A DNA stretch of 64,000 nucleotides from NCBI GenBank assembly GCA_905220665.1, contig CAJNAR010000016.1, forward strand, positions 186,001-250,000, given 5' to 3'. The position numbers and the translations under genes were made by a program. The notes under the pieces are model-generated. The model saw only the letters and a list, made by a program, of their open reading frames with translations, was not told the DNA's origin and ran no database searches. Below are positions 1 to 64,000 of the stretch, piece by piece. The DNA is from Albugo candida (lineage: Eukaryota > Oomycota > Peronosporomycetes > Albuginales > Albuginaceae). The stretch's first letter is position 1, and every line of letters starts with the position of its first letter.

Positions 1-853
1 GCAATTCAGTCTCTTTTACATTTTTGCAGCTTCCGTCATGGTCAGAGTGTCTTAGTAGAATGCAAACCATTGGTACACACCTGTTTCGAGCCCGCTTTAA
101 CGTCTCAAACACACTGATCAGCGTAGGAGGGCATCACAGGTTTGATACAGACATCGACCGATGACTTTCAAAAGTACCGAAGCGATATAACATTTCCACT
201 TTCCTCGAGAACGCTGATTTAATTGGATCGTATATCGGCTTCCTCCCATCTTGGTCGTGAAATTACGTACCGACAAAAATGATGCAATTAAGTACGAATT
301 CTATCTAAAATATAAAAGCTGTCGTTTATGTGTTTAGGCAGGCTATGCGACCACGTGGGATGAAGCGTAGGTTTCGTTCTGACTATAATGATATAAACAT
401 ACCCACGGAGCCAATATTAAGTACGATTTACGAGAGGTGCCAGTATATCACCTTATACAGGGGAGACAGAGCTGTGTCTAGCTTTCATCTCATATTAGTA
501 TTTATCCAATTGGTATAGAGTATCGATCATAAATGTCGGTTTATCAACCCTAACGAGGTCTGGCCTAGTACGGATTTCTGTGCAACGTTGTCGCTATACC
601 CAAACCTTAATGTTCGCTTCGATGCCCACAAAGTTGGCATGAAGAAGCATTCTGAATTACAAAAGCTGCCAGCTCTATGCACTTATTCAAGTGGAGTCCA
701 CCTTATTGCTGCCCGTTGACTGTACCCAAAGATGAGTTTGAATCGAAAGCTATAATCCCACTTCAGGAAAAAGTCCGGAAAACTTCGTTGCATGTTTGGA
801 TCCATATAAGCAATCATTTATCTTCATTCTTCAAAAAGCGCTCTGCATAAGAA
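1..853 (+). repeat. Upstream block, copy A, with degenerate repeat units
   Basis: This stretch precedes the unknown gene at 854 and matches, base by base with many substitutions, the stretch 7408-8199 before its paralogue. Shared landmarks are the ATCGTATATCGGCTTCC motif near 229, GGCTATGCGACCACGTGG near 340 and TATCACCTTATACAGGG near 446. Inside it a motif of the type CCCACNAAGT followed by TNAAGTACGATT recurs near 268, 400 and 626, with a weak copy near 509. I see no open frame long enough to be a gene here; the short frame at 330-518 has no support. Confidence 0.6.
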
Positions 854-1852
854 ATGAAATATCACTATCTGAAAGCGTATGGACTTGCTGGGCTTGGAAT
901 ATTCCACGCAGATGACCGTTTTGTGGCTTGCCAGTATGTGAAAATGGTTCCGGCATTTTCGACCGATGATGTTAATACACGATTTGGATTGGAAGTTAGA
1001 TTCACGCCGCCTTTGAGCTTCGACGAAAAGGGATGTATTACGGATCCTAAAGATAGCAAAACGAAATCGTATTTGATGAATTTAATCATCACGAACGGGC
1101 TCTCTACCGAACTGCATGCGAAAGTACTGGATACTTCAAAAAATATTCGTTATAAATCCCCGATGCCTGGATGTCACTCAGCGCTGAAGTTTTGGCGTAA
1201 CGTGTATTGCGCAGCTTGGCAAAGAACCGCGGAATCCCTGAGGAAGTCAATCGAACTGAAGGAATTATATGTTTCATCGGTGACTAGCATCAACCCTAAC
1301 TACTTCATATCAAAAAATCCTGGTATCTACTCATTTATTCGCGGCGAAAACGATGGTACGCAACTGTTCTTGGGAGATAAGGCGAAATACGAACGAGCTA
1401 TACTCGCACCAATGAGAGGAATCACCATGGTGCCGGCTGTCAGAATCAGCCTTTTGGGATTTATACATGACAAACAAGAAGTTTCTTTCGATTTTGGTAC
1501 GGAAGCAACACAAGTTCCGCGTAAAGTGTACGATAACATTGTCAACTTCAATAAGAATGGCGGGTATGAAGAAAATTGCTCAAAACTGGCTAAATCTCGG
1601 CACACACTTGACATCAAATTAGAAATAATGTATCCTGCAGGGTACTCTCACATTTTGAATGGAAATTTGAAGATCTCTGGTGGTGACCGTTGTCTAGTTC
1701 AGAGTTCCACGGATGAAGCGAAATGGGTACTGGGAACTTCATTTGCAACAGGTCACGATATCATCATTCATACAAGGAAAACTTCTCAAAGCATCATTTT
1801 CACGAACGTAAAAGACACTGAAGCACATGAGACCATTCAATCGATCCAATAA
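854..1852 (+). CDS. Unknown protein, paralogue A of a tandem pair
   Basis: A 332-residue frame opens with ATG in AAGAAATGAAATATC, the same context as paralogue B at 8200. I do not recognise the family. The two proteins align along their whole length: both start with MK(Y/H)H(Y/H)LKAYGLA, share an (M/S)PPL(S/E)F motif near residue 55, and share a G(T/D)EAT(Q/K)VP motif near residue 218. The first ~18 residues (two lysines, then AYGLAGLGIFHA) could be a weak signal peptide, so a secreted protein is possible. No RxLR or N-terminal CHxC motif is visible. Conservation between the copies shows the frame is genuine; function is unknown. Confidence 0.7.
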   Translation: MKYHYLKAYGLAGLGIFHADDRFVACQYVKMVPAFSTDDVNTRFGLEVRFTPPLSFDEKGCITDPKDSKTKSYLMNLIITNGLSTELHAKVLDTSKNIRYKSPMPGCHSALKFWRNVYCAAWQRTAESLRKSIELKELYVSSVTSINPNYFISKNPGIYSFIRGENDGTQLFLGDKAKYERAILAPMRGITMVPAVRISLLGFIHDKQEVSFDFGTEATQVPRKVYDNIVNFNKNGGYEENCSKLAKSRHTLDIKLEIMYPAGYSHILNGNLKISGGDRCLVQSSTDEAKWVLGTSFATGHDIIIHTRKTSQSIIFTNVKDTEAHETIQSIQ

Positions 1853-2554
1853 GTTTGATAGTGAATATCAATAGCAAGCTTCATTCAAGTGCTATTTGTC
1901 GTAGTAGGCTACAATCTGATACTTCCACACACGCGCAACCCGCGAGAGATTTCACAATTTAAAAGCGTGATGCCTTTCTTCCATACTATATTGACTGCCG
2001 TACTTAGTACGTGTGACTCTTTATGTCAGGTGAGTATGGAGAAATATGATTGAGCATCATTGTACAGAGACAGATCACGTATTAGTCGTGGTTGACCCGG
2101 ATATGAGTACTTTGCTCTACACAAAGTCCAAACGCTTACCTTATCCAGGAGCACCGTTCATTGACGTGTTCGGAGCGTACACTGCGTGGCTATTCCTAAG
2201 TGGCGTATTCTGTATACGATCGAAATTGTATGTCTGCAGACGGAATAGACTGACTGCGCTTGCTTGCCGACAAAATATAATGATATCGCGGTCCTGCATT
2301 TTTTTAGCGCCCATGAGAGTATCGCCTTGGGTGATTGGAAGGCACACACACCGCGAACCCATATTCTCTATGAGAAGAATCTTTTTCTGCATAAGAACGA
2401 ATCATGATCGAATGCTACCGAGCTACATTGGAAATGCCCATGATAGGTGGCCACTGAGACGTTTACTAAAAGTGCGTGTGCCACCCAGCCAACAGCTCCT
2501 CTGACCACTGATTTAGCGTAGCACACATTGATCTGCTGGAGCCAAACAATTCCA
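1853..2554. other. Gap with no supported gene
   Basis: Between the unknown gene and the sulfate-activation gene I see no conserved coding sequence. A 152-codon plus frame at 2046-2504 overlaps open minus frames of similar length. It shows no recognisable domain or splice pattern, so it is treated as chance. The last part must contain the promoter of the downstream gene. Confidence 0.5.
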
Positions 2555-5530
2555 ATGTATCCAAGAACAGTATATCGTCCAGTGGAGCAAGAAGATTCCG
2601 ACGATGAAACAGAGAAAAGAGCACTCGGAATAAGACGCAGTAGTTGCGATCGATACCTTCCCCGTCAATGCTCCAATTGGCAGCGTTTTTTGCGTTTGAC
2701 GTGTCTCCTACCGACTTTTTTCCTCCTTCTAATGTATCTGTACCTAAATGCTACACTTAATAACACAGAAAGCTGTGCGCTGCAGCGAGAAATCAAATTA
2801 CAGAATCGCTCAAGAAACTCCAATCTGTTTCGTTCGACGTCCAATATCCTTCCGAGCGAGCGTTTTGCTCGTTTGGGTCAAAAAGGAGCAACAATTTGGT
2901 TCACAGGGCTTTCTGGAAGTGGCAAATCGACAATTGGGAAGGCGGTAGAGCGCTTATTGTTGCAAAATCGAGCTCATGTGGTCCAGTTGGACGGTGATAA
3001 CCTTCGAATGGGGCTCAATCAAGACTTGGACTTCTCAAACGCCGATCGAAGGGAGAGTATTCGTCGAGCAGGAGAAGTTGCAGCGTTATTTTCAGAAACG
3101 GGTGTCATCGCACTAGTGACCTTGATATCTCCATTTCGAGAAGATCGAAAAGTTGTCCGAGAAATGCACAAACAAAAAGGCATTCCATTTTATGAAGTCT
3201 TTGTGGATGTGAATATCTCCGTAGCCATTGAGCGCGATCCAAAAGGGCTGTATGCTCGAGCCATCAAAGGCGAAATCAAAGAGTTTACTGGAATTTCTTC
3301 ACCTTATGAGCCGCCAACACAGCCTGAGATACACCTGGACACTGCGACTATGAGTGTTGAAGAAGAGGCTCATATCCTGATGCGGTATATCACAGCACGA
3401 GGCATTTTGACTGGGAAACAAGTTGTGGACGAGTACACAGGGATTGCGGTCGCAGATGGAGTAGGCACCAATGCAGAATTTCAGACTCGATATCCCACTG
3501 AAATGGCCTCCAAATACGCAGATATGGACCAGTATCCTCGCGTATTGTTGCGGCATGAAGATGTCCACTGGCTGCAGGTTATTGGGGAAGGATGGGCATC
3601 TCCACTGAAAGGATTCATGCGGGAAGGCGTGTATCTCCAATCACTGCACTTTAGCAGTGCTCTGTATGCAGGCAACACAACAGAAATGGATCTGCTGTCA
3701 TTATCTCCTTCCAATTCTCAATCCAATTTCAGCCTCGACAAAGCCGAACGTATTAGTTTTCCCGTTCCAATTGTGCTTCCAATTCACAATATCTCAAGAA
3801 CTCGTATCGGAACCGCGACAAAAGTCATTCTTGTGGGTCCATCAGGTGAAGACCTGGCTATCCTCCATGATCCTGAAATTTATCCTCATCGGAAAGACGA
3901 ACGAATCGCACGAACATTTGGCACAAGTGATACTCAGCATCCCGCCATTCAAGAAATCCTCCGCGCAGGCGATCTGCTGCTTGGAGGAGAAGTCGAAATG
4001 TTGCAACGAGTGCGGTACAAAGATGGACTTGATGTGTATCGCTTGACGCCTACAGAACTACGCCAGCGATTCAAACAGATGAATGCTGATATCGTTGTCG
4101 CCTTCCAAACCAGAAATCCGACTCATGCGGGTCATGTGTACCTCATGGATGCTGCACGTAAACAACTCATCAAAAAAGGCTTCAAGAATCCGGTACTGTG
4201 GCTTTCACCGCTTGGAGGCTGGACAAAGGACGATGACGTGCCACTAGATGTTCGAATCAAGCAACATGAAGCTGTTTTGAGTTCGGGAATGCTCAATGCT
4301 AGCAGTACAGTCCTCGCAATCTGGCCTTCACCGATGATATACGCTGGCCCGAAGGAAGTACAATGGCATGCAAAAAGTCGCAGAAATGCTGGTGCGAGTG
4401 TCTTTATTGTTGGACGCGATCCTGCAGGAATCAAATCACACGGTAACGATCTGTATCATCAAGATCACGGGCGATTTGTGCTTCATGTCGCCCCAGGCTT
4501 GGAAAGTCTCCAGCTCATGTCCTTTGACAAAGTGTACTATGACGTCCGCGATCATCAAATGAAGCCGATGGAGACTGATCGTAAAGCGGATTTTCTCTCC
4601 ATTTCTGGAACACGTATGCGCAAAATGGCTGAAAAAGGGCTTGTGGAATGCTCGGGCGATATTGTGCCGAAAACATGGGAAGAGAATCCGACCTGTGTAC
4701 CTCGAGGCTTTATGGTCGATTCAGGGTGGCAAATCATGATCGAATATTACAAGCATCGGTCTTTCAATTGGCTTGCATTCTCTATCCAGCAATCCAAGCC
4801 TTTTCTTGACTCGACTCGGAGCTTTCAAAGCGCTGGGACGTATGGACAGCCAGATTTTAAGCTATTCTTTCAGGATACAAATTCAAAGCTCATTTCTCCG
4901 TGGCACGATATCCCGCTGCTTTTACCTGAAAAGCATTTGTACAATTTTGTTGTGGAGATTCCCAAAGGCGTGATGTACAAGATGGAGGTGAATAAAGAAC
5001 ACAAGAACAATCCAATCATGCAGGATACCACACACAATGGCACACGTGGACGAACCTTTTTGTATGGGATTCCCTTTTTCAATTACGGGATGTTCCCACA
5101 AACGTGGGAGAATCCCAAGATGCGAAATACAGACGGAAATGGGGGCGATAACGATCCATTGGATGTATTGGAGATTGGAAGCAGAACATTACCGATGGGA
5201 TCTGTCAATCCAGTGAAAATCCTCGGTAGTCTTGCACTCATTGATCAAGGCGAAATCGACCATAAAATCCTCGCTCTATCCATCCACGATCCAGAAGCTG
5301 ATCGCATCCATTCGGTCGACGATTTGAGACCTGGTGTTCTGGACGATATCATCGACTGGCTGCGTAATTACAAGACAGCTGAAGGGTACCCGATAAATCA
5401 TTTTACACAAGAGCATCCACTCCCACCGAAAGAAGCAGAAGAGATCATCATCTCGACCCATGATCAATGGAAAGCATTGAGGAATGGATCAATTGAGCAG
5501 AAGGCGTTCTTCTTGGGAACAAGCTCCTAA
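2555..5530 (+). CDS. APS kinase - ATP sulfurylase - inorganic pyrophosphatase fusion
   Basis: This 991-residue protein joins three consecutive steps of sulfate activation. The APS kinase part (about 108-290) has the P-loop GLSGSGKST at 118-126 and a KGLYARA motif. The ATP sulfurylase part (about 310-720) has QTRNPTHAGH at 518-527, GRDPAGIKSHG and SISGTRMRKM. The family I pyrophosphatase part (about 770-991) has EIPKGVMYKMEV and GGDNDPLDV with D865, D867 and D870. Sulfurylase makes APS and PPi, the kinase makes PAPS, and the pyrophosphatase removes PPi and pulls the reaction forward. Such fusions are known in stramenopiles. A hydrophobic segment at about 46-66 after a basic stretch predicts a type II membrane anchor with the enzymes on the lumenal side. 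The frame is open further upstream, but the first ATG is at 2555. No intron is seen. Confidence 0.93.
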   Translation: MYPRTVYRPVEQEDSDDETEKRALGIRRSSCDRYLPRQCSNWQRFLRLTCLLPTFFLLLMYLYLNATLNNTESCALQREIKLQNRSRNSNLFRSTSNILPSERFARLGQKGATIWFTGLSGSGKSTIGKAVERLLLQNRAHVVQLDGDNLRMGLNQDLDFSNADRRESIRRAGEVAALFSETGVIALVTLISPFREDRKVVREMHKQKGIPFYEVFVDVNISVAIERDPKGLYARAIKGEIKEFTGISSPYEPPTQPEIHLDTATMSVEEEAHILMRYITARGILTGKQVVDEYTGIAVADGVGTNAEFQTRYPTEMASKYADMDQYPRVLLRHEDVHWLQVIGEGWASPLKGFMREGVYLQSLHFSSALYAGNTTEMDLLSLSPSNSQSNFSLDKAERISFPVPIVLPIHNISRTRIGTATKVILVGPSGEDLAILHDPEIYPHRKDERIARTFGTSDTQHPAIQEILRAGDLLLGGEVEMLQRVRYKDGLDVYRLTPTELRQRFKQMNADIVVAFQTRNPTHAGHVYLMDAARKQLIKKGFKNPVLWLSPLGGWTKDDDVPLDVRIKQHEAVLSSGMLNASSTVLAIWPSPMIYAGPKEVQWHAKSRRNAGASVFIVGRDPAGIKSHGNDLYHQDHGRFVLHVAPGLESLQLMSFDKVYYDVRDHQMKPMETDRKADFLSISGTRMRKMAEKGLVECSGDIVPKTWEENPTCVPRGFMVDSGWQIMIEYYKHRSFNWLAFSIQQSKPFLDSTRSFQSAGTYGQPDFKLFFQDTNSKLISPWHDIPLLLPEKHLYNFVVEIPKGVMYKMEVNKEHKNNPIMQDTTHNGTRGRTFLYGIPFFNYGMFPQTWENPKMRNTDGNGGDNDPLDVLEIGSRTLPMGSVNPVKILGSLALIDQGEIDHKILALSIHDPEADRIHSVDDLRPGVLDDIIDWLRNYKTAEGYPINHFTQEHPLPPKEAEEIIISTHDQWKALRNGSIEQKAFFLGTSS

Positions 5531-5885
5531 GCGACGATAATGGCTGGTGGGGAGCCTACAAATATCTCATACGACTTCGAATGAGAAGCGTATTACAGGC
5601 CGATCGAAAACGTCTTCGGGAAAGTGCTGAGCATACCTCCACCTTTGCCGCTTTTTTCCTTCCCACCTGAGACTCGGCAACCTCGCACTGGAACAAGCAC
5701 CCGTCCGGTACATTTGCCGATCCATCGACATCCCACCACACTTCCATCGGCGACAGCTCCAACCGAAGCGTCCGAATTCCGCTCAGGTAAGCACCCCGTC
5801 GAACCGATTCTTTTGGAGCATTTTATCGCAACGGAGGAAGAAGTTCACATCACTCTCATACATGTTTACGAATATAAACAAGCGC
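5531..5885. other. Ambiguous stretch, open on both strands
   Basis: Several frames are open here on both strands. A minus frame at 5556-5762 (about 68 codons) and a plus frame entering from 5624 both have plausible composition. A good plus-strand donor (CTCAG/GTAAGC) lies at about 5786. It may hold the 3' exon of the minus-strand gene at 5886-6514 or a small plus-strand gene. I could not decide from the sequence. Confidence 0.3.
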
Positions 5886-6514
5886 TCATCCAATCTCAAT
5901 CGAAGGCTCCAGCCGATACGCTCCATTTCGACTTCTCTTCAAAAAGTGGAATCCTCCTTCCGGTCTATCGCGTGATACGTCAAAGCCAAGGCACGGCTCC
6001 GATCCCCCGAATTCGAGCTGATAGCTGTTGGTAGTGATAGCCGCCGTGAGAATGGCGACAATTGGTTTGGCGTATGGTGATAGTATGGATGTTAATTGGC
6101 CCACACAAGTGAATTCAAAAGCCAATGAAAGATATCGATACCGAAATGAGATAATTGCGAGATACGTTTGCATGATGTGGCCATAGTGCTGTAATTAAAG
6201 GATTAGTTGTGGTCAACACATGTAATTGATCTATTACATGAAGGATACATTCGGATAATGTGACACGGTCGCAAAGAATTCGACGAGTGCGTCAGCCCAT
6301 AGACTATGAACGGAGAGATTACTGGGAAATGGGACAATAGATACGATCGTAACGCCAAGATGAGGATCGACAAGCAGCTGGATAAGGTGTATCCGATGAT
6401 TCCCCATGAGCCTGCATAACACCAATTTCTGGGAAGGAGGATAGCGTCCACGAGCCCAATTTAGCAGCGAATAGACACCATGCTAGTGATATGGATCTTT
6501 GTGTGTCTTTCGCA
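5886..6514 (-). CDS. Partial gene, unknown membrane-like protein, at least two exons
   Basis: Two minus-strand blocks join cleanly. One runs from about 6482 down to 6249; after a 60-bp intron (6248-6189, GTATCC...TTACAG with a CTAAT branch) the next runs from 6188 to about 5886 in the same phase. The peptide has several hydrophobic stretches, for example TIVSIVPFPSNLSVHSLWA and PIVAILTAAITT. A strong acceptor at 6515 (CTTTTTCTTTTCAG) suggests an upstream exon, and a hydrophobic ATG-led stretch at 6686-6598 is a candidate. That junction leaves an in-frame TAG just before 6482, so the 5' structure is unresolved and the gene may be damaged. I do not recognise the product. Confidence 0.35.
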
Positions 6515-6686
6515 CTGAAAAGAAAAAGAATTGAGTTTTGAATTGGGAAATGGGATGCACAATCAATCACCCTAGTAAAGCGTGGGCGGACTGGATATTG
6601 GATCGATGGGAAGAATATATCGCGTAAGATGCAACGACCAGCAGTGTTGCCAGTGCGATTGCGTATGTGGCGGCAGCCGCCAGCAT

Positions 6687-7407
6687 TATTAATTAAGTAC
6701 GCAGTTGCAATTACTAATAGTAGAGGACAGGCAGAACTCTAGTCAGGAGACAATTCATTGGTGAACTGTGTGACGATGGAAGAAGGGATTGTTGGAAAAT
6801 CGTCACGATGCAGCTCGTGATTCATTAGAATTAGGATTGAACATATCCTTTAATTCGAAAGGCGATGTGTAAATGCATTGTTACAAATTATACTCTCTCA
6901 TATATATGCTCGTTCTATACTCTATATTATCATATCATATCATCCTAATCAATCAAAAGCCAAATGTGAATCCGTGCTACTTGTGCCGATCGCAAATGCC
7001 TGTACGGGTGAGGACAGATGACTATGATCCATCGAGTCCATCTGTCAGTTTTTCTCGAAAAAATTCATTGTTTTCTCCATGTCATTCAAATGCAAAAGTA
7101 AGGAGCAGGAAATCTCATGTCCAAATCTTTTGCGCGATAAAATCTCGTTTCACGCCGATACGAACGATTTGATAATCAGAAGACTGCACGGATCTGTATC
7201 AGTTTGCATAAGCAAAGTGTATCTTGCTGTTTCAAACTAGAGGACCAGATGTCAACACTAAGACCGGAGACTAGCTATTGATCATAAGCGGGGCTATCCA
7301 AGCAATATGGATTTTTTTATCCAAGTCGCTGCTTTATGCAGTCTCCACGTTTCTCACGAGCTATATAGCAATTTCTGGCATCCAAGTATTCCACATTTAC
7401 CAGCTGG
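6687..7407. other. AT-rich gap with no supported gene
   Basis: Only short overlapping frames without recognisable domains are present (for example 6873-7172 and 7278-7523 on plus). The segment separates the minus-strand fragments from the second copy of the duplicated block, which becomes recognisable at about 7408. Confidence 0.45.
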
Positions 7408-8199
7408 CAATCGAATTTCTTGTACATGTTTGCAGCTTTCGTCTTGGTCCAACGTGTCTTATTCGAATGCCAACATCGGTAGGTATTAGTCTCGATCCCG
7501 ATTTACCGCTTCAAACACACTGATTAGTGTAGAAGGACTGTACAAGCTTGAGACAGCCATCATCAATGACGCTGAGACGCAGAGACGTGATGGAACAAAC
7601 GCATTTTCTTCGGATTGCTGATTTAATTGAATCGTATATCGGCTTCCTTCCATCTTGATCCTGAAAATTTCATGCCCACTAAATGATGCGGTGAAGTACG
7701 AATTCTAAATTACAAAAGTTGCCGTTTATGTGTTTCTCCAGGTTATGCGACCACGTGGAATTTACATTTACACCGCACCTTTACTACGACTATATTGAAA
7801 AACATGGGTTTCTCCACCCACTAAGTGAGTATAAAGTACGATTCTATTATCACGAAAGGTAGCAGCATATCACCTTATACAGGGAGGCACTTGCTACCAA
7901 AGTTCTGTTTGCATTCCAATCGCATGGTAATACTAGGGGTCCGCTTCCATACCCGCAAAGTAGATATAAAGTACAAATCATACATACCAGCGTATTAATT
8001 CTAACGAGGCGTAGCATTCTACCGGATTTCTGCGCAACGTTGTCGCCATATCCAAATCCTAAATGTGCGGTTCGATGCCCACGAAGTCCGTATGAAGTAC
8101 CATTTTGAATTTCAAACGTTGCCAGTTTTATAAAGTTGTTCGAGTGGAGTCTACCCTACCGGAAGCGTGCCCATTACTGTGCCTGATGTAACACAAGAA
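7408..8199 (+). repeat. Upstream block, copy B, with four degenerate repeat units
   Basis: This is the diverged counterpart of 1-853. Landmarks are ATCGTATATCGGCTTCC near 7632 and TTATGCGACCACGTGGA near 7743. A motif starting CCC(A/G)C(N)AA(A/G)T and continuing into T(N)AAGTAC(G/A)A(A/T)T occurs near 7675, 7819, 7952 and 8079, so unit lengths are about 144, 133 and 127 bp. The last unit reads ATGAAGTACCATTTT, which resembles the start of the downstream gene (ATGAAACATCACCATTTG). The units may be decayed copies of the 5' end of this gene family. Confidence 0.55.
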
Positions 8200-9235
8200 A
8201 TGAAACATCACCATTTGAAAGCGTATGGACTTGCTATGATTGGAGTATTCAACGTGTATGCCCCTTTCTTGAGTGGGAAGTTTGTGGAAATGGTCGTGGC
8301 ATTACCGACTATAGGTGGGATCACGGATAGTAAGAAAACAGGGTTGGCAGTTACAATGTCGCCTCCTTTAGAGTTTACGGCTGATGGACTTCTAAGAAAT
8401 CCACAGAGCGCTGTAGTTGACTACTATGACATGAAGCTGGCCTTGCTTGACCACCGTGATAGATCAAACCCTGATCCTGTAAGAAAAACCAAAAAATCCG
8501 CTCTGCATCCTATCAACGCCAACAAAGTATGTTATGGAAAGACAAGGCTGAACGACTTTGACTATTCTACAGGCTGGATGCTAACTTGGGATTATTTGGT
8601 GAAATTAACGGAGACCGGGAAGTTATACCATTTTCCGACGACGAGTATGGACGTCGATTTCTACATGAGCGAATATAGTGGGACCTACGACGTACGTAAT
8701 TATTTCAATTCCGAAACTTTTATCGGCTTGAGTCAATATTCCACAGAGGGAGATCCATCTATGGAGATTGAAGCATCAAAACTTTCTTTTGTGGTTTCAA
8801 ATCTCTTTTTTTTTTAAAAGATTTCATTATCGTCAGAACGTACAACTTCGGCTTGGTGATGAAGCCACGAAAGTACCCCCTTCTATCTTTAAAGAAATCG
8901 GTGATAAGATACCTGACTCTAAAATTGGTAGCGATGGTAGGTATCATGGACATTGCACAGAACTCATTGGAGCCCTTGAATGGACTTCTCTTCTCAACTT
9001 AACTATAAAGGTTGAAGTTGAAATAAAAGAGTCGAGCCTAGATATATTGGCGAAACACTTGATCGTCAAAAAAAGCGCGGATTCTAATGAGTGTACTCTC
9101 CTCATCGAAGATTCGCAAGAAGAAAATCTGTGGACGCTGGGGTATTCATTTCTAGATGTTTATGGCGTGTCAATAGACACAAAAGACGCACAAGACAAAC
9201 CACAGTTGCTCAAATTCTATCTCAGGTATTCCTAA
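8200..9235 (+). pseudogene. Unknown protein, paralogue B, frameshifted in a T10 run
   Basis: The frame starting at ATG 8200 matches paralogue A (854-1852) up to about residue 205 and then stops at 8815-8817. The rest of the similarity continues in another frame from about 8807 to the stop at 9235. The break falls in a run of ten T at 8806-8815; nine T would restore continuity, so one extra T separates the two halves. A 46-bp GT...CAG intron (8791-8836) would also rescue the frame. It would, however, remove residues that align with paralogue A, which has no intron there. Either this is a young pseudogene or the homopolymer length is a sequencing error. Function unknown. Confidence 0.6.
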
Positions 9236-9702
9236 CTTGTGGTGAGATACATCGTAAAATCAGGAAGATGTAATCAATACACATAGCAGTATTGACCTTC
9301 GATTATGTATGCAAGTTACTTTGTGACCCTGTACCGACTACAGCTCAGCAAACGAGAGGACGAACAAACGAAGGCAGCACTCCCACATTTCTCGATACAG
9401 GCAGCCTTTGCGTCGATTACCTAGAAAGTTGAATGTCAAACCTCCATGTATCTCGACTACCTCTGTGACATATCTCCTCGTCAGGGAGTCGAGCAAAAAG
9501 AACGAGATAGTCTATAGGTCGCGACATTCCGACGCCAAGCCGAAATACTCTCTACGCGAAGGCTTTCGGTTCTAAGCAACGTAGAAGAGTAGAATAGCCT
9601 CATTCCTTTTGCGAGACCACAGAAATGTTGCTACCTCAAACTATACTTCTATACACAAGTCCACTGCGGATTACACAAGTCCACACGCGTTTGTATTCAT
9701 CA
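9236..9702. other. Gap with no supported gene
   Basis: No open frame of note and no repeat was seen between paralogue B and the coiled-coil fragment. Confidence 0.5.
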
Positions 9703-10513
9703 TTATGTACGTCCTAAAGCACGACGCAGTTCCCAATTCTCTTCTTCAAGTGCCACCAACTTGGAAGCGATTTTTGAGTCTGTCTCATCGATTTGATTCT
9801 TTAAATGGTTATTTTCTTCACGACAGCGGGTGACCTCTTCCCGCAAGTACGTGTTAATATCCAGTTGTTGTTCCAAAGAAGCTTTAGCTTCGATAAGAGC
9901 ATGCTCGAGCTCAATTCGTTTCGCGTGGGCAACGTCAGCTTGTTCTTGGACAATACGATTACAGTCTGCTATCAATCGCTCCATTTCGTCTTCTTTTCCA
10001 TGATATTCAATTGTTTTTCCTTCAAAGACTCTTCATACTCTAGAAGTTTTGCAGCGCTTTGTGTCATCTGTTGTTGGTGTTTGCAAAGTGCCATCTCATT
10101 CTGATTTAGTTTCTCCGAAAGTTGCTTCATTTCATTGGCATGCTTGATATCATTCGTATGTTCGGCATTCTTGATCTTCTGTAAATGTTCTTGCTCATTC
10201 AAAAGATCTGAAATGACCTTTTCGTCTCGAGATCGTTGACTTTTCAGAGTTGCAAGCGCGCAAGCTTGATCTTTCAATTCTGACTGTAGTTTTTGCATAC
10301 TGCTGTCCATAATTCAACGACTTGACAGCATATCTTCATCACATTTCACTTTTCCTCTCATCTCTTCTTCCGTCTTTTGACGTAATGGACCATTCAAATT
10401 GATGCAATACGACTTGGAATAATTAGTTAAACAATGTACCTTGCACCTACATGCTTGACAATTTGATGATTTGAGCCTGCAATCACTTTCTGTTCTTGTT
10501 CCATCCGAAGCGC
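9703..10513 (-). pseudogene. Coiled-coil protein fragment with a stop and a frame break
   Basis: Minus-strand blocks with strong heptad character line up as one gene. A short exon starts at 10513 after TTGATTTTCAG, beginning ALRMEQEQKVIAGSN. A Glu/Lys-rich block covers about 10400-9972, and a final block 9984-9703 ends in RRALGRT. The middle block contains an in-frame TGA at about 10316 (SSR, stop, IMDSSMQKL). The last block is in another frame, with the shift inside an A-rich stretch near 9985. A TTTAACTAATTATTCCAAG acceptor near 10410 shows at least one intron. With two breaks it is best called a pseudogene, though unseen introns or base errors are possible. The motor or partner domain is not identifiable. 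Confidence 0.45.
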
Positions 10514-10603
10514 CTGAAAATCAATAAAAATTTGAATTGTGCATTGAGACATTATCTTGAAATCTATACGTGTTCAAAGAAAGTTCCGGAGCGTTTGACA
10601 TCT

Positions 10604-11066
10604 TATTCCTCCTGCAAGTAAACGAAGTGGTAAGCGACTCCCACGGGGTAGAGAACACACTCATTACAGTGAATCTTCGAACATACGAGGTCAATGGAGA
10701 CCATTCGCTGCATAGATCCATCTTCGTGTCCACCGATCGGGCCCTGAAGGCACACGTCTATCAGAAGTAAGTGTTTGTGTTGCCATTTCTCAACCTTTCG
10801 ATATCGTGCACTATTGGACGGTAGACCTTCAACGACGCAATTGAAGAGTTGTGACTCAGTCCATGAGTAATAGACGTATCCGTGCTCACTATATCCCTGT
10901 AATCATACAATAATGCTAGGTCATAAGGCAAAACTGCAACGTTTTCGACGTACTACTTGAAATTTGAGGTATTCATCGGCATCTGTGGTTTTGGTCACGC
11001 GTAGAGTGATAGATTTGTCGGTTTTCGCGACTACATCGGGTGCTATAGGAGCTGGTAAGCCCGGAA
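10604..11066 (-). CDS. Fibronectin type III domain protein, 3' part
   Basis: The exons form one FN3 fold. Exon 11066-10957 has VPGLPAPIAPDVVAKTDKS. A 60-bp intron (10956-10897) follows. The exon from 10896 has GYSEHGYVYYSWTESQ and VVEGLPSN. The exon 10757-10668 has FRARSVDTKMDLCSEWSPL, with the W-S-P signature of the G strand. A 56-bp intron (10667-10613) follows, then a three-codon last exon (EE, stop 10604). FN3 domains mediate protein binding. The junction between the second and third exons is one base out of phase with every GT/AG pair I tried, so either the model is wrong there or the gene is damaged. The 5' end is not resolved; it may lie upstream of 11066. Confidence 0.5.
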
Positions 11067-11109
11067 CTGTTGTCAATCTTCATCGTGAACAAGTTGATCA
11101 AATGTAAAA

Positions 11110-11418
11110 TTACACAATTGGCCGTAGTTGTTTCTGAATATACTTATCGAGTGGCACTAGAAGGATATATACGCCTTGCGGGTACGCCTCGTTCGACGAC
11201 GGAGGAATCACTATCGGTGGACCAACGTGTTTGATTATAATCAAAATTTTCTCCTCATCGAGCTCGAATTTTGTAGCAAGCGCCGCGGCGGTCCAAGTAG
11301 CTTTATTTTCGTGGTACAATTTGAGCAATTCTCGCATCTCAGCAAATGCCAGTCGCCCCGGAGTATGCTCTGGTGTTGTATTCATCGACGATGAAGCGGC
11401 AGGTCGATCTTTCGGCAT
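11110..11418 (-). CDS. NDUFAF4-like complex I assembly factor, C-terminal part
   Basis: A 102-codon frame matches the conserved C-terminal part of NDUFAF4 (C6orf66), a mitochondrial complex I assembly factor. It has an MPKD motif, then a block of the form PG(R/K)L...LL..YHE...TWTA.....F.L.E..I..I.K...P.....PP, equivalent to the human PKGKISIVEAL...ETWTAEKI...VNSLLKYF...PP block. The reading frame runs on upstream of the ATG at 11418 (AAGDYIQ), as expected for the family, but meets a TAG at about 11438. The N-terminal half is therefore in other exons or lost. The identification rests on motif recall, not a search. Confidence 0.5.
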   Translation of the reverse strand: MPKDRPAASSSMNTTPEHTPGRLAFAEMRELLKLYHENKATWTAAALATKFELDEEKILIIIKHVGPPIVIPPSSNEAYPQGVYILLVPLDKYIQKQLRPIV

Positions 11419-12060
11419 CTGTATGTAATCGCCTGCTGCCTATTCCCTAGTACGATGTCCGCCAGCAGTTTTTCGAAAATCGGCATCATTTTGCACTTTA
11501 GCGATGGTTACCGCTACATTCACAACACCGACCTCAGGTTCCTACTTTTTCAGTCAAGTCAATTCGTTTCATTTGCTGTAAAATGTCTATGCATTTCCAT
11601 CCGTTTGTCTTCCAAAACAGTTCCAGTTCCAGGCTGTTTCTCATCCCTCACTTCTTTGAAACTGACGTGTACTTTGCACATCAAAAGGACATGTGACGGG
11701 TTCTACTTTGTCTACGATTGCCTTAAAAGGTTTCTCAACGAACACATTTGCAGCGTCTTGACCGATGTGCTTAGTAGCAGCAGCGCCCGTTCCGCCTGAT
11801 TTGATTTGAAGAAATCCTTATATGACAAAGCTTATTAACCAATCACTAGCTTCAATATTCACACTTTGCAAAAGTATTACGATAGCAGCGTCGGATGCCT
11901 TGCTGCTTTGCTGCACCCACGAAAAAGCAATGTTGAGTGCTACACGACACGATCTTGCTCGTACGAATGCTCCACCCTGTCAGGAACACAATAACGAGAG
12001 CTGTACATCTCTGTAAGACCGAATAGAGCGAATCCAAAAACTACCTTTCGACTTGACAGC
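11419..12060 (-). other. Coding-like minus-strand fragments with interrupting stops
   Basis: Several minus-strand stretches look coding but are in different frames or split by stops. One, at about 11960-11640, includes ALNIAFSWVQQSSKAS, SGGTGAAATKHIG and VFVEKPFKAIVDKVEP and is crossed by one TAA at about 11819. Another, around 11480-11450 (PIFEKLLADIVLG), resembles the NDUFAF4 middle region. A good donor (GAAAAA/GTAGGA) lies at about 11545. These may be 5' exons of the NDUFAF4-like gene, a neighbouring decayed gene, or both. Confidence 0.3.
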
Positions 12061-12144
12061 CTGCAGACCTTGCATGCGAAAACTGCTGAGTCAGCTCCAG
12101 ACGAATCTCAGTACATTCCATTGATTCACAGCTTTGTCGACGAT

Positions 12145-14817
12145 TTACGTGTCTCGAAAAAGATCTCTTTCCAGTACGAGTGAATCAGGCGAGTCGATTG
12201 GAGGGATCCGAGCGTCGATGGGTGACGTATTACGCGACTCGGTTTTTGAGCTCATAAAGCCCGGTGGAGGACGAGGAGTGCGAGACGCTGATGGACCAAT
12301 TGTACTGAAAAGACCGCTTGAGCCAGTCGATCCATTGAATAAAGAATTCAAGCTTGATTCTTTCTGCTGAAATGTTGACGTATGCCGCTCAATGGCCGCT
12401 AAATCATCCATTGGATCACTGACTGGGGTGCTGATGGCCTTGATTTCGCTGCTGTTCAACATACGATCTCGATCGGAATCATTCAAAAGCAGAGAACCCA
12501 CTATTTTGGAGTCGCCCCACTTGCTATTGTCCAACGGAGTTGTAGTAGAAAGGTTTTCGAAATTTCCAAACGAGTGAAAGTTGCTCAAATTCATCGCACC
12601 ATTTGAGGAGGTCAATCCTCCCGGATTATTGGTTCCACCACGGAATCGACTGAATGAAGACGTGGAAGCTGTGGAACCGGAGGAATGCGTTGCGCTGCCA
12701 ACACAAAGCGATGAGAAGGGGTCCGTGCACGCATCGTTGCTCACAAATGAAGCCATCATACGACTGGAATTGTCGTGATCTGTCCCTGGAGATGCTAATG
12801 GTGCTGATTGGGGACTCCGGGCTGCTGGTTGGAACACAATCACTTCGTCTTCCAGGTCCTCTTCACTACGCCCAACCAATGACCTCGAAGGACTGAGATC
12901 TGCTTCAAATGAAGATACTGCGGTTTTCGCGCTCACATTCTCATTGAACATACTCAAAACATTCGCAGGAAGTACTGGAGCCATACTCTCGTTGCTGTTT
13001 GAATCGGCCGTTGAGATGTTTGAGGCCACAAGTGCTGGAGATACCAGAAACACGCCATTATTGGAATACAACAATGGATTGCCTTCGTATTCTTCACACA
13101 AAAAAGTCCCAAATTTGTACAAGTTCCATGCACGGATTTTGAACGCTTCTTTATCGGACAAATATGCAACTGGGCGTGGTGATGAGGCTCGATCACGCTG
13201 AGGACTCGACTCGTCAAGCTTCCAATGTTCGGAGGATGGATCATACAACTTTGTGAGTGGCAAGAAGCCTCGCAGTTCCACGTTCTCCTTCAGCTGAAAC
13301 AGCTTTGGATGCAAGGAAGCATTGTCATACACTTTAAGCTTGGAATTGTTGATGAGTATCGCTAACGTTTCGAAAAATCGCTTGATAACATTTCCAGCTG
13401 TGACATCTCGTTGTCCGGATTCCGAATTCATAATCATCTCCATCTTGTCCAAAATCACAGGATTGGATTTGAGATAATCACAGAAAACACTCATTGGGCC
13501 CAAAAGTCGTAGTGAAGAAATGAAATTCTCATTCGTGAGTTTTTCGACTTCATTGCTTATATATTCCGCTACACATGTCATTAGCGATATCGACAAACGT
13601 AAAGCATCGGTTGCGGTCTTTGAGCCTGTGGACTTGACGATGCTAAAAATGTTGATGACCACAATTTTGAGCAGGAGCGCCTCGCCGATCATACGAACTT
13701 CCAGTAAAGGCTTGAGATCTTTGACTAGAATAGACTCCATCTCTCTCGAGTAAGATATTTTTGGTACGCTGCTGGTTGTCGAGCTGATAGTATTCTGCAC
13801 TTGGCCAGTGGCACTTGTGTATAAACAGCCATGTAGCCGTGTCAATCGATGTAAGAAGCTCTTGAGATATGGGAATTTCTCGTTCGCAGATAGATTCATG
13901 GTCAATCGGGTTATAGATGGAGGTGCTAAAGGCTGTTGCCGACTTCGTTCAAATAACAGCACCAAGTTTTCTTCAGCCGTTGAGAATGGATTCGCAATGA
14001 GAAGACTTCGACAGTATCGATAGACAGCAACAGTCTCTGCATCCACATACGTCGCGAGCACAGCGAGCTGATTGTGTGGATTACCGTTTTCTGGTATAAC
14101 GCGTAACGCATCGTGATAGAACCTTTCTGCAGTAGCAAAGTTTTTCTTTGCATTTCGACTATGTAATTCGCGGTATCGAGCCAAATCTCCAAGAAAAATG
14201 AGACAGCGATACAGACTTTGCCGGCAATTGACATTCGAACATGTGATGGCTTCACGCTGACTGGCATTAGCTTCACCAAGTAAGATGTGCTCCGATGTTT
14301 CAGAACCTTTTCGACCATCCGCTCGACTTTGGGCGTACTGTTGGAAAGCATCAGAAAAAGACTGATAGTAGTGACTTGCTCGACTCAAAAAGTCTTGAAA
14401 TTCGACAGACACACGAGTGAATCGATCCCTCGCACTTCGTTCTGTCGTTGATGCTGCAGCGTACTATCACAAAGAATCAATCGCATTATATCGCTAACCA
14501 GCAAACTTCCGTCTTACCTGCCGAATTTGGACTCGAAATTCTTCAATACGCTTATAGAAGCAGGGTTTCCACATCATCTGCTCGATTTCTTTAGAAGATG
14601 CGAATTCCGGGTCCAAAAGCACGAGAGAAGTGCTTTTTGCCATCAAATGTGCGCGTAACATCGCAATTTTCTCCATATTGGAAGGATCATTTCGTACCAA
14701 GTCACGTAAACTCTTTTCTGATTCAACAATGTCTCTGGAAAAGACAGAAAAAAGTGATGAAATCTCAGACTGAAAGAACAAATCGTACCGAAACAGTCGG
14801 GAGGGATGAATTGTCAT
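12145..14817 (-). CDS. SMG7/EST1-family protein (nonsense-mediated decay)
   Basis: The model joins 14817-14789, 14734-14518 and 14463-12145, with 54-bp introns (GTACGA...TTTCCAG and GTAAGAC...TGATAG), giving 854 residues. The N-terminal half has the 14-3-3-like EST1 fold. The block FLGDLARYRELHSRNAK, followed by AERFYHDALRVIPENGNPHNQLAVLA, is the family signature; here the scaffold binds phosphorylated UPF1 or telomerase RNA. A helical domain follows to about residue 540. The last ~300 residues are low-complexity Ser/Asn/Pro-rich, as in SMG7; no PIN domain is present, which argues against SMG5/6. In animals SMG7 recruits decay or deadenylation factors. The divergent neighbour at 15206 shares its upstream region. 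Confidence 0.85.
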
Positions 14818-15205
14818 TCCGTTAAGTATCGATAGCGTTTTTTTTGGAATGTTTCCTATTACGTTGTTCCTTTCGTACCTTATTGAGTCAAGTAAGATAG
14901 TTCTGTATAGCTTCCCAAGACGATTCCGGCTTTGTGATTCTCAGCTCAATTTCATTCCGTGATTCAGATTTCAATTGGGTAGAAAGAACACCACGGTCGC
15001 GCTGATAGAATAGGTTCGTTTAGAAGGTAGTCTCGTTTGCGTGTGCGGGGTATCGCTGCGTCAATTCCTCTCTTTTCGCGTGAACGAATGTGCGCCGGTG
15101 GTTTCTTCGCAATTTCCTGTTGTTTTTGACGTTGTTGTCGGACTGTCCTATTTGTCGATAACGTATGTTTCGTCGAAAACGTCTAAATTCTAGCAGCTTT
15201 TTGGA
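14818..15205. promoter_or_regulatory. Shared upstream region of two divergent genes
   Basis: These 388 bp separate the starts of the SMG7-like gene (minus) and the carrier gene (plus), so both promoters must lie here. No obvious TATA box or repeat stands out. Assignment is by position only. Confidence 0.4.
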
Positions 15206-17322
15206 ATGCGCTTTCCTAGAATCGAAGTCAACGATCAATTTGACGCGAAATTACAGCTAATTGAAAGGAGGAGATGTGGATTTGAAAACTGGAATGCAAT
15301 GAGTGGAATGAGTGGAATCGATGTAAATTGGAATCAATTTCCATCGCAACACAGTGAAAACGAACGAAGCACGTCTTTGAATAGCAATTCCGAGCAAGAA
15401 ATCTTTCAAACGAAAGCGTCAGACGCTGATTTTTCGGTGGAAAATGGAAGTTTCGACTACAAAAATGGGACGATAGGATGTCAGTGCGATCGTAATCCGA
15501 CAAAGCGGTCTCAGACCGAAGAAAATGGGGGCGAAGAAGCGCACTCTCCATCAATGCGATCTTTCCAGCAGTATAACCCGAATTTTCAGCTCACAGTAGA
15601 GGTCATCGAGATAATTCGAGTATTCTTTGATTATTTGAATGGCGAACAGAGAGGATGGATCATATTTGACGATATTCTGCATGAATTGGAGCTATTGGAT
15701 CCGTTAAATCAGCTCGTTCCAAAAGATATACGACACACAATGCATGAAAAGTGGCTTCAGGCAGCTCAACGATATGATGAATCTTCAGATTCCACATATA
15801 ATACGACCAAAGAAAAACCACCGGAAGCATTGGATTTCGAAGCCTTTTGCACTTGGGTCATGTTGGTGAGAGAAATCAGTCCATCGTTGTTACAGGCGGT
15901 ATATGCCTCATGGGCGAAAGAAATTGCAATTGTGGACTTTGGATTGCCGCAGGAAGAAGATGGATTGTTTGTGTTACGATCACCTGTGAACTCAGTACTC
16001 TCCTCTGGTCACCCAGCATCCGGGCTTTTTGCTTCCATTACTGGCAGAATGCCTCAAGGAGATAGACATACTTTGCCAAATAAAACTCCTTTTGGAGAAC
16101 ATACAACAGAGAGTCTTCATGTGGATCCTATAGACTTGTCTCGGCTCCACCCAATTGATTCGCATGCTTCTTCCAAGATAGAAGTAGCACCGTCAGAGGC
16201 TTGCCCTTTGAAACACAACAACGCAATTATCACGATGTCAAAATCTTTTGTAGCCGGGGGAAGTGCTGGAATCATCGCCAAATCGCTTTTAGCTCCTGCA
16301 GATCGCGTGAAGATAATATTTCAAGTCAGTGAGGACACAAAATTCACTTTCCGAAATGCATTCAACTTAGGAAAAAGAATATACGCTCAGGACGGATTTC
16401 GAGCCTTATTCCGTGGAAACCTTTTGAATATCATGCGTGTGGTGCCTTATGCAGGTGTGCAACACTCCAGTTTCGATTTATTTCGACGCAAATTCCATGC
16501 TCATAACACAAAGCATTATGGTATGCATTCCGACTCCAAATTGAGCAATTGGCAGCTAGCTGCAGCTGGGTCTTTATCTGGAGGCTTATCATTGATGATA
16601 GCGTACCCGCTTGATATTATTCGAGCGCGTTATGCTGTCCAACAAGGTATGCATCAGTATCGGAGCCTATTCGAAGCAATAGAGGCAATGTACAAAGCGG
16701 ACGGACTTCGATCTTTCACGCGAGGGATGGTTCCGTCCTTATTGGGTACGCTACCATACACTGGCATCGGCTTCTCGCTCAATGAAAAGTTCAAAACCTG
16801 GGTAAGCTCACACCCATGGGAAGCGTATTGATAAGCGTCACACTATGTCGCGATAGGTCCACGATTTCCAGTCGAGAGCCCGGAAAGACCCACAGCCTCC
16901 GCTGCATCCAATGTACAAATTTGCGTGCTCCTACGTGGCGGCCTGTGTGGCTCAAACATGTACGTCAGAGATTTCGATGCGGGCGCGTATCTATGACTGA
17001 CGATGTGATCCAGGCACTTATCCGATGGACACGATACGGAGGCGAATACAAACGGATGGATACCTGCAAAGTACTTCACAGCGTCAACAAGCTCGATATA
17101 CCGGCGTCATTACAAGCGCTCGACTGATTATGGAGCGTGAAGGATGGAGAGGGTTTTTCAAAGGAGTATCGGTCAATTGGCTCAGAGTACGTGCGATGAA
17201 CTCGCTAACAGCAAATGGCCTACTGACGCGCTCTTTTGTATCAGAGTCCATTGGCGACTGGCATTAGCCTCACAGCGTACGACTTGCTCAAGGAAGTGAT
17301 GGGCGTTGAGAAGGTTGCGTGA
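15206..17322 (+). CDS. Mitochondrial carrier (SLC25) with a ~340-residue N-terminal extension
   Basis: The model joins 15206-16801, 16857-16959, 17014-17186 and 17245-17322 (introns 55, 54 and 58 bp), giving 649 residues. Three carrier repeats follow one another with PADRVK, PLDIIRAR and YPMDTIRRR signatures, each ending in a G(F/L)R(A/S)(L/F)(F/T)RG-type motif or its equivalent (GWRGFFKG). The last exon gives SPLATGISLTAYDLLK, matching the carrier C terminus. The sequence is closest in feel to CoA/ADP or Ca-dependent ATP-Mg/Pi carriers. The N-terminal extension has a helical segment about 130-240 (EIIRVFFDYLNGEQRGWIIF) that resembles a degenerate EF-hand pair, but canonical Ca ligands are not all present. 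An in-frame ATG at 15299 is an alternative start. Substrate is not assignable. Confidence 0.85.
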
Positions 17323-17582
17323 TGGACAGGCATGAACGACTCATGTTTGTACACGCTTTGGTCAGTGTGAATCTCTCCGCTGTGTCAGAAGTATTGGCAG
17401 AATCGATCAATGACGGCAGATGGCTGATACATTGTCGTATGCGCTTCCATGACAATTTGTATCATACGATTGTTTTGCGAACAATTGGGACGTTGTTGAC
17501 GTTAAAGAAAGTATCGTGTTGTGGTGTGATGGCGACAGATAAATTCAAATGAAATTGGTGTAAACTTTGCGTTAGGTTGTAC

Positions 17583-18425
17583 TTAACCGTAGTACGCAGG
17601 TGGAGGTGGCGGAATGGCATTCTGAGCGAATTGTGGCGGTTGCATGCCTCCATACCCTGCTACTGACACTGGTGGAGGTGGTACCATACCCATGGCAGCC
17701 ATGGTCGATTGCATAGTTCCAGGCTGAGCCATGTATCCCATATGATGCGAAGATGGCTGCATTCCAAGCATTCCATTCATTGCGTCCGGCATCGCAAATG
17801 CGAAGCGCGTGTGTGGTTTCAATTTATTTGGATTACTTTGCGCCAGCAGCCGTTCTGCCTGTGACCCATGACGTTCATTATTACTATCTTTTTTGAAGGC
17901 ATACTGAACCACAATCTGTCGATTACACAAATATTGAGCATTCATACACTCAATTGCCAAATCGGAAGCTTCGAACGCATCGTAACTGATAAATCCGAAT
18001 CCGCGCGAGTGTTTTGTGTCTGGATCTCGCATGATTTTCGGCGTTTCGATAATGCCACCAAACGCTGAAAATGTGTCATACAAAAGCTTTTCGTCGACTT
18101 CGGGGTCTAAATTGCCGATAAAAAGATTGGCTCCGATATCGAGCGTTTTCTTATCTTGACTTGCTTTTTTCACGCGAATTGGCTTTCCGTATACTTGAAT
18201 CATATTCATAATCTTGATCGCATATTCTGCACATTCTTCAGTGCGAAATTCAACAAAGCCGTAGTTTTGATGCGTTGTTGTCACTTTGTCGCGTGGCATA
18301 TGAACGTTGACAACAGATCCTGCCTGCAACATCAGCTCCCAAAGCAGTTCTTCAGACACTTTATCGTCCAAATTACCGATGTAAACAGTGGCATCTTGAT
18401 TCCGCTGCTCGATTGCTGCCGACAT
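17583..18425 (-). CDS. SF3B4: Splicing factor 3b subunit 4 (SF3B4/SAP49)
   Basis: Single-exon gene of 280 residues with two RNA-recognition motifs at about 12-90 ([22 protein letters not shown]) and 99-178 ([24 protein letters not shown]), followed by a Pro/Met/Gly-rich tail. This is the architecture of SF3B4/Hsh49, a U2 snRNP component that contacts pre-mRNA upstream of the branch point and binds SF3B2. The tail is shorter than in animals. It lies convergent to the carrier gene and 112 bp from the stop of RRN3 on the same strand. Confidence 0.93.
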
Positions 18426-18537
18426 GTTTGTGGCTTTTTACAATTACAGTAGTATATCATGTATTTTCATGCAAAAACAAGCTGGTAGTTGAGATTTATT
18501 ACAATACTATGATACTTTTCGAATATAACATTATTGA

Positions 18538-20897
18538 TCAGAATCCTTCCATTTCTTCGTCGTATCCGTCGAGATAAAAGTCTGAAGATTCGCCTTTCAT
18601 TGGCGATTCTGCAATACCGAAAGATCGTGTGTCCGGAGAGAATTCAACAAACATTGCCTTTCCGCGCTTTCGTTGCATTTGCTTGGCTGCTAAAACGTAT
18701 GTTGCATCTTGAAACTCGCATACGTCTGAATCCATAAAGTCGATATCCTGCTGCGCTCCAATTGACAATCTCCTCTCTTGCATCTCGCTACTTTGCTCAC
18801 AGTCCTTGTCTGCGCATGACTCGACTGAACACACACTAGAAGCATCGATTTCTCCGTCTGTAGTCTCTCCGTCGTCGTGCGTTTGGTCCTCATACTCGTC
18901 GATTATATGCTTTGTGTATTCGAGATTCTTTGCATTTTCGTGAGATGTCGGGTCGGCGTGCTTCCAGTACAGATAAAGAGAACTGATGTACTTGAAGGAA
19001 CGACGTAACAGATACGGGTCAAATGGGAAGAATGTATGCGGTAACTTCCAATTTGAAGTGCAGATTGTGTGGCTGATATTTTGGATGGAATCATTAACAG
19101 CAGAGGCTTTTTGTAAGGAGCTGCCGAAAGAACTGATAGATTGATCGATGCGTTCAGCACATTCGGGAGAGATCAGCTGGAAGAGTTCGGCAACATTGAG
19201 GAATTCTAACGTCACAGATTGTTGGCAAAATACGAGAGGACAAGGAGAGATTGTTTCGAATAGTCGTTCCCATCCGAGGCTTCGGAGAAAGTCATAGCTC
19301 TTGGGTGCATTCACCATTTCCAGACCTCGAAAGCATACCACATAACACACTGTTTGTAAAGTGGAGATGAAAATTGCTTTGTGAAATTGAGAAATCGATG
19401 GACGGTCATCTGCGGCTCTATCAATACCAAATCCATCATCGATCGGGGAAGGATCTTGTCCGTTCAGATACGATCGCTCGTAGATATCGACTTGATCGTG
19501 TAAATACCGCAATAAATGATACAAGGCTTTTTCGAGGTAAGTAGTCGACACGTATTTAGCTCTGGCCAGAAAGCTCGCCAAATATGCTCCACAACTCTGT
19601 CTTGTCACTGGTGGGATCTGGGAGGTAGGAATACGATCATCAGTTGGTTCATGTGCACACAAGCAGATCACTTACTTTTGGATCAATGGATGCCGTAATG
19701 AGATGCGAAATGAAGGCATTTTGATACTTTGCATGATATTGGCACAGATAAAATAGCAGAAATTGTGGATATTTGGATCGATGCGTGTTGAGGATAGAGA
19801 GCTCAAATGCTCGAAGTAAACTCCTGAAAACGTGCGCGGCTTCACAAGGGACGCATTCATTCCTCAGTTGACCCGATGCTTCCTCGAGATATTCAAACAT
19901 GACCAGCATCATTTTATCGAGTTTGTCAGCCATCTCATCAATATCTTCGACATCACCTACAGCCAGATTTTCATCCAAAAAATCATCCATGGTGAACATT
20001 GTCTCATCGGCTGCATCCAAGTCTTTTTCATCCAATTTGATCTCAACATCGATTTGAACGAGACGATCCACAGTCAATGCGATGATCTGTTCTTCTAGAG
20101 CTGGTGCATAGCTCGCAATTTTCATCAGATTTCTTACGTACGTCACTTGAACGATTGCCGCCATTCGTTTGTGAGGAAACGTTTGAGACAATATTGAGCT
20201 TAGGACATTCGTCGAAGTCGGAATGATCGTTAGCACCCGCTGTAATGCTTTGTGTACATACTCACTTCGACTAGAAACAAGTTCATCTGAATCTGCAGAT
20301 TCAAGGTTTTTGGGTCTCGCGAGATTTCTTACAAGCATGTGAAGTGTCGGTATCACAAAGACAGACTGAGATGATACCAAATTGAGTAGAAATGAAGTGT
20401 ATGCAGAAATAGTGGCGATCGTCTCCAAGGATGCTGACGATTCCTCTCCCTCGTGTAACGCATAATAAGAGAATTTGAAAAGTGTATCAAAGAGCGGTTG
20501 TAAGACTTCTGCCTCTCGAGTAAGTCGCGATATACATCGCGTCAGTGCCAGTAGTATTTTTCGACAAACTACCAGCGAGACATCGTCTTTGCTCTGCTGG
20601 GAACCAGTTACAAAGCGATCATCGGTCTGCTCGGATGGTATCATTACGACCAGGTGTTGGAGTAGATAGTTGAATTGTGTTGGGTTCCCCTGTGCAAATC
20701 CAGTCAATCATATTGCAGCAAAGTCTATTTGCTCACAAATGCACCTGTAGTCGCGTCTGTAAGGCATTTTCGATAAAGTTTTGCATTGCGGCAATCTCTT
20801 TCTCTTCTATCGGTTCAGCATGACTAACTTTTGAGCGCGTGTGAGCGCGATCCAGCGGCTTGAGACTCCCTTCGCACTTGGAGTCGACACTATTCAT
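18538..20897 (-). CDS. RRN3: RNA polymerase I initiation factor RRN3 (TIF-IA)
   Basis: The model joins 20897-20745, 20689-19676 and 19617-18538, with introns of 55 and 58 bp, giving 748 residues. Family features are the N-terminal HEAT-like helices, the acidic loop EDIDEMADKLDKMM and the core around RSKYPQFLLFYLCQY, followed by IPPVTRQSCGAYLASFLAR, which spans the last splice junction. The C terminus is acidic with a short hydrophobic/acidic tail. RRN3 bridges Pol I to the rDNA promoter and is a growth-controlled step in rRNA synthesis. The start ATG at 20897 gives a basic N-terminal peptide; no earlier in-frame ATG was preferred. Confidence 0.88.
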
Positions 20898-22276
20898 GAC
20901 CAGTGATTCTTCGACGTAATGACCTTTGAAAGATTATATCTGCCATGAAAGGATATGTAAACATCAGAGCTGACACGTCCTCTTTTTCATCGATTGGTAT
21001 ATTGGCGGCCATTTATCTCGCTGCTTTACAGCTACTACATCATGTGACTAAAAGAAGGCGAAGAGTATCTGACGACAAAGCTGATTGTATGAGGTTGATG
21101 CATGGGCGCACGTTTACACGGAACAGAATTGATGTGAAGGGATAGATGTTTTCGTGAGGAGAAAATGGAGCCATAACTGTATACGATAATGTCGATACTG
21201 AAGCGAGCAAGCATATATAATAAGCAAATGCTGAAGCTAGTATCACCCGAAAAGCACGGGTACGGTTCCTCAATTGACTTACGCTAAGAGTGCTTCAGAC
21301 CTGCCACTCTCACTCTTTACGTACGTCGACAACACTCATTTCGTTCTTAAGCCTTTGACACCGCTGGATACTTTAGTTACTTATGCCTGGAGATATACGA
21401 TGCAATACTAGCTACTATACTCGACCGATGATTTTATAGTGTTGATCTATGAGCTTCCTTTCGATCTTATTGAGAGGTAAAGCAAAATGCTTTGTGGGAA
21501 GCACTTTGAGGTCATACAGGTCATACAGATACCTCGAGTGCACGATGCAAGGGATAGAATTGATTCAGTTTCAAGAGATCATAATTATCCTTAATGGATT
21601 CGAACTTCTTAGAGCCATTAATACAGCATCTGACAGCGTCTCAGAAAGAATTGATCTGCCTCCCCTCAATGTCATATAGATTGGTCAAGTTCATTTACAC
21701 TCCCAGTTCTCTCGTATTTGCGTGTCACTACTATCACCACAGGAATGCGACGATGCGCACCTTAGCTATTGGAATGTTATCGAGCTTGATTGCACTTACT
21801 ACATGTTTACATGTGCCTCGGGTAGTAGTCCATGTGTTTCAGATAATGTCTCCCTTTAGGTTTCAATCGTCAAATTCAACTCCTAGAGCTCCTACATGGA
21901 GCAGTCAGATAAATGAAAAAAAGGGAGCAGTGCGGACGACAGATGCAGTCCTCAACTAGCGGGGTCATGACCGCAGTAAGTATGGTCATGTCATAGGGCA
22001 TGATCAGTTTAGAATCGACCTGTACGCTTCCTTCTTCATCACATTTGAGATTGTTGGGTATATTTTCTCCGCGTTGAAATGGTCAAAATTGACAGGAACA
22101 TCTATTGTGTATGGCCAATTATACAATTTACAAAAACACAAACGTCATACTTCCAAAAAACAAACGCTCGATAGCGTCAATGTGTATCAATTTCGCTGCT
22201 GCCAAATAATAAGATTCGATATCGTTATGTACCCATCTCACCCAAAAATAGTGTGGTGTGCTGAATCGTGACAGAA
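20898..22276. other. 1.4-kb intergenic region without supported genes
   Basis: Only short unsupported frames occur (for example plus 21594-21959). A small direct duplication GGTCATACAGGTCATACAG sits near 21510. The region separates the divergent RRN3 and COMM-domain genes, so it contains both promoters. Confidence 0.45.
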
Positions 22277-23116
22277 ATGGAGCTCGAGAATGCTCTTCAA
22301 AATTGGCTGACTGCAATTGCCGATAAAAACGTGCAAGATTTCTGCGAGCAGCGTTTCACATGCCTCATGTCTGCCGCGCTGACCACATTGGATTCAAAGG
22401 TATGCTTTTATCGCCATTGAATCGCTCTGCAGCTCACTTTTCAACTCAGAAACAACCCGAAAAAATAACTGCTCTGCATCAGCAATTTGAGCCAAAACAC
22501 GTACGATAAATCTTTCTTCACTAATCAAATGCAAGAGGATGATAATACTTGAAGAGATCAATTGCATTGGAGCTGACATACATCCTCCAAAATGTCATAC
22601 AAATCGCCACTCGTGAGCACTTGAGGCTTGATTCTACTTTATCTCACGATGCACCGGGGCTTTTGCCTCATCAAAAAAAGTTCAAGCAGCTTCCACCTTC
22701 ATTACAGCAGCTTCTTCTTGATAGTATGACGCGAAAGTACGCCCCATTTCATGTTCGTGAAGCCTTTAATCCATCTCTGTTGGCAGCAAGTCCAGGATCT
22801 CACGCATAGCAATTCAAGAGAGATTAGTGTTACCCACACTACATGCTTTGAATTGGCGAGTTGTCAAGGCTTCGGGTACAAATCCTCCGATGGTGATTAT
22901 GCGAGTACAAACGAGCGAGAAGCACTCCAAGTATCTCCGATTCCAATTACGGGAATTCCATCAGCTGCGTTACCAAGTCGCAAAGGTGCTGTAAAGTGCG
23001 TTTAAATGAATTGATTTGATTGGATTTGCACGCAGGCGCTCGAGGACCTGAATCAAATCGAAGCCCGTCCGATTATGCGTCTCGCCCACGCTCAAGCAAG
23101 TCGTACAGAAAATTGA
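22277..23116 (+). CDS. COMM domain-containing protein
   Basis: Five exons fit in phase: 22277-22399, 22450-22500, 22555-22736, 22787-22985 and 23036-23116 (introns 50, 54, 50 and 50 bp), giving 211 residues. The C-terminal COMM domain begins at LPTLHALNWRVVK, where the tryptophan and the alternating WRV pattern are the family signature. It continues through PMVIMRVQTSEK to an amphipathic last helix (ALEDLNQIEA). The helical N-terminal half is typical of the family. COMMD proteins form the Commander complex with CCDC22/CCDC93 and act in endosomal recycling, linked to the WASH complex. FAM21, a WASH subunit, is also in this window. Which COMMD paralogue it is cannot be told by eye. Confidence 0.75.
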
Positions 23117-23138
23117 CAAAATTGAATGTTGAATTGTA

Positions 23139-24243
23139 TCAATTTTTCATTTTTTTTTTCGTGTTCGAAAAGCATTCACCCCAAACGCAAATATCTTTTC
23201 CTCGAAGCAGTCTGCAAAATTCTTCAAATGAAAATGCATCAGCTGTTTGCAATCTGGGACTTTCAGTTTGCTTCTCGTCCGCACGAATTGCCGCTTCCAA
23301 CAATGCACAAGAGGAAGCCACCTTGTAGTCTTTCAAAAAGAAGTTGGCTTGGTTTTCCTCCACAACGCGTTTTTCGGATGGGATTTGAAAAGTCAATAAG
23401 AGGAGGTCTACGAGCACGCAATTCAACACAATTCAATTCGAAGATGAAAGCTCACCCAAAATCTTTTCGACGCTTTGACGAGATACAACTTCCCTGGGGT
23501 CTTCAGTAGCATCATCGTCCATCAACGCAGCATCCGACAAGGCTGCTATCGTATAAATGCATCGTAATCGGTCTTCCACAGCTCCTTTCACAGCCAATGA
23601 GAGTGCGACCAAAAACGCATCGACATTCACTCTTCCGGACGAATCTCGCTGAAGGAGCTCCAAAACACGCTCGAGGTGATGCTACGACGACAAGAGATCA
23701 GCTGGACACTATCGATAGAGACTAATTGTCCAAAATACCGCTTTTTGGAGTCCGTTTGGACAAATTTCTATAAGCTTCGATGCGGTGAATTGATCCAATT
23801 CTTTAATTGTAGCAATTCCAAGCGGAAAAGATCGAACGATTTCCTCAACAAGTCGCTTGAAATCGGCTTCTCTATGAATGCGTCCGAGTCAGATGGAAAG
23901 AAATAAGCGGAATGTGATCGTACGTGAGATTGTTTTTGCTACGTAGCTCCCACGCTTCATACGGCGATATCACTGCATTCTCTGTAAATGGCTCTTGCAC
24001 CGTTGCAAATGTTCTTCTATTATGAGCATTTCGGTACAAATAAATACCAATTCCCAATGCAATTCCTCCAAGTGTTATAGCGGGATTCCGACTAAAGAAG
24101 CCAGGTGTATACTGATCAGAAGTTTCAGCATTTGTTTTCGTCGTCAATGTCGTAGTTTTCGCGGTGCAAAATGGCTTATTACAGCGTTCAAACAGCTTCC
24201 ATCGCGACAGTCGTCCACGACCAATTCTACCAATTCTTGACAT
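23139..24243 (-). CDS. Mitochondrial membrane protein with EF-hand-like region
   Basis: Four exons join in phase: 24243-23924, 23871-23739, 23681-23456 and 23407-23139 (introns 52, 57 and 48 bp), giving 315 residues. The N terminus is Arg-rich without acidic residues (MSRIGRIGRGRLSRWK), typical of a mitochondrial presequence. One membrane segment follows at about 54-70 (PAITLGGIALGIGIYLY). The rest is helical, with calcineurin-B-like features such as RDSSGRVNVDAFLVALSLAVKG and FSFEEFCRLLRGK, but the Ca loops are not canonical. I do not recognise a named family. The gene is convergent with the COMM-domain gene (22-bp gap) and divergent from the channel gene. Confidence 0.65.
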
Positions 24244-24432
24244 TATGATACTGTCATTAATGTCAAAAATCGCTACAAGATTAATAAAAGCGCTTCAAGA
24301 GCCCTTCGCGATCTGCGCGAAGATGGACCCACGGAATACTTTGACTGAATTCGTAAGAGCCGCTGTAACGCTCCATCGGTTGCGTGTATGAAAATAACTC
24401 TACCGTGAACCCATTTGCCTCAATTCGATCGC
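24244..24432. promoter_or_regulatory. Shared upstream region of divergent genes
   Basis: The 189 bp between the mitochondrial protein gene (minus) and the channel gene (plus) must hold both promoters. No clear core motif was recognised. Confidence 0.4.
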
Positions 24433-27400
24433 ATGCCTTCCCGATCCAAAATCTATGTATATGCACGCGAAGAATCCCATTCCGACAATGAGAATGCAAA
24501 TGTGCCAATACCAACGCGTCCAATCTCCACAGTCGCTGTAATGTGTCGTCACAGACCTTTTTTCCAACGATTCTCTCAAATACTCGTTCGATGTCGCGGG
24601 ACCGCACATTTCACAGTGCTTTTTCTTCCGTGCGCGTATCTCGTCGTCAGCCTTCCAATTCGATTTGGTCTTTTCTTTGATCCGTATGCTCCTTCAAACC
24701 AGAAATGGAGTTCCGCGCTGAGTGTTTGGACCGTTTTGGACGTTTGTATCGACATAATCGGTTTATGGGAATTCCTCCGTCGAGTCGAATGGAAGCGATC
24801 AATATCATTTCTCGATATTGGAGCTCTATTGCCCGTCGAACTGATCGCATTCGCGTATAAGCGATACAATCTCCTGCACATTCTTCGTCTGAGCAAACTC
24901 TCTCGACTGAGACTCTCGTCAATATTCCATTCCATCCCATTGACTCGACGATTGCGTACGGGAATGTCGACATTGATCATCGCCATAACTTGTGGAATCG
25001 CATTAGCTCATTGGTTTGCGTGTGTGTACATCTTAATCGGCCATTTGGAATGTGGCATCGATATGGAATTCTGTAGAGATACGCACTATGAAGCGAGTTG
25101 GATGATGCGTGACAGATTGCTTGGAAATGATCTCATTCGAAAGTACGCTCGGGCTTTGTATTGGGCATCTCGTTCGATGGTGTTGCTCGGATACGATGAT
25201 GTGACTCCCGTTTCCAGTGCCGAAACCATTTACGTCGTAATTGTCCAAATAATTGGCGCCATCTTCAGCACTAAAGTATTAGCCACTTTCTCGTTTATCA
25301 TTCGGAATCGAAATGCGCAACATGCGACGTTCCTCACGCACATTGACAATGCCAAAGGATATATGAAATCACGCAACATTCCACGTCCGCTTCAGCAAAA
25401 GATTATGAGATATCTCAATTACGTTTGGGAGACGCATAATGGCTTGGAAATCGATCGCCAATTGACGTTGTTGCCTGTACATTTACAATTCCAAATTGCT
25501 CATTCACTCAAAGCGAATCGATTGAGAGAACTTTGTTTCCTCGCGAAAGAGAGCGCCACTTTCATTCATAAATTGGTGCTTTCTCTCGTGTTGTGTGTCT
25601 ATTCTCCAAACGATTGCATTATGGAGCCGAAAATGAGCACGCGAATGTACTTTGTCGTGCGTGGGAAAATCCTTCTAACGGCTTTGGATGGGAAATTGCA
25701 TCGAAATTGTCAGCGTGGCGATCACTTTGCAGCCATTTGTCTCTTCGATTCGGAACGATGCGATGATCGAGCGATCGCAAAGACATTTTCTGAGGTGTAC
25801 GCGTTGTCGAAAACTTTGTTTGAGAAAGCCATTTGTGAATTCTTTGGCAAGGAATACGTTCAAGTGAGACGGAATATGGCCACAAAGTTGGAACGATATC
25901 ATATTCAGCTTCAAAAGACATCCAAACTTCTCGGCATACCGCGTGCGATGACAATCGCTTCCAAAGAAATAAATTCTCATGCGGAATGGCGTTTTCCCGA
26001 GTCACAATTTCGAGCTCAATGGGATGTATTTCGACTGCTTTGCATTTTGTATGTGGCATTTGAAGTTCCTTTCTTTGCGTGCTTTATGGGAAGTCATCGA
26101 GTAGAGACGATCTTTCATGAGACTCCAAGTCGAATTGCGTTTATCCTTACAATTGGAGTGGAGGTCTTCTTTCTCATCGATTTACTGTTGCGTTCTCAAT
26201 GGTTTGCGTATTGGAATTCTCAGCTTTTGATTCATGTGATGGATCCGAATTTGATTTTCAAAGCGTATCGTTCGTCGACTTTCGTTACCGATCTCATGGC
26301 TTCCATTCCAATTGCATTGATTCTCGAGTGTTTGGAGATAAAGAGAATTCCATGGATACGTTTACTTCGTCTTCTTCGATTGCGTCATTTACGTCATTCC
26401 ATACGACATTTCAGTCAGAATTACACGCTTTCTTCCAATATGACAATGATCGTATCGCTTTTATTGCATGTGACGCTGTTACTCCATTACGTTGGCTGTG
26501 TCTGGTACGTCATCTCTTGGACTGAAACGTTGCATTTCGACGCACATCACATCGACACTGACGGATTCTCGCGATCTCATTGCCTGTATTTGGCGTATAT
26601 GCATCAGAATTGCTCTTGGATTCGCTTCGATTGCTACGGTCAAATTGGAACGGTGTTCCCTGTGGAAATGGTGGAATCGGATCATCGCTTACGATATTCC
26701 ATTTTATTTGCATACGTTCGATCGATTTATTGGGCAGTTGTCGCTCTCACTGGTGTCGGGTATGGCGACATTGTCGCATTCACAACTGCAGAAAGCTTCT
26801 TTGCAGCTGGATGGATATTCGTCGGAGGAATTATCAATTTCGGTGTTGTTGGAGCGATGTCGACGACCATTTCCAGCTTACTGGCAAGCCATCATCACCA
26901 TGTGAATAAGTTGAATGCGGTTGAATTAGCGATGGAGACGCATCGAATTTCCAAGAAACTTCGCATCGATATCCATCAATTTTATGAGCATCATTACCAC
27001 ACGCGAGAGAGAGCGTATGAAAGCCAATTGTTATCTCATTTGCCGGAACAATTGTGTCATCAGATTTCTTCGCTTTTGCATTCGGAAGCCGCTAATAAAG
27101 TGGAGATTTTCCAATACGCAAGCCAAGACTTTCGCGATCAATTGACAGGTCATTTCCGACATCGAACGTATCAAAGCGGTGAGACATTGTGCTTTGAAGG
27201 GAATATCTGCCAGGAATTCTTCGTCATCATTCAGGGTCGAGTGAATGGCTTCTTCCAATCTCAGAGTGCTCCAATTTGTGCGTTGACTGACGGTCATTGT
27301 TATGGAGAAAGTGGCTTTTTCTTACGCAAATTGCATCCCATCACATTGGTAGCGGTATCGCGTGTCGAAGCTTCGGTTGTGTCTCAAGAGCATTTTGAGC

Positions 27401-30400
27401 CATTTCGACGGAAATTCCCACAGGAATCGAAGCGGATAAAGATGATTGCACATGAGATATGGCGTCAGGAAACGAATACTTTCGCAAAGATCGGACATAA
27501 TCTCAAGACGAGAGAGAAGCTTCGATCGCATGTCATGCTGACGAGTTGTTTGTATTCGCAGGCGGACGCACATCGACGTCAGAGTCTTCATACTTTGATC
27601 CAGAGTGCTTCCACGCACTCTCAAAGAAGCGTTCGTCATAGTTTAGAGTCGATTCGGACGCGATCACTTCCATTCCTTCCCAATGAAAATGATGATCCAG
27701 AGCTCATTTGTATCCGTCGTATGCATCGATGGAAGCTCATTCTGACATCTCTCATCTTCTACAACGCGTATATGATCATTTTCCGCATAGCTTTTCATTC
27801 CAAATTGTCCAAAATGCCGCGTATTGTCGACTCGATTCTCTGGGGAATGGATGCATGCAGCGATCTCATTTACATTGTGGACATTTGGCTTCATCTTTTC
27901 TACTTTGATTGTGTCAGTTTGCATGGAATTTGGAACCTCTTTCGATGCGAAGAAATCAATGTCAAATATCGTAATAGTCGTCGTTTTCGGATTCATGTGA
28001 TCGCATCGTTGCCGTTTGATTATCTCTTTCGAAAGACTCCGTTGGCGATAAGTCTCACTCGTGTCACCAAACTCATTCGATGCGTGCAACTTCCGTCCTT
28101 ACTGGACGATACGATTCTCCACATCCAACAGCTAGCGTCCAAAGATGTCTCTTCCTACTTGAATCCATTCAAACTGGCACTTATTCTCTTCCTCGCCGCT
28201 CATTACGCCGCTTGTATTTTCTTTTGGATCTCCGAGAACGAGTGTCAGCGTCACAAAAGCCATTGCTGGATCGAACATGATCACATTGTGCACGAGTATC
28301 ACGGGTCATTGCCGGCGTTGTACATTCGATCGTTCTACTGGGCGCTCACGACGCTGACACTTGTTGGATCGAGAGAAATTGTGCCTCGAGATCTTCTTGG
28401 GACACTCTGGGCGGGCTTCACTTGTCTCGGATGCACGTTCCTCATGAGCCACATTGTCGGTGAGCTATCCGAGTTGATCCTCCAAGTCGGTCGCGATGCA
28501 AAGGAGTATCAGAGACACATACGAAATCTCGAGCATTTGGCTTCTCAGCACAAGTTTCCCGCTTCCTTACGCGATCGAATGAATGCGTACTTGAGCTTCC
28601 AGCATCAGCACAAGAGCGGGAGACAGCTTGCAACGATATTTCGAGATTTGCCCGTGAATCTTCGCTTGGATTTGATGCTTCAAGTGTATGGTTCGTTGCT
28701 TCATTCGCTTCCCATAAGTCCATTTCTCTCACTCGCTCAGATAAATAATCTCTCTTTACATCTTCAAAGTGAGCTTTTTGTGCCTGGAGACGTCATTTTA
28801 ATGGAAAATACAATGGGAAATCGATTGTGTGTGTTGAAAGACGGATTCGCCGGTGTATTTTTGCAAGCTTCTGTTCTCATAAATGTGAGTATGTTGACAA
28901 GTGGATGTTTGTTTGGTGAGATCGCTTTCTTCCTTCCGTGTCAACGACGAATCGCTGGAGTTCGAGCGATTACATACTCTGAGATTTTGTTCATTTCCAA
29001 AGGCACGTGGAAAGAGTTGTGGATTGGCTCGGACTCTGTCGAACGATACGCGACTGAATCGATTCTGAAATGGGTTCGATCTCGATTGACGTGTTATCAG
29101 ACCGCCAATGTCGCGTTTGCTAGAAAGCTCGAGCGTGTTGGGAAGTCCAATGAGAAGAAAAAATCAAGCAGACGAAGGAGTTCGATACTTGGGCGTGTGA
29201 GCATTCAAGCTCCCCAATCATTGCTCGTGGAACAGACCAAATATCTCTTGTCCAAAGTGAGTGAGATGACCAGAAAATTGGAAGCACTTGAGCCCAAACG
29301 GATAGGAAACACGCAAAGTGAAAGCACGAGATCGATTGTGCGCGCAGAGTCGACTTTCTCGGAGGAATGTGTGATGAATGTTATGCCAATACGTCGATCA
29401 CTGATACATTTGATAACGCCAAAAGCCTCGGAAGAGATGAAGAAGGAATGTTGGCAGCGGATCGGATTGCTTGCGGCGTTGGAGCATTTTACAAATGATC
29501 GAATCAATAAATTGGCCGATAAAGAGTCCATAAAGCCAATGAGATTGAAAAGATCTCAACTCCGACGTGTGAGATCCTTACCGAGTGTTTGGGTTGACGC
29601 ATTTGATCAGACACGGCAGCATGACGCCGCTTTTCGGGAGAAACGAACGGTACGAACGAATGGGACGGATATGTCTCCAGCAATCGATTTCGAAACGTTG
29701 CAAAATTGTCATCAGGAACCGCCAATGTATGCGACTTTGTACGTCATCTACAAAGCGTTCCGAGAACGATCTTGGAATACTTCAGCTTTATCGATGGAGT
29801 ACGCCAAAATGAATGGAAGCATGCAAAGTGATCATTTTGTGTCGCGTATCCGCCAAATTGCTCGAATTTGGCAATTTATTCGACTTGGATTCGTGTGCTT
29901 TTACGCGTTACTTGTCCCATTCCGCGCGGGATTCGCCTCAAGTATCACTGAGACGGTCCATAGCGGCGATTTGATCGTTTGGCAAGTGAGTGAGAATGTC
30001 GTCGATGCACTTTGTCTGATGGATTTCGCATTTCAATTCCGCACCAAAACCGTATTTGAAGCTTTGGCTGTACTTCCATACGATCTCTTTGTGCTTTTAC
30101 AGCCACGCGAGCATTTTTCTCAGAAATGGTATTTGCTTTGCTATCTCCGTCTCCATAAACTTTTCCATTTGCTTCGATTCACTCAATTAGCTGACAAATG
30201 CTTCCAAATTGCCATTTTTGATTTCAAATGGGCGGAAGGGAAGCTCATGTTTGCGTGGTCTTTGTTCAAATATTTGTTAATTGGCCACTGGATCGCATGC
30301 CTTTGGTTCGGCAGCAGTGAGTACGCGTTGCGTATTTACGGCAACTCGTGGCTCTCGTACAGCGGAATGCTTGTTCCTCACATTGTAAGAGAAGGGAATG

Positions 30401-31413
30401 GCTTTTTGAGATCGTTTACGCTTTCACGAGTGTCCATTTCAATGCAATATTTTCGATCGTTGCATTTTGCTATCGGCTCCATAACGACTTTGTTCTATGG
30501 CGATGTGGTGTCCATGAATGTGCTCGAGTTATTCGTGGAAATCATTGTCATTCTATGGAGCATTTACGTCTTTGGAGCTTTGATCGGAGCTCATGGTGAG
30601 CAATTGGTCATGAACGCGAGCCATAAAGCCAATTTAGAGCAGAAAAGCGTCGATCTCGAGCATTATATGAAGAAGCATGAGCTTTCAAAAGATCTTCAGG
30701 AACAAGCTCGGCATCATCTTGGCTTTTGCGGGCATCCTGGTCGAGAATATCACGAAGATATCGATATGTTGTCACGTCATTTAAAAGAAATAGTTCTTCA
30801 CGAAATGATGCGTTCCTTCGTTTCGAATGTGATCGTATTCCAATTGTTTGATATTTGCTTTCTTCGCGCTTTGCTTCCACGACTAATGTCAGTGATTTGC
30901 ATTGATGGAGAGCGAATTCTGATGACTGGCGATATGGATCGAGCAATGTACTTTGTTGACAGAGGTCGTGTTTTGATGCTTAATGAATGCCAATGCGAAG
31001 TGTATCGATCGGCCGGCGAATCTTTTGGTGCATTGTCGCTTTTGTACGGCATTCCGAGCATGAACACGTGCACTGCAGTGACTTTGACAGAGTTGTATCG
31101 ACTGGATCACACTTCAATGGAGCTTTTACTGCACGTATTCCCGGAATATCGAACGATCATTCGACGAGATTGGATGCCCAAATCATTGCAATTGCTTCCT
31201 TCCCGAAAAGATGGGACTCAGAGTATGGAAATGAGCGTCAGCATTCCGAATTCCGAAAGTTTGAGCGGCAATTATGAGTCAGCTTTTGTCTGTCGGTCGC
31301 GACTCGAATTGCTTGGAAGCCTACACAGTAATGTCGAGGGTGTAGAAGCAAGAAACATTATCTTTTCAAGCACGAAAGCAGCCAAGGTATCCACGCAGAG
31401 ATTGATGGATTGA
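24433..31413 (+). CDS. Four-repeat (pseudotetrameric) cyclic-nucleotide-gated channel, CNGK-like
   Basis: One uninterrupted frame of 2326 residues holds four tandem units of the HCN/CNG type, each with S1-S6, a C-linker and a cyclic-nucleotide-binding domain. S4-like arginine arrays occur in all four (for example LLRLLRLRHLRHSIRH in repeat 2). Pore motifs differ: GYDD 253-256, GYGD 776-779, GSRE 1312-1315 and FYGD 2021-2024. Phosphate-binding cassettes also differ: repeat 2 has GES (958) without the arginine, repeat 3 keeps FGEIAFF with QRRIA (1494-1508), and repeat 4 has GAL (2199). In animals CNGK is such a single-chain K+ channel, opened by cGMP in sperm flagella. The frame is open upstream but only with TTG; ATG 24433 is the first good start. 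No introns. It probably acts in a membrane of the zoospore, which is inference. Confidence 0.9.
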   Translation: MPSRSKIYVYAREESHSDNENANVPIPTRPISTVAVMCRHRPFFQRFSQILVRCRGTAHFTVLFLPCAYLVVSLPIRFGLFFDPYAPSNQKWSSALSVWTVLDVCIDIIGLWEFLRRVEWKRSISFLDIGALLPVELIAFAYKRYNLLHILRLSKLSRLRLSSIFHSIPLTRRLRTGMSTLIIAITCGIALAHWFACVYILIGHLECGIDMEFCRDTHYEASWMMRDRLLGNDLIRKYARALYWASRSMVLLGYDDVTPVSSAETIYVVIVQIIGAIFSTKVLATFSFIIRNRNAQHATFLTHIDNAKGYMKSRNIPRPLQQKIMRYLNYVWETHNGLEIDRQLTLLPVHLQFQIAHSLKANRLRELCFLAKESATFIHKLVLSLVLCVYSPNDCIMEPKMSTRMYFVVRGKILLTALDGKLHRNCQRGDHFAAICLFDSERCDDRAIAKTFSEVYALSKTLFEKAICEFFGKEYVQVRRNMATKLERYHIQLQKTSKLLGIPRAMTIASKEINSHAEWRFPESQFRAQWDVFRLLCILYVAFEVPFFACFMGSHRVETIFHETPSRIAFILTIGVEVFFLIDLLLRSQWFAYWNSQLLIHVMDPNLIFKAYRSSTFVTDLMASIPIALILECLEIKRIPWIRLLRLLRLRHLRHSIRHFSQNYTLSSNMTMIVSLLLHVTLLLHYVGCVWYVISWTETLHFDAHHIDTDGFSRSHCLYLAYMHQNCSWIRFDCYGQIGTVFPVEMVESDHRLRYSILFAYVRSIYWAVVALTGVGYGDIVAFTTAESFFAAGWIFVGGIINFGVVGAMSTTISSLLASHHHHVNKLNAVELAMETHRISKKLRIDIHQFYEHHYHTRERAYESQLLSHLPEQLCHQISSLLHSEAANKVEIFQYASQDFRDQLTGHFRHRTYQSGETLCFEGNICQEFFVIIQGRVNGFFQSQSAPICALTDGHCYGESGFFLRKLHPITLVAVSRVEASVVSQEHFEPFRRKFPQESKRIKMIAHEIWRQETNTFAKIGHNLKTREKLRSHVMLTSCLYSQADAHRRQSLHTLIQSASTHSQRSVRHSLESIRTRSLPFLPNENDDPELICIRRMHRWKLILTSLIFYNAYMIIFRIAFHSKLSKMPRIVDSILWGMDACSDLIYIVDIWLHLFYFDCVSLHGIWNLFRCEEINVKYRNSRRFRIHVIASLPFDYLFRKTPLAISLTRVTKLIRCVQLPSLLDDTILHIQQLASKDVSSYLNPFKLALILFLAAHYAACIFFWISENECQRHKSHCWIEHDHIVHEYHGSLPALYIRSFYWALTTLTLVGSREIVPRDLLGTLWAGFTCLGCTFLMSHIVGELSELILQVGRDAKEYQRHIRNLEHLASQHKFPASLRDRMNAYLSFQHQHKSGRQLATIFRDLPVNLRLDLMLQVYGSLLHSLPISPFLSLAQINNLSLHLQSELFVPGDVILMENTMGNRLCVLKDGFAGVFLQASVLINVSMLTSGCLFGEIAFFLPCQRRIAGVRAITYSEILFISKGTWKELWIGSDSVERYATESILKWVRSRLTCYQTANVAFARKLERVGKSNEKKKSSRRRSSILGRVSIQAPQSLLVEQTKYLLSKVSEMTRKLEALEPKRIGNTQSESTRSIVRAESTFSEECVMNVMPIRRSLIHLITPKASEEMKKECWQRIGLLAALEHFTNDRINKLADKESIKPMRLKRSQLRRVRSLPSVWVDAFDQTRQHDAAFREKRTVRTNGTDMSPAIDFETLQNCHQEPPMYATLYVIYKAFRERSWNTSALSMEYAKMNGSMQSDHFVSRIRQIARIWQFIRLGFVCFYALLVPFRAGFASSITETVHSGDLIVWQVSENVVDALCLMDFAFQFRTKTVFEALAVLPYDLFVLLQPREHFSQKWYLLCYLRLHKLFHLLRFTQLADKCFQIAIFDFKWAEGKLMFAWSLFKYLLIGHWIACLWFGSSEYALRIYGNSWLSYSGMLVPHIVREGNGFLRSFTLSRVSISMQYFRSLHFAIGSITTLFYGDVVSMNVLELFVEIIVILWSIYVFGALIGAHGEQLVMNASHKANLEQKSVDLEHYMKKHELSKDLQEQARHHLGFCGHPGREYHEDIDMLSRHLKEIVLHEMMRSFVSNVIVFQLFDICFLRALLPRLMSVICIDGERILMTGDMDRAMYFVDRGRVLMLNECQCEVYRSAGESFGALSLLYGIPSMNTCTAVTLTELYRLDHTSMELLLHVFPEYRTIIRRDWMPKSLQLLPSRKDGTQSMEMSVSIPNSESLSGNYESAFVCRSRLELLGSLHSNVEGVEARNIIFSSTKAAKVSTQRLMD

Positions 31414-31498
31414 TACCGCTGGACTGCCTGTTGCCCATTTCATTGCCTAATGATCGAAAGAGAAAACGCCACATCTAAAATATGTTTCTTACTTTTTA

Positions 31499-33144
31499 TC
31501 AATATCGGAAAATTGAAATGGGGCCTTTGCCGCTTTTCATTTCAGTGACAGCTTGCCGTTGCTCTTCCTGTGAAAACTCCTGTCTATACTCTTTTTTGGT
31601 TTTTCTTCGCTCTCTTTGTTGCTGTTTGACGAGCGCTTTTCTCGCTTTTTTCTCTTCGAGCGATTCGTTCTCAGTCCTTCGAGGAGCCGATGCTTTCGTT
31701 CTTTGCAGATGTGATGCATCACTGCCACAATTTCGATTTGAAGCGTCGAGTACACCGAGTGGCATTCCTGTTTTTCTTGACAGTTGGATAACGGAAAATG
31801 TTGATCGATTGTCAGGAACGGTGAGATTCCGAGCTTTACATCTGTGGTTCTTTTTTCCTTCTTCACGGAGTAGCGTTGGATGATTGTCCATGTTGGAATA
31901 AGTGCTTACGATCGTCTCACAGTCCCATTCTTCTCTGCTTGGTCGTTGCACGTAAACGTTGTTGTTGATGTAATTACTGAGAATCGTATCAACGTCTTCT
32001 TCTTTAGTGACTTCGTCGTATTCGGGTTCTTCTTGACATGACGCAGCCAGAATTTCAGGTAAACGATTACCAGTCACATGAGGATTACCCACTTTGCCTT
32101 CATCATCGTGCATATCCCGTTTGATTGCAACATAATCTTGTAAGAGCTCCTCCAGGACATCTCCTTCTAATTCCGTGCCATCAACTTCAGCATCGTCAGA
32201 ATTTTCTTCATCTGTCTGATACTCTGCAGCGTACAACTCTTCAAACTGAGCGTCAAGCAATTCTTGTAGCTCTGTTGCAGACTTCGACACAACATCCTCT
32301 TCTTCGGTTTTGCTAACTCGCTCAACTTTCGTACTTGGGTAGTCTCCACCGGCTCTGAGTAAGAGTTTTGCAATGTGAGCATCATAATCGAACGGAACTT
32401 CATCTGCGGGAAGATCCACGTCATTTGCAGATGCTTGAAGCACAAAGTCGTCTGTGAGCTCCTCAAAAGCATCAACATTCACAAGCGCTTCTCGTAAGTC
32501 AGCATCCATCGTATCTGTAGTAAGTGTGATTGCATCTAGTAGTCGCTCATTTTCTCGATTGCTCGGTAGTACGTCTTCTGAAAGCTCGACATTCTTTGTA
32601 AGTGCATCAAAAGGCGTAAAATGGCCGCTTTTCGAATAGAATTGACCGTTTCCCTGCCCCATTTCCTTCAAATGCTGTGAATAATCGTATCCATCGCGTC
32701 GTAGACCATTCTCGTCGACTAAATCTTTGAATTGGAGCTCCTCAAAGCGCCTCGATCCTTCCTGCTTAATTGTGACAGTCTCTCCGCCTTGAATGAGATC
32801 AGGAATGTCTTCATCGTCTTCGCTTTCCTCTGAATTCTCTCTAGCGCTTTCGTCAGGATCCAAATTTGTCTATTTGCAACAAATTATACAGAGTATTAGG
32901 ATATAGAGGTATCGAGTGATAGAGGTACGCAAGTTGACCTTGGTTGGAAGGAGAACGTATTTTGATGCGTTCGGATCGTTGGCTTTTGGATCGCGCTGAC
33001 TGCGGTGAATTACATGGAAATGCTGCGCACTTTTTCGATCGACAAAAGCCTTCTTTCGGCGACCCTATTTTTGTTCAACAAAGCGACCGTCCACACAATG
33101 AGAATGAAAAGGAACTGAAAATGCGAACGGAAAGCTATTACCAT
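31499..33144 (-). CDS. LTV1: LTV1, 40S ribosome biogenesis factor
   Basis: The model joins 33144-33142, 33064-32939 and 32869-31499 (introns 77 and 69 bp), giving 499 residues. The N-terminal block AFVDRKSAQHFHVIHRSQRDP, followed by YVLLPTK, is the LTV1 signature. So are the DGYDYSQHLKEMG motif after an acidic region and the basic C-terminal helix KARKALVKQQQRERRKTKK. LTV1 helps assemble the small-subunit head in the nucleus and is released before cytoplasmic maturation. The first exon contains only the ATG, directly followed by the donor GTAATA. No other ATG in frame precedes the conserved block. The gene is convergent with the channel gene (85 bp). Confidence 0.85.
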
Positions 33145-33252
33145 TCTTAAAAAACGCGGAATGGAACATTCAAACAACACTCAGTCAACATTTTCAAGCA
33201 ACTCTTATTGGTTCAAAATGAATTGACGTAAATGAAAACTCTTCGCGAAAAG

Positions 33253-34250
33253 TCAAATGAGCTCTCCTTGCTTTGCGACGCGTGCGGTGCTTCCGCTTCC
33301 AAGAAGAGGACGTGACTCTTCTCGATCTACAGTTGCCACAATATGCTCTTCGGATGGATGTTTTGCGTGCCAGATTGTGACAATGAGCACGACAAGAGTG
33401 AGGAGAAGCGTTAATCCAATACTGTTGCCCAATATGCAGTCGGTTGTGAGACTTCCCTTCAGTTGTTCGCCTTTCCATCTTCCAGTAAAATTGCAGCTGC
33501 TGTTGAACGACAGCTTTTCCTGGATACCGACAGCTATACGCAAGTTGCGTTGTGAAATACGTATACTACGAACGAGGTCACTTACCAGCAGTGAGATACA
33601 CAGTCGCCAATAAGCCCAAGCCAATTCCAATGTGAAATGGCAACGTTTCTGATCGAACGTATGCTTTGCTTCCGGGAAAGAAGAACACAATAAAGCTCCA
33701 CATGTACTACACACATGTATAAAGACTGAGTATGTCAGAAGTATAGTCGCGAAAATCTAATACACACGTGCAAAGCGAAGATGGATGCAACACTGATGCC
33801 CAACCAGCTATGCAAGCTATAAAAATTGGTGATATTGTGCTCAAAATGGAATCGGAACACTGCCACCAATCCAATTATGGTGCAGATGAATGCGATCAAG
33901 TGCAGACTGAGATGTATACGCTTGTTTATCTCGTGACTATACGGAGACGTGATGTATACTAGCGCAGCTTGCGATGAACAAAAAATGAATCCAGTGGTCA
34001 TCATCAGCGGATGCCAATTAAAAACTTGAGAATCCCCTTTCGTCCACGAGAAACCCGCCAACAGATGCTCGACAATGGTTCCATCAGGCTGTATAGCATA
34101 CGATGACAGCGTCGATCCCATCCATTTGTACATTAGGAACAGCAGCACTAAAGGAAGAAGCTTCCGAAATAAACATCAGCAATCAACTTTTCATACTACA
34201 GCAATTAGCAATCAGCTTACGTGAGCTGTAACACGTAAAATCATAATCAT
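33253..34250 (-). CDS. Cytochrome b561 family transmembrane electron carrier
   Basis: Four exons fit in phase: 34250-34221, 34160-33768, 33706-33586 and 33533-33253 (introns 60, 61 and 52 bp), giving 274 residues. The protein has six predicted membrane helices. It carries the four heme-ligand histidine contexts of the family: FNWHPLMM, RIHLSLHLIAF, FYSLHSWLG and LPFHIGIG. The loop VGIQEKLSF and the last helix NSIGLTLLLTLVVLIVTIW match eukaryotic CYB561. These proteins move electrons from ascorbate across a membrane, often reducing ferric iron or monodehydroascorbate. The tail ends with a charged cytosolic peptide. Confidence 0.9.
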
Positions 34251-34372
34251 TTTAAAATTGACGAGATATCGATTATCCTCCAGTCATACATAACCTCTTT
34301 ATCTATATTCCCTCTATCAATTCAACCATTTTACCACACAGATTAACGTCAAATCGTAAAGTCGGACGCAAA
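34251..34372. promoter_or_regulatory. Short divergent promoter region
   Basis: Only 122 AT-rich bp separate the b561 and FAM21 start codons, so both promoters and 5' leaders must fit in this space. Confidence 0.4.
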
Positions 34373-36106
34373 ATGGAAAAAAGCTTGCAAGAATTGAGCA
34401 AAGAAGCGCACCAATGGACGCTTCATTCCGACCGTGAACTGCATCTCTACCTAAAATCTTACTCGGGATCTCTTATCGGTCGTATAAAGTCATTGGAAGA
34501 CTCTGTTCGTCAGCTCTCAACGCAAGCCGATCGATCGAATGTGAGGCTCCGCAACACACTCAATCAATTCCTATCGCTATCAGACAGCCAATTCATCGAA
34601 AATCGCGTGTACGACGAAGAACAAGACGAATTCTCATTCGATACGTCTGTAAAACCAATTGAACAGCCTCTTACCACTGAAAAGGAGCCAGAAAGCAGTC
34701 AAATGAAAACGCCTCCGGGCGAAGAATCCATTGCGAGTAAATATCGCAAAGCTTTGGAAATGGGAATGGAAGCGATGAAATTATTTGCTATTTACGACGA
34801 AAATGAAATGTTGGAACCGAATTTCGATACAGTTTTGGACATTTACAACGAACGGCCTTTGCCATTTATTATCGGAAGCAGAGAATTCTTGGAAGACGAT
34901 ACGCTCGGGCTGGGTGCAGCTCCCGAGGTAGCACGATCATCTTCTTCTTCTTCGTTTGGAGATGATTCATCCAGCGAGTACAGTGCTTCCGATAGCGCTT
35001 CCGGCTCTTTCAGTGATGACTCTGATGAGATCGAAGAGGTAGCGAATGAGAGGAAGAAACAAAACGTTGTGAGAGATAGTGAGGATGGATTATTTGGACA
35101 AGATTTAGTACCGGCAGACCACAATGATGGGGGCTTTAGTGATGAAGAAATCCCTTTGGAATACGACAGTGATAATGAAAGTGGATTGTTTGGAAAAACT
35201 CTACCAATTCAGCCGCCGGATGAGAAAAGTCGAAGGATATCATCGAGTTCCTCCGATTCAGAAACTTCCGGCTTGTTTGGGTCCAGCAGACATACTCCAC
35301 CAACACCTCAAACCCAACCGACTCTGAATATCGCTCAAGCCGTCGCCATCGCCGCCAATTCTCGAGTCGTACCAAAATCCCCAGTGCGAAGTTTGTCATC
35401 CAGCTACAGCGATGCTGATTCAGAAGAGAAGAGTTCCAGTGAGAAATCAGCTATTCCGATAATGAAAGAGACTCCAATTACGCAAACTGCTCCCTTCCTT
35501 CCACCCGAGCCACGAAATTCTCGAAACGAGATCAGACATCCGGGACCACGCAAGATATCGTCTTATAGCAGTGATGAAGATGGCGGATTGTTTGGTTCGA
35601 GTTCCTATCGAAATTCGAATTCACAAGTCGCAGGAGAAAAAACAACCACAGAGCCAATGGCATATAAAAGCTCGTTATTTGACGATGATAGCGACAATGA
35701 AAGTACAAGTAGCGGGCTGTTTGGCAGCAGTTCCCGCTCGAATCCGGTCATACCTCTGTCTCAGCCTCAAGTTCCCATCATTCCAAGCGCTTTAAATGTC
35801 ACAAAGCCTCGGATTGACAATTCATCCAGCGAGGAAGGATCTGATTCTGGGCTCTTTTCTACCAAAATTCCAGCCAAAGCTCCTCGAGACGCGATCAGTG
35901 ACAGTGACAGCGACGATTGGAGCGATGATGGCCAAGGATTATTTGGTACCGCTCCACCATCGACCGGTGAAAGTCCAGCAGCTCCACCAACACAACCGAA
36001 AAGCGTTGCTCCCAGCAAACAAACTCAAGCAAAACGGGAAATTGATTCGGATTCTGATGACTGGGATGACGATGGATCATTGTTTGGGACTTCTGGGCGG
36101 AAGTGA
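34373..36106 (+). CDS. WASH complex subunit 2 (FAM21-like)
   Basis: Single-exon protein of 577 residues. The N-terminal ~85 residues match the FAM21 head: a helical region beginning WTLHSDRELHLYLKSY and ending in the signature SQFIENRVYDEE. The rest is a disordered acidic tail with about eight LFa-type motifs (GLFG, GLFS or SLFG within Asp/Ser-rich contexts). In animals these bind retromer VPS35 and CapZ. FAM21 tethers the WASH actin-nucleating complex to endosomes. The tail is much shorter than the ~1300 residues in mammals. A COMM-domain protein, from a complex that cooperates with WASH, is 12 kb away. Confidence 0.85.
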   Translation: MEKSLQELSKEAHQWTLHSDRELHLYLKSYSGSLIGRIKSLEDSVRQLSTQADRSNVRLRNTLNQFLSLSDSQFIENRVYDEEQDEFSFDTSVKPIEQPLTTEKEPESSQMKTPPGEESIASKYRKALEMGMEAMKLFAIYDENEMLEPNFDTVLDIYNERPLPFIIGSREFLEDDTLGLGAAPEVARSSSSSSFGDDSSSEYSASDSASGSFSDDSDEIEEVANERKKQNVVRDSEDGLFGQDLVPADHNDGGFSDEEIPLEYDSDNESGLFGKTLPIQPPDEKSRRISSSSSDSETSGLFGSSRHTPPTPQTQPTLNIAQAVAIAANSRVVPKSPVRSLSSSYSDADSEEKSSSEKSAIPIMKETPITQTAPFLPPEPRNSRNEIRHPGPRKISSYSSDEDGGLFGSSSYRNSNSQVAGEKTTTEPMAYKSSLFDDDSDNESTSSGLFGSSSRSNPVIPLSQPQVPIIPSALNVTKPRIDNSSSEEGSDSGLFSTKIPAKAPRDAISDSDSDDWSDDGQGLFGTAPPSTGESPAAPPTQPKSVAPSKQTQAKREIDSDSDDWDDDGSLFGTSGRK

Positions 36107-36203
36107 ATACGAAATGGAGCTTCCGTTCGATTCTTTCTGATTCTGATTCTACGAGGATGGACAATTCTGGATCTGATACTATATCTGATTCTGATTCTGA
36201 GTA

Positions 36204-38126
36204 TTACTCGCCGGAAGACTGAAGCCCCGCATGTTGTACAGCCGAACGTGACTGTTGTGTGACTTGATCCCGCACTTGCGAAGCTTTATGGAGAAGCTGA
36301 ATCATCTGTTCTTTCAGCACTGGATCCTCTTGTTGCGTTGTGGATATTCTAGAAGCAACAACAAGCTCATCTTCGCGGTCATACCCACTCAATAAAACAA
36401 GGTCTGATTCCTTTTTTGGTTTCGGTCGATACGACGACATGAGCTGTGATTTCGTCATTCTTGATCCTTTCTGCTGTGCTTCACGCCGTTCTTGGACCAT
36501 AACCATCGCCAAATGAGCCAAATTTTGCATCGTAGCAATCTGACTTTCTTGTAAAGTATCACGAGGCTCCGTATCCAATACACAAACAGCTCCGACACAT
36601 TCGTTTTCAACTGTAAATAGAGGTGCTGCCGCTAAAAATCGGACAGCCAATGGACCAGTGACGAAAGGATGCTGTCGAAACCGCGGGTCTTCCAAAGTAT
36701 CCATCACAATGAGTGGTCGTTGATCTCGGACCGGATACTCACAAAAGCTGAAATCGCGAGGTACATCCGCTTCTCGCACGTGAATGGCGCTTTTGAACCA
36801 CTGTCGATTCTCATCAATCAGATTCACAGCAGCGTACGTGCATGCGAGTGTCTGAGCCGCGAGATCGCACAATGTGTCATAAATATCGACTTCTGTGTCT
36901 TTACGGACATCCTCATACAAATCGTTTCCGAGGTCACCGATCCGTAGCTGTTCGAGTAAGTTCGATACCATCGCTTGTTTTGATGGATCCCGTGCCGCAA
37001 TTTGACGTAACCACGCTACTCCTACTAAATCAGGTACATTTGGAATCGACTGAATTGGAAGTGCAAGTGCGTATTCTTCCACAGCATCACGTAGCTTTTT
37101 ATCTGTTACATCGTTCTTAACAGATGTTTGCCCAACCAATTGACTTGATCGACTTCCATCCATACAAGCTTTACAAACGCGTAATGTTGTTAGTCCAACG
37201 GATTGTAAATCAACAGATTGGTAGATAGAGCAATGTCGACAAATGATTTCGCCACATGCTCGACAGTGATGTTTCCTCCTGGTATTGCTGAAGGCTTTGA
37301 GACACAAGCGACAGCAATGTCGATCCTTATCATCGACCCAAGTGGGCGTCTTACGAACAGTGAGATCTCGACTGATACGTTTCCTACTCAAGCTTTCTTC
37401 TAAAAAACCGATAGACTCGGCCCATTGCAATAAAAACTGACGATTGAGACGACGCTGTGATCGCTGATTTGGTGGTTGACGGATACAGCATGTGAATCGT
37501 GCTTCAATGAATCCTTCGGATTTTGGAATGAAAAGAAATCCGCATTTAGTGACAGACCCCCGCTGTAATCGATGCGACGACCATAAGGATGGGCATTCCG
37601 GTTGTTCGATGGATTCAAGCAAACAAACGCCTATTGATTGGTGCTTATCTTTTCCAATGATATCCGCACTTAAGATGCCACTGTATTCCACGAGACACAA
37701 ATCTTGGTTGTGTAACATAGGATTTATAACACTTTTGTGACCCATCGCCAACCACTTTATTCCTACGTATTCCGTTTCACCGTGTTCCTGATGGTACAAT
37801 TGCGCACCGTCCAAGAAAAAATCGTTGAGTAAAAAATGAAACAACGAGCGAAATTCGGCCGTGGAAGTGGTCGTGAACATATTCATCATTTCAGCAAGTG
37901 TTGCACGGACACTTGCTACCGACTTGATGCCGTAGCTAAGTCCCCCTTTTTGACGATCCTCGGAAACTTGAACACCTTTTTTTTCATGCAGCAAGGTCCA
38001 ATCAGCGTCAAATTGATGTAATTCTGGTACCATTGATCGGGTCCATTGTAAAAGCTCTGCCTCTTCACTCGGGTCCAAGTGCGGCGTTGCGAAAAACCCG
38101 CTGCGTAATGGAAGCGAGCGTACCAT
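36204..38126 (-). CDS. START-like / FYVE / GAF domain protein
   Basis: Single-exon protein of 640 residues. The N-terminal ~240 residues look like a START-type lipid-binding domain. A FYVE zinc finger follows at about 265-330 (CRLCLKAF, RRKHHCRACGEIICRHCS, RVCKAC), including the RRKHHCR motif that binds PI3P. A GAF-like domain is at about 405-560 (DTLCDLAAQTLACTYAAVNLID ending in VCVLDTEPR). This combination is characteristic of a large oomycete family of unknown role, presumably on PI3P-containing endosomes. Closely related paralogues are expected elsewhere in the genome. Confidence 0.88.
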   Translation of the reverse strand: MVRSLPLRSGFFATPHLDPSEEAELLQWTRSMVPELHQFDADWTLLHEKKGVQVSEDRQKGGLSYGIKSVASVRATLAEMMNMFTTTSTAEFRSLFHFLLNDFFLDGAQLYHQEHGETEYVGIKWLAMGHKSVINPMLHNQDLCLVEYSGILSADIIGKDKHQSIGVCLLESIEQPECPSLWSSHRLQRGSVTKCGFLFIPKSEGFIEARFTCCIRQPPNQRSQRRLNRQFLLQWAESIGFLEESLSRKRISRDLTVRKTPTWVDDKDRHCCRLCLKAFSNTRRKHHCRACGEIICRHCSIYQSVDLQSVGLTTLRVCKACMDGSRSSQLVGQTSVKNDVTDKKLRDAVEEYALALPIQSIPNVPDLVGVAWLRQIAARDPSKQAMVSNLLEQLRIGDLGNDLYEDVRKDTEVDIYDTLCDLAAQTLACTYAAVNLIDENRQWFKSAIHVREADVPRDFSFCEYPVRDQRPLIVMDTLEDPRFRQHPFVTGPLAVRFLAAAPLFTVENECVGAVCVLDTEPRDTLQESQIATMQNLAHLAMVMVQERREAQQKGSRMTKSQLMSSYRPKPKKESDLVLLSGYDREDELVVASRISTTQQEDPVLKEQMIQLLHKASQVRDQVTQQSRSAVQHAGLQSSGE

Positions 38127-40471
38127 TTTTTACGTTTTCGCGGTTTTGTTCACACCGATACGTATTGAAATTTACAAATATACCCACGTCCAACGTTAGC
38201 TAATTTGAAATTTGATGGCTGCAGTGTTGGAGATCGGCTAGCGGAATATTATAAGACGTAACATTTAGTGACGGAGTATAGAGCGTTTCTTAGTACGGTT
38301 AAAAATAAACTGGCATTTGAAATAGTATCGCACACTCCAGGTCTGACACTTTTTTTAGGAAACACGCTCGTTTATAGCATCCTTTTCAGTATTCGATTCA
38401 ACAGGTTCCGACACATTGTATACAAAAATGCAGATAAGTCGCGGTCAAAGATCTGTGATCTTTTCTATTACAACAATCCCTTCGACACCTCAGCCTCTTT
38501 GAATTTTCCTTATCTACCAACTATATAAATACCACAAATTAGTCGTGATTGTCTTCCGTCCTGCCATCTTGGGTCGATGCGACAACTCTCCCGATAGTAG
38601 AAACACGGAGAGTAGCCCGTCTACTGCGCACACCACACATTCAGATTACTGGTACAGATAACTTGGAGGCGGGTTTCGACTTTCGCTGTTCCATTCATCA
38701 GTATCCTTTGATCCCCTTCCTATTTACAGTCATGAGAAACGAGTTATCTAGCGTGGGTTATTTGTCTTGGTTTGCAATTTTCTGATTGATAGAAATCTTT
38801 CTTAGACGATATAATCTTTTTTTGGTATCTTTACTGTAACAAAACAGCATCTTGAATCTGCTCAGGTCACTTACCAATTACTTGTCATGAAGTTATGACT
38901 TCCCCTCAACATCTTGCCAACACATCGTCTATCCGAATTTCGTGTACCTTCTTGCTTTTATCAAGACGCTTTTTTGTCATGCATACCTCCCCATATTTGG
39001 ATTTACATGCTGTTTTTGAAGAATGTGTAGACTCAGAGCCAGGTTCCCTCCTTTTAGCGATATTTCGTCGAGTGTTATATGAGTCTTGAGAGAACGTATA
39101 CGAGACACGATGAGTATAAAGCAAGCACGTAATTATCAGATTTCTGGATGATGGTTAGGAAATGGCACAAGCCAATCAGCTATCAGAAAGAGGGGTCGAT
39201 CCACTCACTTCGCACCTCAACAATTTTATAATAAGTGAGCAACTGCCACTCAATTAAATGAGTGGAAACATCAAGTAGCGGAATGTTGCTGGTACCCCAT
39301 CGACAGCAAGATGATGTTATTGAGAATTCTGACGGCTTCAACGACCTGCTCTGATAGGACGTATCTACGAATGGATCCCTCTTGAACCATCTTCAAGGTT
39401 AACATCGGTAAAGTTATAAATGTCGTAACTTAGTCGAAGGCGGTGAACAGAATGCTGGTCACCTCTAACTAATTTATAACGTACTTGTGGTCGAATATGG
39501 AAATAAGAACGTATCCTATTGATGACATTTGTGCAATTTTCACTTTCCAGAATTAGTTAAGAAAATCAAAGTTATGATCCCGAATGATCAAGGGATTTCT
39601 TTCATTTGAAGCATTGCGATTGTGTGAATTTTCGGTATTGAGCTCACACTGATCCTTTGCTTCAGTTTTTCTGTTTTCTACCAATGAGGCGTCTATCTTT
39701 GCGGCTCCTAGCAAGGCAAGGTAACCCGCATATAACCGAAAAGAATGTGCTCGCACGACTTCCTCCTTATTGATATCGAGGTTCTCCAAGAAATTTGAGT
39801 TATGATTTGTCGAGTATACAACCACGGCGGTGGTAGTTCGGTTGTCAGGCAAAAATGTAAACAAATCGATATACTTTGACAGGTTTATTTGTTCTTCGAA
39901 TCACGCTCGACTTGGTTGGTGTGGATATATATATATATATATAAGCGACATAATAGTCGCGCGGAAGTCGATCGTCGTTTCTTTTTTCGAGTCCGATCCT
40001 TCTTTTGACTTTCACAAAAAAAGAAGTGTTCTAAAAATAGATTGTAGCAAGCTTCTCAGCATTCGATTGAAGAGGTTTCAAACTGCTCTGAATACAAGAC
40101 CCTCCCCCTCCTCCATCCCTCCCCCACCGCACCGCACCGTCTTTGACAGCGCGTACAAGAAAAAAAGAACATCAAAGGAAGAATTGGTGTCATTTTTGAG
40201 CTTTACTCCCTCGCCATTGGTGTGTTGCTGTTGCTTTATTGTCAATCTTCTTGTACATACATTCCCTTCAGGTACATGATTTATACCCGTTTTGATTAAT
40301 GAGCGGGTGAGCGTCAACAACCCGTTTTGATATCACCAAAGTAGCAAATACGAATTCAAATATATATTGCGCATCGATCTTTTTGGGCAGTAATTCTAAA
40401 GTTACGTTTGTATCTCACTGTAGATAGATAGCGACGAACGCACTTTCCAACAACGAAAACGAACTTACAAG
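38127..40471. other. 2.3-kb intergenic region without supported genes
   Basis: No frame here shows domains or splice structure. The sequence is AT-rich, with an (AT)n tract at 39925 and a C-rich stretch near 40100. Phrases such as TTATAAGACGTAACATTTAGT (38249) and TTATAAATGTCGTAACTTAGT (39413) resemble each other, hinting at old repeats. The last few hundred bases must hold the TUP1 promoter. Confidence 0.45.
39925..39943. repeat. (AT)n microsatellite
   Basis: About nine and a half uninterrupted AT units in the intergenic region upstream of the TUP1-like gene. Confidence 0.9.
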
Positions 40472-42678
40472 ATGTATTCTTCCACGCCCGCAACCACTCG
40501 TCGTGTCAACAGCGCACCAATGAACGTGGCTCCGCCCCAAATTAGAGGCGCTCCATCTTCCTCATCAATTTCTTCCGCAATGGGGAACGCAAATGTTCCC
40601 TCTACCCGAATTGGCGATATGCTGGATCAAGTAAAAGCAGAATACGAAGCTGCCATTCAGCAGCTCAATCTTGCAAAGATTGAGCAGATGGAATTAGAGC
40701 GAAAAATCCAATCGCAAATTGTAGAAATGGATCAAATACAACAAACCCTCAAAACCCTCGAAACCAATCACCGCAGATTACGTCAACAATACGAAGAAGA
40801 TATTATGCGAATGCGTCGACAACTGGAAGGTGCATCAGGTATACATCTCATATACGCATTGCTGATCAACCAATCAGCATTCATATCTATATATTCTCAC
40901 TTCTAATTGGCTCATTATATCTGTTTTTGTATATCCCTTTTCATTGGCTCAAATTCAGTTGTTCCATCTCGGTCCAATGCGCCTCAGCGGTCCAATTCGC
41001 CGTCCCGAGCTGTTTCGGTCCAAGCAGCCTCACGCTCTCTGCAAGTTCTTGGACAGCAAACGCCTCAGAATCAGCAATCTTCCTTGCTTGGAACGCCTCA
41101 GACCCAAGGGCCAAACTCTTCGATGGATGGATCCACTGGTACGCCCACAGGGAATCGGAGGAGCTCTATACCTCCACTCAATCGGGAAGCCGTAGAAGCA
41201 CTCCCTAAAGCTGAAACACGCACATCCAGCAATAATTTACCGCTTCCAAACTCCACTTCGGATCCTTCTTCGCCGGTTTTGAAAAAAGCAAAAATGGGTG
41301 CCAATATTCCGAGTCTTTCGAATGGGAAATCAACTATTTTGAGCAATTCGACGACATCGAATTCAAATTCGTTGATCACTTCTGTTCCTAAAATCCATCG
41401 AGATCATCCGATCACGGAAGAATCAAGTCCACCCGCAAACACAACCAGCTCTACTTCCGTGCAGGATATATCAAATGTCAAGCAAGCAACACCAAAGAAT
41501 CATACGTCTTCAGCTACGAGTTCTTCGACCTCTTCTGCTTCCAATACGATTCAAAAAAGTAGTAATTCGAAAGCGAGTAAACTCAATTGGAGCTGTGTGT
41601 ACTCATCGAAATCCTCCGTTTCGTACCAAGAAAATGAACGACCGGCAGCAGAAATGCATCAATCAATGGATCATCAAAGTGTGGTCTGCTGTGTACGCTT
41701 TTCAACTGATGGAACTATGATGGCTTCTGGATGTCATAAAACGGCTCAAGTATTTGATGTTAAAACGGGTGATCGCAAATTCTCAGTGTCGCGACCTGGA
41801 CCGAGTAATGGGAATGCAGGAGGGAATACACAGAGCTCTGGTAATGATGCAGAAGATGCGTATGTGCGTGCAGTCTGCTTCTCACCAGATTGTACGAAAC
41901 TGGTCGCTGGAATGCCGCACAATACAATTCGCATTTGGGATATCGCAACCAATGAAGAAGGACCTCCATTGACCGGTCACGAATCAGAAATTTACTCTTT
42001 GGATTATGTGAGCGATTTAATTGTCTCTGGTTCGGGCGATCGGAAAATTAGGCTGTGGGATGCTCGAACGAGTCAATGCACCAAGATATTTGGAAGCGAG
42101 AGCGGTGGTCCGTCCGATGGCGTCACCTCTGTGGCACTCTCACCCGACGGAAGATTGTTAGCGGCAGCTTCTCTTGACAAAGTGGTTCGAATTTGGGACA
42201 CAGAAACATCTCAATTATTGGATCGATTGGAAGGACATAGTGATTCAGTGTACTCGATAGCGTTCTCTCCGGACGGAAAAAATGTGATTTCAGGTTCGTT
42301 AGACAGAAATATCATGCTGTGGGATGTATGTGCACAAGGACGCACAACAACTCGACCGCGAATGCTGTTTCAAGGGCACAAAGATTTCGTATTATCGGTC
42401 GCTTATACGCCGGACGGAAGGTTCGTTTTCTCACATTTCGACTGCGAATATGTATTGATCTGATTGGAATATGATTTGCATGTAGATGGCTCATGTCAGG
42501 CTCCAAGGATCGCTCAGTGGTATTTTGGGACCCCAGGTCGTCTCGATCGGTTTTGACATTGACAGGCTATCGCAACTCTGTCATTAGTGTAGCTTCGTCT
42601 CCAACTTCTCCATATTTTGCTACTGGTAGCGGTGACTGCTTTGCAGTGGTATGGAAATATCAATTGCAAAACTTTTAG
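40472..42678 (+). CDS. TUP1: TUP1-like transcriptional co-repressor
   Basis: The model joins 40472-40838, 40959-42420 and 42486-42678 (introns 120 and 65 bp), giving 673 residues. An N-terminal helical tetramerisation domain (about 45-122, [20 protein letters not shown]) matches Tup_N. It is followed by a Gln/Ser/Pro-rich linker and seven WD40 repeats from about residue 350 (for example [30 protein letters not shown] and, across the last intron, [18 protein letters not shown]). In fungi Tup1 with Ssn6 is recruited by DNA-binding repressors and acts on chromatin. The last WD repeat includes the usual FATGSGD...VWKY end, so the protein is complete. Confidence 0.92.
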
Positions 42679-42839
42679 AAAATGAGCAATTCTTTTTTTA
42701 TGAAATCCAAAAAGTTGACAAATTTTACTATTGGCAAATACCTGTATATATTTATATTCCGATATTTCAGATACTCGTAGAGTCTTATTTGTAGCGACAG
42801 CATCCTCTATAATATTATACAATAATTGTACGGTACATC

Positions 42840-45800
42840 TTATGTATCGAGTTGAGTCAATAATGCCGCGCCGCGCCGAATCCAATGGCTTTGGGAGTGT
42901 ATGGACGCCATTGGGAGACGTATAAACATGACGAAATTGGTCGAGTGACCAGTTGTCGACAGCGTTCCTCGTCGTAGAGATGTGCGATACATTGGACATA
43001 AATATACATGAGCGGTGCCTTGAGGCTCGACCTCACGCACAGACTCGATGTCCTCACGGCGTCTCGGTATCAGATGGATAATCGGCATGGGCACATGCAA
43101 CTCTCGGGGTTTTGATTCCGTGATGACTATCTTTTCAAAATCCCATCCTGCTCCTTCTAAAAACAAGCCCGAAATGTATGCACCATCATCGGCTTTTTCA
43201 TGGATCAATGAAGGCGACACAATGGACAAAATGGTCATATCGTATCCGACTTGATCGATAGGAATCTTATACTTTCTAGCATAATTCTGAAGAATTCCAG
43301 TGATGAACCCTTGTGTGAAAAAGAACCCTGAAATCCAATACACAAACGGCGGCATTTTTTGCACAAACCATTCCCGTAAGAAATCCATTCTTTGCAAGAA
43401 ATCATGAACCCAGCTTCCAAGTGGTTTCAGTGACGGGTAGGACATTGCATCCCATCGTTCTGGCACCTGTCCATTGATCATAGAGTTCCCCATAGCTTCG
43501 AGCTCGGACGATAAAACCACAAATCCTTTGAGAGCGCGTTCGAGCTCATCGAGCGATGTCGAAATCACATTCAGAAGCTGATTGTATCGACTCAGTTCCT
43601 GCAATAACACCGTATTGGTGCTCTCCTCGTATCGTATCGGAAAATCGATGGCGGCTTGCTCCATATCGAAAGCTTCCGGCAGCCTGGAAGAAATATCGGA
43701 CACCAGCACTTTTAATTGCTGATCCCAGGATTCCATTGCATCGGTGGCATTCTTGGGCTGCATATTGAGCGCTGCGTGGAGGAATTCCATCGTTTTAGAC
43801 ACCGCCAGTGAGATATTTGCATTTTCGTGGAGCCCAAAGACTTCAGGACTATCATTGTGTGGTAGAGAGTCGATGAACTCTAAATGAGGCGTCATCGATC
43901 CTTTCCACGGGGGTACGATGTATACCCCTTGCGAAAACGTAAACGAATTGTCTAAAATCGAAGGGGTATAAATATCAGTTAAAAGTGCAAGAAGACACCG
44001 TCGGTCTTTATCATCTGTAACTCTTCCTCCATAATTACATTCTCCAGTTAAGTAACAAAGTGCATCAAATGGAATCGGATCGTTCGTTTTTAAGTCACGC
44101 AAGATGTGATAAAGCTGACTACTGGAAATAATGGAATCCGATAAAGAGAATACGTATGGAATATTCCATCCCAAAGGTCCAAATTTACCTCGTTCTTGAA
44201 TCATCGCATGGAAAAAACATAATCCGAAAAAGAGTTTCCGAAATTCATGTGCATACGTAAAAGTAGACTCTTCAAGCCAACTTGGTGAAATGGATGTGAA
44301 TGTTTTTCTAAGATTTGCTCGAATTCCTTGTGGGGGCTCATTAGTGATCTTGATGCCGCGCTGTAGCAGCGAAGAAGGAAAGGCAGGTGTTGGCTCACTG
44401 GTCAGCCAAAGGCGAAAACTTGGATGTGCTCGATTGGCTGTGATTTCTTCCGATATTCTGTCCAAAGTTGGCAACCAGCTAGTGGACAAATGACAATTTT
44501 GTAGACAGACCCATGTGCCTATGTCGACCGCTTCTAGAATCGCGCTCTCGGCTAGTGGACCTTGCCCTTGACCGAGCGAGATTGCAATAAGCTTTTCTGA
44601 GAAGCCCACAGCATCAGCTAATTTCACCAGCTCCATCATTGGATCTGCTCCAGGTGTCAACACAATGATCAAAGGTGTGGAACACGTAGAATCGTCAAAA
44701 CTGGCTTTGAGATTGAATGGCGGCGGCTCAATGTACTCTTGCCCCATTTCAGAAACGATGAAGGAGGTGACAGAAGGAAGGACAGCATCAGGACGAAGAC
44801 ATCGGACCAGCAAGAGCCGCTGAAATGCACTCAGTGGGCTTACAATTGGCATTGTAGTAAGGAATTCTAGAGGCTTGGAGGCGAGTAGAACACTTTCCCA
44901 AACTTGAAGTTGATTTGAATTTGAAAAAGACGTAAGAATCGGCACGAACGGCGGAAATGTCTGTAAACCAATCAGATTCGTCCATACCGAATCTGTGAGC
45001 CAATGATCAGTTTCAGTTGGTTTACTATATTTTTCCTGAACCTGTGTGTTGCCCGTAAAAAAGTACCGAACCTCGGAAGCGTGTACGCGTTTTTCCGTGC
45101 TCATCACCTTCACTGTTAACAAAAACGTGAACAGCAGTTTGTCTTTTTCAAACAGTGAGCGACAAACATGTTGATATAACAATAAAGTAAAGGTGCTATT
45201 AAGCGACCATAACCGCTCTTGTAACTTTGTCGCTCTCTCCGTTTTGGAAATGGCGGTCCCAAACAAATGAATGTACCATTCTAATGAATACTGGTACATC
45301 GGATCCAATACATTCAAGTCACATAAACAAAAAAACAGTTGCGCCGATCGAGTCGCAACAATTTCATATGCGGCACGCTTTTCTTGAATACGTTCTTGCG
45401 TGCTAGCTGCTTCCCGCACTTTGTCCTGGATTGTAACCGCAGTCACTTTGGAAGCTCCGAGCGTTTCAATCAGACTTTGATCACTCAGAATGTTTCCTTT
45501 GGCACTTTCAAGTAACCTCAAAATTTCATCTTCAATTTCTTGCAGCATTTTCTTATGCTTGGCATCTTCTACGACCAATTGTTCTCTCTGCTGTTCCAAG
45601 ACCGGTTCCTCCTTTGCAACAATAATTCCCAGCATCTGATCCTGGAGCCCTTCAGGAGTCGCCATAAAATTCACCACATTCACTTTTGCATACACTTCCG
45701 CTGTAAATTTCGGGTTTCCAACATTTGTGGTAAGATACAGTCGAAAACTCGGATCGTATTCAACCACACTGTCACCAAACTGTATAGAATGAATATCTCC

Positions 45801-48800
45801 TTTTCTGCTCGTTTGCTTGCGCAGAATCGGATCTAACACCGGATCCAATGGAATCGGTACATTTTCCAATAAAACAGCCGCACCAATCATAAGTGCGTGT
45901 TCCAGTGCACGCAAAAACCCGTTCTGATTTGGTCGTACAACCTTTAAATTTGACGAATTCATATTTCGAATCCACGTATTCGCCTGATTCTGAGGATCGA
46001 TCAGAAGCGGCCAACGAGAACTTTGCTGAATCAGAATTGCATTATCAATAGAGAACGCGTCATTCGGAAGCTTGGCGATCGTCCACGTTCGAATTTGAAC
46101 CGGATCACTCAGTGTATCGGCAAAAGAAAACGAACCAGAGCAAATAAGAGGCTCTCCTTGCGCCTGAATACACGCTATCCATTGCTGTAAGGCCTTGGCT
46201 CGAAATACGCTGGTAAATGCGCCCAAGTACGATATAACACCCGAACAGAGCAAGATATCGCCAACCATATTCGTGTAGATCGTTTCCAGTCGCAATAACA
46301 TTCCTTCCCAACGCAATTTCTCTCCCCCTAGACCATTGATAAGCTGTGTAGCCCTCGATAACTTAACACAACAATCGCCGACTTGCTGTTGCAAATCTAA
46401 TTTCCGCTCATTGGCTGTCAGTAATTCGTTCTCTAATCGATTGACTTTATCGAGCACAAGCTGGAGAGCGGTTTGTTTACTTTGCAGTTCTGTTTGTGCT
46501 TTTAACAACGTTTCTGTGGCGACTTCTAATGCCTCTCGTTTAGGTGCGACTACCTTAGCCACTGAGTGATACACGACCATCGCATGAACCCACGCACATA
46601 AACCTGACGCCGCAAGACTCGCTTTCTTAATTTTATCCGCTTGAAAGTCAGAGTTTTTAGTGTACGGCTCCACTTTTTCGATGGCTTCGGGGCGAATATG
46701 ATCTTTATCATACTCGAGTAAATTCTGTAGGAAACGCGTATCCCCGAGAAGATGTTTTTGCGCCGGAACCCAGTAATCGTCAATCTTTCGTGTTCCATTG
46801 GGGTCCTTGATCTTCACAGGTGCTACATTCATCATAATACAAACCGCCTCCATCACGAGCTTGACGCCATCTGGCGGCTTTTTCATCGCTTTAATTTCAG
46901 TGATATCGCCTTTCGTGAGTGTTTGTAGCGCCTGTAAAGCATTCTCTAACGCCGGAATCGCCTGAGCCAATTCGGCTTCACAGCTCTGTTTAATAGAATT
47001 CGCGGTAGCCGCTTGATTATTACATAATTGTTCTTCGGCGGCGACATTATTTTTAGTCCAATTGGCTTCTTCCTGTTCGTGCGAAATGGTTTCTAAAAGG
47101 GCGTCGGTATCAAAAGTTGCGAGTTTTAATTGTGGCTGTAAAGCTTCAAGTTCAATTTGCATCTGCTGAACCTGTTGCGCGGTATCCACAAGTTTGGAAA
47201 GACCGGTTGCGTAACGTTTAGTGCGTGTGGCAATGTCGTTGCGTGTGTGGTGTAATAGTCGCTTGAAGGTATGGAGAAGCTCGAGGTACGAGGCCGGCGT
47301 GATGAAACACTGACGATTTACTATGTGATGGTATTCGAATGCGATTTGTGTGACGGAATTTTGTATGTGCATGCAACAATTCGCTAATTGGGTCTGAAGC
47401 TCAATGCTGAGGTCGGGAATATCGCTTAGGAAATGGTTGGCTACAGATAAAAGCGCTTCCTTAGGCCATTTCGTGAACCAATCGATCGTACAGCAATTGA
47501 CAAATGATGGAAACATGCGAAGTCGTCGACGAAACGCATCGCTATCGGGAGATAGAGCGAGGACAATGTGAAGATTCGATCGACAGCGTGAGACGAAGAA
47601 CGAATACACGTCAAAAGCTCCTTGAGATAACGCGACAGAATCCAATGCGTCCTGAATCTGACTGAGCTCTTCGACGGTCCATAGACTCGATACTTCGCCA
47701 GTGTTTAAAAGAGCATTCACATCGTCCAAGAAACATTCCTCCACGATTTGTGAATCGGATAAGAGGAACACTGTCGGAAGATTTTGAACGCCTGCAAGTT
47801 GTAACACACGTTTAAGATCTGTTTTCCACTCGGTCAAGCCGTACGAGCGAGCTATTTCCAGCTGGATGAGATGATACTTTGCCATAAACGCGGCCAAAAT
47901 CGTAAGTGATCGACGTCCACTGCCTCCCATTCCAACCACAAGCGCATGGCCGTACGGCTGATGAATCACTCGTGAGATCCGTACAATGTGTTCGATAGCA
48001 TTTTGAAATAAAACCAAGTCCATTCGAGTCGATCTTGTCTCATTATACTCTTCCAAAGAAGCTTCCATAGCCCTCTGAAGCATTTGACGATCGTTTAAAT
48101 TCACGTACGATTTCTCTCCATCGGAAATGGTGCTGAAATTCCCGTACAAAAGCGTACGATTCGGACCGAGGATTGCCTTATACTCGAGGTTGAAACACTT
48201 GGTCACGGTCGCCTCCAATGTCGTGTGAAACCACCGTCGATCATCGCCGTTGATCAGCCGATCCGAGAAGACACGCAGACATTCATGACTCCATAAGCGT
48301 ACGAGATCCTCAGCGTCTTGGATCGTCTGTGGTGTACCTTGCGAGATCCCTTGGAATACTTTTGATAAATCACGAAGATTGAATGTGTAATGCGAACGAG
48401 CTGGCGTTGGTAACAGAGAACTTGCGATTTGATGGTAGATTTCTAAAGTCGCTTGAACGATTCCTTGGGCTTGAGACACAACAGCGTCGTCGAAAGGAGC
48501 GAGCCACCATGCCGTAATTTGCGAGAAAATCACACTCAAGCAAGTTCGATCAAATGGAAGAAAATGAACCAAATGGAAATGTCGAGCATACCGCTGAGTG
48601 ATTCGAGATCGACCTCCGCCTGGAGGTCCCATAGCCGCAATGAATTGAACGTCGACAAGCTGTGTGAATAACGTGTTCTTGCGGTTGTACCATCCGCTGT
48701 GGTCGATCACTTGTCGAAGTAATTCGATCGGCGGCTGGGCTCCATACACCTCTTTTGTGGGCATGTTGAGATCGTCGACAAACACAACGCAATGCGATCC

Positions 48801-51800
48801 GACGCGTGGTCCTAAAACTCCTTTTCGACGTTTATCGAGCTTGTTTTCAATCAATTCTTGCGTCTGACTCGCGGTCGTTTGGGCTGAGAAATTGATATAA
48901 ATGCTCGTAAATGCATTTGCTTTTTCCTGAAGCTTTTGCTGAATCGATACGGATTTGCCTGTGCCGGTTTCTCCAGTGCACAGAATGTGATTATGATGCT
49001 CCAGCAACGTGCTGAGAATCCAAGAATGTCGTTTTGTGTCGATCGTTGGCACCAGTATCGACGTATAAGGCGTGTCATGCGGGATGACATATGCATCGAT
49101 TTCGGTTGAGGTTACCCAAGGAACCCAGCCAGCGGCATCGACATCAAAATGGTAGTCGTATATCGATCCTTCTTGTGGGAGCAGTGACGCTGTCGGGGTC
49201 GCTTTCATCTCATACGATGGATGTTTGTTTAGGAATTTCTCGTGGAGAGTAAAACATGACGAAGACAAGGAGCCAGAGAGAAGCTCACGAAAGTATCGAT
49301 CGAATCGAACGCGCGAGGGCTCCTCCAAAACGATTCCAATGGACCAAATAATACTCTGAAGAAAAATATTTTCCAATATGAAAATCACCGCTTTTGCATC
49401 AGCGATTAAACATTCAAAAAGTCGTAATAACGAAGCACACAGCTCCATGGACGATACAGCGGTAGGCACTGTGCAATGATTCTCAACGAAATACAGCAAA
49501 GGAGGCACAAAATGTGTGAAATTCTTCCGTATGGCCTCGGAAGCCGACTTTAAGGGCGCAGGTAATCGCGTTTCCAGCCAAATTTCAATCAACGAATAAA
49601 TTCCAACAGCGTTCCTTTCGACGTAAATCATACCGACACGGGATACTGTCGCCGGAGAAGCTTGCTCCAGATCATCAGTCTCAAACATAATCCTCATCCG
49701 CTCGGTCATTCGTATGATTTCGCCACTCATTAGACAAAGCTTCTTGTTGTCATCCAAAACAGTGTTCATGTTTTCTATCCAGAGAGCGTCTACGGGTCCA
49801 TCAAACATGACCCAATGATTCATATCCAACGTCTGATCACGAGCACATTCCCGATAGATCGATGCTAAGACACCATCACTCCATTCGTGGGTATTGGCAT
49901 CAAAGCTCCCATACAGCTTCCCGATACTGATCGATTTCGGGTTTATTGTATGGATGGAAATACGACTTGTGGCTCCATCGGCTAGATGGAAACACGCGTT
50001 TATAGCTTGAGCGAGCGTATGGATCATACACGTTTTACCAGACATTGTATTCCCGACAATCATGAGACCATGACGAATTTGAACGGTCTGATGAATTTGC
50101 ATCATTTTCTCTTGGAAGGAAGGGCTGTAAATCAATGGAATCGGTGGCGCAGGCTCCGGTCGAATAACAACTCCCTTGGAGCACACGGATGCTATCTGTG
50201 TCGTCAGCGAGTCATTGTCGACGTTGTTACACTCCAAATCATGAAACAGATCGGAAATGATACCTCGAAATAAAGCAAGATCTTGCGTTGTGAATTTCGG
50301 CACATTCACATCGCAAATTGACCTGAGAACGATGTTATCTTCTGTCCAGCGAGGATCCTGGCCGAGCTGTTGTCGAAGTACGCCTGCAGCCACGAGGATA
50401 GAATTGATTGCACGCATTCCGTAGTCGTAATGACTTTGTCCGGAACACTGCTCCGAGCACAGCTGTAGCACTTGTGTCAATTTCCGCGCATTCTTTCTCG
50501 CATTGGAAAATCCAAACGAGTACAATCGTATCTCAGCGATCAAAGCGTAGTCGGGGATCATCATAGCGCAAGGTCGAAATAAAGCTTTGAGATTATCGGG
50601 CAATTCAGCTCGACCAGCATACCCGGGATTCATTGTGATAAAGACATTGGCGCTTTTGTTCAAACGGAGTCGTGTGTTCTCAAACAGAAAAGTCTCAGCG
50701 TCGAGTCTTTTTGCAGTGTTTATCGTGAGAATTTGTTGCGCAATGACCGATAAAACTTCGATATTGATACGATTGAATTCATCAAAGCAACACCATGAGC
50801 CACAAGCAGCTAATCCTTTAAAGAATTTCGCCATTGCGAGGTAATCAAGGCCATCAGAGCAATTGAACACGACACATTGGATAGCGATCGATTTCGATAA
50901 GTCTTTGACAGTCTCTGTCTTACCCGTTCCAGCCGGTCCTTCAGGGGCTCCGCCGTATAATGCGTCAATAGCGCCCATCATTGTTCGATAACATCGATCG
51001 GTGAGTGGAGTTATGACTAAACGCATGGTGTTTCCAAGGTACTCGTAGCCGTACATGACGCGAGCATTCACGATCCGAGCTTGCAATTGAGCGTCTTGGG
51101 GCCCTTGGATCCAGTAGTACCGAAGCTGAGATACCCATTCAAAATCCTTCTCTTGCTCGACGCCTTTGGAGATCATATGAGCGATGGTGTCACGAGCATG
51201 CACATCGATCACAATTAAGGCGCCGATAGTCGTTCGATTCAACTTTGTGAGATCACCGCGTACGATCGTAACGATTCGGTCAAGCTGATTATTGAGCGCT
51301 GATAGATACGTCTTGAGTCCTGAGCATCCGTGATGTAGCATCGCCTCTGTGACCTGCGTGGTCCAGAATACCTGCGATACAGCCAAGACGACCTGAGCTG
51401 GCCAATCGAGGACCCAAGCCTCACGCAATGTTGACGGATACGATTCCAACGCACGTTGAATATGATCACGGATCGATTCCCATTGCACAGCTTCCAACTG
51501 CGCAAGCCACATTTCCACATTCCCTTTGTTAGCGGTGGATTCTGGTTCAATCGTACGGTGTAAATGCACACTTTCTCCTTCTACGCTTTTCATTTCTGTG
51601 ATGTGCAATTCCTTTTTCTGTTCATCTAACTGGAAACTCACTCGATGGATTCCTTCAAAGCATTTGCCCAAGTGTGGCTGGACAGCTCGTGGTTCTTTGG
51701 TTTGGCTTAAAATCTCCAGCAATTCATCATTCGACAGGAAAAAGAACCGAGGGAATGCCAAACGCTTTAGCTCGAGATAATCGCTGAGACCTTTTTGGAT

Positions 51801-54800
51801 CTCGTCGAGCTTTTCGTTAGCTTTTTCAAATTTCGTCAGCAATTTTTCCATTGCTATCAGATTCATAAAGTTGGAATCTGTGACGGCTTCTTCCATAACT
51901 TTGCGCCAGAACGCATCCACAGTTGCAAATCGTCGTGATTCTGTCGGCATTTGACGCATGATATCCTCCGAGGAGAAGATAGATTCCAGGTACAGCCAAG
52001 TCCGCTGACATTGCATCCATTCATCGAGGACTTGCTGAGCATACTGAAGCTTCTTCTCCCAGGATTTGCAGTCCTTCTCAATGTGATGGATGTAGAGAGA
52101 GCTACGTAGACTCTGAGTCTTTAAGAGATGATCTTCTAAAAGCGTGACGATCTCATCGATTCCTTGCAATACAAACGTTTCCGACGTGCGGTACGATATG
52201 CATTGTACATCAACGTTTTCCCATTCTGCCATCATGGCTGTCAGCGTTCGTTGTAAGGAGAATTCTTTCTCAGCAGAAGCCCCAATCTTCTCGACAGCGT
52301 CGAAATGCAAAGTGACACCTTTTTCTAAAAGAGCATTCAACGTGAGATCTTCCTCGGTCTCCTCAAAACCCACAATCTGGCGAATTTGGTCCCAATGTCG
52401 TTCTTGAAGGGCTTGACTGGCCAGTCTTTGGATCACTGGAAGATACGCTCGAAACTCTTGAGTTTGCTCATGGAGCACTCGAGCAACCTGAGCGGATCCT
52501 GGGGCATTTCTATCGAATGTCTTGCTCAGTTTACACGAATTATTGCACCATTCTGTGATAGCGTTCTCAATTGCATTTCCATCGAGATCCATAAACGCTC
52601 CATTCAGCCACGTTTGCCGACTTTGTGCGAAATCAGAAGACATTGTCCAAAGTGTGTAAAAAGGCATAAATTCCGTCTCCAATGCGTCAAGAATCGAGTA
52701 TTCTGTTGGTAGGAGATCAAACACAGCTTCTCGAGCATTGAAATCAGCAGCTTTTTGCTTGGCTTCTTGGATCGAGTCGTACAAAGTTACAGCGAGCTCA
52801 ACGTACTTTTTGGTCGCATCAATGTTCTCGTATGTGGAGAAGGCTTGCGCCTCTGCTTGATATCGATTCAGATCGATTTCGAAAGCCTTTTTCTCAGCCT
52901 TTAGCCGATCGACCAACCGGCTCTTATCTTCCTCTAAAGCGGTCTCGCAAACAGAGGCTGCATATTCAATTCTCAATGGCCATTCCTGGATCGAATACAC
53001 CAGCGCGAAATCATCGTCGTTCAATTTGTACTCCAACTGGTTCAGTGTTTGGACCCATCCATGAATTTCATCCGCCTTGCGTTTCATTTGGACAGTCACG
53101 ACTTTACTTTGGGCGATGTAGGCTTTCAGCTCAGCGACTTGAGCTTCAGTATTTCGCTTTCCTGTGAGCCGATGCAGAATCCCTTCATAGGTGAGGCTCA
53201 CGTGCACCGTTTGTTGTCGAATTTCAGTAGTGACAGCGTCCATCAATACATTGCGAGTTTGGAGAGCGGATTCGATCAGTTGCTGCTTCAGACTGTGACA
53301 TTGAACAGAGATCAGCGGGAAAGCTATCACATCGTATGACACAAACTCTACAGAAGCGATAAACGTTTGAAATTTTTGTATGTGGGAGAAAATCGCCTCA
53401 ATGGAGTCGCCAATTGGAGTGAAATCACCGCTCTTCGCTGCTGTGTGTTGCGCTTTCCATTCGTAAACGTACGTGGTCGCATCGAATTGAATCGCTTCGA
53501 CAAAAGAGCGATACTGAGTCGCTACTTTGCCGACTTGATTCATGCAATTTGATGCGAGATTGTGGACTTGTACCTTTGCATTCTCAATTCGCTCAACAAC
53601 CTCCAAAGTCGTGATATCATCGAGAGAAGTTTGTTCAAGCTGGAGAAGCTTTTTTGACTCTAATGAAAGGAGTGACATCAGCTCGACATCGATCGATTCA
53701 AACTGATTCACAGCGCTGCGGATGGAATCTAGTGGTGCGATCATTGCCTGGCACACCCGTTTCGCTCCAGGTTTGCTCCTCAGCTTTCCATTTTTTAATA
53801 CGAGATCAATGACGATGAGCGAGTCTTTCGGAGAACGCCATGGATCACTTTCATCTTTTTCTTCTCCTTTGGAGGTGCACAATCGATGTAAAAATTGAAC
53901 CCAATCCGTCACACTGTCGAGCACAATTGAGCGAAGCTGAGACGCCATACGCAGTTCAATTCCTCTGATGATCCGTTTTAATGGACTTTGCTCATAGACT
54001 TCGAAATCGGCGACGTAAAAGTCGTACTGATCTTGCAAGTTGTCAACGATACTCTCAATCAATGACCTTCTCCAGTCGATCAATAGGACTTTGATCGTGC
54101 TATTCAGATGTGCTATCTCGATCGCTTGAAAGTCTGTAAGCCGTAGAGGAAGTTCCACTGGTTTTAGAGTTTGTTGTAGCTGTAAGAAATGATGCGAAAA
54201 TGGTGAGATAATTGAGGCTTTCACAGACCAATATGGGGACAATGACGACGTCGTGGGCTGAAAATGGGATCGAACGAGTAAAAGACGATGGAATACAACT
54301 TCCCAACTCGCGTACATTCTCTGAAGTATTCGTATTATTTGGGTCGAATTCGCGAAATGCGTGAAATGAATCAGCTTTTGGTACTTGACAAAGGTTCCAT
54401 AGGCGATGGGAATACTGGCAAATTCACAAACGACTGACTTGGATGGAGGTGGATGTAGACGCAATTCCTCAAACTTTCTTCGGACGCTTTCATCAGCAAA
54501 GTAGCGGTGATACAGCCCCGCTTTCTGCATGATTCTTGCATACTCATCCGAAATGGAGTCTGTCAGAGCACCAAGTAGAGTGGAGGCGTCTTCATTCTTC
54601 ATTGACAAACGAGCAGGTAATCCATTGACGACAAAAGAGTGTATTCGGTCTGTGATTTTCTTTTCGACGGGTCTCATACCTTTGCTGCTTTGTGCTCGTA
54701 AAAAATGGTCAAAGCGAAGTTGGGCCTTTCGATTCTCACGAAGTTGAAGAGCTTTGGATAAACGGAGTTCAAATGCTTGGGTATTTTCAATCTCGAAACG

Positions 54801-55547
54801 TAAATTGAGTCGACGAACCCACTTTTGACGTCCCAAGCTCTCAAATTCGACCAGAAACTTTCCAACTGTTTCATCGTACAAAAGTACCCGACACGATCGC
54901 CATTTATAAGAGTTTTCGTGATAATAACGTGTGTATCCTTGGGAACAACGACTCAACCATTCTTGGGGGCTGTGTGGATCATCCTCGTCAGCATCGAAAA
55001 GATCAAGCGGAAGCTTTGAATGATCCAATTTCAAATACTCTTCTAAATCGACGACGTCGGTGGTTTCCGCTTTATGAGTTTGAACGGGCTCGGGAGAAGT
55101 CAAGCGCTTCGATTTCGACGAGGTTGGCTTCAAAAACGCTTTCGGGAACGGTTTGATAGGCTCTGGGCCTCGTATTCGCTTCAGAAAAGTCTCAAGGTCT
55201 CTTTCACGGGCAAGAGTTTTATCATCCTTCCAACGGTTAAATCGATTCGCATGATCCAATCGATCAAATGCCAGCGATTTTGTGTTACTCTCTGCATCTC
55301 TCCCGGTCTCTAAAGAAGCTTTTTGCAGTCGATTTGAAGCTCTAGCAATCGTCTGTACACGAAGATCAATAAGCATTTTCTTTTGATTCCGATACTCGAC
55401 TTTATGAGCTTGGAGACGACGCATCAATTCCTTTGAAATCCCATCATCCAAGTCGAATTTGCTTGGACGATTGTTTCGAGAAGCGATTCCGGTCGATTTG
55501 GTCAAAGCCGAGATAGCGGTCTCTGAGCTCTCACCATCTCTGTTCAT
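42840..55547 (-). CDS. Axonemal dynein heavy chain, inner-arm type
   Basis: A single frame of 4235 residues with no intron. The tail and linker occupy the first ~1500 residues. AAA1 has the P-loop GPAGTGKTE at about 1536 and CFDEFNRI. AAA2 has GNTMSGKT (about 1832), AAA3 GETGTGKS (about 2190), and AAA4 the GMGGSGRRS variant (about 2537) that is usual for axonemal dyneins. The stalk coiled coil and microtubule-binding region follow, and the C-terminal domain ends in YRTSLRRGTLSTTGHSTNFV and QSHWIRRGAALLTQLD, the canonical axonemal end. The length and AAA1 position fit the single-headed inner-arm group (DNAH1/3/7/12-like). It powers flagellar bending in zoospores. The start is the first ATG after an upstream stop region. 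Confidence 0.95.
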   Translation of the reverse strand: MNRDGESSETAISALTKSTGIASRNNRPSKFDLDDGISKELMRRLQAHKVEYRNQKKMLIDLRVQTIARASNRLQKASLETGRDAESNTKSLAFDRLDHANRFNRWKDDKTLARERDLETFLKRIRGPEPIKPFPKAFLKPTSSKSKRLTSPEPVQTHKAETTDVVDLEEYLKLDHSKLPLDLFDADEDDPHSPQEWLSRCSQGYTRYYHENSYKWRSCRVLLYDETVGKFLVEFESLGRQKWVRRLNLRFEIENTQAFELRLSKALQLRENRKAQLRFDHFLRAQSSKGMRPVEKKITDRIHSFVVNGLPARLSMKNEDASTLLGALTDSISDEYARIMQKAGLYHRYFADESVRRKFEELRLHPPPSKSVVCEFASIPIAYGTFVKYQKLIHFTHFANSTQIIRILQRMYASWEVVFHRLLLVRSHFQPTTSSLSPYWSVKASIISPFSHHFLQLQQTLKPVELPLRLTDFQAIEIAHLNSTIKVLLIDWRRSLIESIVDNLQDQYDFYVADFEVYEQSPLKRIIRGIELRMASQLRSIVLDSVTDWVQFLHRLCTSKGEEKDESDPWRSPKDSLIVIDLVLKNGKLRSKPGAKRVCQAMIAPLDSIRSAVNQFESIDVELMSLLSLESKKLLQLEQTSLDDITTLEVVERIENAKVQVHNLASNCMNQVGKVATQYRSFVEAIQFDATTYVYEWKAQHTAAKSGDFTPIGDSIEAIFSHIQKFQTFIASVEFVSYDVIAFPLISVQCHSLKQQLIESALQTRNVLMDAVTTEIRQQTVHVSLTYEGILHRLTGKRNTEAQVAELKAYIAQSKVVTVQMKRKADEIHGWVQTLNQLEYKLNDDDFALVYSIQEWPLRIEYAASVCETALEEDKSRLVDRLKAEKKAFEIDLNRYQAEAQAFSTYENIDATKKYVELAVTLYDSIQEAKQKAADFNAREAVFDLLPTEYSILDALETEFMPFYTLWTMSSDFAQSRQTWLNGAFMDLDGNAIENAITEWCNNSCKLSKTFDRNAPGSAQVARVLHEQTQEFRAYLPVIQRLASQALQERHWDQIRQIVGFEETEEDLTLNALLEKGVTLHFDAVEKIGASAEKEFSLQRTLTAMMAEWENVDVQCISYRTSETFVLQGIDEIVTLLEDHLLKTQSLRSSLYIHHIEKDCKSWEKKLQYAQQVLDEWMQCQRTWLYLESIFSSEDIMRQMPTESRRFATVDAFWRKVMEEAVTDSNFMNLIAMEKLLTKFEKANEKLDEIQKGLSDYLELKRLAFPRFFFLSNDELLEILSQTKEPRAVQPHLGKCFEGIHRVSFQLDEQKKELHITEMKSVEGESVHLHRTIEPESTANKGNVEMWLAQLEAVQWESIRDHIQRALESYPSTLREAWVLDWPAQVVLAVSQVFWTTQVTEAMLHHGCSGLKTYLSALNNQLDRIVTIVRGDLTKLNRTTIGALIVIDVHARDTIAHMISKGVEQEKDFEWVSQLRYYWIQGPQDAQLQARIVNARVMYGYEYLGNTMRLVITPLTDRCYRTMMGAIDALYGGAPEGPAGTGKTETVKDLSKSIAIQCVVFNCSDGLDYLAMAKFFKGLAACGSWCCFDEFNRINIEVLSVIAQQILTINTAKRLDAETFLFENTRLRLNKSANVFITMNPGYAGRAELPDNLKALFRPCAMMIPDYALIAEIRLYSFGFSNARKNARKLTQVLQLCSEQCSGQSHYDYGMRAINSILVAAGVLRQQLGQDPRWTEDNIVLRSICDVNVPKFTTQDLALFRGIISDLFHDLECNNVDNDSLTTQIASVCSKGVVIRPEPAPPIPLIYSPSFQEKMMQIHQTVQIRHGLMIVGNTMSGKTCMIHTLAQAINACFHLADGATSRISIHTINPKSISIGKLYGSFDANTHEWSDGVLASIYRECARDQTLDMNHWVMFDGPVDALWIENMNTVLDDNKKLCLMSGEIIRMTERMRIMFETDDLEQASPATVSRVGMIYVERNAVGIYSLIEIWLETRLPAPLKSASEAIRKNFTHFVPPLLYFVENHCTVPTAVSSMELCASLLRLFECLIADAKAVIFILENIFLQSIIWSIGIVLEEPSRVRFDRYFRELLSGSLSSSCFTLHEKFLNKHPSYEMKATPTASLLPQEGSIYDYHFDVDAAGWVPWVTSTEIDAYVIPHDTPYTSILVPTIDTKRHSWILSTLLEHHNHILCTGETGTGKSVSIQQKLQEKANAFTSIYINFSAQTTASQTQELIENKLDKRRKGVLGPRVGSHCVVFVDDLNMPTKEVYGAQPPIELLRQVIDHSGWYNRKNTLFTQLVDVQFIAAMGPPGGGRSRITQRYARHFHLVHFLPFDRTCLSVIFSQITAWWLAPFDDAVVSQAQGIVQATLEIYHQIASSLLPTPARSHYTFNLRDLSKVFQGISQGTPQTIQDAEDLVRLWSHECLRVFSDRLINGDDRRWFHTTLEATVTKCFNLEYKAILGPNRTLLYGNFSTISDGEKSYVNLNDRQMLQRAMEASLEEYNETRSTRMDLVLFQNAIEHIVRISRVIHQPYGHALVVGMGGSGRRSLTILAAFMAKYHLIQLEIARSYGLTEWKTDLKRVLQLAGVQNLPTVFLLSDSQIVEECFLDDVNALLNTGEVSSLWTVEELSQIQDALDSVALSQGAFDVYSFFVSRCRSNLHIVLALSPDSDAFRRRLRMFPSFVNCCTIDWFTKWPKEALLSVANHFLSDIPDLSIELQTQLANCCMHIQNSVTQIAFEYHHIVNRQCFITPASYLELLHTFKRLLHHTRNDIATRTKRYATGLSKLVDTAQQVQQMQIELEALQPQLKLATFDTDALLETISHEQEEANWTKNNVAAEEQLCNNQAATANSIKQSCEAELAQAIPALENALQALQTLTKGDITEIKAMKKPPDGVKLVMEAVCIMMNVAPVKIKDPNGTRKIDDYWVPAQKHLLGDTRFLQNLLEYDKDHIRPEAIEKVEPYTKNSDFQADKIKKASLAASGLCAWVHAMVVYHSVAKVVAPKREALEVATETLLKAQTELQSKQTALQLVLDKVNRLENELLTANERKLDLQQQVGDCCVKLSRATQLINGLGGEKLRWEGMLLRLETIYTNMVGDILLCSGVISYLGAFTSVFRAKALQQWIACIQAQGEPLICSGSFSFADTLSDPVQIRTWTIAKLPNDAFSIDNAILIQQSSRWPLLIDPQNQANTWIRNMNSSNLKVVRPNQNGFLRALEHALMIGAAVLLENVPIPLDPVLDPILRKQTSRKGDIHSIQFGDSVVEYDPSFRLYLTTNVGNPKFTAEVYAKVNVVNFMATPEGLQDQMLGIIVAKEEPVLEQQREQLVVEDAKHKKMLQEIEDEILRLLESAKGNILSDQSLIETLGASKVTAVTIQDKVREAASTQERIQEKRAAYEIVATRSAQLFFCLCDLNVLDPMYQYSLEWYIHLFGTAISKTERATKLQERLWSLNSTFTLLLYQHVCRSLFEKDKLLFTFLLTVKVMSTEKRVHASEVRYFFTGNTQVQEKYSKPTETDHWLTDSVWTNLIGLQTFPPFVPILTSFSNSNQLQVWESVLLASKPLEFLTTMPIVSPLSAFQRLLLVRCLRPDAVLPSVTSFIVSEMGQEYIEPPPFNLKASFDDSTCSTPLIIVLTPGADPMMELVKLADAVGFSEKLIAISLGQGQGPLAESAILEAVDIGTWVCLQNCHLSTSWLPTLDRISEEITANRAHPSFRLWLTSEPTPAFPSSLLQRGIKITNEPPQGIRANLRKTFTSISPSWLEESTFTYAHEFRKLFFGLCFFHAMIQERGKFGPLGWNIPYVFSLSDSIISSSQLYHILRDLKTNDPIPFDALCYLTGECNYGGRVTDDKDRRCLLALLTDIYTPSILDNSFTFSQGVYIVPPWKGSMTPHLEFIDSLPHNDSPEVFGLHENANISLAVSKTMEFLHAALNMQPKNATDAMESWDQQLKVLVSDISSRLPEAFDMEQAAIDFPIRYEESTNTVLLQELSRYNQLLNVISTSLDELERALKGFVVLSSELEAMGNSMINGQVPERWDAMSYPSLKPLGSWVHDFLQRMDFLREWFVQKMPPFVYWISGFFFTQGFITGILQNYARKYKIPIDQVGYDMTILSIVSPSLIHEKADDGAYISGLFLEGAGWDFEKIVITESKPRELHVPMPIIHLIPRRREDIESVREVEPQGTAHVYLCPMYRTSLRRGTLSTTGHSTNFVMFIRLPMASIHSQSHWIRRGAALLTQLDT

Positions 55548-55689
55548 TCTGGAGCCGAGGAGAAAAAGATGCGACTCAATGGCTTAAAGGTCACAGACAT
55601 AAGTGTATATTTAAAGCGATAGCACGAAAACGCCTTACTGCCATTCTTTACCATAAAATAAACAAACATATCGATAGCTGATTAAACAA

Positions 55690-56558
55690 TCAGCTGGAAA
55701 GGATTTTCGTTCCTTCTGTTACTTTCCAATGCGGTGGCCACGTATTTTGGACAGAAGGGCGTGCGCGTATTCGTGTGTAAAACATCGCCAAACGAGGATA
55801 GAGACCATCCAATTGCAAGCCACATCGAACCGCATATGCCAAATTTGTGAACAGTGTAAAGTCACACAAATACGGCTGATTGGAATCCACAAGGAATGCA
55901 TTTCCAGTCAAATACGACTCCCATAAATTCAATTCTATTTCCACTTGGTTGAGTTTCGTCTTCAATAGCGCTTGATTGCGCTCTTCGGAAGAAACGCGTC
56001 GTAGATAAGTGATCAGATCACCCAAAACAGATAGAAGCTCATTTGATTCATGGAAGCGCATTTCTGCAATTGCGAATTGCGCCAAATTTGTGGACGGTGG
56101 CATGCATGGTCGACCTGTATACGTCCTTTCTAAGTACTCCAAGATCGCGCTGCATTCGTAAAGCGTTGTTCGAGATCCTGTCACTTCGTTCACTGGCTCG
56201 ATCAGCACGGGAACGCGCATACGCGGGTTAATACTTTGAAAAAATGGCGATTTTAGCACCCCACTAGAGAAGGCGACGCATATGCCGCGATACTGAATGT
56301 TTTTTTCCTCTAATACGATGAGTACGCGCCAAGCTATGCAGAATTGCGTGATGCAGATAGAAGGGATTTTATTGTATGCTTTTTACCTTGTGGGCTTCCA
56401 GAGCCCCAAAACAAAACGCGTTCATGCGGCAAAGGGGCTGATTGGATCAACGCTTCCTCTGTAGCGATAGGGTTGCTGCAATCCAATTTACCGCTCTGTT
56501 CTCTTGCCGCCGAAGTTTTCATTGCTTGCTCATACTTTAAGCACCAATTATCAGTCAT
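55690..56558 (-). CDS. Glutathione S-transferase-like protein
   Basis: Two exons, 56558-56387 and 56333-55690 (53-bp intron), give 271 residues. After a ~50-residue leader the thioredoxin fold starts at LFWGSGSPQAWRVLIVLEEK, across the splice site. It has the cis-proline motif RVPVLIEP and the glutathione-contact motif TLYECSAILEYLE. The helical C-terminal domain follows. The motif before the first helix (SGSPQAWRV) lacks a cysteine, pointing to Ser chemistry. Substrate and class are not clear; theta/zeta-like or a eukaryotic EF1-gamma-like lineage are possible. Confidence 0.85.
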
Positions 56559-56649
56559 GACGGTTTAATTTGTAATTACCAACTATATGAGGCTTTATAT
56601 ATATGATATGCAATAATATCTGGCTATAACACCAATAAAACATTCGACA
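56559..56649. promoter_or_regulatory. Short divergent promoter region
   Basis: These 91 AT-rich bases separate the GST-like and SNRNP27 start codons. Both promoters must overlap here or extend into the genes. Confidence 0.4.
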
Positions 56650-57315
56650 ATGCGGAGCTCGAGTCCGACTTCGTCTTTAGACAGTCTTGGCCGGCGCAAA
56701 CGACGGTCTTCAGTGCGTTCTCGTCAACATACGTCAAGACATACTTCATCTTCATCTAATTCCTCTAGCTCGTCATCAAATCTCTCCGTATCGCCGAAAA
56801 AACAGCGTCGTCACCATGATAATAGATCTCGCCGGCGCTCTACCTCTCGACATCGCGGTAGATCCTATAGCCGTAGACGCTACAATCGATCACGGTCACG
56901 ATCATATCTATCTGGAGCGAATAGAAATAGGTCTGATCGCCCAAGTTCAATACTTTTCTTTATTATATGAGTGTTTCTCCGTAGAAGGATCGAGGGAAAC
57001 GATAGTAATAAGAAGGTTGAGAAAGCGGTAGACATCTCCAAATCGACTAAATCGACTTTTGTTGCATCAAACTTGAAAAATGCGTCAACGAATTTAACAA
57101 GTAAGGTGGAGACCATAATATCGGATGATATTCCAGACGAAGAACAGCTCAGGCTTTTATTTGGATTTAATGGATTCGATTCGACAAAAGGCAAAATTGT
57201 CCAAGATAATTTGACAACAGCGGCGACAGGAGCTTGTCGAAAAGATACAAAACGAGAGTATCGGCAGTATATGAATCGACTTGGAGGCTTCAATCGGCCA
57301 TTAGATAAACGATAG
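56650..57315 (+). CDS. SNRNP27: U4/U6.U5 tri-snRNP 27 kDa protein (SNRNP27)
   Basis: Two exons, 56650-56930 and 56985-57315 (54-bp intron, GTCTGA...CCGTAG), give 203 residues. The N-terminal half is rich in Arg-Ser dipeptides and Ser runs, an RS domain. The C-terminal ~65 residues match SNRNP27: the (F/L)FGF.(G/S)FD(S/T)TKGK motif and the end KREYRQYMNRLGGFNRPLD. The protein joins the spliceosomal tri-snRNP and influences 5' splice-site choice. Without the intron the frame stops early, which supports the splice model. Confidence 0.88.
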
Positions 57316-57391
57316 CTTGTGAGGATGACACCAAATGGACATGGATTTGGTGTCGCCAGAAGCTGCATTGGACACACATGAATTGGTAACG

Positions 57392-60300
57392 TCAGTATTT
57401 AGACGCCTTCTCTTTAGCTGATAAACTTGTGCTCCATCGTACGCTGTTTTTTTCTTCTGATTTCATATGCAAACTTTCTACAATCTCGTTACTAAATGCA
57501 CGTGTGTTGCGCAGAAAGATGTGATACCTTTCCATATCATCCTCTTGTTGGACCCAAGTGCTCCGATTCCCTTGTGTCTGCTTTTCTCGAGATTTTTCTT
57601 TTGCTTCAAGAGCAGTCCATTTCGAAAACCCGCCCGGCAAAGTGCCATCAAAGCCCGGAAACTGAATTGAATAGTTGATACTTTGCACTTTCATCTCGTT
57701 CGAGCACCATAATGCCAGTATTGTAGCTTGCGAATGGGTCGGGAAGTGCTTCAGTACCTCATGACATTGAGCTAGAGCAGTATCCACCTGACCGAGACCA
57801 ATCTGAGCTTGAGCACATTTTAACCAAGTTGGAATTTCTATCGCGGAAAGATGCGATGAAGTCGCGTTTCGGAGTAGTTTGATAGCTTTTTCATAGCTCT
57901 GAAGTGCCTCGAAATAATTCTTTTGACGGAGATCAAGATCGCCTTGTATAATATACACAGTGGCCAATTCATCAAACCCATAGATATCAGCAAGCTCGAC
58001 AACACATTGCAGATCTTCAGATAATCCAGTTCTCAATCGGTGAACCTTTTCACGCTTTTTTACGAGTTCTTGAACGTCTTTATCCATCAGAGCCTGATGC
58101 GTCTCAGTTTTTCCATCCTGAAGTGCAGTCTTTGTCAACTGCAGAACAGTACGGCATGAAATCTCATCTCGTGAGATCTTTCGACGTTCCTGGAGCAAGT
58201 CGAGCCGCCGGAGCTTTTTCTGCTGGCACCTTACGCTTTCATGTAGCCTACGGATTTCACATTCCGATTCTTGTACAGAGCGAGATCGGCAAAGCGCACG
58301 CAAAAAATACTGCTGGATGAGATTTTGCGACTCTTTCTGTGTCAGGGTATTGAATTTGATTTGCAGAGAATTATCCTTCAGCAATGCACTCAGTTGAGTT
58401 TCGGCTTTTGCGAGCAAACCCGATTCCATAAGTGCTTTTGCAGTCCAAAATTGTGCCTGGCGGTACAAATAAGGATTTTTAGAAGCTGATTCCGGTTGGA
58501 TTGGAGTGTTACTCAGCTCAATGCGTTTAATGCTGTGTCGATCCAGCTGATGTAAAACTGCCGGGTATTGATTGAAGCAATTTCCATTGGCACGTAATAC
58601 CTCAAGGCCATGCGATTCCATAAATGATGATGGTAATTGCGAGATGAAGTTGAACGAAATGCTAAGGACTCGCAAACTCGAGAGATTTCCGATCAAAAGA
58701 GGTAGTCTCTGTATACGGTTGTTGTCACACTGCAATACCTGCAAGTGTGTAAGTGAAATGATGGAGTCGGGGAGTTCTTCCAATTCATTTTCGTCGAGTA
58801 AAAGATGCGTCAGGGCTCCAAGTTTGTCGATTTCCGAAGGTATTCGAGCTATCTTATTATGAGATAGATTCAGCACTCGTAAAGAGGAAGCAATAAGGCA
58901 TATAGGATTGAATAACGCGCTCGGAATTTCCGCAAACCGATTGTGTTCCAGATGAAGTTCCACAACTCTTGCTAATTCCAATGTTCTAGGATCAAAGCTG
59001 AGTGTTTCAAGACTGTTGTGGCTCAAATTGAGCTCGGTAAGTGCCGCTAAATTCGGAGATATATGAAATGTTCCTTGCAGAGAGCACCTGCTCATACTCA
59101 GATGTCTCAAATTGGAAAATGATGGTGTCCAATTGTCAAAATTCCCAAGACTTGAATTATCATCCAGACAAAGCGACGTGAGACTTTTCCAGTTGTACTG
59201 AAGATTGGGCAATGCATTCAGTCGGTTCATCCCAGCGTTCAGTTGTTCCAGTCCTTGGAGCAACACCATATCAGAAGGTAAGGTCGATAAATGATTTTGA
59301 TCCAGCCGTAAAATTCTTAGTGTGTTTCCAAGCAATTCGTACGTCATTTTGTGCTGTGGTAAAGTCGTTAGCATATTGCAAGCAAGATTTAATTCCTCGA
59401 GAGCGCACAAGCTGAGTAGAGCTTCATCCTACAAATCAGTAATTTCATTGTTAGACAGATCCAGTATTCGAAGCTTGCGAAAACTGCTTTGAAATCTAGG
59501 AAATCCGGTTAGCTTGTTGCAGGATAGTTTTAAAATTTCCAAGTTGCAGGTTTCATTAGAGCTTTCAACTGTTGTCGGACAGACGGGGATAGTAAATATC
59601 TTCAGTTCATTATGGCTCAAATCCAAGTTGGAAAGATTGACAAGTGTCCAAACTGCCCAAGAAACTGAAGAAACAAGATTGCGCGAAGCATTGATTGTAT
59701 GCAAATAAGTGTTGTGGTGCAGCCCTGAGGGAAGTTTTCTCAGCTGATTATAGCTCAAATTGAGCACTTGCAACAGCTTTAGATCCTGTATCTTTGCTGA
59801 TATATGCTTTAAATTATTGTGAGATAGATTGAGGTTTCTCAGCGAACTCAGTCTCCACAAACGATGTGAAATCCTCCGAGCCTGCAGACCGCTGACATCT
59901 AAATTTGCAATTCCATCGGAATAATTCTCTTCCATCTTAACCTTCGTCTCAAACTTTGGATAAGAGTGTACCAATTCTTTTCGATGTACATCCTCCAACT
60001 GACTTTTGCTTGTTCGATCGCCTGCTGATAATTTGTCCGCATAGTGGAGTGAATCATCCAGATTCTCTACATCCATTTCGGGATGACTTGGCTCATATTT
60101 TCGTCGCATTAAATGCCTTTTCCTTTCCATATAACCACGCCATCGCGATTGAATCAAAATGCTCGCACATGACACGCGATCTGTGGCTGTAAAGTCTTCA
60201 GTCACCGAATTGGGAAGGGTCCATGAAGACTCTCCAGTCATAACATTGTGAAAGAATTTAGTTTGTGATTCATTATCATAGGCTATCCTCCAAGCAAATT

Positions 60301-60500
60301 CAGGATCATTCCCATATGTAGATTCTCCTTCCTTATATAGCGCGTTGTATGGCAAAGTCCACGATGATTCTCCCGTTCTAAACAATACAGTTCACATGTT
60401 ATTTAAAGAAAGATGAGAACAATCTCAACATTAGGTACTCGTGATTGAAATAATAGATTTGCTTGCTCTCTGGGTCAAAAACTTCTTCCCATGGAAACAT
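57392..60500 (-). CDS. WW - IQ - LRR - TPR protein with one in-frame TAG
   Basis: Exon 1 (60500-60439) and exon 2 (60377-57392) are joined by a 61-bp intron inside the first WW domain. Two WW domains (PWEEVFDPESKQIYYFNHE and AWRIAYDNESQTKFFHNV, each followed by TGESSWTLP), an IQ motif (SCASILIQSRWRGYMERK) and about 14 leucine-rich repeats follow. TPR-like helices are near the C terminus. At 59431-59429 an in-frame TAG cuts the LRR array after codon 336. The LRR register is kept on both sides, and the downstream 678 codons have no good start of their own. So this is a stop mutation, a base error or readthrough. LRR-IQ proteins are often ciliary, consistent with POC1 next door, but that is inference. 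Confidence 0.7.
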
Positions 60501-60610
60501 TGATTAATATGATCGCAATCTTAACAAGCCACCATCGTTGACATAGCGGAATTTTGAGTCAAGTAAATCAATAAGTATTAATAAAAGTTGCTGATCATGG
60601 AGACTTCTTC

Positions 60611-62065
60611 TCAATTACTGTCATGCATTTCTTCCTGATGCGTGGCCTCGACAATACTACCTTGAAATCCTCGCTTGTCGTTCTGTTTCATTAGTTGTGC
60701 TTGCATATGGGCTACTTCAGCAATACGATTCTCACTCAGTGAGATCCTCTCTTCTAAAACTGAAAGAGTTCGCGTAATGATTTCAAGCTGATCTAAAATG
60801 TGATGGAATGCAGAAGGAAACTCTGATTCTAAAGGTCGGTCTTGTACTCCATTTTCTGATAAACTCATCTGCGTCAAATTTTGTGGTGGCACAAGCAAAT
60901 CCGCTTCAGCATGAGAAGTATTCGGTGGCTCGTCATAAATTTCCCCATTTTGTATCAGTCTCGTTTGAGCCATAGGACTATTTCGGCAGTGTGAGGAGGT
61001 CTCTGTCGATTTACGCCGATCGCTTTCCCTGATCATACTATCTTCCTTAAACTGACTGATCTTCACGTTCCTCGTAGGAGGGACACTAGCTATATGAGTG
61101 GGAACGGAGTTGTGTCGCTTTGCATTTTTCGTCGTTGAAACATCACTAGTTCTTTCCAATTGCAAGCACTTCTCGATATCAGCATTCCATACCATCAGTG
61201 TTGTGTCAACAGATCCTGAAGCAATGTATTTGCAATCATGTGAGAAATTGGCGCAGTTCACTGCTCCGTCATGGCCATGAATTGTGTACAGAAGTTGCCC
61301 TTCCCGGACATCCCACAGCTTTATAGAATGATCGGTTGATGTTGAGACCAAATAAGTACCAGATGGATGGAACGCTAAGCTTGTTACGTTCGAATCATGA
61401 GCTCGATAATGATGGATAAGTTTATGTGCGCGAGTATCCCATATATTTATGCTTCGATCAGCGCTACAAGATGCGACCCATTGCCCTTCTGGATGAAAAT
61501 GAACACAATTCACAATCCCTGCGTGCTCATAAAAAGTATGAAGACATTGCCGCTTTTCGACGTCCCATAAACGCACAGTTTTATCATCAGAAGCAGATGC
61601 AATCATGTGTGCATCGGGACTAAACTGAGCTGATCGAACCCAATTACTGTGACCAATTAAAGAGCACATAAAACGGCGATTTGGCAACGACCAAATTTTG
61701 ATTGACATATCGTCTGAAGCTGTCAAGAGCTGCTTGGCAGAATATGAAAAGCAGACACTTCGTACACCACCTGCATGACCTTTTATTACGACAGAATCTC
61801 CACGCACCGTAGGTGTCCAAAGTCTAACAGAGCGATCTTGAGAAGCGGATGCTAAAAGATCACCGGCTGGAGAGAAGCATACGTCATAAACGGGTCCTTT
61901 GTGGCCCAAATACTGATACGCGCGAAGCTTTGGTCGGAAGTTCCACACCATTACACTGCAGTCGAGAGAACCGGATGCAAGCTGATGCATACATGGATGA
62001 AAACTTAGGCATGTTGCGGTGGATTTATGTCCGCGAAAGGTTCGGTGGAGCGTTGGATTTTCCAT
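60611..62065 (-). CDS. POC1: POC1 centriolar WD40 protein
   Basis: Single exon of 484 residues. Seven WD40 repeats occupy about 1-300, starting TFRGHKSTATCLSFHP. The order and wording match POC1, for example HKGPVYDVCFSPAGDLLASASQDRSVRLW. A variable linker leads to the C-terminal POC1 motif helix (HHILDQLEIITRTLSVLEERISLSENRIAEV region), which separates POC1 from other WD proteins. POC1 stabilises centriole and basal-body triplet microtubules and is needed for cilia. It starts 62 bp from the divergent gene at 62128. Confidence 0.92.
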   Translation of the reverse strand: MENPTLHRTFRGHKSTATCLSFHPCMHQLASGSLDCSVMVWNFRPKLRAYQYLGHKGPVYDVCFSPAGDLLASASQDRSVRLWTPTVRGDSVVIKGHAGGVRSVCFSYSAKQLLTASDDMSIKIWSLPNRRFMCSLIGHSNWVRSAQFSPDAHMIASASDDKTVRLWDVEKRQCLHTFYEHAGIVNCVHFHPEGQWVASCSADRSINIWDTRAHKLIHHYRAHDSNVTSLAFHPSGTYLVSTSTDHSIKLWDVREGQLLYTIHGHDGAVNCANFSHDCKYIASGSVDTTLMVWNADIEKCLQLERTSDVSTTKNAKRHNSVPTHIASVPPTRNVKISQFKEDSMIRESDRRKSTETSSHCRNSPMAQTRLIQNGEIYDEPPNTSHAEADLLVPPQNLTQMSLSENGVQDRPLESEFPSAFHHILDQLEIITRTLSVLEERISLSENRIAEVAHMQAQLMKQNDKRGFQGSIVEATHQEEMHDSN

Positions 62066-62127
62066 CTGACACCATCTAATACAAATTTGATTGGCGGAAT
62101 CAAAAGAGTCATAAAAATTCGATTTAA
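62066..62127. promoter_or_regulatory. 62-bp divergent intergenic region
   Basis: POC1 (minus) and the mitochondrial protein gene (plus) start only 62 bp apart, so they must share promoter elements or transcribe across each other's 5' ends. Confidence 0.4.
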
Positions 62128-63474
62128 ATGCTGAGATCGATTATTGCTTGCAAGTCGTGCAGAAACGCACGAAATCTCAATTTTAAATCGTCTCCATTCT
62201 ACCATGCTAATAAGAGCTTTGCCAATTCCAAACCTCGCTCATTGGAGGAAGTAGGCGATACAGCTACGAAAAACCCATCTTCTGCATATAATGGACTAAA
62301 AACAGTGTACATAACTCGTGACGCTATCCGATCTCAGGTGATACTAAAAAACTACATGATGAGTTGGATGTCCTGATAAATGTGTGATAGAATATTTGGG
62401 TATGGTTCGGAGTGGCGGCATTGGGCTGCGTCGCAATTGTCGCTTTCATGCCCGAGCTAAAAATCGGTGTCAGCAAGCACACTGCCGACTTGGCAACACG
62501 ATCCCTACAGGATGAGACGCTTCAGATGCATACCCGGGTAAAGGGACAAAAAATTGCATTATCAGGTTTCTAAGAACCATCGCTTTTCACCCAGGAATTA
62601 GCATCTCAGATTGTTCAAACTGTACTTGAAGATCCTAAAGTATTACAACAGGCTTCTCAATTTATACACAAGGTGATGTATGAAAATCCAGATGCAAAGT
62701 TATTGACACTGTCATCACCAGTAGCTTTCCACGATGACTAGCACACGAGAAGCTGTTCGGAATCTGGTTATCCAAACACTTGAAGATCGCGTTGCTATGC
62801 AAAAAGTACATGAAGCTGCAGGTGTATTGATTTCGGCTTTATTAAAAAATCCAGAGCTAAGGGCTCAGCTCATTGAGCTCGTGCAAGACACGCTACACCA
62901 TCACCAAACGAACGAAGCAGTTATGCAACTTGTCAACCGGGTGCTCCAGGATGCTTCAATTCGAAGTAATGTGACAGATCTTGCCGCTCAATTACTTTTG
63001 GAAAAAAATGTGGAACAAAGCCTCACCACAGCAATAACCAATTCGGTTCACAATACGCTAAGCGATGACGAAATTCAGTCACATGCCAAAGACTTCGTTA
63101 GTAACGTTGTTCGAGATCACACAGTGCAGGCACAGGGCAGTCAAGCATTATGGAGAACAGTTCAATATGCAGTGACGCCAACCTGGCTAAACTGGCTCTG
63201 GCCAGCTTCAGCTATGAACATACATGACATACCAGAAAAACATCAAGTAGAAAATGGAATGGGAAAAGACCAAGATGATCGCTATTTGAAGAAAAACCCA
63301 ATCAAAACCGATCAGTGTGCCGAAGCTAATGATATTCAGCAATTATTTGAGGATAGAGCTAGCGTTAAAGAAGAGCCTTTAGCCGAGAAGACAACGCCCT
63401 CGACGGAACCTGGTAGCCGTACCTTTGAGGAGAGTCTGGCAGATCAGGATTGGAACCAGCAAGGATTCTTATGA
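62128..63474 (+). CDS. Mitochondrial membrane protein with helical repeats, unknown function
   Basis: Four exons fit: 62128-62337, 62391-62537, 62595-62672 and 62725-63474 (introns 53, 57 and 52 bp), giving 394 residues. The N terminus is basic and Ser/Asn-rich (MLRSIIACKSCRNARNLNFK), like a mitochondrial presequence. One membrane segment follows near 71-90 (NIWVWFGVAALGCVAIVAFM). The middle is a series of amphipathic helical units with repeated patterns of the form Q.V...LEDP.V.QQA..F and A..L...L.....N..; the tail is acidic. I do not recognise the family. The last intron could also be read through for 20 codons before a stop, so its 3' junction is less certain. Confidence 0.65.
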
Positions 63475-64000
63475 TGTACTTGATGTCTTTAAGTGACAAA
63501 GTGCATGACTATAAACCAATTCTACATTATTTCTCGTGATCATGAATCAATCCTGATGGTAAATTTCAGCTTTTTGATTGTGGACAATCAAAGCATATTC
63601 ACGTGAAGCTGGTCTTATGGCATAGGATGGAACAAGCCAAATATTGATCCAAGCTATATGTAATACCTGATAGCCTTTTTGTATTGTCTCCAAAGAAGAA
63701 TATTAAAGCAAACTATATAATGTCGTCTTGAAGATAAGACACCATTTTACAACGATGCAATCGTAACTTTTTTTGACGCGGCGTGGTCTCGGTAGCAGCA
63801 CGATTTGTTCCAAAAGGTCGCTGATGAAACTAGGTTGGTGAACAAGGAGTGCTTCTGCGGATTATTGTCTTGTATTTGATGCTCAAATAAGATTTCGCAT
63901 CCATGAATAGGATACCAATGAAGCAGCTAACGATATTACATGCCGCTAATGCTGTATCTGGAAGCAATGCTTGGCGCGAGCTGGCGGCATCCACCAACAA
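63475..64000. other. Window end, no supported gene
   Basis: No conserved frame is visible after the mitochondrial protein gene. A downstream gene may begin beyond the window. Confidence 0.5.

Follow-up and report, generated by a model that had tools for sequence, protein, structure and literature searches.

Background

A stop-free frame on the plus strand of Albugo candida raises the question of what kind of channel is formed when four membrane units and four cyclic nucleotide-binding domains (CNBDs) are encoded in one chain. The frame lies at 24433..31413 of the 64,000 nucleotides analysed here (the window), and all feature coordinates below refer to the plus strand unless stated otherwise. 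A sequence-only reading had compared the protein with CNGK, the single-chain channel of sea-urchin and fish sperm, and had proposed a flagellar role in zoospores on the grounds that axonemal dynein and POC1 appeared to be encoded in the same window. According to a survey from 2020 (PMC7576140), four-repeat CNBD channels occur in metazoans and choanoflagellates and two-repeat channels in oomycetes. Among the literature matches listed, mostly non-subscription papers, none described a CNGK or other four-repeat channel from an oomycete or any other stramenopile.

Results

Translation of the genomic DNA gives 2326 amino acids plus stop without interruption (P0001), and the first frame of the antisense strand has many stops. 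A chance frame is excluded because Albugo laibachii has a protein that matches P0001 along its entire length (100%) with 73% identity. That the protein belongs to an oomycete is confirmed by the NCBI model of A. candida (P0002, lineage Oomycota, Albuginales), which is 100% identical to P0001 over 98% of the query. This model begins at Met37, 36 codons late, and leaves out 24433-24540. Translation from the Met at 24433 is favoured by residues 1-9 (MPSRSKIYV), which are identical in P0003 of A. laibachii.

The description of the frame as four S1-S6 units each with a CNBD is borne out by the translation together with Pfam and phmmer searches of each quarter. Each repeat comprises S1-S6, a C-linker and a CNBD, and the four are found at 24589..25893 (repeat 1, R1; aa 53-487), 26005..27447 (R2; aa 525-1005), 27709..29031 (R3; aa 1093-1533) and 29851..31185 (R4; aa 1807-2251). 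A long linker of 273 amino acids, much of it modelled at pLDDT <50, separates R3 from R4 (29032..29850; aa 1534-1806). The identity among the four repeats is 16-21%, and the number of Arg and Lys residues in S4 is 4, 6, 3 and 3 in R1 to R4, which makes repeat 2 the most charged.

The proposed check with ion-transport and cNMP-binding profiles, expected to give four hits each, came out as expected for the whole protein with cNMP_binding (four stretches, PF00027, E 6e-40) and with Ion_trans_2 (four), whereas Ion_trans was found three times. When P0001 was cut in quarters, the CNBD was above the curated cut-off in all four and Ion_trans in three (R1, R2 and R3); for the membrane part of R4 only Ion_trans_2 was found, just below its cut-off (21.2 versus 22.5 bits). 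The R1-R3 quarters match CNGA1/CNGA3, SthK, HCN and KCNH entries in PDB over most of a repeat. The same phmmer search aligned R4, a quarter of 566 residues, with hERG at residues 51-480 and with SthK from S5 onward, the S1-S4 part of the SthK alignment alone giving only 4.9 bits. A family HMM, itself made from this channel family, spans R4 end to end, and the model of R4 reaches pLDDT 60-90 in most of S1-S6. Despite the weak Pfam signal, R4 therefore looks like a full repeat, judged by phmmer, the family HMM and the modelled helices.

The structure models are of moderate quality, with a mean pLDDT of 64.8 for R1-R2 and 61.4 for R3-R4. Membrane helices are modelled in all four repeats, mostly at pLDDT 60-90. 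Among the CNBDs a good model was obtained only for R2, the other three (R1, R3, R4) being mostly at pLDDT <60. Compared with CNGA-type chains, the R1-R2 model has TM scores normalised to the target of 0.63-0.67 in the first five rows, and the R3-R4 model is poorer (TM about 0.5, rmsd >15 A).

Queries with P0001 and with a relative's canonical pore yielded 94 proteins, P0001 among them. A family HMM made from ten of these same 94 proteins found exactly four full repeats in 70, eight in one and one to three in 23, most of which are incomplete gene models or have another architecture. The four-repeat proteins are mostly from oomycetes of several genera, with one named labyrinthulomycete, Hondaea, and the best-match order of the repeats in full-length oomycete relatives is R1-R2-R3-R4. 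There are two subfamilies: A, with P0001 and most Phytophthora and Globisporangium rows, and B, with P0061 and others. Family members are named 'Voltage-gated Ion Channel (VIC) Superfamily', 'cGMP-gated cation channel alpha-1' or hypothetical in the databases, and NCBIfam has no useful family for the four-repeat channel. No Saprolegniales or downy mildew protein was found among the named matches of a search that requires shared words and has length limits, and no named animal CNGK among the matches of searches requiring shared 5-residue words, queries with the canonical R2 pore included.

Among the proteins with other numbers of repeats, P0004 from Pythium oligandrum (4070 aa) has eight channel repeats forming two complete four-repeat units, and is likely to be a fused gene model of neighbouring copies. 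P0065 (1501 aa) has three CNBD repeats, each with a canonical GYGD, and very long branches.

The earlier reading treated the gene as a single special one, which does not hold: no fewer than three four-repeat frames are present in A. candida, and another set of four repeats is divided over several frames. Copy B (L010) is a single frame on contig 163 at 78.7-86.2 kb. On the same contig, copy C (L014, 34800-44600) is one four-repeat frame of 2521 aa at about 35.9-43.5 kb. The four repeats of copy D (contig 15, about 245.7-253.0 kb) are in pieces over several frames. There is also a two-repeat frame with canonical filters on contig 7, and a 1189-aa frame with two filter motifs on contig 167 is probably a second two-repeat channel. 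In several further CNBD frames of A. candida the family HMM matches only the CNBD part.

The four filter sites of P0001 read GYDD, GYGD, GSRE and FYGD. In R1 (LGYDD, 25186..25200; aa 252-256) Asp replaces the second Gly of GYG, and R2 (VGYGD, 26755..26769; aa 775-779) is canonical. R3 (VGSRE, 28363..28377; aa 1311-1315) has Arg for the second Gly and Ser for Tyr, and in R4 (LFYGD, 30490..30504; aa 2020-2024) Phe replaces the first Gly. The Gly residues of GYG are needed for the usual carbonyl cage.

Filters and CNBDs were compared in 89 oomycete rows. P0004 entered as two rows, one for each of its four-repeat halves, and L010 was added; P0002 (equal to P0001) and P0065, P0066, P0085 and P0092-P0094 (other architectures or groups) were left out. 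Many rows are near-identical isolates, so the following counts over subfamilies A and B are not independent: the second-Gly site of R1 is D in 53/83, Y in 20/83, S, N or T in 10/83 and G in 0/83; R2 has GYG in 89/89; R3 has S or T at the Tyr site in 87/87 and R or K at the second-Gly site in 76/87; and the first-Gly site of R4 is F in 72/77 and W in 2/77. In R1, Asp is typical of subfamily A and Tyr of subfamily B (GYYD or GFYD). The filter residues of R2, R3 and R4 are kept across Albugo, Pythium, Globisporangium and Phytophthora rows.

Among the A. candida paralogues, copy C has GFAD, AYGD, NYGD and SYGD, with repeat 2 deviant too, and copy D has GFGD in R2, CFGD in R3 and CYGD in R4. As a control, six motifs in four CNBD-channel frames of A. 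candida outside the four-repeat family (two on contig 7, two on contig 167 and one each on 148 and 166, taken partly from a non-exhaustive pattern scan) were all GYGD or GFGD, and the deviation is thus not a general decay. Strong filter deviations are described as traits of single channels, with animal CNG as the sole clade-wide exception, in section 8 of Pozdnyakov et al. (PMC7576140). On the sequences aligned here, the oomycete four-repeat channels are a second clade-wide exception beside animal CNG.

An acid in R1 and a base in R3 tend to occur together. After removal of P0091, in which the R1 and R4 filters are garbled or misaligned, and of rows gapped at either filter, 81 rows remained. 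In subfamily A (60 rows), 50 have an R1 acid with Arg or Lys in R3, eight have neither and two have the acid alone. On a tree built without the filter columns the R1 acid was lost three times independently, each time with loss of the R3 base, and the base was lost twice more without loss of the acid. Nine of 2003 columns change on all three loss branches; among 1258 slow columns (at most 8 changes) there are two, the R3 base being one of them.

This pairing was noticed before it was tested and the tree-based count rests on three events. The full set of 81 rows yields four independent pairs, of which three are concordant and one shows no difference (sign test p 0.25), and significance cannot be reached because the independent pairs are so few. 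The R3 base as the unique covariation partner of the R1 acid was rejected, since it ranks second of 1385 columns in plain correlation, behind column 138. In subfamily B the R3 base needs no R1 acid, because R or K is kept beside an R1 residue that is mostly Tyr. A coupled change of the R1 acid and the R3 base within subfamily A is suggested by these sequences.

The phosphate-binding cassettes also differ between repeats. In A. candida they read FAA...R in R1 (25717..25779; aa 429-449), where FG has become FA and both species of Albugo have Ala for the acid; YGE in R2 (27292..27354; aa 954-974), where GE is present in Albugo and the Arg absent; an intact FGE...RR in R3 (28903..28968; aa 1491-1512); and FGA...S in R4 (31015..31077; aa 2195-2215). 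Both the Glu of FGE and the subsequent Arg, which we take to be the residues in contact with the cyclic nucleotide, are present only in R3 of this species. Among oomycete rows with a letter, the R3 Glu and the second Arg are each found in 84/84. The R2 Glu is Val in most relatives. In R4, Glu is present in 75/78 rows and Arg in 73/78, and FGE with Arg is usual outside Albugo.

The descent of the repeats was followed in a careful tree of 54 repeat rows, made without P0065, A. candida C and D, PlilA2, PramB and PinsA because of long branches or time. Oomycete and labyrinthulomycete-type repeats pair by position, with support of 95/89 for R1, 97/92 for R2 and 90/66 for R3, and the R4 repeats of both groups lie on one side of a branch at 73/83. 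The kinship between the groups is thus weaker for R3 and R4 than for R1 and R2. Only Hondaea is named among the labyrinthulomycete-type rows; P0093, P0092 and P0085 come from metagenome sources. A single clade of all 36 oomycete repeats was rejected, being 31.7 log units worse (p-AU 0.0113, in a test that presumes a group named beforehand, whereas this clade was named after the tree was seen). Since the repeats pair by position and the all-oomycete clade is rejected, the four repeats probably existed before oomycetes and labyrinthulomycetes separated.

R1 and R3 are sisters in the careful tree (95/90), and R2 with R4 as a single clade is compatible with the data (p 0.316). From these sequences an R1/R3-type half was probably doubled and an R2/R4-type half perhaps doubled too. 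A fuller, quick tree of 77 rows resolved R1 less well than the careful tree. In both trees the two-repeat rows from contig 7 of A. candida fall outside the four-repeat groups, on long branches.

A dynein heavy chain is indeed encoded in the window (42840-55547, minus strand; Pfam), together with WD40 proteins that may include POC1. In the same search these lie amid housekeeping and other genes (RRN3, ATP sulfurylase/APS kinase, a mitochondrial carrier, EST1 and more), and the neighbourhood was ruled out as functional evidence for a flagellar channel. Linkage means little in a eukaryote, so a dynein neighbour is no evidence of function.

Some neighbouring frames have features of their own. A 1000-aa frame at 2528-5530 (plus strand) combines APS kinase, ATP sulfurylase and inorganic pyrophosphatase domains. 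Homology to RRN3 continues across two overlapping frames on the minus strand (18538-19671 and 19649-20707), consistent with an intron or a frame break. At 57392-60385 (minus strand) an LRR+TPR frame adjoins a WW+LRR frame on the same strand, and the two are perhaps one gene.

Data from other oomycetes bear on the stage of expression. In Phytophthora infestans expression at spore stages is reported for almost every cyclic-nucleotide gene, those for CNG channels among them, and the role of these genes is said to be unknown; the same text cites an older study in which the levels of cAMP and cGMP stayed constant throughout zoosporogenesis (PMC5322657). In P. parasitica, zoospore membranes are reported to contain cyclases as well as ten voltage-gated channels (PMC12223298). 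The family locus tag PPTG_06812 is absent from the main text of the P. parasitica zoospore membrane proteome, and three locus tags of family members had no mention in the main texts of the literature searched. A zoospore role of the A. candida four-repeat channel is plausible and a reasonable guess.

Discussion

The reading that we prefer, with a probability of roughly two in three, is that P0001 is a single-chain, asymmetric CNBD channel with specialised repeats, probably not classically K+-selective and gated by cyclic nucleotides, of a type present in oomycetes and at least one labyrinthulomycete. Architecture, conservation, the residue pattern of filters and CNBDs and the repeat phylogeny were computed, and from these we infer one-pore assembly, ion selectivity, gating ligand, stage and location. 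By homology, each repeat would form one quarter of one central pore, a pseudo-tetramer, in which repeats 1 and 3 would be opposite each other if the repeats ring the pore in order. With residues untypical of a K+ filter in R1 (GYDD) and R3 (GSRE), a canonical GYGD in R2 and FYGD in R4, the pore would be asymmetric, and it may conduct cations without a classical K+-selective filter. A cyclic nucleotide would open it mainly through the R3 CNBD, and in most relatives outside Albugo through R4 as well. The channel would probably serve signalling by membrane potential or by cations in spores and zoospores.

A more far-reaching proposal is that stramenopiles have their own four-repeat family, formed before the split, in which subfamily A carries a ring of Asp, Gly, Arg or Lys, and Gly with a selected pair of R1 acid and R3 base and a novel selectivity. 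The ring would be made up of the second-Gly sites of GYG in R1 to R4, with the acid and the base facing each other across the pore mouth. This is tentative and, taken as a whole, we regard it as possible rather than probable. If true, it would mean a cyclic-nucleotide-gated pore with a selectivity unlike that of other known CNBD channels.

The closest published architecture that we found is that of CNGK, and the protein could be a true CNGK orthologue, K+-selective, with cGMP hyperpolarising the flagellum and steering zoospores as in sea-urchin sperm. CNGK channels (ApCNGK of sea urchin, DrCNGK of zebrafish and SrCNGK of a choanoflagellate) likewise have four 6TM-CNBD repeats in one chain, and this part of the earlier comparison stands. 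The kinship of R1 with R3, and of R2 with R4, is also reported for CNGK repeats (PMC7576140), so that the relation between R1 and R3 is common to both. In the sea-urchin channel a single cGMP bound to the third CNBD suffices for opening (PMC4749565), and the third is the repeat whose CNBD alone keeps both putative contact residues in A. candida, and the spore expression of most cyclic-nucleotide genes in P. infestans (PMC5322657) would fit an orthologue too.

The K+ filter, on the other hand, is not shared: the text of PMC4749565 gives G(Y/F)GD for the CNGK filters, which in P0001 is found in one of four repeats (GYDD/GYGD/GSRE/FYGD). The four repeats of CNGK are described as nearly identical and as joined by linkers that are short and equal (PMC6259924), as opposed to an identity of 16-21% and the 273-aa R3-R4 linker in P0001. 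Named animal CNGK were missing from the protein matches, within a search that depends on shared 5-residue words. Nor do all CNGK behave alike, as the zebrafish channel is described as located mainly in the sperm head, gated by pH and not opened by cyclic nucleotides (PMC4749565). We consider orthology with CNGK unlikely.

It is similarly improbable that the protein is a sensor or scaffold with a non-conducting pore, whose voltage-sensor-like domains and CNBDs act on partners. Such a role would agree with the absence of a Gly of GYG from three of four filters. A dead pore would, however, be expected to drift, whereas the R1 and R3 residues change together and much of the odd filter is nearly constant (Ser/Thr in R3 in 87/87, Phe/Trp in R4 in 74/77), the third filter residue of R1 less so (D 53/83, Y 20/83).

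Oomycetes might instead have doubled a two-repeat tandem CNBD channel on their own. Such channels have been reported in oomycetes (PMC7576140), with published sequences from A. invadans and Ph. infestans, A. candida has one two-repeat frame on contig 7 and probably another on contig 167, and R1 and R3 are sisters as a doubling predicts. The rejection of the all-oomycete clade (p-AU 0.0113) speaks against it, as does the contig 7 sequence, which, albeit with long branches, is placed apart from the four-repeat groups, and an independent doubling seems unlikely. An artefact in which neighbouring one-repeat genes were joined through a missed stop or intron is hardly credible in view of the stop-free frame on genomic DNA, the recurrence of the same order of four repeats in annotated proteins from further species and the full-length A. 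laibachii protein with 73% identity.

What is new, judged by the sequences and by the account in PMC7576140, is a four-repeat CNBD lineage in stramenopiles, beyond the metazoans and choanoflagellates of that survey. About 70 full-length natural sequences with D/R and N/N or S/N filters can be used to probe the asymmetric rebuilding of a K+-type filter, and zoospore signalling gains a concrete candidate channel.

Relation to known channels

Several known types of channel bear comparison with the asymmetric single-chain CNBD channel of our preferred reading. The two-repeat CNBD channels of oomycetes (PMC7576140) belong to the same host group and are also built of fused 6TM-CNBD repeats, but P0001 has four. 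The third CNBD is the functional one in sea-urchin CNGK, and that of A. candida may correspond to it by its intact cassette, although in most relatives R4 has both Glu and Arg as well. The four CNBD repeats of Hondaea fermentalgiana P0094 ('cyclic nucleotide-gated cation channel') group with those of the oomycetes by position, R1 and R2 with good support, and yet its filters (GLGD/GYGD/VIGD/GYGD) are unlike those of P0001.

Animal CNG channels (CNGA/CNGB) resemble P0001 in repeat fold and sequence and also have a non-canonical filter. They are built of separate subunits, with mixed CNGA/CNGB tetramers according to PDB entry titles, whereas P0001 is a single chain, and in an alignment with CNGA3 their TIGE-type filter is not matched by P0001.

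The sodium and calcium channels (Nav/Cav) also have four repeats in one chain, each with its own filter residue. To our knowledge these four-domain channels have no CNBDs, and P0001, bearing four, falls outside the group (FVCC). The lysine of the DEKA ring is placed in domain III (PMC6259924). The base in repeat III and the acid in repeat I of this ring thus have the same positions as in P0001, which is an analogy only because the filter fold is another one. The logic of the DEKA ring and of the proposed subfamily A ring would be similar, with the latter sitting on a potassium-type filter.
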